This document shows positions 1 to 31,380 of a stretch of 31,380 nt of DNA, in pieces; position 1 is the stretch's first letter; every line of letters begins with the position of its first letter. A program made the translations under genes and the position numbers. Under the pieces are notes generated by a model. That model was not told the origin of the DNA, searched no databases, and saw only the letters and a list, made by a program, of their open reading frames with translations. Source of the stretch: a virus; IMG/VR virus record IMGVR_UViG_3300027906_000080, positions 1-31,380 of that record. One strand, 5' to 3'.

Positions 1-230
1 CAACGCAATACTTCAATGAGAGATTTCATACCCCACTTCTTATGACCGTTAGCTTTCAACTGCATAGCTGATTGATACAACCATGCGTATACTCCCGGAT
101 TATCTGCATGGAATTTCAACCACGCAAGAGGATACTCTCTCTTATAAATAGGATGAAGATCATCTTCATATTCAGCATAAGTTTCTCCAAATTCACCGCC
201 TATAAATGTTGGTATTTTATAAGTGACCAT
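1..230 (-). CDS. Small phage protein of unknown function, partial (runs off the left edge)
   Basis: The reading frame starts with ATG at 230 and stays open to base 1, giving 76 residues of an incomplete protein. It begins MVTYKIPTFIGGEFGETYAE. Further on it has the pattern FHADNPGVYAW...GHKKWGMKSLIEVLR. A segment with F-x-NP-x-VY, then G...G.(K)..I.E..R, recurs in small unknown phage proteins found among early or replication genes. I recognise the pattern but not a function. The start codon directly follows the TGA of the upstream gene (231-548), so the two are probably translated together in the leftward operon. Confidence 0.65.
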   Translation of the reverse strand, partial: MVTYKIPTFIGGEFGETYAEYEDDLHPIYKREYPLAWLKFHADNPGVYAWLYQSAMQLKANGHKKWGMKSLIEVLR

Positions 231-548
231 TCATAGTCCCCACTCTTCTCCAGTATCGTGATCTTCTACTCTGTAGACTTCAAACTCTGTTACCCAAGCG
301 TTACTAGCATCAAAGTATGAATCAACTTCATAAACAATATGATCTCTAATATCAGAAAGCTCCATGTTTTTTGGAACATCAAAAGGCTTACTGTCTTCCC
401 ATCTCCAAAAGATTTCAACATCAACTCGCTTCATGCCTTGAGGTACAGGTTTATATTCTTTTGAACTATCATCATAGTCAACTTCTAATAGTTTTATATT
501 CAAAGGCGGTACTGCAATGGTTCTACCTTCTACATCTACATCACTCAT
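231..548 (-). CDS. Hypothetical acidic protein, 105 aa
   Basis: The frame runs from ATG at 548 to TGA at 231-233. The product is strongly acidic, begins MSDVDVEGRTIAVPPLNIKL and ends with a GEEWGL tail. I see no signal peptide, membrane segment or catalytic motif. Its start overlaps the end of the 541-672 gene by 8 bases, and its stop abuts the ATG of the next gene, so it sits in a tight leftward operon of small phage genes. The family is unknown to me. The gene call itself is well supported by operon packing. Confidence 0.7.
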   Translation of the reverse strand: MSDVDVEGRTIAVPPLNIKLLEVDYDDSSKEYKPVPQGMKRVDVEIFWRWEDSKPFDVPKNMELSDIRDHIVYEVDSYFDASNAWVTEFEVYRVEDHDTGEEWGL

Positions 549-672
549 CGTATGACTCCACTACACATGCATGTTTAAAGAAAGCATCAGTTTCTTCACC
601 AATCTGCCATGTCATTTGACAATCCCAACAAGTTAATCCACCTTGAGGTGGGCTAGTTAATGGTTCAGGCAT
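541..672 (-). CDS. 43-aa mini-protein with Cys/His cluster
   Basis: The frame runs from ATG at 672 to TGA at 541-543 and encodes MPEPLTSPPQGGLTCWDCQM... followed by FFKHACVVESYDE. A CxxC pair followed about 20 residues later by HxC has the spacing of a small zinc-binding knuckle. The start overlaps the stop of the next upstream gene by one base (TAATG), and the end overlaps the 231-548 gene by 8 bases. The function is unknown. Zinc binding is inferred only from the Cys/His pattern. Confidence 0.65.
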   Translation of the reverse strand: MPEPLTSPPQGGLTCWDCQMTWQIGEETDAFFKHACVVESYDE

Positions 673-803
673 TACTGCATCCTCCATTCACCTACACGAT
701 TCATTTCCCACATAACTCCATTACATTCAGAACAATGACACACCTTAATTACTGGGTAAGTCACTTCATTTTTCAGGTAACGCTTTTGATCTAATCGTTT
801 CAT
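672..803 (-). CDS. 43-aa mini-protein with CxC..C motif
   Basis: The frame runs from ATG at 803 to TAA at 672-674. The product begins MKRLDQKRYLKNEVTYPVIK and then has VCHCSECNGVMWEM, a CHCSEC cluster like half of a zinc ribbon. The ATG overlaps the stop of the 803-994 gene by one base, and the stop overlaps the next ATG by one base, so three genes are chained by TAATG junctions. It is too short for a confident family call. The chained overlaps are the main evidence that it is a real gene. Confidence 0.65.
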   Translation of the reverse strand: MKRLDQKRYLKNEVTYPVIKVCHCSECNGVMWEMNRVGEWRMQ

Positions 804-994
804 TAATACCTCTTCGGTGTAATAGTCGTATTCCATTTAGCATTCGTGTTGTATTTCCCTGACCCGGACTTAACATTAATATCCATATCAATTTGAGAAA
901 TAGCATTATGAATCTCAATTTCTATTATTTCAATAATGACATCATATAATTTCTTAGCCATTGCTTGACCCGCATATGTTATTTGCTTATCCAT
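803..994 (-). CDS. Hypothetical protein, 63 aa
   Basis: The preferred start is the ATG at 994 (MDKQITYAGQAMAKK...), because GAGG lies 6 bases upstream of it. An upstream in-frame ATG at 1006 (MRYKMDKQ) has only A-rich sequence before it. The product has an isoleucine-rich amphipathic middle (DVIIEIIEIEIHNAISQID) and a polar basic tail. It is the first gene of the second leftward transcription unit, behind the possible promoter and operator at 1028-1054. I do not recognise the family. A small DNA- or protein-binding protein would fit its position. Confidence 0.65.
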   Translation of the reverse strand: MDKQITYAGQAMAKKLYDVIIEIIEIEIHNAISQIDMDINVKSGSGKYNTNAKWNTTITPKRY

Positions 995-1027
995 TTTGTA
1001 CCTCATTTCTTTTTCTTTTCATCTACA

Positions 1028-1054
1028 CGTAAAAATAATTTTTACGAAATCATA
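1028..1054 (-). promoter_or_regulatory. Possible promoter -10 box with overlapping operator-like dyad
   Basis: On the minus strand TATGAT (1049-1054) is a good -10 match. Immediately downstream lies CGTAAAAATAATTTTTACG (1028-1046), a perfect 8-bp inverted repeat around a TAA centre, which would cover the start site and first transcribed bases. No good -35 box is visible at the right spacing. The site lies just downstream of the terminator at 1102-1148 and about 35 bases before the first gene of the next unit, where a regulated promoter would be expected. Confidence 0.4.
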
Positions 1055-1101
1055 AAACCCAATGGTGTAAAACTTTCGATAACGTTAGAACATGAGGCAT
1101 C

Positions 1102-1148
1102 AAAAAAAATAAGTTAGGGAGAGCAGACTCTTTCGAGTCCACTCTCCC
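1102..1148 (-). terminator. Factor-independent terminator of the upstream leftward unit
   Basis: On the minus strand a strong hairpin pairs GGGAGAG with CTCTCCC and GACTC with GAGTC around a GAAA loop (1117-1148). It is followed by 7 bases and then a run of eight T (1102-1109 read as the complement). The stem ends 10 bases after the stop codon of the 1158-1853 gene. The 7-base gap before the U-run is longer than ideal, which slightly weakens the call. Confidence 0.65.
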
Positions 1149-1157
1149 CTTCCTTAT

Positions 1158-1853
1158 CTAGATACTCGAAGCTATTCTTTCTCCGAGATTCGAGGCTTGC
1201 TGTGCTTGATCCTCGTATTCACGCTGTCTCTTGGCACGGTCTTCTTCTACCCATGTCGTATATTCGTCATAGGTCGAAACTCCGATGCTCATTCGACAAT
1301 ACTCTTGGAACCACTCATCGCAGTCACCTCTTGGCTCTAATATCGCCGTGTATGCCCACCAAGTCGTAGTTCTGTTCTGGAATGTCCCTCTCCACTGTCC
1401 TTGAATCGCGATTCTGCGTCCATTCTTAGTATTTCCCAACACTAAGGAATGCTGAATCGGACTGCTTCTGTAGTGGTAAGGCTTATCCCAATCTATTACA
1501 GTTCCATCCATCATAAGAGTCGTACTTAATCTATCCTCTTGAGGAATATCTTGAGTCCTATCCATGATGCAAGGGTTCCCTTTCGCTTGATTATCCCAAA
1601 CAAATCCATGTCCATTTTTCGGACTAAATTCAGTTGGTCGTTTCAAGAAAGAGTCCCAAGCCTTATAAGTCGCACTAAACACTCTCTTCTGCGTGTCCGC
1701 TTGTGCTTGTATCGACTTTAAGTCTTGATAAGCCTTAATCTTTCTGCAATGCTCATCCAAGTCAGCTTGACGCTTCCCTGTACTCCCAGTTGCATCTGTC
1801 CATTCCACTTCCAAGCCTTCAGGCTCAATTATTTCTTTACTCATTATTATCAT
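1158..1853 (-). CDS. Hypothetical protein, 231 aa
   Basis: The frame starts at ATG 1853 (MIIMSKEI...), with AAGGA only two bases upstream. The next ATG (MSKEIIEPEGLEVEW, at 1844) has a long spacing, so the exact start is unsure. The N-terminal third is charged and helical, with a stretch rich in Lys, Gln and Asp. The middle is aromatic-rich (WDKPYHYRSS, TTTWWAYTAI) and the C-terminal 35 residues are a Glu/Arg/Gln-rich helix. I see no known motif, signal peptide or membrane segment. It is the last gene before the terminator at 1102-1148. The family is unknown. Confidence 0.75.
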   Translation of the reverse strand: MIIMSKEIIEPEGLEVEWTDATGSTGKRQADLDEHCRKIKAYQDLKSIQAQADTQKRVFSATYKAWDSFLKRPTEFSPKNGHGFVWDNQAKGNPCIMDRTQDIPQEDRLSTTLMMDGTVIDWDKPYHYRSSPIQHSLVLGNTKNGRRIAIQGQWRGTFQNRTTTWWAYTAILEPRGDCDEWFQEYCRMSIGVSTYDEYTTWVEEDRAKRQREYEDQAQQASNLGERIASSI

Positions 1854-1915
1854 TTTCCTTATCTATATTGTTTTCTATTTATCTAAACGCTCAAACGGTT
1901 TTGTCTGAGTCGCCC

Positions 1916-2077
1916 TTACCTTTCGGTTAGGTCATTTACTACTTTGTCCCAATACCACGCGTTATAAGCACGATCATATTTATCAAAGTAGGACTCCCAA
2001 TGCACTAAGCACTCTGGGCATTCACATCTCCAATTATGTCCTTCTGGTCTTTTATATTCGTTATTATCTGAGGTCAT
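1916..2077 (-). CDS. 53-aa mini-protein with CxCxxC zinc-knuckle-like motif
   Basis: The frame runs from ATG at 2077 to TAA at 1916-1918. The product begins MTSDNNEYKRPEGHNWRCEC and continues PECLVHWESYFDKYD. The C-E-C-P-E-C cluster with a nearby His resembles a small zinc-binding finger, and the rest is rich in Trp and Tyr. The ATG overlaps the stop of the 2077-2235 gene by one base (TAATG). The function is unknown, and the gene is supported mainly by operon packing and a clean frame. Confidence 0.6.
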   Translation of the reverse strand: MTSDNNEYKRPEGHNWRCECPECLVHWESYFDKYDRAYNAWYWDKVVNDLTER

Positions 2078-2235
2078 TAGGGTCTAACTATGTCGGGAAT
2101 CAATAGTTCTCTCATCCATAGTTCTTTGTCGAAGCCTAGCAATTCCATCTCTTCTAAGATGTCAATGGGTTGCCCGTGTTCGACCCGGATCAGGTGATTC
2201 TTTTCTTTTCCTTGAAGTCTGAAATAAATAGTCAT
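2077..2235 (-). CDS. Hypothetical protein, 52 aa
   Basis: The frame runs from ATG at 2235 to TAA at 2077-2079. The product begins MTIYFRLQGKEKNHLIRVEH and ends LLIPDIVRP. Alternating hydrophobic residues at the start followed by an acidic helix suggest a small globular fold. Single-base TAATG junctions join it to the genes on both sides. I do not recognise it. Confidence 0.65.
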   Translation of the reverse strand: MTIYFRLQGKEKNHLIRVEHGQPIDILEEMELLGFDKELWMRELLIPDIVRP

Positions 2236-2501
2236 TAGTTGTCCATGTCTCCTGTCAAGATCTCATTAGGATCTACTATCACTTCATCCATCTCTTGATT
2301 CAGTTGAGTCCATGCTTCAGAGTTTTCTATCGCTTTAGCTTCCATTATCAATTCCCAAAGCTTCAAGCCTCTGTTCATCGGTGCAGAATATATCTGTCCA
2401 CCTCTTAATCTCACGCAAAGAAACTCTCCTTTCGAGCTTCTTGCCTCCCAGATCAACCACTTCCGATCTGCGTCTTCATATATCCTTCTTGCTGTTCTCA
2501 T
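2235..2501 (-). CDS. Hypothetical protein, 88 aa
   Basis: The frame starts at ATG 2501 (MRTARRIYEDADRKWLIWEA). AAGGAG lies 11 bases upstream, inside the end of the preceding gene. A predicted beta-rich first half (KWLIWEARSSKGEFLCVRLR) is followed by a helical acidic tail ending GDMDN. No catalytic motif is visible. Start and stop overlap both neighbouring genes by one to three bases, which supports translational coupling. The family is unknown. Confidence 0.7.
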   Translation of the reverse strand: MRTARRIYEDADRKWLIWEARSSKGEFLCVRLRGGQIYSAPMNRGLKLWELIMEAKAIENSEAWTQLNQEMDEVIVDPNEILTGDMDN

Positions 2502-2650
2502 TTTTCTATCATCTCCTTAAATATTCTGTATCTGTATTTTTCAATGTCACTGGCTGACTCTCGTCTTTTCGCCAATGTCTCTCTTATTTCTTCGATTCTG
2601 GCTGTTATCAATAAACTGTCAAAATCTAGTTGGTTGTCATTCGTCATCAT
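2498..2650 (-). CDS. Hypothetical helical protein, 50 aa
   Basis: The frame runs from ATG at 2650 to TGA at 2498-2500. The product starts MMTNDNQLDFDSLLITARIE and continues as one long charged helix (RETLAKRRESASDIEKYRYR). It could be a short coiled coil. The stop overlaps the ATG of the next gene (ATGA). A second ATG one codon later could equally be the start. The function is unknown. Confidence 0.6.
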   Translation of the reverse strand: MMTNDNQLDFDSLLITARIEEIRETLAKRRESASDIEKYRYRIFKEMIEK

Positions 2651-2656
2651 TGTGGT

Positions 2657-3016
2657 CTAGAAAGGCTCTTTGGCGCTCTCTTCAACACTCGCTGGGGCTT
2701 CCATAGGAATCGAGTATTTCTCATATGGTGTCCGTATCCCAAGTTCTGAACAGCGTCGTGTCCAGTACTCTACGTTGTACGCCCACGCATCTTCTAAATC
2801 GCGTGTGAGTCCAACCCCCTTGGTCGCCTGTCTCTTGGTGGTCACAGCGAATGGTTTCCAATCTGGATTATCCTTCCACTCATCGTTCCCAATCCAAGCT
2901 TCTTTAGCTCCCATGGTCATATAATTCCCCTCAAACTTCCCACCCGTGATCGGATGGTATTGTCGGGTCACTGCTCGTCCGAAGCCAGTGTCTCTCGTCG
3001 TTTCAAAGTCAGACAT
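2657..3016 (-). CDS. Hypothetical protein, 119 aa
   Basis: The frame starts at ATG 3016 with AAAGGAG about 8 bases upstream, the best ribosome site in the leftward block. This is therefore probably the first gene of the operon that ends at the 1102-1148 terminator. The product begins MSDFETTRDTGFGRAVTRQY and is rich in Trp, Tyr and charged residues. It has no membrane segment or recognised catalytic motif. The middle (KRQATKGVGLTRDLEDAWAY) is basic then acidic. The family is unknown. It diverges from the structured RNA region that follows on the other strand. Confidence 0.75.
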   Translation of the reverse strand: MSDFETTRDTGFGRAVTRQYHPITGGKFEGNYMTMGAKEAWIGNDEWKDNPDWKPFAVTTKRQATKGVGLTRDLEDAWAYNVEYWTRRCSELGIRTPYEKYSIPMEAPASVEESAKEPF

Positions 3017-3069
3017 AGTCTAAACTCCTTTATATTAAGTGTAGGCATTGTCACCTACGATTCTGAACC

Positions 3070-3388
3070 ACCATAAAAGCGTTGAGATGTCAAATTGGCA
3101 CGGAATTTACAGACTCTAGAAATGTTCGCTTCCATTTCATAGAGCATGTTATGAGTACGATTTGACATCTCATAAGTCTCCGATGGTGAGTGAATAGCAT
3201 CGCTTCTTAAATCAGGGACGACGCAACCCAAACACTAGCGAGCTTGTCTCGCAGGGTTTTTCGGATGGTTCTAGGGAATACATCTAGGTCGTTAGTCGCT
3301 GGCTCGCCAGTAGACTTACGACTTCCCTAGGTTCTCCGCATGGTCCGTCTACCTGATTTAACTGCTATTCACTCGCCACTTTTATGGT
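3070..3388 (+). other. 5' domain of the structured RNA: three-way junction with branched long arm
   Basis: The outer stem ACCATAAAAG / CTTTTATGGT joins two arms with almost no unpaired bases between the outer stem and the long arm (3079/3184 and 3378/3379). The first arm ends in CTCTA and GAAATG stacked helices (3114-3144). The second carries an AACCC/GGGTT plus GCGAG/CTCGC hairpin (3225-3258). It also carries a long hairpin CTAGGGAA/TTCCCTAG, GTCGTtAGTC/GACTtACGAC and CTGG/CCAG capped by CTCG (3271-3330). Pairings were found by eye. Confidence 0.6.
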
Positions 3389-3433
3389 ACTTTGTCGCTA
3401 CAAGTAAACCTTTGCGCCAGCACATTAGCGATT

Positions 3434-3523
3434 TGAAATCCCCCCATCAGCCCACGTTTAGACAGTCCCACCTGCGGTTATGTGGAGCTATGTCCTGAGG
3501 AGGTGCGCTTTGGGGGGATTTCA
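3434..3523 (+). other. G6/C6-closed domain of the structured RNA
   Basis: Twelve consecutive pairs join TGAAATCCCCCC (3434-3445) to GGGGGGATTTCA (3512-3523). Just downstream are two more G runs (3543-3548, six G; 3565-3572, eight G) that could compete for the same six C. The first of these G runs forms the loop of a CTTTA/TAAAG hairpin (3538-3553). Confidence 0.5.
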
Positions 3524-3889
3524 CAAGCTACCAGAACCTTTAGGGGGGTAAAGCTTGAGTTTTCGGGGGGGGATGTGCCATTAGCCCTTTGGTTAATAGT
3601 TGTCAGACGCGTAAAACTGGGCGAGGACACCCGTACATGGTGTTTTTGGGGGTTCCTTGGGGTTGTAAGGTTTAGGATAGTTTCCCCTTGGGTGCCATCC
3701 GTCCGTTTTGAGTACGGTTCCACTCTGAGTTCGAGCGATCACACTTGTCTCTGTCCCTGCCTAACTTGCTGGTAGGGAGCAGAAGCCCATCTGACGGGCG
3801 AACTGAACCTGATAAGGGTTCGCAGACTTCGTTTTATATTTATTGCCCTGTAGTCTGGACGGGGCGCGTATATATTTGTATCATACTTA

Positions 3890-3901
3890 TGAACATGTTC
3901 A
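3890..3901. promoter_or_regulatory. 12-bp perfect palindrome before the virion operon
   Basis: TGAACATGTTCA is a perfect palindrome ending 19 bases before the first virion start codon, between an AT-rich stretch (TATATATTTG at 3869-3878) and the ribosome site. It could be a repressor or activator half-site pair. No convincing -35/-10 pair is visible nearby, so the promoter may lie upstream of the structured RNA. Confidence 0.35.
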
Positions 3902-3920
3902 AACCTTTTAGGAGATTTTA

Positions 3921-4307
3921 ATGGCCGCAATGTCAAATTATTTGGAGAATAAAGTCTTAGACTATGTTCTTCGCGATCAAGCAGATTGGGCTCCTGCCGC
4001 TGTGTATCTTTCGTTACACACGGCTGATCCTACTGATGCTGGTACTGGCGCAGAAGTATCTGGTGGGTCTTACGCCCGTCAAGCGATTACTTTTAATGCC
4101 GCTCACGCTACAGCAGGCACGATAGACAATTCGTCCGCTGAGGAGTTCACTAACATGCCGGGTTGCACTGTGACTCATATAGGTGTGTGGGATGCGGCTT
4201 CTTCGGGGAACCTTTTGTTTTTTGGTGCTGTGTCTGCGTCTAAGACTGTTACTGCTGGTGACACGATTTCGCTTGCGGCTGGTTCTCTAGATATAACTTT
4301 GGCTTAG
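3921..4307 (+). CDS. Gp80-like phage tail-fibre/appendage protein, 128 aa
   Basis: The frame starts at ATG 3921 with AGGAG six bases upstream, the strongest ribosome site of the operon. A second Met (MSNYLENK) lies three codons on but has worse spacing. The pattern MSNYLENKVLDYVL, then VYLSLHTADPTDAGTG, EVSGGSYARQ.ITF, VTHIGVWDA.SSGNLLF and a C-terminal AGDTISLAAGSLDITL matches a widespread small beta-rich phage protein. I know it as the Gp80-like family, annotated as tail-fibre or virion appendage. It probably forms part of a host-contact structure. It is the first gene after the structured RNA. Confidence 0.7.
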   Translation: MAAMSNYLENKVLDYVLRDQADWAPAAVYLSLHTADPTDAGTGAEVSGGSYARQAITFNAAHATAGTIDNSSAEEFTNMPGCTVTHIGVWDAASSGNLLFFGAVSASKTVTAGDTISLAAGSLDITLA

Positions 4308-4311
4308 TCTT

Positions 4312-4626
4312 ATGGCTACAGCTTTTCCGGGTGCGTTAGATACTGCGACTCAACAGCCTTCGCCGTCTTCAACGACGGATATGGACGCTACGGGTTATGA
4401 GCATGACACGGTGCATACGAACCATTCGGGTGCGATTATTGCTTTGGAAACAAAGTTGGGTTTGACTGACTCGAATGCTTCGTCTGGTGCTATTCTTGTC
4501 GGGTCGGGTGCGTCTACTACTTCGTGGACTACTACGCCTTCTATTAACACGACTGGTACTTCTGGTGGTTTAACAGGCGGTTACGAGAATGCTAATATTA
4601 TTTTAGCGAATCTAGTTTTCAGTTAG
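4312..4626 (+). CDS. Small virion appendage protein, 104 aa
   Basis: The product starts MATAFPGALDTATQQPSPSS, followed by HDTVHTNHSGAIIALETKLG. This FP..LD... start with a 'H...AI.ALE.KLG' helix is common at the N-terminus of phage fibre modules, where the helix helps trimerise or attach the fibre. The remainder is Ser/Thr/Gly-rich and ends abruptly, with no receptor-binding tip. It may be an adaptor for the fibre encoded downstream. The gene starts four bases after the previous stop and has no ribosome site, so coupled translation is likely. Confidence 0.65.
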   Translation: MATAFPGALDTATQQPSPSSTTDMDATGYEHDTVHTNHSGAIIALETKLGLTDSNASSGAILVGSGASTTSWTTTPSINTTGTSGGLTGGYENANIILANLVFS

Positions 4627-4635
4627 GATTATTAT

Positions 4636-4989
4636 ATGGCAACTTTTTCAAAACTACCTTTATCGCATAACACTAATGGTAAGAACATTAAGGTTACGAC
4701 AACGGCAACTGCTGGTGATGATATTCATACCGCTGTAGCGGGAACCTCGAATTGGGATGAGGTGTGGTTATACGCCTGCAACACTGATTCTTCGGATAGG
4801 AAACTGACGATTGAGTGGGGTGGTGTATCTGCACCGGATGATTTAACGGAAGTAACTGTTGAAGCTGAATCAGGTTGGACTTTGATTGTGCCGGGATTGC
4901 TTATCCAGAATGGTCTTGTGATTCAGGCTTTCGCGGCGGCGGCGAATGTCGTTATGGTGAATGGTTACGTAAATAGAATAACGGCCTAA
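4636..4989 (+). CDS. Phage head/tail surface protein, 117 aa
   Basis: AGGA seven bases before ATG 4636 supports the start. The sequence reads SKLPLSHNTNGKNIKVTTTA, AGDDIHTAVAGTSNWDEVWL, LTIEWGGVSAPDD and a C-terminal ANVVMVNGYVNRI. I recognise the combination of 'IHTAV.G....DEVWLYA.N' and 'IEWGG...PDD' as a small conserved virion-associated family of environmental phages. Its exact role is not known to me. It is beta-rich, with no membrane segment. Its stop overlaps the next ATG by one base (TAATG). Confidence 0.6.
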   Translation: MATFSKLPLSHNTNGKNIKVTTTATAGDDIHTAVAGTSNWDEVWLYACNTDSSDRKLTIEWGGVSAPDDLTEVTVEAESGWTLIVPGLLIQNGLVIQAFAAAANVVMVNGYVNRITA

Positions 4990-6629
4990 TGTTCAGGAAT
5001 GATCGAACGAACCCTTCGGGAATTGTAGGAGGTTGGAAGGGTGGGCGTGATTTACAGCGCGGTAATCCTTCCACGGTAGTTTCTGATTGGTTGAATGGTG
5101 TAAGTGGCGGTCTTCCACCTACCGTGCCTCAAAATTTTAGACCAGCTCCTATTGGTGAGATATCAACTAAGGCTAAAGTGTGGGTGGTGACTGCACCAGC
5201 TTCTCCGGGTACTTCACCTATTATTGGTTACAAGTTTTATAAAAACGGCGTGTTAGCTCACACGAGTGTAGGTACTGGTTGGGCTGAAAGAACTTATACT
5301 CATACTGGTTGCACAACAGGAACTACGAGTACTTACACGGCTACTGCTTATAATGCTGTAGGCGAAGGACCTCACACTCCTTCAATTACACTTGCGAATC
5401 CAGCCGCACCAACAATAACAACGACTGGCACATCCACATGGTTTGGTACAGGAACACGAACTTACTCTGGTCAAAGTCAAGATGGTAATGGTTTTAATAC
5501 TATTCAGTTTAGGGGTTCAGGCTCATGGGCTATTAGCGCTAATCCTGACGATTCACCTGTAACAGCTATACTTATAGGTCCGGGTGGTGGCGCTTATTCA
5601 GGTTGGGGTGCCGGTGGCGGTGGTGGCGCTGGCGCTATGTATATTGCACACGAAAGAACAAATTGGGACATTGGCACAACAGGTGACGCTTTACATACTG
5701 TGGCATTAGGCGCAGGGCAAGCTTTCAACTCGACTAATAGAGGCACAGATAGCACTTGCACTAATTTGCATTACAACGGTTCAGGTTGGGATGATATTAC
5801 TTGCGCTGGTGGTGGAGGCGCTACAGATTACACTTCAAATAAAACTGGTTTAAATGGTTCTGGTGGTGCTGGCGCTAATGGTAACGCCGCCGCAGGTAGT
5901 CCTTTCGCGGCAGGTAGTTACACTGGATTTGCTGGTAGTAGTCTTGCTTTAACTCAAAGCGGCGCAAACGCAGATAAAGTACGTGGAGATGTAGTTTATA
6001 ACATGCATGGAGGCGACGGTGGCGACGGGGGTAGCCACGGTGTAGCAGGCTACGGTGGTTATTACGCTTACGTTGGCGGTCCCGGCGGTGGTGGAGGGGT
6101 GACAACTAGTGGCGGTAGTGATATAACCGGATTCGACGCTAATGGTTGGGGTACTAGCTTACCATCAGGATATGACGGTCTGGATGCTTACGGTTCCGGT
6201 AGCGGTAGTGTCTATATTTACGCTTACTCCCGATCCGGCGCTGGTGGTTATGTTTTTCAGGAACAAGAAGGTTTTGGTGGTATTGATACCAATAACGGTT
6301 CTTACAAATTTATTGGTGGGGCTGGGTATGGTGGTTCAGGTTCTGGTGTAGGAGCCGGATATTTTACTTCTCCTCCTCCTTACGGTAATGGGGCGCAGTC
6401 CCCAGTTTCGGGCGCTGGTGGTGGAGGTAGCGCAAAATGGACATTGGCTTACGGTCAGGTAACTTATACTTATCCTTACGGTTGGGATGCAGGCGGTACT
6501 TTTAGTTATTCTTCTGTATTTCATCATGGACTTGCTTATACGGGTAATGGTGCAGGGACAACAATGACTGGAACGGTAGCTGGTGGGAATGGGGGCGGTG
6601 GAGGCATGTACGTTAGGTTACACACCTAA
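4989..6629 (+). CDS. Fibre/adhesin with fibronectin-III domain and glycine-rich region, 546 aa
   Basis: After about 40 residues, an FN3-like domain spans roughly residues 43-140. Its features are PTVPQNFRPAPIG, PIIGYKFYKNGVL and TYTATAYNAVGEGPHTPSI. The rest (about 190-546) is extremely glycine-rich, with blocks of GGGG, GSGG and aromatic residues. Such regions belong to glycine-rich phage and cell-surface domains; in T4-like adhesins a comparable region forms polyglycine helices that bind the receptor. The protein is therefore probably the receptor-binding fibre. The start overlaps the previous stop by one base, and the stop overlaps the next ATG by one base. Confidence 0.75.
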   Translation: MFRNDRTNPSGIVGGWKGGRDLQRGNPSTVVSDWLNGVSGGLPPTVPQNFRPAPIGEISTKAKVWVVTAPASPGTSPIIGYKFYKNGVLAHTSVGTGWAERTYTHTGCTTGTTSTYTATAYNAVGEGPHTPSITLANPAAPTITTTGTSTWFGTGTRTYSGQSQDGNGFNTIQFRGSGSWAISANPDDSPVTAILIGPGGGAYSGWGAGGGGGAGAMYIAHERTNWDIGTTGDALHTVALGAGQAFNSTNRGTDSTCTNLHYNGSGWDDITCAGGGGATDYTSNKTGLNGSGGAGANGNAAAGSPFAAGSYTGFAGSSLALTQSGANADKVRGDVVYNMHGGDGGDGGSHGVAGYGGYYAYVGGPGGGGGVTTSGGSDITGFDANGWGTSLPSGYDGLDAYGSGSGSVYIYAYSRSGAGGYVFQEQEGFGGIDTNNGSYKFIGGAGYGGSGSGVGAGYFTSPPPYGNGAQSPVSGAGGGGSAKWTLAYGQVTYTYPYGWDAGGTFSYSSVFHHGLAYTGNGAGTTMTGTVAGGNGGGGGMYVRLHT

Positions 6630-7144
6630 TGGCTCATTTCGCTGAAGTAGATGAAAACAATATTGTTACTAAAGTCTTAATAGTTGGTAATGAAGTTCTT
6701 TTAGACGAAAACGATGTTGAGCAAGAATCATTAGGTATAGCGCATTTAAAAGAATTGTTTCCTGATTCCGGCACATGGCTTCAAACATCTTACGGAACTT
6801 TTCAAAACACACATATGTTTGGTGGAACACCGTTTAGAGGGAATTATGCGGGTGTGGGGATGAGATATAATCCTGACAAAAACAGGTTTGAGCATACACA
6901 ACCTTTTTATCCTTCGTGGGTTTTTGATGACGAAACAGGAACCAGTAAACCTCCTATTGACCAACCGGGAACAGCATGGTGGTGGGATGAAGATTTAGTT
7001 AGTTGGGAACGTGCAGAAGAACCGCCTTGGAATAGAGGTTGGAATGATGACACAGGATGGGACATAGGCACTCCTGATATGGAAAATTGGCCGGGAGTAA
7101 ATCATTATTGGGATGGAGATAAAGAAGAATGGATAGCGATGTAA
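6629..7144 (+). CDS. MAHFA-type phage structural protein, 171 aa
   Basis: The product starts MAHFAEVDENNIVTKVLIVG, followed by WLQTSYGTFQNTHMFGGTPF, RGNYAGVGMRYNPDKNRFE and FYPSWVFDDETG. This layout (MAHFA...NNIVT.V, G.W.QTSY, NYAG.G..YD/N...F, PSW) is a common family in marine phages, including cyanophages, where it lies among tail-fibre genes. No enzymatic motif is known for it. The C-terminal third is unusually rich in Trp, Asp and Glu (TAWWWDEDLVSWERAEEPPW). The family match is by memory of the pattern. A fibre-associated role follows from position. Confidence 0.7.
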   Translation: MAHFAEVDENNIVTKVLIVGNEVLLDENDVEQESLGIAHLKELFPDSGTWLQTSYGTFQNTHMFGGTPFRGNYAGVGMRYNPDKNRFEHTQPFYPSWVFDDETGTSKPPIDQPGTAWWWDEDLVSWERAEEPPWNRGWNDDTGWDIGTPDMENWPGVNHYWDGDKEEWIAM

Positions 7145-7765
7145 ATGGCTATCGACTATCGCCAATCAGGGGTAGATTACAGAAACACTACCCACAACTA
7201 TGATGGTAATGAACAACCTGTTTTAACTGCTTCGCTTTCAAGCTCTGCTTCTTTAACAGCGGTCATAGTGGAGGAAGCGTCGATAGCTTCAGCTATATCT
7301 AGTGCCGCTTCAATATCGACAACTTTAACTGCTACTACGGCTTTAGGCGCGGCGGTTTCTTCTTCAGCTTCGATAACAGCCGTTATCGTAGAGGAAGCTT
7401 CTATCGCTTCAGCTATTTCAAGTTCTGCTTCTGTAACTCCAGCTATAAACATGAACACGTTTATAGCTTCTGCTTTGTCTTCAACAGCATCAAAGGTTAC
7501 AGTTATTATCGAAGAGGCTTCTATAGCGTCTGCTCTCACAGCAACGGCGACTGTTTCAGCGGCGATTGTCAGAGATCAGCCTGTAGAGGCTTCGCTTTCA
7601 GCGGTGTTATCGACAGCTACTCTTATCATTGAGGAAGCTTTAATAGCGGCGGCTTTAACTTCGACAGCTAGTGTGACTACTGTGATTCGGTTAAAATTCC
7701 CTCAACCTGCTGTCACACTCTCGAAATCTTTACACCATGATGTTACTCTTGAAGTAACGTCTTAG
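7145..7765 (+). CDS. Repeat protein with 20-residue tandem repeats, 206 aa
   Basis: An N-terminal head (MAIDYRQSGVDYRNTTHNYD) is followed by seven tandem 20-residue units from residue 35 to 174 and a partial eighth unit. Typical units are ASLTAVIVEEASIASAISSA and ASITAVIVEEASIASAISSS. Units are rich in Ala, Ser, Ile and Val, with an EE pair in the best-preserved copies. Alternating small and beta-branched residues suggest a beta-solenoid or fibrous shaft. The N-terminal 'YRQSGV.Y......YDG' pattern occurs in other phage surface proteins. It starts directly after the previous stop codon with no spacer. Function is inferred as a virion surface or fibre component. Confidence 0.6.
   Translation: MAIDYRQSGVDYRNTTHNYDGNEQPVLTASLSSSASLTAVIVEEASIASAISSAASISTTLTATTALGAAVSSSASITAVIVEEASIASAISSSASVTPAINMNTFIASALSSTASKVTVIIEEASIASALTATATVSAAIVRDQPVEASLSAVLSTATLIIEEALIAAALTSTASVTTVIRLKFPQPAVTLSKSLHHDVTLEVTS
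7247..7693 (+). repeat. Tandem 60-bp coding repeat (seven copies plus a partial copy)
   Basis: The 20-residue protein repeat corresponds to a 60-bp DNA period in phase with the frame. Copies 1, 3 and 5 are most alike at the protein level (each with VEEASIASA or IEEASIASA). Copies 2, 4, 6 and 7 have diverged. Confidence 0.65.
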
Positions 7766-7773
7766 GAGATTTA

Positions 7774-8061
7774 ATGGCAACATACGATAACGGAGATCAG
7801 GTACGTGTAACTGGGAATTTCACAACTGCGGGAACATTAGCTGACCCTACAGGAGATGCGGCAGGTATAACTATTACTTGGCGTAAACCTTCAGGTGGGA
7901 CAGATGCCACGCCTTCAGCTACAAAAAGTTCAACAGGTATCTATTATGTTGACCTGACTTTAACTGAGGCAGGTGTGCATACAGTAAAATTCCAAGGGGA
8001 TGAAGGAGTTATAGCGGCGAGTATTGTAGAGTTAGAAGTACAACCATCAGTATTCGATTAA
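7774..8061 (+). CDS. Small Ig-like beta-sandwich phage protein, 95 aa
   Basis: AGGAG five bases before ATG 7774 supports the start. The sequence (DNGDQVRVTGNFTTAGTLAD, ITITWRKPSGGTD, STGIYYVDLTLTEAGVHTVK, then a strand ending SIVELEV) has the strand pattern of an immunoglobulin-like fold. It resembles small 'D.G..V.V...F...G...DPT..' proteins encoded beside phage terminase or head genes. It may decorate the capsid or a fibre. The next gene begins directly after its stop codon. Confidence 0.6.
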   Translation: MATYDNGDQVRVTGNFTTAGTLADPTGDAAGITITWRKPSGGTDATPSATKSSTGIYYVDLTLTEAGVHTVKFQGDEGVIAASIVELEVQPSVFD

Positions 8062-9750
8062 ATGGCTAACGCATCAAAAGACAAAGGCATCCTTAACAGG
8101 AAAGTATTCTTAGAATCATTAGAGAATAATGGGAAAGTTGCTGATGCTCTTATAGCTACTGGGGTAACACGATCCGCTTATGAGAAGTGGAGGCAAAGAT
8201 TCCCAGACTTCGCCGCAAAAGCTGATGCTATACGACTCAACTTTCATAATGAGAAGCCTGATAAGGATATACCAGCATTTGAGCATTTCAGATCAGAATA
8301 CTTCGGGCATATGTCTCCGTGGTTTCATCTACGCGCTATAGACGCATACGAAAATACACCTCCCGGAAACTTAACGCTTATCTTGTGGCCACCTGAACAC
8401 GGTAAAACAACACTTGCTGAGGATTATTTCTGTTACAAACTTGCAACTAACCCTGAGTTTCGTATCACAGTAGGTTCAGAGGGACAGGATATGGCTAGGA
8501 AAATCCTTGGTCGTATCCGTACTCGTATGGAACCAACTGGGCCATTCCCGTTATATGTAGCGAAATATGGTCCTTTTGTTCCACAGAATGCATCTGGTAG
8601 AAAAACTGCACAAGCATGGGGAGCGGATTATTTCAACGTTTTCAAAAAGTCTGCACACGATGAGCGTGACTATTCGATGGTTTCTTTAGGTTGGAGGTCG
8701 AAGATCGCTGGTACACGTACTGACCATCTACATATTGATGATATTCAGTCTCGTGTGTCGTTGAATCTAACTGAACAGATGTTCGAGATTTTCCGACAGG
8801 ACTGGTTGACCCGTCCGGGAGAGAATGGTCGAACAAGTATTAATGGTACTCGTGTAGGTGAAGATGACTTCTATGAGCGTGTGATGACTGAGATAGATGA
8901 AGATATTCTTAGAGTTATTCGTTTCCCTGCCATAGTACAAAACGATGATGATGAACCTGAACCTTTGTGGCCTGAGATGTTTTCTATGGAAGCTCTCGAC
9001 AGGATTCGTCGTAAGGTTGGTGAAGAAGCATGGTCACGTAACTACATGCAGGAGCCTACAAGTTCTTTAGCGGCAACATTTAATGATGAATCTATTAAGA
9101 AATGTTTGAATCCGTTACGTTCCACATTGCATGATCCTCCTAAAGACTGCACTGTTTACATCGGTGTTGACCCTGCGTTGGGTGGAATGAATTGTGTCAT
9201 GGCGGCTACACCACATGAGGGCAAGTTGAAGATACTTTTCTTACGTGAGGATCAAGGATTAACTAGGAATGAGCAGATACTTCAGGTAGTCGAGGAAGCG
9301 ATTTTACGCTGTCAGAAGAACGGTGCGTCTGTATCTGATGTGGTTATTGAAGCGATGGTGTTTCAGAAAGGGTTGTCTCGTGATGAACGTCTTATAGAGA
9401 TGACTGAACGGTATGGGTTCAGAGTCAGGGAACATCTGACAGGTGTGAACAAATATGATGAAACTATTGGTATACCTTCTATGGCTTTATCGTTCATGCG
9501 CGGGGAAATAGACATAGCTTACGCTGACGATCCTGTTACTAGGCATCAAGCTGATGAGCTTATAAGACAGCTTAAATCATGGCGACCTCTGGTAAGAGGT
9601 ACTAAATTGAGGCAAGACAGGGTGATGGCGTTGTGGTTTATATGGATTCTTTGGAGACAAAGAAAACAAGCTTTTGACGTAGACTCTTCACAATTTAACT
9701 TTAAGGCACTACCTTATAATAAGACACGTTCTAAAATTGGAGCATATTAG
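8062..9750 (+). CDS. terL: Terminase large subunit (TerL) with N-terminal helix-turn-helix, 562 aa
   Basis: TerL is the ATP-driven DNA-packaging motor and headful or end-cutting nuclease. The Walker A motif is WPPEHGKTT (residues 109-117) and Walker B is HLHIDDI (about 222-228). The C-terminal RNase H-like nuclease domain has YIGVDPALGG (D370), VVIEAM (E430) and RQDRVMALWF (D519), the expected acidic triad. Residues 12-55 (KVFLESLENNGKVADALIAT..VTRSAYEKWRQRFPDF) form a helix-turn-helix like those in small terminases. No separate small subunit is seen in the window, so this domain may help recognise DNA. The gene starts directly after the previous stop. The portal gene overlaps its end. Confidence 0.92.
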   Translation: MANASKDKGILNRKVFLESLENNGKVADALIATGVTRSAYEKWRQRFPDFAAKADAIRLNFHNEKPDKDIPAFEHFRSEYFGHMSPWFHLRAIDAYENTPPGNLTLILWPPEHGKTTLAEDYFCYKLATNPEFRITVGSEGQDMARKILGRIRTRMEPTGPFPLYVAKYGPFVPQNASGRKTAQAWGADYFNVFKKSAHDERDYSMVSLGWRSKIAGTRTDHLHIDDIQSRVSLNLTEQMFEIFRQDWLTRPGENGRTSINGTRVGEDDFYERVMTEIDEDILRVIRFPAIVQNDDDEPEPLWPEMFSMEALDRIRRKVGEEAWSRNYMQEPTSSLAATFNDESIKKCLNPLRSTLHDPPKDCTVYIGVDPALGGMNCVMAATPHEGKLKILFLREDQGLTRNEQILQVVEEAILRCQKNGASVSDVVIEAMVFQKGLSRDERLIEMTERYGFRVREHLTGVNKYDETIGIPSMALSFMRGEIDIAYADDPVTRHQADELIRQLKSWRPLVRGTKLRQDRVMALWFIWILWRQRKQAFDVDSSQFNFKALPYNKTRSKIGAY

Positions 9751-11579
9751 TGGCGTATTCTTTTGAGGAAATAGTCGGAATAGTCCGACAGAGACAAGAC
9801 ATTCAGTCGCCTTTGTTATCAAAGATGATTGATATTAAAGAAAGGTATAACGGCGATTATGTTATACCTCTTCCTTCTATGGACGAAGAACCTGTTCTTC
9901 CACCATTAACTCCATCTTTGATCTCTGAGAATATTGATGCTGTAGCTCAAAGAGCCGCATCAGTAACCCCGTATATAGGTTGCCCTGCTGTTGACCCTAG
10001 CAAAGAACGTGGTAAAAGATCGAGACAATATGCTGATATTCGTAAACGTGCGCTTGCCGCTACTTGGTATCAGAATAAATACAAGTTAAAGATGCGTCGC
10101 GCTTACCGGCATCTCGCTGGTTACGCGACTACTGCTCTTGTAGTAAACCCCGATTTCAAAACAGGTATGCCTAAGATAGAGGTTCGTGACCCACTTGGCG
10201 TTTATCCTGAACCATCCGCGGCTGAGAATTATGATATTCCACGTAACTGTGCTTTCGTGTATGGCAAATCAGGTGATTGGTTAAGAGCTAACTATCCTGC
10301 TTCACGAGATGAAAATGGTGGACCGATAGCATCCGATAATAACGCACGGCAAGAACTATGGGATTGCTGTGAATGGATAGACGAGGAAGATATCGTCATC
10401 GGAATAATGGGACCACGTTACAATCATTTCAACCAAACGTACCCTTATCACAGCACACAGTTGGAACTGTCAAGGTATAAGAATCTTGCAGGGATGCCTT
10501 GTGTGATAACTCCGGGTCGTGTCACATTAGATAAAATTTCTTCTTCAGTATCGAACGTCGTTGGGATGGTCGATCTTATGGCAAAACTAATGGCACTTGA
10601 ACTCATAGCCCAAGAGAAAGCAATCTTCCCAGATCGCTACATCATCGGACGTTCGGGGCAAGTACCGATGATAGTAGGAGGTGAATGGAAAGATGGCAGG
10701 GAAGGCGAAGTTAATGTTCTCCTCGACGCGGAAGGGATCGGAGAGCTTAGAGGATCACCTGACCAGAATACGAACATCGCCATCGATAGGCTCGAACGTA
10801 ACGCCCGCGTATCGACAGGTACGGTTCCCCAAATTGGGGGAGAGAGTTATGGCGCTCTTCGCACTGGTAGGGGCATTGACGCTCTTATGGGTGCCGCTCT
10901 TGATCCAAGGATACAAGAACTTCAAGAGATCATGGAAGGACATCTTCCCCATCTAAACGAATGCTTATTCGCTACGTACAAAGGGTATTGGGGTAACAAG
11001 ACAGTATCTACATACACTGGTTACGCAGGCGACTTCGGACAAGTTGAGTTCACACCTAATGAACATTTTGAAACATTCGACAACGTAGTATCTCACTCAG
11101 TTCCGGGAGCAGATGTTCAGGGTACAACTATTCAGCTTGGACAGTTGTTGCAGATGAAAGGTATAAGCCTTGCAACATTTAGAACAAAGCATCCGTTTAT
11201 TGAAGATCCTGAAGCTGAAGGTAGAAGGGTTGACGAGGAACAATTAGAGGAAGCTGTTATGGCTGGTATACAACAGCAAGCAGTTCAAGGTACACTCCCT
11301 ATAATCTATATTGCTAAGATAGAGAAGTTCCGTAAAAAAGGATTTGATATTTTTGAATCTATCCAGAAAGCCGACGAAGAGATTCGGAAAGAACAAGCGG
11401 CGGCGGCTCCCCCTCCAGAAGAAGGACAAGTAATGGCTCCTGAAGAAGCGATGGGATTAGCTGGTCCACCTCAAGCGATACCACCTGAAGCAATGGCGGC
11501 TAGCGGTGCTACCCCACAACAAGGTTCACCACAAGCGGCTATGGCTCAAATGCAACAAGCGTTAATGGCAGGTGGCTAA
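9750..11579 (+). CDS. Portal protein, 609 aa
   Basis: The start is GTG at 9750, overlapping the TAG of terL by one base (TAGTG). The N-terminal part (ISENIDAVAQRAASVTPYIG, RRAYRHLAGYATTALVV, IEVRDPLGVYPEP), with a long helical central part and a segment around SGQVPMIVGGEW, fits the SPP1-gp6-type portals common in actinobacteriophages. The portal forms the dodecameric channel at one capsid vertex and docks the TerL motor. The last 75 or so residues are Ala/Pro/Gln-rich and probably disordered. Position directly after terL strongly supports the call. Confidence 0.85.
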   Translation: MAYSFEEIVGIVRQRQDIQSPLLSKMIDIKERYNGDYVIPLPSMDEEPVLPPLTPSLISENIDAVAQRAASVTPYIGCPAVDPSKERGKRSRQYADIRKRALAATWYQNKYKLKMRRAYRHLAGYATTALVVNPDFKTGMPKIEVRDPLGVYPEPSAAENYDIPRNCAFVYGKSGDWLRANYPASRDENGGPIASDNNARQELWDCCEWIDEEDIVIGIMGPRYNHFNQTYPYHSTQLELSRYKNLAGMPCVITPGRVTLDKISSSVSNVVGMVDLMAKLMALELIAQEKAIFPDRYIIGRSGQVPMIVGGEWKDGREGEVNVLLDAEGIGELRGSPDQNTNIAIDRLERNARVSTGTVPQIGGESYGALRTGRGIDALMGAALDPRIQELQEIMEGHLPHLNECLFATYKGYWGNKTVSTYTGYAGDFGQVEFTPNEHFETFDNVVSHSVPGADVQGTTIQLGQLLQMKGISLATFRTKHPFIEDPEAEGRRVDEEQLEEAVMAGIQQQAVQGTLPIIYIAKIEKFRKKGFDIFESIQKADEEIRKEQAAAAPPPEEGQVMAPEEAMGLAGPPQAIPPEAMAASGATPQQGSPQAAMAQMQQALMAGG

Positions 11580-12013
11580 TGGCAAGAACAATACCTAAAC
11601 CGGATATGGCAGGTGGAGCGCAACCAGCGAAGACTGATCCTAATGTAGTTTATGGTCAAGGTGGAGCTAACGTAGCGGCTCAGAATGAGATTCCTTTACC
11701 AGATTCTAGAGGGATTCCAAGAACCGTAGGTGGGACTGCTGAACAAGGACAAGTAACTCAACCTCCTTCAAATGCTTTAGAAGCGGCATCAGCATATCAA
11801 CCTAATGTTATGCCTATGAACGCTCCTGATGACCAACCTGATATGGATGTAACTGCTGGTCTTATGCGTAACTCTATGCGCCCTGAAGAAATTGAAAGCA
11901 GGAGGAATCAGATAGTTGAAGCAGAATTAGTTTCACGTATGGCGGCTGTGTCAGGAGATCCTTATCTTATTAATGCCGCAGAACGTCAGCGGGCTATCAG
12001 TAGAGCGCTTTAA
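11579..12013 (+). CDS. Small disordered protein between portal and giant protein, 144 aa
   Basis: The ATG overlaps the portal stop by one base (TAATG) and the stop overlaps the giant gene's ATG by one base. The first 90 residues are rich in Pro, Gly, Ala and Gln (PKPDMAGGAQPAKTD...), with no predicted fold. The C-terminal 45 residues (MRPEEIESRRNQIVEAELVS...) form a charged helix. A scaffold-like, head-completion or portal-associated function fits the position, but no motif proves any of these. I do not recognise a family. Confidence 0.6.
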   Translation: MARTIPKPDMAGGAQPAKTDPNVVYGQGGANVAAQNEIPLPDSRGIPRTVGGTAEQGQVTQPPSNALEAASAYQPNVMPMNAPDDQPDMDVTAGLMRNSMRPEEIESRRNQIVEAELVSRMAAVSGDPYLINAAERQRAISRAL

Positions 12014-15000
12014 TGGTTGAAAAATTAGGAGCAGGACCCGGACGAGGGGTCACTTCTGGACGTAGTGCAACACGCATTTATGGTAATAACAATAAGTATA
12101 CGCAAGCACAATCCATGGAAGATGAACGTCTTGCTATGCGTTGGCGTATGCTTGAACTTACAGGATTACAAAGTTTCAGCGATCAGTATGCTTCAATAGG
12201 GCTTGATCTAGTTCGTAGTCCTATGGACGATCAGCAAATCCAGAATGCGTTAGCGGCGGCTGTTGAAACAGAAGCTATTCCTAAAATGGTTAAACACATG
12301 AGAGGTTTAACCGACGATGGTCAAGACGCGATGTATATGAGTTTAGCTCCTGCTACTCAAAAAGTGTTGAGTTCAAATGGTTACGTACCACCAAATCTGA
12401 AAGCAGATGACGATTGGTGGAACCCATTTGATTGGGATGATATAGCGGGGAAAGCAATTAAACCTATAAGCATTCCTTTACAAATAGCGATGGCTCCATT
12501 CAGATATGGTTTAGCTCCTGTTGTACGTGGTGTGTGGGAAGGCATGGAAAAGAGTATGAGGTTGGGCTTACGTGTCCAACGGTCACTTGCTATGCAGTAT
12601 GAAGCTAATTTGGCTAAAACTAGCGGTGGCTTTAAAGGTCATTTCAGCGCAATGCGAAGCAGTAACTTAACAAATTTTAAAGAGAATTGGAAAAACGCAG
12701 AGTTTGAAAAAGCTTCGTTTACGAATAAAGCTAGAGAAGGCGCACAAGATTTATTAGACGACGAAGATTACCAAATTTTAATGGGTACTCTCAGACATGA
12801 AGGTAACTTCACAAAAGCCGCTACTGACTATTTTAAAGAAAGAGCGAAAGCAGAAGGTAACCCTGATCCAGAAGGTGCTGGGATTCTTGGTTTACACAAC
12901 TGGTTAGATAAAGGAAGTGTCAATACTAGAGAGTGGCTAACGGCGGCAGAAACTTTGCAACGTGGAAGTGTTGAAGCTGGTGCAATGTCTGTGCGTCAAT
13001 ATGATAGAACTTTAAGAACTCTGCATTTAACAGCATTAGATAATATGCGTATGCCTTTGACTGGATGGAATGTTGGCAACATGGGGCGTACAGGCGCGGC
13101 TGTAGGCGGGACTTTATTTTCCGCAGTTATGTTTGATCCTGTTACATGGGGAACGTTGGGTTACAGCGCTGTAATTAAAGGCGCGAGAATAGGTTTAACC
13201 GCGGCAGGTGCGGCGCAACATGCAGTTAAAATACGATCTTTGTATGAGATGTCTTCTGCTCATAGGGCTGTAAGACTTTTAGGAAGAAGCGAACAAACTC
13301 GTGAAAACGCTAAAGAAATTATTGTTGGTCTTAGAACAGTTAAAGGGAAAAAAACACCTGAACAGTTATTGAAAACTAAAGGTCGTGTAAAAGGTGTATT
13401 AAAACCTAAAAATTTACAAAAAGAACGCAACGCTTACATCGACGATTTTGAACCTAATTGGTTGGGTAGAACACCTTTCTATTTAAATCGACAACTAAAG
13501 CATATTGAAAAGAACATAGAAATGATTATGGATCATTTCGCCGCGCATGATGTATGGCTAAAAACAAACCAGTTATACAACTTGAACGGAATGAAAAATA
13601 TTGACAGCATAGATCCGTTAATTGATTTAGTTTCCAAACAGCCAAAACTTAACGGGCTTATAGAAGATCTCAAGCGTTACCACAACGCTATGAAACATTC
13701 AGGTATGAATGTAGATGATTATGATTTGATGCCAGCAGGGTTAAAAGTACCGGCAGAGTCAGTACCTTTAAGAGTTAAACAACCCGGATTAGATGAATGG
13801 GATGGTGTTTGGGCGTACCTTCAAAGCGAAAACGGTTTACGTGCTTTGTCTGCCACACCGTTTGGTAGAGCAGGTTTAGCTGGAAGAACAGAAAAATTCT
13901 TTTTCCCTAGGCTTACAAAAGCGTCGCAGATGCGTATCAATGTTCGTAAAGGTATGAATGTTTTCCTTGATAAAGCGGCATACAAGATGAAAGAAGTACA
14001 CCCGTTAGCTTTCGCACAGTCTGTTAATACTATGCGTACTGTACGCCAAGTTGGTCTTGTTAATAATTTATTTAAAAGAATACATAGTGTTAAAGGAGCG
14101 GCTGATGCATTTGATTTTAAAAACCCAGCTTCTGTTAAACGATTAACTCCAAATGATTTGATGGACGTTTTAGAAAGTACGGCTTCTAACGTCGGGCATA
14201 TAGCGGAACAAGGTGGTAGAGGCCCATCGTTTAATGAGACTAAACGAATTTTATCTCAATACGATTTAACGTCTGGTGATCTTCAAATCCTTAAAGATGC
14301 TTTTGTAAGAGATGTAGATTTAATGACCGAACAGGTTTATCAAGCCTATCAGAATCTAAAAAATGGTATCGAACCACAGGGTCTTGATCCAGATGTAGTT
14401 GAACTTGTTAGAAATGATTTACCTCAGTTCTCTGATTTCTTCACAGTACATACTGACAGATTTGGTGTTATCCGTTTCGATAAAGAAGGAAGAGCTATCT
14501 TCCCTAAGACTCGTGGCTTCATGCGTGGTGCGCGTCAAATGACAGCGAATCGTAAAAGCGCTATCGAAGGGAATGCTGGTAGTGCGAATGCGTCAAATGC
14601 TTTACCTAATCTAATTGAAACTTTAGCTCAAAAAACATGGGATGAAATAGCTGATGAAGGTATTGCTTTAACTGGTGCGAATACGCCTAGATTTAGAATG
14701 TTGCAAAATGCTGGATATGCAACACCAGCACAACTAATAGACGCAATAGAAACAAGTGGATACAGAAGTGTTGTTAGCAACCTTAATAAACAATCAGCCG
14801 CTAATATGGGCAGAAAAATAAAAGTAGCAGATCTTAAAAGCTTTATAAAAGATCAGTTAGGGATAGTGGTAAAGGAAAGACAATACTATGATTCTTTCGG
14901 TTCTATAACAGATAAAGGACTCGAAGTTGGTTACGCTCTTCTTTACCATCCGGTACGTTTAGCTGACAAACTTACAAAGATGGCTCCCCGTAAAGGGCAT

Positions 15001-18000
15001 ATTGACGTTGCAAGTAATGACGCTGTACGAGATTTTAAATCTTTATTAGACATGGGAATGAAAGCCGACATGGACAGGTCGGTATTAGATATGTATCTTT
15101 CTATATTCCTAAACGGAACTCCTGCACAAAGATGGGATGTCCAAAGCCATTTCTTAATGGATTTCCTTGGGAGAACAGGAGCGCTGGTTTATGGTGGTTC
15201 TGGAATAGAAAAATGGATGGGGCGTTTCATCAGACAAGGCGCACATCATTATTCAAACTTTGGGCAAGATCTTATTACATCAAGTGTTGGTAGAAGAAAC
15301 CGAGCGATAGTTCCGGGTGGTGCTAAAGAAGCACAAGTATCGAATTTGAATGTTATACCAAGTTGGCGTGAACTAGGCGAAGCCGCACGGTTTATGAACA
15401 TGATGAGTTTCCTTGGTTACGGTGGCACAAACGGTAAGTTCGGACCAGCTATTTGGGACAGGGTTATTGCTCGTTATTGGCGACCACTTGTACTTATGAG
15501 GTTAGGTGTTGGTGTACGAAACGCCGCAGATGAAGGGTTGCAATTCATTTTACGTGAAGGTCCAACTGCGTATGCTAACGCTAAGTTCGCTAAATATTCT
15601 TTGAATAGAGCTAAAGTATATGGTCCTTGGGGTGAATTGATGACGCAACCTGTTAGCGCAGAGACACGTAGATCTTTACTTTTCCGACCACTTAATAGAG
15701 CGTTACGTTTTGCACTTGATTCAACAGCAATCGGTGATGCTTCTATTACTAAACGTGCGGCTATGGAAGCTGAAAAAGAGATCGGTCATATATGGGGGAT
15801 GATGGATGCCGATAAAATTATAGATGCTATTAAAGTAAAGCGGTTAGAGATTGTCAAAGGACAAACAGCGTATAGAGGTTTAAATGCTAGAGGAAGATTA
15901 AACTCGCTTCTTGGTACTAACGGGCGACATTTAGATGATCCTAAAAGATTTCAATATGCAGGTTTGATGGGGATAATGGAAGCGCTTTCAAATCGTACTG
16001 CACGTACATTACATGCGATAACTCCTGAAATTCTTTCTAAACCAAAGTTAGCTAAAGGTGCTTTAAAACTTTTAAAGAGTGATGCAGATACTATGTTGCT
16101 TGCTGTAGAGAGACAGTTCTTAAATCCGATAGTTATGAACGCGGCATATGAAGGACTCTTTGGTGCTTATCGCTCTTACTATGGTCAGAATCATTTATCA
16201 GCTATAGACGAAATGTTGCAACTTAACAGTCGTGGCATAGGTACTACTCGTGGTTTATTGCCATATATCAAATTACAGAATAATAGTAGATGGGATGTTA
16301 TAAGTGACGTAACCGCAGAAGGAATGCAAAGAAGCGATGCTTTAGGACAGAACATTCTTATATATAAAAATGATCCATCTATGCAAACCATTGGGTTCGC
16401 ACAGTCACATTTTGTGGATGCTGATGTTTTAACTAATACAAATCGTATAGTTCAAGGAGAAAGCGGTCAGTCATTATTATACGAACTCGGTAAAGATGCA
16501 CGTTTTGAAGCGTCTGAAGTAACTAAGATGCTTGCTGGCGATGAGGTTCTTACTGCACGTATCGCGTATGACATGATTGAAGAGATCCCTCACGTTAAAT
16601 CAACATTACAAAAATATTACAATGAAGTGTCTTCATTGATGCATGGTTATTCAAGAGAAGCCATGATAACTATACCTAGAATAAATGTATCTAACGGAGT
16701 AGCTAAACCTATTTCTGTTAAAGCCGCTGAAAAAATGATAGCGCAAACACTTGCTCGTAATAGTCTTGAAAGCAAATTTCTATATAACGTATTGAGCTTA
16801 TTAAATAGATCAAATTTAGATACATACCATCCTAATACTTTCGCTTTTCTTGTAGGACATAGTAAAGACTCAACAGCTTTTACAAATAAAATAGATGATG
16901 TAATTCAAAAAGGTTATCAAGGTGCTGTAGATTATTTAGCTGGCACAGTTGATGGTGAACAAGCTTTAGAATCTCTTGTCCGTACAGGCGGTATGGATCC
17001 TATAACAACAAAAACTGTTGATCCTGTTTTACCAGATGAGATAGGTGTTTTCTTCCCGCATGTTGGTGGTGACACAGCGGCATTATTGACTTGGATGTTT
17101 GAAGAACAAACCACTCCAATCGGTAAACAAATGTTTAATAAATTAGAAGAGGCATTATCTACGCATGTTGGATTTGAAGAAGGTATGAAAGTTATGCACC
17201 TTCTTAACCCTATGAATCGGCCTTTTGGTTCTATCAAACCAACTCAATGGTTGAGTTTGCATATTGAACGTGCAGGCGAGTTAATGCAACGTGCTACACG
17301 AATGCAAAGTTCTGGTACAGTACAACAGTTTGCTAAAGAATTTGCTGTATTATTTAACGAACCTCAATTAGCTGACTATGTGGGTGTAAAAGTTCCTTTG
17401 CTTGCTGGCTCACATGATCTACCAGCTATGCGTGGTGTATTAAAAGCATTACATACTTGGAGAAAATGGATAGATGATACGGATATTATTCCTCCTCAAG
17501 TATCTCCAGTTAAAAATCCTAAAAGTAAATTAGTAGGAGAGGATTTCGCAGGAACGATTGTTCGTAGAAAAGTAAGTCGAGCAGAGCATCAGGCAGAACC
17601 CGGATTCGGCAGATATTATGGTTCGACTAGCGGTCATGCTTTCATGCGTCCTGACGGGACGATGAATTATGAAGAGAATCCTATAACAGTTCTTATTGTA
17701 GGAGATAGATGGGGAGATACTGCGAGTGTCCCTACTGGTTGGAGACAAAAAGTAGAAGATGGTATTCCTGTTCCTAACGAATGGGAACCTGATGCTAGTA
17801 ATAAATTTATGAGAACCAATTTAGATAAACGTGAATGGGTTGAAGAGGAAATAAGTAATCTTGCTCGTGCGTTAATGTCTTTACCTAAAGGTTCAAGAGT
17901 TAGGTACGCCGCACCTTCAGGCAAATCTGCTGGTTCTTCATATGATGTCTTCGGTAAAGTAGTTGATAAAGCGTTTAAAACTGTTACAGAAAAAAAGGGC

Positions 18001-21000
18001 GCTACTGTAAGAGATTTAGAATTAGCTATATGGCAAGGGTTAGGAGATTTCCCTCAAGATAAACATGGTATTGAAGAAGCTATTACTACTGTATTGAAAA
18101 AAGCAGATGATGGTAGCGTCTTGATTAAGCATCCGTTTGGGTGGGAAGGGACTTTACAAAAAGGAGATCATGCTAATGCGCGTGTGGCGGGTGTACGAGT
18201 TCGTGCAGAAAAATGGGCGCACGATACTAAGAACGGCAAAGCATACAATTTTCTTTTCAGAGAGTTAAGAGGTATTGATAATAAAACATTAGCTGAAGCT
18301 ATTGTAGAGTTTGAATTCAGACATCATTCGGCTATAAAGTTCGTTCCGATTAAAGGATTTCATTCCGATCAGATTGTTAGAGATTTAAAAAATGTTTTAG
18401 CTAATCGTCCTGCTGTATATAAAGGAGGAGATAATCCTAGCTTTATAAGCATGTCACGACTTGATGATGCTTGGGTGAATCCTAATACGAAAGAGCTTCT
18501 TGTTGAAAATATACCAGATGAGGATCTTCTCAGCATATTAATGTATGGAGTAGGCGCTCATGCAAATAAGTTTTACACACAGAAAATTTTTGGTTTAACG
18601 AAAAAGACAGCTTCTAAAAGATTTGATCGGTTAGATCAGATCGCTGAAGAATTGTATATGCGTGGCTATAATGTTTATGAAGAGACTCCACGATTGATGT
18701 GGTATAACTATTTAGATAGTCGTGATCCTTCTTTAAATCTTCCTTTAGAAATATCACCGCATGTTCGCGGGTTTAAAAACAGAGGTCAGAGATCTTTGTT
18801 TGATGCAGATGATATACCTGAAGGTATACGGTATACAGGTCCTCGCCCTTCAGTTACTCCTGATGAAAAAATGGCAGATCTTACAGGACAGTTAGATGGT
18901 GTTCGTGAGCAGATACAAATCGCTGAAGAGGAACGTGACATGTTCCGAATCATGCTTGAAGGAACTCTTGATGAACGTCCCTCACCTCTTGAAGTAGATT
19001 GGGATGATTCTAAATTACAAGCGTTAGATCAGATTCGGATAGAAGGATATGATTTAGAAGTAGAAGCTTTACGTGAAGCAGAATTTGATGTTCTAATTCA
19101 GATACAAGAGTTAGCTAAAGAACGAAGAAGTTACATTGAAATAGCTAGTAAAGAACCTGAAAGATTTAAAGACATAGAGCTTTTAGGTAAACAAGGCACC
19201 CAACAATTTCTTGATAAAACTCGTGAAGGATTGTTCGCTGACACAAGAGCGACACTTACCGAAGAGTTAGCTTTACTTAGAAAAGAATACAAGGAAGCAA
19301 ATTCGGGTCGTAAGTATTTAAACAATGACCCTGATTTTATAGAGAATCTAAAAGACAATAAGGATATTGTAGAAGAGTACCTTCACTATAAACTTCAAGA
19401 TAATAAAAAAGCATTAGACAATCTTTTTGAGATTGGGTATTTAGACGATGCAGAAGATGTCGATTATTTAGACACAGCAATTTATATTGCAAAAACTATG
19501 CGCGATGAAAAAGATCATTTTGAAGAACCTTGGAGTGCTTTAGCTAAATCTATTTCTGAAGAACGACCAGAAGATTGGAGAGCTTTCAGCGAAGCTCGCG
19601 GTTACACAGAAGAACAAATGGCTGTGTTTGAAAAGATGATGGAATCAACTGATGAGGCATTAGCTCGTGGTTACGACGAAGATGATATATGGAGTCTCAT
19701 ATATGACTTCAACGAAGACCATGATCTTAGAGATAGTTTAGCTGATCTTACTCCTACGCATTCTTTATTAGACGAATTGGAACAAGTAAAGAAACCATTC
19801 TATATGCCTGAAGAGATAAAAGAATTAGAAAATAAAATACTTGAGGCAGAAAAAAGACTTAGTTTAGATGGCACAACACCTAAACGAGACTTTATAGGAA
19901 CTATAGGTGGCACTAAAGGAAGCACAGGTTTACGCCGTATATGGCCTGAGCTTGATGAAGATATGCGTGTTCCTGATTTGGATCTTATCGCTGAACCATT
20001 TGCTTCTGTTGAAGAAATCTTTCCTAATGCATTGAGATACGACGAAGGCGTTAATCAGATACCAGAAGCAGATCGTCTTGATGTAGCGGATGTTTATGAC
20101 ACTTGGAAAGGTAATTTTGAACCTCTGTATTTTGGTGAAACAATGCCTACTGGGTATCGCGGAGGTAGAGATAGATTCTGGAATCGTCGAGGAGATGAAC
20201 GTCAAGCTACAGCAGGGGAGGGTTACGTTCGTGATCCTGACGCTCCTATTCCTCCGCAAAGTAAAACTGTAGGCGGTGGAGAAGGATTCCGTGGTGGCAA
20301 AAAAGGACAAAAGAGAGAATCTGCTAGATTCCCTCTTAGTCAGGAAATAGACCCTGAGTCAGGTTTATCTTTCCCTCTTAAAGCAAGAAAAGCAGAAGAA
20401 GTTTTAGATCCTGAAGACGCTAAGATGCTACGCAAAGAAGACATCGTTGGAAGAGAAGGTGTTCGAGAGTCTGAATGGCATGGTCCTCGTTGGGCTAAAC
20501 CTAAAAGAAAGCGCAGACCAGCGGCTCGTGGTGGATTAACACGTAAAGATTATGAAAGAGATTTTGTTGATCCCGGTCCTACAGGCGCGAACTGGTCGCC
20601 AACAGAAGGTCGTGCTGTTCCTAATGACGATCCTGTTGAAATGATCGACAGTGCTCAAGTTAACGCATTTAGAAATAATCAAGCTGGTGTAATGATTATC
20701 AACAATGAAGTTGATACTGTTCTTCCATTTTATAGGAACCAAACAAGACTAGATGTGATTCCTTCTCGAAGTGAAGCTCCTAAAGAATGGGCTAAACTTC
20801 CTGCTTGGTTACAAGGATTAGATACAAGAGCTAGGAAGAAAGGTATCCCTGTATCTTGGGATGCTAGGCAAGGTAAACCTTCTCATACTAAAAAGATTGT
20901 TAATTCACGTTTAAATAAAGCTTATCCAGATCATTTAGCTAATGAATCTATTTGGGTTCCTAGAGTAATAAGTGACTCTGGTAATCAATCACCTGCTGTT

Positions 21001-24000
21001 TACGGATTCTCTGCTGGAGATGTTGGTGGTTTAGACGAAGCTGATAAATTTTTGAGTGTTCACCCATCTGATTTGATTGGAGAACAAATAGATGTGATGG
21101 GTCACATAGATGAATTACCTACAACTGATCTTTATATGAATGAGAAGGGTGATTATTTGTGGTTAAGAGAAGGCCAAGAAAACTTACATCCTTCTTTTCA
21201 GAACGACATGAAGATAACTCAGATTAGCGGAAAACAAACAAAAGCTTCTGGTATAAAAAATCCTTTGTCTAATTATTGGGAGCATCCTAAAGGACTTTTC
21301 TTTAGAGGCAGGTTATTTAAAACAGCAGAAGGAGCTTATCAAGCATTTAGAACTGGTAGATATAGAAGTGGTTTCGATAATCTTACTGGCAATCAAGCAA
21401 GATCAAGAGCTTTATCATTTGAGGATCTCCCTATGGGGACAACTATCAAAGCTGAATGGTCTGTAAGCGGTGGCGGTAAAGTTGGTTCTTTGCCTCTTCA
21501 TCCAAAAATTAAAAAGGAATACAAGAATAATAGAATAGATGCAATTATGGAAGGTGACATAACTGGTCACACTGTTAGTTTTAAACACGCTAATAGAATA
21601 GAAGAAAACGACATAATCAAGTTATATGGTCGTGGTCAAAAACAACTTTTTGTAAGAGTCGAATCTAAAACCCCTACAAGCAAAATGGATCCTGCGGGTT
21701 GGGCGAAAATAGAAGGTGTTGATGAACAAGCGGCGAGAGTAAATTGGAAACAAAATAAGATTGATAAAGACAAGTCGATAAATATTAGTCGCGGTCATGC
21801 TCAAATCAAATTTAAAGTTGTTAGTGTTCCAGCTAATTATCCTTTAGCTAAAGGTAAGACTGCTGAAGTCGCGGCTAAAACACCTGAGTTTTATACAGGG
21901 CTTAATAAAATTGTTGGCGGTGGTCAGGTTGGTATACATCAAGCAGGTTTACGTGTCGCTCGTGCAATGGGTATTGAAACTGGTGGTAAAGCTCCTAAAG
22001 GTTGGCGAGTATGGGATCGTGCTTCTGATGCGCCTGCGAATGATCCTACTACATTGAAAGATTTTGGGCTTACAGAATCAGGTTCTTCTAAATGGGAGAT
22101 AAGAACTGAAGAGAATGTTTTAGGTTCACAAGCGACACTTATTTGGGATCCAAGAGTTTCAACTAAACACGGGACGAAAGAAAGTCAATTAAGTGGTGGA
22201 ACTAAATTAACATTAGACTTTGCTAAAAAACATAAAAGACCGTATTTAATTAACCCTTCGCATGACGAACTTGCTTTATGGTTAGAAGAAAAAAGAATCA
22301 AAGCATTAAATATTGCTGGTCCTCGTTTAAGAACAGGACAATTTGCTAATCCTTTAAGAGAAGAAGAAGAGTTTGAAGCTTTCCTTAGATCAGTTTTGAC
22401 GACGATACGAGACAGGAACAAGAAACAAGTTGGTGATGCTGTAAGCGACAGAGATTTACTTAAAGAGATTCTTTCTGAAAGATGGGATCAAGTTCCTGAG
22501 TTTAGAAAGTCGCTTCAAAATGCAGGAAAGTTTGTATTCGAGTCAGAGAACGAATGGTGGAGGGAAGTCTATCCTGATCTATTAACTGATTTGCGTAATG
22601 AAAAAGTTTTAGATAAAGAATTTATTAAAATAGATTCGCAAGTGAATGGTCCTGTTGACAAACTAAATATGGCTGAACACCAAGCAACAGTTTTGAATAC
22701 TGAAGCAGGAAGAATGTTTAGTACTAAAAATGATGAGGGTGCTACACGAGTTAATTATGTAGGTTTATTAGAGTTGCAAGATCAAATGCCTAATGATGGT
22801 ATGGGAAACAGGTTGAGTTTATGGAATGACGGTGATCTGCTACCTGAAAGAATGCTTGCTCGTGTTCCTATTTCTGCTCCTCCTACTAAGGATGAAAGAT
22901 TCCAAATGGTAATACGATCTTTCTTTGATGGTGCAGTACAACCAATTATCGCGGCGATGGCTCGTGAACCTATGTTCACACATTATTTTGCTGATTCTTT
23001 AGAATTGACTAGGGGCGTTAGATACTTTTACAACCATGAACCTCAAGCATTTAGATTCTTGCGTAAACGTACAGATGAAGTACCGAATCCTCCACAGTAT
23101 AAAAGATTAACACTTGATGGTGAATCAGATGTTGAACAAATAAAACTAGGTATACATCATGGTATAGATGATACAGGTGTTGAACAAACAAGTATCCCTG
23201 AATTAGATGAGTTTATTATTAATATGCGTCCACAAGCTGACGGTGTTTTACAAGGAACTCCCATAGGTAGAGTAGCTCAATATTTAGATGACTACACCCA
23301 AGGCATCCGAAGTAAAGAAGGAGTGCTTGAGGAATTATTTAAGATACAAACATGGGACGAGTTGGGTCCTAGTTTAAGACAAAAAACTTATGCTCTTAAA
23401 GATCAAGGTAAACAAGTAGACGCAATGAAAAAGGTAATACAAGGGCGAGCAGAACCTACTGGGTTATTCTTTGAAGCATTCCCTCAATACAGAGAACATT
23501 TTGTTGATATGTGGAATAGAAGCCAGAAATTTGATGATGGTAGATCTTATAGAACTCTAACTAAACAACTTGTTGAATATATAAATCTGAAATCTATACA
23601 AGAAAGAGAGCATGTTAATCTTGCTGTAGAACGTGCTATGTGGTTGACATCAGAATTTATTGATGACCACTCAGTCCGTTCATTGTTTCAAGAAACTGTT
23701 GGACTTCTACTACCTTTCTGGTTCGCTGAAGAACAATTCTTAAAGAGATGGGTTAAAACTTTAGAAACAAGACCGGATGCTATTCGTAATCTGCAAGCAT
23801 CATTACTTGCTTCACAAAGAAGTGGGTTAGTGTACACAGATAAAAACGATCAACAACGTATCATTCTTCCTGAAAGTGCGGTACTAGGACACGTGACAGA
23901 AGGGCTTGCTCACGCTCCTTATCTAAATAAATTATTTGGTAAAGATGGTGTGGGGATAATAAACGAAGATCTTTCTATGAGTTTAGCTAATCTAGTTCCC

Positions 24001-25410
24001 GGATATAACGAACAAACTGGGTTGCCTTCATTCGGTCCACCAGCGGCTATAGCTATTGGAGCTATGTCTTTACTAGATCCTTCTTTAAGAGGAGATGGTG
24101 TATGGGGTTGGGAAGATCATATGATAAGCAGATTCGGTTACGATTCAAAAGCTACAGATTTAATGTGGTCTAATGTAGTACCTGCTCCCGTGGCAAAACT
24201 TATAAGTGGAACTCTTGGATATGAAACTCCGGGTTATGCAGGTGGTAGAGCTAAAGCTAATCTGAGTGTGGTAGAAGCTATGTGGGCGCAAGGTCAGTTC
24301 CCTGATGCTACTTCTTTAGCTGATAGTTCAAACCCTGCTCTTCTTGAAGAAAGCATTCTACAAGGTATAGATCATGCAGGTAAACAATTACAATTCTTGC
24401 AGAATCTAACTTGGTGGGGTGGTTTCACTACAGCAACTCCTAAAGATATGACTGCTGGTGGTTTATGGGAATGGAACGAAGTCTTTCAATCCTTTATGGA
24501 TTCTGGTTTACCGCATGAGGTTGCTTTTGAAAAAGCTCTTGGGATCTATTGGAAGAAATTCTATATTGATAGCGAAGCGGCAGGTATGACTCCTGATGCT
24601 ATTACAAAAGAATGGTGGATGAGCGAGCTTCCTAAGTTCTCTATATTCCAATCAGGTAAATCAGATAAAGTTTCTGTAGCTAGACAACCTTCTACACGAG
24701 CGGCTTTAGATTGGATGGAAGATAATAAAGGATTCTTAGAAGCATTTTCTTTAGCTGGACCTTTCTTTATACCTGCTGGTGACACTGAAGAAGATAGTGA
24801 AGCTGTTTCTGAAGCGAGAAAATTGCAACTTTCTTTAGGTTTAAGAATTGAAAAAACTGTACCTGAATATGTTGAGAGTCTTTTAATCTCGTCAGCTTCT
24901 ATTGCTTATTACAGCAGGAAAGAAGATTTTGATACGAAGATTGCGGCGGCTCGTGTAGCTGGTGACGATAAGTTAAAAGAAGGTTTAGAAGAAGAATGGG
25001 GTTATTGGTCAGATAATTTTAAAGCTATGCATCCTACGTTTGAGCAATCGTTATTAACTCAGGAATCTAAAGGGCGTAGAAGTAACACTATAAATCAATT
25101 CCATATGGTATTAAATAACCCTGATTTAGTACCTGAAGATACTCCGCATCGTGAAGATATTTTTATGGCCATGACAGCTATAACAGAATTTGATACAAAA
25201 TACCAGTTGTTATCAGGAAGACAAGATGGTATAGCATCTGACCAGAGAAACGCACTAAAGTATGATTACAATGAATGGTTTAAAGTTGCGATACTTAATC
25301 GTCCGTGGCTTTTCCCATTCTATTATAACTTATTTGTACCTATGATAGAAGAAGGTTGGATTATTAAAATGGAAGCTGGAATGTATCCTGAGTTGACAGG
25401 AGCCGGATAA
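12013..25410 (+). CDS. Giant 4465-aa virion-associated polyvalent protein
   Basis: This uninterrupted 13.4-kb gene encodes roughly 500 kDa. The N-terminal part (1 to about 1850) is mostly helical virion-like sequence. It has a DWWNPFDWDDIA motif (134-145) and a hydrophobic Gly/Ala-rich stretch near 355-400. VLIVGDRWGD (1893-1902) may start a degenerate Rossmann domain. A charged coiled-coil region covers about 2285-2620. Residues 3075-3145 look like half a NADAR domain, 3165-3272 an ASCH domain and 3298-3440 a cpYpsA-type SLOG domain. The C-terminal part (3460-4465) returns to internal-protein-like sequence, including LLLPFWFAEEQFLKRWVKTL, as in large polyvalent proteins. Enzymatic domains between virion-like flanks suggest a protein packaged in the capsid and injected with the DNA. 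No T7-type RNA polymerase motifs were found. ATG overlaps the previous stop. Confidence 0.85.
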   Translation: MVEKLGAGPGRGVTSGRSATRIYGNNNKYTQAQSMEDERLAMRWRMLELTGLQSFSDQYASIGLDLVRSPMDDQQIQNALAAAVETEAIPKMVKHMRGLTDDGQDAMYMSLAPATQKVLSSNGYVPPNLKADDDWWNPFDWDDIAGKAIKPISIPLQIAMAPFRYGLAPVVRGVWEGMEKSMRLGLRVQRSLAMQYEANLAKTSGGFKGHFSAMRSSNLTNFKENWKNAEFEKASFTNKAREGAQDLLDDEDYQILMGTLRHEGNFTKAATDYFKERAKAEGNPDPEGAGILGLHNWLDKGSVNTREWLTAAETLQRGSVEAGAMSVRQYDRTLRTLHLTALDNMRMPLTGWNVGNMGRTGAAVGGTLFSAVMFDPVTWGTLGYSAVIKGARIGLTAAGAAQHAVKIRSLYEMSSAHRAVRLLGRSEQTRENAKEIIVGLRTVKGKKTPEQLLKTKGRVKGVLKPKNLQKERNAYIDDFEPNWLGRTPFYLNRQLKHIEKNIEMIMDHFAAHDVWLKTNQLYNLNGMKNIDSIDPLIDLVSKQPKLNGLIEDLKRYHNAMKHSGMNVDDYDLMPAGLKVPAESVPLRVKQPGLDEWDGVWAYLQSENGLRALSATPFGRAGLAGRTEKFFFPRLTKASQMRINVRKGMNVFLDKAAYKMKEVHPLAFAQSVNTMRTVRQVGLVNNLFKRIHSVKGAADAFDFKNPASVKRLTPNDLMDVLESTASNVGHIAEQGGRGPSFNETKRILSQYDLTSGDLQILKDAFVRDVDLMTEQVYQAYQNLKNGIEPQGLDPDVVELVRNDLPQFSDFFTVHTDRFGVIRFDKEGRAIFPKTRGFMRGARQMTANRKSAIEGNAGSANASNALPNLIETLAQKTWDEIADEGIALTGANTPRFRMLQNAGYATPAQLIDAIETSGYRSVVSNLNKQSAANMGRKIKVADLKSFIKDQLGIVVKERQYYDSFGSITDKGLEVGYALLYHPVRLADKLTKMAPRKGHIDVASNDAVRDFKSLLDMGMKADMDRSVLDMYLSIFLNGTPAQRWDVQSHFLMDFLGRTGALVYGGSGIEKWMGRFIRQGAHHYSNFGQDLITSSVGRRNRAIVPGGAKEAQVSNLNVIPSWRELGEAARFMNMMSFLGYGGTNGKFGPAIWDRVIARYWRPLVLMRLGVGVRNAADEGLQFILREGPTAYANAKFAKYSLNRAKVYGPWGELMTQPVSAETRRSLLFRPLNRALRFALDSTAIGDASITKRAAMEAEKEIGHIWGMMDADKIIDAIKVKRLEIVKGQTAYRGLNARGRLNSLLGTNGRHLDDPKRFQYAGLMGIMEALSNRTARTLHAITPEILSKPKLAKGALKLLKSDADTMLLAVERQFLNPIVMNAAYEGLFGAYRSYYGQNHLSAIDEMLQLNSRGIGTTRGLLPYIKLQNNSRWDVISDVTAEGMQRSDALGQNILIYKNDPSMQTIGFAQSHFVDADVLTNTNRIVQGESGQSLLYELGKDARFEASEVTKMLAGDEVLTARIAYDMIEEIPHVKSTLQKYYNEVSSLMHGYSREAMITIPRINVSNGVAKPISVKAAEKMIAQTLARNSLESKFLYNVLSLLNRSNLDTYHPNTFAFLVGHSKDSTAFTNKIDDVIQKGYQGAVDYLAGTVDGEQALESLVRTGGMDPITTKTVDPVLPDEIGVFFPHVGGDTAALLTWMFEEQTTPIGKQMFNKLEEALSTHVGFEEGMKVMHLLNPMNRPFGSIKPTQWLSLHIERAGELMQRATRMQSSGTVQQFAKEFAVLFNEPQLADYVGVKVPLLAGSHDLPAMRGVLKALHTWRKWIDDTDIIPPQVSPVKNPKSKLVGEDFAGTIVRRKVSRAEHQAEPGFGRYYGSTSGHAFMRPDGTMNYEENPITVLIVGDRWGDTASVPTGWRQKVEDGIPVPNEWEPDASNKFMRTNLDKREWVEEEISNLARALMSLPKGSRVRYAAPSGKSAGSSYDVFGKVVDKAFKTVTEKKGATVRDLELAIWQGLGDFPQDKHGIEEAITTVLKKADDGSVLIKHPFGWEGTLQKGDHANARVAGVRVRAEKWAHDTKNGKAYNFLFRELRGIDNKTLAEAIVEFEFRHHSAIKFVPIKGFHSDQIVRDLKNVLANRPAVYKGGDNPSFISMSRLDDAWVNPNTKELLVENIPDEDLLSILMYGVGAHANKFYTQKIFGLTKKTASKRFDRLDQIAEELYMRGYNVYEETPRLMWYNYLDSRDPSLNLPLEISPHVRGFKNRGQRSLFDADDIPEGIRYTGPRPSVTPDEKMADLTGQLDGVREQIQIAEEERDMFRIMLEGTLDERPSPLEVDWDDSKLQALDQIRIEGYDLEVEALREAEFDVLIQIQELAKERRSYIEIASKEPERFKDIELLGKQGTQQFLDKTREGLFADTRATLTEELALLRKEYKEANSGRKYLNNDPDFIENLKDNKDIVEEYLHYKLQDNKKALDNLFEIGYLDDAEDVDYLDTAIYIAKTMRDEKDHFEEPWSALAKSISEERPEDWRAFSEARGYTEEQMAVFEKMMESTDEALARGYDEDDIWSLIYDFNEDHDLRDSLADLTPTHSLLDELEQVKKPFYMPEEIKELENKILEAEKRLSLDGTTPKRDFIGTIGGTKGSTGLRRIWPELDEDMRVPDLDLIAEPFASVEEIFPNALRYDEGVNQIPEADRLDVADVYDTWKGNFEPLYFGETMPTGYRGGRDRFWNRRGDERQATAGEGYVRDPDAPIPPQSKTVGGGEGFRGGKKGQKRESARFPLSQEIDPESGLSFPLKARKAEEVLDPEDAKMLRKEDIVGREGVRESEWHGPRWAKPKRKRRPAARGGLTRKDYERDFVDPGPTGANWSPTEGRAVPNDDPVEMIDSAQVNAFRNNQAGVMIINNEVDTVLPFYRNQTRLDVIPSRSEAPKEWAKLPAWLQGLDTRARKKGIPVSWDARQGKPSHTKKIVNSRLNKAYPDHLANESIWVPRVISDSGNQSPAVYGFSAGDVGGLDEADKFLSVHPSDLIGEQIDVMGHIDELPTTDLYMNEKGDYLWLREGQENLHPSFQNDMKITQISGKQTKASGIKNPLSNYWEHPKGLFFRGRLFKTAEGAYQAFRTGRYRSGFDNLTGNQARSRALSFEDLPMGTTIKAEWSVSGGGKVGSLPLHPKIKKEYKNNRIDAIMEGDITGHTVSFKHANRIEENDIIKLYGRGQKQLFVRVESKTPTSKMDPAGWAKIEGVDEQAARVNWKQNKIDKDKSINISRGHAQIKFKVVSVPANYPLAKGKTAEVAAKTPEFYTGLNKIVGGGQVGIHQAGLRVARAMGIETGGKAPKGWRVWDRASDAPANDPTTLKDFGLTESGSSKWEIRTEENVLGSQATLIWDPRVSTKHGTKESQLSGGTKLTLDFAKKHKRPYLINPSHDELALWLEEKRIKALNIAGPRLRTGQFANPLREEEEFEAFLRSVLTTIRDRNKKQVGDAVSDRDLLKEILSERWDQVPEFRKSLQNAGKFVFESENEWWREVYPDLLTDLRNEKVLDKEFIKIDSQVNGPVDKLNMAEHQATVLNTEAGRMFSTKNDEGATRVNYVGLLELQDQMPNDGMGNRLSLWNDGDLLPERMLARVPISAPPTKDERFQMVIRSFFDGAVQPIIAAMAREPMFTHYFADSLELTRGVRYFYNHEPQAFRFLRKRTDEVPNPPQYKRLTLDGESDVEQIKLGIHHGIDDTGVEQTSIPELDEFIINMRPQADGVLQGTPIGRVAQYLDDYTQGIRSKEGVLEELFKIQTWDELGPSLRQKTYALKDQGKQVDAMKKVIQGRAEPTGLFFEAFPQYREHFVDMWNRSQKFDDGRSYRTLTKQLVEYINLKSIQEREHVNLAVERAMWLTSEFIDDHSVRSLFQETVGLLLPFWFAEEQFLKRWVKTLETRPDAIRNLQASLLASQRSGLVYTDKNDQQRIILPESAVLGHVTEGLAHAPYLNKLFGKDGVGIINEDLSMSLANLVPGYNEQTGLPSFGPPAAIAIGAMSLLDPSLRGDGVWGWEDHMISRFGYDSKATDLMWSNVVPAPVAKLISGTLGYETPGYAGGRAKANLSVVEAMWAQGQFPDATSLADSSNPALLEESILQGIDHAGKQLQFLQNLTWWGGFTTATPKDMTAGGLWEWNEVFQSFMDSGLPHEVAFEKALGIYWKKFYIDSEAAGMTPDAITKEWWMSELPKFSIFQSGKSDKVSVARQPSTRAALDWMEDNKGFLEAFSLAGPFFIPAGDTEEDSEAVSEARKLQLSLGLRIEKTVPEYVESLLISSASIAYYSRKEDFDTKIAAARVAGDDKLKEGLEEEWGYWSDNFKAMHPTFEQSLLTQESKGRRSNTINQFHMVLNNPDLVPEDTPHREDIFMAMTAITEFDTKYQLLSGRQDGIASDQRNALKYDYNEWFKVAILNRPWLFPFYYNLFVPMIEEGWIIKMEAGMYPELTGAG
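17680..18420 (+). other. Possible degenerate Rossmann/SLOG-like segment in the giant protein
   Basis: Residues 1893-1902 read VLIVGDRWGD, similar to the first strand of YspA-like SLOG domains (V.VTG.R.W.D). It is followed by a helix (REWVEEEISNLARALMSLPK) and VRYAAPSGKSAGSSYDVFGK, which could be the second strand and glycine loop. The similarity is short and the glycines do not all match, so this is only a suggestion. Confidence 0.25.
21235..21447 (+). other. NADAR-like segment in the giant protein (residues 3075-3145)
   Basis: KNPLSNYWEHP (3082-3092), then FRGRLFKTAEGAYQAFRTG (3097-3115) and LTGNQARSRA, follow the N-terminal half of NADAR/YbiA domains (N.LSNFY..., F.G..F.T.EHAYQA.K). E3106, Y3109 and Q3110 fall at conserved positions. 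The second half expected of a full-length domain of about 150 residues is not apparent, because the ASCH-like domain starts soon after. NADAR proteins act on ADP-ribose or related groups; activity here is unproven. Confidence 0.6.
21505..21828 (+). other. ASCH-like domain in the giant protein (residues 3165-3272)
   Basis: The order RIDAIMEGDITGHTVSF (about 3174-3190), EENDIIKLYGRGQKQLFVRV, AGWAKIEGVD (3228-3237) and RGHAQIKFKVV (3260-3270) matches the ASCH/PUA-like barrel: I.AI..G..T.T.R, GD.I......G....V.V, W..LEG and a final Y/H-Q-I-x-F strand. ASCH domains bind RNA or modified nucleosides, and some hydrolyse acylated cytidines. Confidence 0.6.
21904..22332 (+). other. cpYpsA-type SLOG domain in the giant protein (residues 3298-3440)
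   Basis: IVGGGQVGIHQAGLRVAR (3300-3317) is followed by GIETGGKAPKGWR, WEIRTEENVLGSQATLIW (3361-3378), SGGTKLTLDFA (3394-3404) and RPYLINPS. The GGQ-x-G-x-D/H start, the TGG..PKG loop, the RT..NV.....TLI strand and the SGGT..T nucleotide loop together define the circularly permuted YpsA branch (also labelled putative molybdenum carrier) of the SLOG superfamily. The usual Asp in GGQTGVD is His here. SLOG domains bind nucleotides or nucleotide-derived signals. Confidence 0.85.
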
Positions 25411-27068
25411 TGGCAAATGGTGACGATGCAGGTTCTGGAGAAGAAACAACTACAACTTCTACAATTCCTCCAACTCCGGGTAGTGCTGGAGGTAATTCAG
25501 GCGGTACTACGGATCAGCAAACAAATGTTTATAGGCATATGTATCTGGCTTCGAGTGGTAACAACGCGTCTTTCACACGTTTAATTAACTTACTTTTAGA
25601 TAACAAAGTTTATGTACAAAATATGTTTGGTGAGTCTGATCGTGCGGCTGGGCATCAAGACGTTTTCGGTTTAGGTTTTGACAATATAGGTGCGGCTACA
25701 AACATGGAAATGGTTGATCTTCAAACTGATGAAGGTAGAAGCACTATTAAAAAATATCTTGCTGAAAGAGATGGTGTATCACCAGATAAAATAACAGACG
25801 CAATGCTTGATATGGAAATTGGCTCTAATCGTTTCTTGTATAAACTTCCTGAAGCTTTTGCAGGTGACTCATATCTAACTGATACAGCTAAAGAATCAGG
25901 TCCTATGGGTCTTATTGCTTCTTTAGATGGCACTCCTTATGGCACGGTTAGTACTGTTCGTGAAGCTTTACTGGGTATGGATTTGCATAGATCAGCTATA
26001 GATACACATATGAAAAGTTTACAGGAAATGAGTCCTGAAGGTTTCAGAGGTGTTCAAGCTGAGTTAATGATGCTTGGTTACTACGATCAAATTGCTAACC
26101 CCGCTGAAGGCATTGATGTTGTTTGGGGACAAGCAACAGAGATAGATCGTTTGGCATGGAATAGTTTCATTCAAGATCTTATAAATACTTCTTTAGAAGA
26201 AGGAGACAGGGCGCGGTCAGCAGGTATTAAACCTTCTGATTGGGAAGGTATAAGTTTTGATGACCATATAAATAAACGTTTCCATGAAAGAATGGAAAAG
26301 TTTAGACAAAACACAATCACTCCATCTGAAAACCCTTCTTCTGATACATATTTATCTATGAAGACTAGATTAAATAGTGCTATAGAAGAGATAACAGGGT
26401 CTGATGATCCAGCTTTAACTGATGCAATAGATCAAACTCTTACTAATCTTATATCTGAAGGTGAAATAAATATTAGTGAAGCTTTAAATCAGGATATTTT
26501 AGGGTTTGCGATTTCAGATGAAAACGTAGCTAAAGCGGATGCTTTCTTGTATGAGTTTTTCGGTGGAGAAAACTGGGAAGATAACATAGTTTTAGGTGCA
26601 AATGGTAGTGCGAGTGAGCTTAAACGCATAGCAAAAGAAGCAGGGGTAGATACAAATGTGCATCCTGTGTTTGGTGCAGAAGCAAGCTCAGATGGCAAGA
26701 AGCAGATGGCGCGTTACTTCTTTCATATTTTAGATCAGAATGCTGGGCAAGGAGATATGTATCGTACTGCACAATTATTTGCTAATAGTTTTGGACAGAT
26801 GCATATGCAGAATCAAGGCATGTCTTCTGACAGTATAGAAGCAATAATGAAGAAGTTAGACACCGTAGAATGGCATCCAGCTTATGCAGGAAGTATGCAT
26901 GACGCTAATATTGAAAGGTTAGCCGCGTTTGATTCGATAGAGAAACGAGTTCAAAGTGCTATGGATCTCACTGAATGGGATGAAAAGACTGACCAAAAAG
27001 ACAGAGTAATGATAGATGTTCTTCGTGGTCTAGGTGGCAGTGGTCAAAGAAGGAGTAGGTTCGCATGA
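25410..27068 (+). CDS. Probable internal/injected virion protein, 552 aa
   Basis: The ATG overlaps the giant gene's stop by one base (TAATG), with GGAG upstream inside that gene. The first 40 residues are a Thr/Gly/Ser-rich disordered head. The rest is mostly helical, acidic and without cysteines in motif positions. A segment near 225-265 (VQAELMMLGYYDQ...VWGQATEIDRLAWNSFIQDL) matches the 'LQ..L...GYYD......WG..T..A...F...L' pattern I associate with virion proteins of actinobacteriophages. No enzyme motif was seen. The C-terminus is Arg-rich (RRSRFA). Its role is inferred from position between the giant protein and the muralytic protein. Confidence 0.6.
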   Translation: MANGDDAGSGEETTTTSTIPPTPGSAGGNSGGTTDQQTNVYRHMYLASSGNNASFTRLINLLLDNKVYVQNMFGESDRAAGHQDVFGLGFDNIGAATNMEMVDLQTDEGRSTIKKYLAERDGVSPDKITDAMLDMEIGSNRFLYKLPEAFAGDSYLTDTAKESGPMGLIASLDGTPYGTVSTVREALLGMDLHRSAIDTHMKSLQEMSPEGFRGVQAELMMLGYYDQIANPAEGIDVVWGQATEIDRLAWNSFIQDLINTSLEEGDRARSAGIKPSDWEGISFDDHINKRFHERMEKFRQNTITPSENPSSDTYLSMKTRLNSAIEEITGSDDPALTDAIDQTLTNLISEGEINISEALNQDILGFAISDENVAKADAFLYEFFGGENWEDNIVLGANGSASELKRIAKEAGVDTNVHPVFGAEASSDGKKQMARYFFHILDQNAGQGDMYRTAQLFANSFGQMHMQNQGMSSDSIEAIMKKLDTVEWHPAYAGSMHDANIERLAAFDSIEKRVQSAMDLTEWDEKTDQKDRVMIDVLRGLGGSGQRRSRFA

Positions 27069-28402
27069 GTGATCGCATGGAGATACGTGATTTATATGAA
27101 CCATCACAAGAAAAGAAGTTGGATTGGTGGAACCCAGCAGATTGGGATGATTACGCAAAAACTGGTCTTGATTATTTAGATGGTCTTATGCCTAAGTTCG
27201 CTAAGAATGTACAAGATTTTCTTATTGAGATGGGATCAAATGCTATACCGTTAGCTGGAAAAATAAGTTTAGAAGATTACTCAGATTTACATAATAATCT
27301 TAAAGGTAAATGGGGCGCTCGAATAAAGCATTTGATGGATCCACCTGAACAAGCTTCACTACCTTTTGGTTTAGGTTTTCTTCTTCAATACAAAAATCAT
27401 GATGCTAGAACACAAGCGCAAAGTATAGCGATGAAGTATGGGTTATCTATAGATCCTAATATGCCTAATATTATTGAACCTATGGGATTAAGAACTAATC
27501 CGACTGCATGGAACTGGAGTAAAGTAGATACAAATAAATTTACACGCCGTCCTGCGTTTGGGATACCACAGCATCAACTCGCTTTGAACGATGCGTTTGA
27601 ATTTCAAATCGGTAATTTGCATTATGCTAATCCTGAATTGCGTACAGCTTGGAGAACACAGCCTGTGCCTTCGCCTGCTACAGGAATACCAGCAGGTCAT
27701 ACTGCAAATGCACCTTTCCCAGAAGCATACTTATATAATCCTAAATACTTTAATCAAAACTCTGCTATAGATTTAGGTTTTGGTGTAGGTGAAGAGTGGG
27801 ATTCAAATACTGACCAAGTTAAAAAGCAAGTTTTAGAAGCTTTAATGACTGCTATTGGTGGTCAAGAATCCGATCACGGTCAACATCCTGATACTTATAT
27901 AGAACGTCCCGGAAGTGGAGCATTAGGTTACTACCAATTTATTCCAACAACATGGCAGAGTTATGTTGAAGACTTTCTATCTAGTAACAAAGATAAAGGT
28001 ATACGAGTATTTGAAAATGGAGAAACTCTTAATATGGCTGAGTTAGAAAAGCCAGAAGATTGGGATAGAAACAATGATCTGCATCAACATGTGATTGCGT
28101 ATCATGCTCTTGAATCTTTGTTAGAGAAATTTGATGGTGATATAGGTGCTGTTGCTATGGATCATGGGGGAGGTAACCCTGCTGTGCATGAAACATATTT
28201 CACTGAACAAGCACATCCTGATAAACGTGTTGGAAGTGGTTTATCAAGACAAGATTATGTTAAAGAAGTTGTTCGTGCCTTTTGGTATTTAATGCAAGGT
28301 AATGAACATTTAACTCCTGAAGAAATCCAAGCACAAAATGTTGGCCCTTATCAATTCGATGAAGCAGGTGAACTTATGAGATTCTTAGAGGCAGGTAATT
28401 AA
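27065..28402 (+). CDS. Virion-associated lytic transglycosylase-like protein, 445 aa
   Basis: The ATG overlaps the previous stop (ATGA). Residues 20-31 carry DWWNPADWDDYA, nearly the same as in the giant protein, followed by an amphipathic helical region. The domain at about 255-405 is lysozyme-like, of the SLT/Rpf type. It has GGQESDHGQ with E268 as the likely catalytic acid, GALGYYQFIPTTWQSYVEDF, a later helix (VIAYHALESLLEKFDGDIGA) and MDHGGGNP. It should cleave peptidoglycan glycan strands. Because it lies among internal virion genes, with a 250-residue non-enzymatic N-terminal part, it more likely opens the wall during DNA entry than at lysis. Confidence 0.8.
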   Translation: MSDRMEIRDLYEPSQEKKLDWWNPADWDDYAKTGLDYLDGLMPKFAKNVQDFLIEMGSNAIPLAGKISLEDYSDLHNNLKGKWGARIKHLMDPPEQASLPFGLGFLLQYKNHDARTQAQSIAMKYGLSIDPNMPNIIEPMGLRTNPTAWNWSKVDTNKFTRRPAFGIPQHQLALNDAFEFQIGNLHYANPELRTAWRTQPVPSPATGIPAGHTANAPFPEAYLYNPKYFNQNSAIDLGFGVGEEWDSNTDQVKKQVLEALMTAIGGQESDHGQHPDTYIERPGSGALGYYQFIPTTWQSYVEDFLSSNKDKGIRVFENGETLNMAELEKPEDWDRNNDLHQHVIAYHALESLLEKFDGDIGAVAMDHGGGNPAVHETYFTEQAHPDKRVGSGLSRQDYVKEVVRAFWYLMQGNEHLTPEEIQAQNVGPYQFDEAGELMRFLEAGN

Positions 28403-29382
28403 TGGAGTGGTTAGAAGAGTTTAAGAAAAAGTTTCCAGCTTGGGCAAAGCTATTAAATCAGTTTCCTTCTTTGAAAGACAGTATCCAGTCATGGTGGGAG
28501 AGTGAAGCTAACCATGAAGATCCTTATAACGATTTATACAATGGGTTAATGGCGGCTGTTCAAGATTCTTCTTGGTGGCAGAGTCATTCAGAATCTATGA
28601 GAGATGCTCAGATATTAAAAGCAACTGATCCAGCAACATATGAAGCGAATCTAGTTACGAATAGCAAAGATGCACAACAAATATCTATGGCTATGGGAGG
28701 ATGGAGTAAGTTCCGTTGGAATACTCCTTCTGAAGGGTATACATATTTCGATCAGATTGCTGAAGATGCTGAAACGTATGGTTGGTCTGCTGAACAAATT
28801 CAATCTCGGATAGTTCGTGATGGTATGGAATTTGAAACTGATCCATCTAGCGGCAAGATCAAACAAGACATGGACAAAATAGAAGCATACGCACGACGTA
28901 TGGTTGTTAATATTCCTAAGTCACAGATCAGAAAGATGGCGCATCAACTTAATACTACTGGTGGTATGTACCATGACGATGATCCAACAACTGAACGTGA
29001 CGAATCGAAAGATATGTTTCTTCCTTCTATGACATGGGACAGTGTGCAGGATTATATACAAGGACTTGCAGTAGCAGAGTATGGTGATGTAGTTGATGTC
29101 GAAAGTATTGCGGCTAAAGGATTAGCAATAGAAGATTTGCTAGGTGATTTTAGATCAGAGATAGCTAATACATTAGAAATTAATCCAGAGCATGTAGATC
29201 TATTAGGAATAGACAGAGATGAACTTATAAAAGGCGACGGTCCTGATGGTTTATATTTCGCTAACAGACAACATGGCGAAAATTTCGCTAAACGACAGTC
29301 ACGTTACCAATTCACTGATGAATTTCGTGGCGATGTACGGTCACTTGCTGGTGGCATTTCACAGATATTCGGACTGAGGTAG
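28402..29382 (+). CDS. Probable internal virion protein, 326 aa
   Basis: The ATG overlaps the previous stop by one base. The start is Trp-rich and helical (MEWLEEFKKKFPAWAKLLNQ). Residues about 56-86 (SSWWQSHSESMRDAQILKAT, DPATYEANL) follow a 'WW...S.S.R..Q.L.A.DPATY' pattern that I recall from virion proteins encoded beside hydrolase genes in actinobacteriophages. The rest is acidic and helical, with no catalytic motif. It is probably an ejected or structural partner of the two flanking proteins. The function is inferred from pattern and position. Confidence 0.6.
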   Translation: MEWLEEFKKKFPAWAKLLNQFPSLKDSIQSWWESEANHEDPYNDLYNGLMAAVQDSSWWQSHSESMRDAQILKATDPATYEANLVTNSKDAQQISMAMGGWSKFRWNTPSEGYTYFDQIAEDAETYGWSAEQIQSRIVRDGMEFETDPSSGKIKQDMDKIEAYARRMVVNIPKSQIRKMAHQLNTTGGMYHDDDPTTERDESKDMFLPSMTWDSVQDYIQGLAVAEYGDVVDVESIAAKGLAIEDLLGDFRSEIANTLEINPEHVDLLGIDRDELIKGDGPDGLYFANRQHGENFAKRQSRYQFTDEFRGDVRSLAGGISQIFGLR

Positions 29383-29385
29383 ATA

Positions 29386-30744
29386 ATGGATCCAGATGTT
29401 GCGGCATATTTAGCAGAACTACAGGCTATAGAAGACCAGCTTGGTAGCTGGGAGGCGATGGTTCAAAGCTTTGTCGATCCTTCAGAAGCAGACGCAGGAT
29501 TATTATCTGCTGAAGCGGCTCAAGACATGATTGCCGCTGGCAAAGATGCATCACCTTCTGGCTTGGAATGGGTTGAAGGAGCCGGTGTAACCATGACTCA
29601 GCAAATGGCTGACGATTGGACAGGATCAGAACCTTCTAAGATCGCAGTTGGTGAGCGTGGTGGACAGTATCGTAGAAAAGTAGAAGAAGAAGACGAAGTA
29701 GTAATTGTTCCACCTGCTATTGTTGGTCCTTTTGATCCTGCTGGTCCAGACTCAGGTGGGCCAGCAGGAGTTTTTGATCCGGGTGGCTGGTTCGATGATG
29801 ATGCAGAAATTGATCCGATTAATGAAGGTGGGTTACCTAAGTTCTCTAAAGAAGAACTTGTGTATGCTCGTAATCTTTTAGAAGCTGAATTGAGAATGGC
29901 TGGATTTGATAATGCGGCTATTGGTCGAATGATGGAATCATGGATTATCCCTCGTTTAACTGGTACTTACGTTGAAGAAACGACAGGTGTAACTATGCTT
30001 CCTCCTGATACAGCAGAAGATTTGTTACCTGAATTGTTTGAACAACAAGAATTTAAGAATAGATTTCCGGGTTACCATAAGCGTCTTGATGCTGGTTATA
30101 ACGCTATAGATGTACAAGATTATTTATCTTATGAAACAAGATTCAATGAGTTGATGGTTTCATATGGATTAGATTCAATGATTACAGAAAGTGGTACAAC
30201 TGCTAAAGAATATATAGGAGATTTAATAGGCGGTAATGTTTCAGTAGCACAAGTTGATAAAAGAATTACTCAAGGTGTCGCCGCTGTATTAGATGCACCT
30301 GAAGAAGTACTCAAACAATATGAAGAATGGTACGGATCTGAAGGAGAGAATGCGTTACTTGCACAATTTTTAGATCCTAATGCTGACTTAATTGATTTAG
30401 CTAATAAAGCAGGAGCCGCTTCTGCTGGTGGTTATGCACAAAGGATACTTGGTTCTGGTATAGATCAAGAGATGGCAACAGATATAGCTGATCTTGATTA
30501 CACAAATCAACAGTTGTATCAGGCTTATACTGCGTTAGCGCAACAGACCGCTCTGTTCGCTGAGAAAGCAGGTGAACAAGATTTTAGTATCACAGAAGAA
30601 GGTGTTGAGTATGCTTTGAATTTAGATTCTGAGACTATTCAAGATATGGAAGCTCGTAGAAGATCTCGTTCAGCGGACTTTCAAGGTGGCGGTGGTGCTA
30701 TGGTTTCAGGTACGACTACAGGATTCGGGAGCGCAAATGCCTAA
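29386..30744 (+). CDS. Probable internal virion protein, 452 aa
   Basis: GAGG six bases before ATG 29386 supports the start. The N-terminal 150 residues are acidic and Pro/Gly-rich, with two related pieces, PFDPAGPDSGGPAGVFDPGG. The C-terminal half is helical: KRLDAGYNAIDVQDYLSYET, SVAQVDKRITQGVAAVLDAP, LAQFLDPNADLIDLANKAGA, then a coiled helix and a Gly/Ser tail. This series (YL..E......GL, VS..E/Q...R......V..AP, FLDP....L) is a pattern I know from virion proteins of actinobacteriophages. It is not a recognisable capsid protein. The last 8 bases overlap the next small gene. Confidence 0.6.
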   Translation: MDPDVAAYLAELQAIEDQLGSWEAMVQSFVDPSEADAGLLSAEAAQDMIAAGKDASPSGLEWVEGAGVTMTQQMADDWTGSEPSKIAVGERGGQYRRKVEEEDEVVIVPPAIVGPFDPAGPDSGGPAGVFDPGGWFDDDAEIDPINEGGLPKFSKEELVYARNLLEAELRMAGFDNAAIGRMMESWIIPRLTGTYVEETTGVTMLPPDTAEDLLPELFEQQEFKNRFPGYHKRLDAGYNAIDVQDYLSYETRFNELMVSYGLDSMITESGTTAKEYIGDLIGGNVSVAQVDKRITQGVAAVLDAPEEVLKQYEEWYGSEGENALLAQFLDPNADLIDLANKAGAASAGGYAQRILGSGIDQEMATDIADLDYTNQQLYQAYTALAQQTALFAEKAGEQDFSITEEGVEYALNLDSETIQDMEARRRSRSADFQGGGGAMVSGTTTGFGSANA

Positions 30745-30820
30745 ATATCAAACTAGCTCTTCCAAAGGGAAGGCAAAGAAAGTACCATATAAAAAGGTAA
30801 AGAAAGGTAAACGTAAATAA
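30737..30820 (+). CDS. 27-aa lysine-rich peptide
   Basis: ATG 30737 to TAA 30818-30820 encodes a 27-residue peptide starting MPKYQTSSSKGKAKK and ending KKVKKGKRK, with twelve Lys, one Arg and no acidic residue. It overlaps the previous gene by 8 bases, and its stop overlaps the holin-like ATG by one base (TAATG). These exact junctions argue that it is translated. Such a basic peptide could bind packaged DNA or RNA, but no family is recognised. Confidence 0.6.
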   Translation: MPKYQTSSSKGKAKKVPYKKVKKGKRK

Positions 30821-31008
30821 TGTTTAACAAAGACGTACTAGAAAGAGTGGTTGCCACATTCGCGCAATCATTCCTTGCTGTGTTCACCATTGGTGACATG
30901 GGAAGCATGAAAGCGGCTGGACTTGCAGGTGCTACTGCTGTTCTCAGCCTTGTTAAGAGTGTTGTTGCCAAGCAGTTTGGTGACGGATCAGCTTCAGCGG
31001 CAAGTTAA
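30820..31008 (+). CDS. Small r1t-like holin, 62 aa
   Basis: The frame starts at ATG 30820, overlapping the previous stop. MFNKDVLERVVATFAQSFLA forms a first hydrophobic helix. GDMGSMKAAGLAGATAVLSL, followed by VKSVVAKQFGD, forms the second and ends in a short Ser/Ala tail. This matches the small r1t-type holins common in phages of Gram-positive bacteria and actinobacteria, where a VLK/LVKS...A...GD ending is usual. Holins pore the inner membrane to start lysis. No matching endolysin is in the window except the virion-type transglycosylase upstream, so one may lie to the right. Confidence 0.7.
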   Translation: MFNKDVLERVVATFAQSFLAVFTIGDMGSMKAAGLAGATAVLSLVKSVVAKQFGDGSASAAS

Positions 31009-31265
31009 TGGCTAAACAGTACTGGATGAAAAACCGCCAGACACCAAGAACAAATAAAAAAGGTTTACAAAAGCGCGCTAAACAAGCCGGTAGTATTTAT
31101 ACTAAAGCTTTTTTTGCGGCGACTGTTGATGCTATGGCACACAACGCAAAGCAAAATAAAGTACCTAAGCCGGGTGATGTTAAGAGCAAAGGTTCTGTCG
31201 CGGGGCGTGGTACACGGTGGGGTGCGGCTACTCCAACGACTATGCCTAGGAGAAAACTTCCTTAA
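31008..31265 (+). CDS. Basic hypothetical protein, 85 aa
   Basis: The frame starts at ATG 31008, overlapping the holin-like gene's stop (TAATG). It is strongly basic: MAKQYWMKNRQTPRTNKKGL, then QKRAKQAGSIYTKAFFAATV, and a Gly/Lys/Arg/Pro-rich tail ending MPRRKLP. One short amphipathic helix is likely in the middle, with disordered basic ends. A nucleic-acid-binding or membrane-surface role is possible. No family is recognised. The next gene begins directly after its stop codon. Confidence 0.6.
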   Translation: MAKQYWMKNRQTPRTNKKGLQKRAKQAGSIYTKAFFAATVDAMAHNAKQNKVPKPGDVKSKGSVAGRGTRWGAATPTTMPRRKLP

Positions 31266-31380
31266 ATGACTGACGTTACTGACCTGAAGCAAGTCAAAGT
31301 ATCTAGGATAACCCTCGGACTTATCATGTCCGTGGCTATCACTAGTGGAGTAGTCGTATGGAATGCGGCTAGTATCGCTG
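31266..31380 (+). CDS. Small membrane protein, partial (runs off the right edge)
   Basis: The frame begins with ATG 31266 directly after the previous stop and is open to the window end (38 residues). After a polar start (MTDVTDLKQVKVSR) it has one clear membrane-spanning segment, ITLGLIMSVAITSGVVVWNA. Position beside the holin-like gene suggests a second lysis membrane protein, but too little is visible to assign it. Confidence 0.55.
   Translation, partial: MTDVTDLKQVKVSRITLGLIMSVAITSGVVVWNAASIA

Follow-up and report, generated by a model that had tools for sequence, protein, structure and literature searches.

The window analysed here, a viral contig of 31,380 bases, encodes a 4465-residue protein that we read as a large ejection-type protein inside the virion of a podovirus-like lineage, injected into the host and carrying an exchangeable cargo of ADP-ribose/nucleotide and nucleic-acid-repair domains. 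We give this reading, which is drawn from sequence comparison, a probability of about 0.62. The giant protein would be packaged with the genome, would thread through portal and tail as a chain of loosely joined domains, as has been proposed for the beads-on-a-string N4 virion RNA polymerase (vRNAP), and would bring in a ready-made kit as the phage enters. In the relatives, the NADAR and SLOG domains of the kit may deal with ADP-ribose or nucleotide derivatives, ASCH may act on modified bases and AlkB on alkylated or methylated nucleic acid, and the kit would serve counter-defence and the protection of entering DNA. In the sub-lineage of the window, the degenerate domains may bind or sequester a ligand or recognise nucleic acid.

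The giant gene lies among genes of virion type, as follows.

3921..4307, + strand: fibre protein of the podophage GP4 gp80 type (Pfam PF23140, E 1.4e-43)
8062..9750, + strand: terminase large subunit (tblastn against annotated phage terminases, best E 4e-40)
9750..11579, + strand: portal protein (PHROG 104 portal, E 1.8e-8; HMM to the Immanuel3 portal, 2e-14)
11579..12013, + strand: small conserved gene of 144 aa in the interval between portal and giant (HMM matches at the same place in relatives)
12013-25410, + strand: giant protein gene, 4465 open codons, 4465 aa
25410..27068, + strand: g552, conserved 552-aa gene after the giant (HMM across relatives)
27065..28402, + strand: g445, 445 aa, with a lytic-transglycosylase-like motif (HMM 6e-11 to Immanuel3 gp12, annotated 'glycosylase')
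28402..29382, + strand: g326, conserved 326-aa virion-block gene (phrog_6654, E 1.3e-14; Immanuel3 gp11, E 2.9e-22)
29386..30744, + strand: g452, conserved 452-aa virion-block gene (phrog_8424, E 6.9e-24; Immanuel3 gp13, E 3.6e-19)

The giant frame overlaps the genes at 11579-12013 and 25410-27068 by one base each. It is not an assembly artefact, since homologues, complete or cut by the contig end, recur on many other contigs. The earlier note, made from the letters of the window, had described a single 4465-residue frame in a virion-type setting, between portal and internal-protein genes. That description holds: the frame is open from 12013 to 25410, adjoins the terminase/portal block, and its operon has a homologous counterpart in cultured podoviruses. 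The order terminase, portal, small gene, giant, g552, g445, g326, g452 is homologous to the block of the Streptomyces Beephvirinae, one member of which, Abafar, is podoviral by TEM (PMC11536984). Immanuel3 and Abafar have homologous portal, giant-position, glycosylase-like, g326 and g452 proteins; they differ in encoding at the same place a giant of their own, of 1649 aa, with weak homology to that of the window (N-core HMM 1.4e-4). Podovirus-like morphology is also supported by the fibre protein of the GP4 gp80 type. A PDB search for a lysozyme or SLT domain in g445 found none, and this gene is assigned through its homology to the Immanuel3 'glycosylase'. Profile searches of the giant against PHROGs and NCBIfam gave no match, nor did a near-identity DNA search for the window among phage records or a tblastn search of phage records with giant residues 1-2992. 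A tape-measure reading of the giant was set aside: its gene comes after the portal in a block of podovirus type, and the BFVD rows for tape-measure proteins are at chance level.

A terminase scan found 170 related contigs, 80 of which were kept, and wherever the contig is long enough the terminase is followed by the portal, the small gene and the giant gene. The viruses of this lineage infect bacteria, are uncultured and come mostly from the sea; about 50 related contigs show a conserved chassis and a variable bay. In an alignment of 25 giants, two conserved parts (residues 1 to ~1540 and ~3550 to 4465) flank a bay of ~2000 residues that is missing from the short giant forms. The giant of the window divides as follows, with the cargo domains between the last two rows.

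12013..16512, + strand: N-core, the N-terminal chassis, residues 1-1500 (MAFFT of 25 giants; blastp)
16555..18072, + strand: module of residues 1515-2020 (blastp with residues 1515-2020 as query)
18073..21243, + strand: first part of the bay, residues 2021-3077 (absent in short forms; no Pfam or NCBIfam match)
22660..25407, + strand: C-core, the C-terminal chassis, residues 3550-4465 (conservation, AlphaFold)

The N-core is kept in all relatives, short and long forms aligned together, most strongly at about residues 951-1250. The module matches L089 2669-3182 and L090 2398-2927 by blastp; it precedes the cargo in the window and follows it in relatives L088-L090, and the cargo therefore docks on either side of it. 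The fastest-evolving stretch of the giant is residues 2020-2620 (dN/dS 0.42). The C-terminal 736 residues were recovered in 23 of the 24 records tested first, where giants range from 2529 to 4486 aa; an alignment scan with the C-core gave 53 loci, and the giant of ct2KA10 has the C-core in common (1.3e-30). The AlphaFold model of the C-core (pLDDT 68) is nearly all helix, which, together with the conservation of both ends across the clade, bears out the earlier impression that the ends look structural. A profile search of the PDB with the C-core gave chance matches only, and fold comparison with the PDB gave no match (best Z 6.8, a value that carries no meaning for helical proteins). Six uncharacterised viral proteins in BFVD, of which three bear the label uncultured Caudovirales phage, do match it (E 1e-4 to 4e-8); these six are probably unannotated relatives. 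In L125, the giant is split at the bay position into overlapping ORFs, 4486-9015 (1510 aa) and 8897-12541 (1215 aa), with N-core and C-core apart.

Pfam scans of the relatives' bays found cpYpsA, an AlkB-type 2OG-Fe(II) oxygenase, DUF7831, NADAR and YspA, with HHH in one; clade HMMs were used to map these families plus an ASCH-like domain in all giants. The bay families across relatives are thus NADAR, ASCH, cpYpsA, YspA, an ALKBH3-like AlkB and DUF7831. Thirteen bay architectures were counted, and some relatives have no bay. Examples are given below, braces marking nested insertion.

Window: NADAR{ASCH,cpYpsA}
L119: ASCH..DUF7831..NADAR{cpYpsA}
L122: AlkB-cpYpsA-ASCH-DUF7831-NADAR
L136: cpYpsA-ASCH-AlkB{ASCH}-DUF7831
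L153: YspA-ASCH-AlkB-DUF7831-NADAR
L155: NADAR-AlkB-cpYpsA

Two pairs that are near-identical in the C-core tree differ by one module each: DUF7831 is present in L167 and not in L151, and ASCH lies inside AlkB in L136 and not in L137. The distribution of long and short giants needs at least three changes on the same tree. Comparison of the relatives shows that bay domains are gained, lost, reordered and nested. The single preformed effector set imagined from the window gives way to a changeable cargo, which includes AlkB and DUF7831, both absent from the window.

The AlkB module of the relatives has human ALKBH3 as its closest solved structure in the PDB (1e-20) and keeps HxD...H...RxNxTFR, that is, the HxD, the second His and RxNxTFR. 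Human ASCC-ALKBH3 is an alkylation-repair complex. The closeness of the phage AlkB to ALKBH3 and the joining of AlkB to ASCH in one relative recall this complex; the likeness is a parallel only, as the phage combination comes without the helicase and shared ancestry of the combination is unsupported. DUF7831 occupies residues 2274-2395 in L153. A query running from DUF7831 to NADAR has homologues in more than 100 phages, whose hosts are mainly Caulobacter, Rhizobium and Roseobacter-type bacteria; among the matches listed, hits fall on the DUF7831 part.

In the window, the bay ends in one NADAR domain split by two others.

21244..21417, + strand: N-terminal half of NADAR, residues 3078-3135 (clade HMM E 3e-20; BLAST to L105, L109, L102b)
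21499..21825, + strand: ASCH-fold domain, residues 3163-3271, inserted in NADAR (clade HMM E 5e-29; VIA-align)
21898..22341, + strand: cpYpsA/SLOG domain, residues 3296-3443, inserted in NADAR (Pfam PF12694; 3imk fold; alignment)
22399..22605, + strand: C-terminal half of NADAR, residues 3463-3531 (clade HMM E 2e-22; contiguous with the N-terminal half in L105 and others)

The three domains had been described as standing in a row; all are present, with ASCH and cpYpsA nested inside a split NADAR. Similarity to all three within residues 3075-3440 was found by different routes: through relatives for NADAR, through the fold for ASCH and by Pfam for cpYpsA. One ORF of 4465 aa therefore holds at least two domains of disparate biochemical type.

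Searched directly with Pfam, the NADAR region at 3078-3135 gave a weak match to Phage_30_3 (gp30.3 type, E 0.02). Against L105, the window NADAR scores 2.6e-9 by BLAST, and residues 3080-3133 and 3464-3546 match neighbouring stretches of one unbroken NADAR in that relative. In L155, NADAR (PF08719) lies above the Pfam cut-off (E 2.2e-10), with E. coli YbiA as best PDB match (3.7e-6). The identity of the window NADAR is confirmed by way of these relatives. An AlphaFold model of residues 3060-3560 (pLDDT 81), whose folds were compared with VIA-align, gives both halves high pLDDT; the NADAR fold does not appear in the VIA-align list because SLOG and ASCH rows filled it.

Pfam ASCH (PF04266) has no match in the window copy; among 10 aligned clade members, four match it below threshold (best E 0.0023). 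Separate ASCH fragments, misaligned in A2, were left out for structure prediction. The modelled window domain resembles E. coli YqfB (Z 8.9), PH0355 (8.4) and the E. faecalis activating signal cointegrator (ASC; 7.6), and ASCH or ASCH-like structures make up most of VIA-align ranks 2-9 and 11-13, at moderate Z of 6.4-8.9. The model thus has an ASCH/PUA-like fold, from which the ASCH call is made. For cpYpsA, the identity is certain from profile and modelled fold: residues 3300-3439 match PF12694 at E 1.6e-18 (67.3 bits against a cut-off of 26.2), and the model superposes on 3imk with Z 20.9 and an rmsd of 2.4 over 150 aligned residues. This copy is 46% identical to the separate-ORF copy of L128 and 36% to that of the tree sister L119, in which cpYpsA also lies inside NADAR; the closer match to L128 suggests that the window cpYpsA was replaced or independently inserted.

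These findings support the earlier proposal that the domain families are tied to ADP-ribose or nucleotide chemistry. Catalysis by NADAR involves a Glu, a Lys seven residues later and a third residue that is Glu, Asp or His, being His in phage NADARs (PMC11543638, PMC11125620), and an E. coli phage NADAR of the gp30.3 type acts on guanine-ADP-ribose DNA in vitro (PMC11125620). In the window motif TAEGAYQAFR, the Glu is kept and the Lys is replaced by Arg; further on, the phage-type catalytic His is replaced by Phe and the Asp by Asn. Its sisters have E, K and F at the three catalytic positions, and all three residues are intact in L119, L149, L151, L153 and L155; the intact form reads TAEGAYQAWK ... 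ITHPVKDTFW in several relatives. Because of these losses, the removal of ADP-ribose from DNA guanine, which the earlier note had ascribed to this domain, is doubtful for the phage of the window, and it is plausible for the relatives. The amidohydrolase residues of the YqfB ASCH domain are Lys21-Thr24-Arg26-Glu74 (PMC6972931); at the first three positions, which were compared, the window has I/H/V and the relatives R/T/R. The SLOG loop SGGQxGxD reads GGGQVGIH in the window and GGGQIGID in its sisters, and is kept in other relatives.

Between the window and its sister L001, dN/dS is 0.135 for NADAR, 0.227 for ASCH and 0.261 for cpYpsA, close to the 0.16-0.18 of the core. By this measure, purifying selection is keeping the three domains of the window despite the loss of signature catalytic residues. 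Taken together, lost residues and purifying selection make ligand binding or sequestering, or nucleic-acid recognition, more likely than catalysis in this sub-lineage. The same two observations would fit the bay domains being structural or DNA-binding filler, the giant being purely an internal-core or ejection-channel protein that co-opted enzyme-like domains and has no effector role in the host. We consider this unlikely, even with the length constraint described below on its side: the AlkB of the relatives keeps its full motif, the E, the K and the phage-type His...D..W are intact in their NADAR, and SGGQxGxD in their cpYpsA; whole enzyme domains come and go between near-identical chassis, which is odd for a scaffold; and one member, L162, carries an ART-PolyVal domain.

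In the phages with short giants, a separate ORF of 1239 to >2700 aa lies between g445 (or g552) and g326.

L128:15706-20166: separate ORF, 1487 aa, with NADAR and cpYpsA
L144:14171-22273: separate ORF, at least 2701 aa, with NADAR and cpYpsA
L162:15348-19379: separate ORF, 1344 aa, with ART-PolyVal above cut-off
L129:15765-19481: separate ORF

An added ORF in the block is also present in L169 and L170. In several short-giant relatives, g445 itself is enlarged by an insert of ~600-1150 residues without known family, as in the following four, and L145 has a longer g552 instead.

L127:14622-18860: g445 with insert
L154:14214-18038: g445 with insert
L143:14597-17482: g445 with insert
L146:11780-14716: g445 with insert

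Since NADAR and cpYpsA stand on a separate ORF in two relatives and need not be packaged there, the domains might do their work in the cell that produces the phage, by protecting phage DNA or by late blocking of defence, say, their fusion to a virion protein being incidental. That NADAR and SLOG are mostly standalone in other phages (PMC9503650), and so in the Molly/Colly phages, is in keeping with this. Such a role nevertheless seems highly improbable, as the separate ORF is still inside the virion operon and most of the genomes with cargo, deeply diverged as they are, have it fused. Against our main reading, several short-giant phages with no recognisable nucleotide-handling domain (L143, L146, L145, L154, L127 and L169) apparently thrive.

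The summed length from giant to g452 averages 5665 aa over 22 non-redundant loci with a CV of 0.10, against 0.25 each for the giant and the remainder. This sum varies less than in permutations (p 0.0001), the rows being related, and L095 and L148, both far shorter, are exceptions. The idea of a constant total was strong in a hand-picked set and weaker in the automatic set, and is therefore kept as a side observation; the near-constant length is possibly a payload limit. An extended form of the injection reading would see a generic delivery chassis whose payload, capped by the capsid or ejection machinery, could shift from the giant to a separate ORF or to neighbouring ejection genes, and back, with the sum staying near 5,700 aa; the dead NADAR, ASCH and SLOG of the window's lineage would, once injected, act as a sponge that soaks up immune signals of ADP-ribose or nucleotide type. 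We regard that form as distinctly unlikely.

RNA is among the possible targets of the ASCH and AlkB families. This would suit a giant that is mainly an early-takeover protein like N4 vRNAP or T4 Alt, directed at host transcription or RNA, with NADAR, SLOG, AlkB and ASCH as RNA-repair or regulatory additions and no part in counter-immunity. An association of NADAR with RNA-repair contexts has been described (PMC9503650), and in its size of several thousand residues, podovirus context and multi-domain layout the giant resembles the vRNAP of N4 (Schitoviridae), a giant podovirus protein proposed to go through the tail in beads-on-a-string form, together with two other ejection proteins (PMC12633501). 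The two differ in cargo, and no sequence similarity between them was found. With the chassis fold partly modelled, no RNA polymerase family was detected in Pfam searches that admitted E values up to 1 (whole giant) or 10 (pieces). We regard an early-takeover function as very unlikely.

Our preferred reading, an injected virion protein with exchangeable cargo, finds its nearest counterpart in the polyvalent proteins (Iyer 2017, PMC5512222), which are likewise very large, multi-domain, encoded among late or virion genes, endowed with disparate activities and predicted to be injected. The likeness in architecture that had been suggested stands, and extends to the ART-PolyVal domain (PF18760) on the separate operon ORF of L162; Pfam scans of the window giant, whole and in pieces, found no PolyVal domain. 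The accompanying statement that polyvalent proteins link these very domains does not: word searches of the 2017 paper found no NADAR, SLOG, ASCH or AlkB (PMC5512222). The giants differ from that paper's set in their cargo of NADAR, SLOG, ASCH, AlkB and DUF7831, and in holding it in one defined bay within a conserved chassis, nested domain in domain. As the paper is silent on the first four, this cargo set and the defined exchange bay are new. The giant probably works like, and belongs with, the polyvalent virion proteins. It was a paper of 2022 that put forward counter-defence by NADAR and SLOG: these and similar phage domains are proposed there to degrade ADP-ribose-type immune signals, and some of them to be packaged in the head (PMC9503650). 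Those viral NADAR/SLOG/Macro systems (Iyer 2022) contain the same families as the giants, often combined; they are described as 'typically standalone' in phages, and the text searched has no giant virion chassis and no AlkB or ASCH partner (PMC9503650).

If the giants are ejected, the lineage amounts to a natural series of protein-delivery experiments with one chassis and many payloads, and would show which domain boundaries, including nested ones, survive passage through a podovirus tail. Counter-defence by ADP-ribose, SLOG and AlkB domains would then move from standalone early genes to virion cargo that predates the first transcript. The window and its intact relatives also offer matched catalytic and degenerate pairs of NADAR, SLOG and ASCH for comparing enzyme with sponge. 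As to the host, the only relative from a genome collection, L170 (PBPE01000058.1), belongs to the bin of a Dehalococcoidia MAG from the Red Sea, a weak hint of a Chloroflexota host for the lineage. Just upstream of the terminase, at 7145-7765, the window also encodes a 206-aa Ala/Ser-rich protein made of repeated segments such as SASLTAVIVEEASIASAIS.
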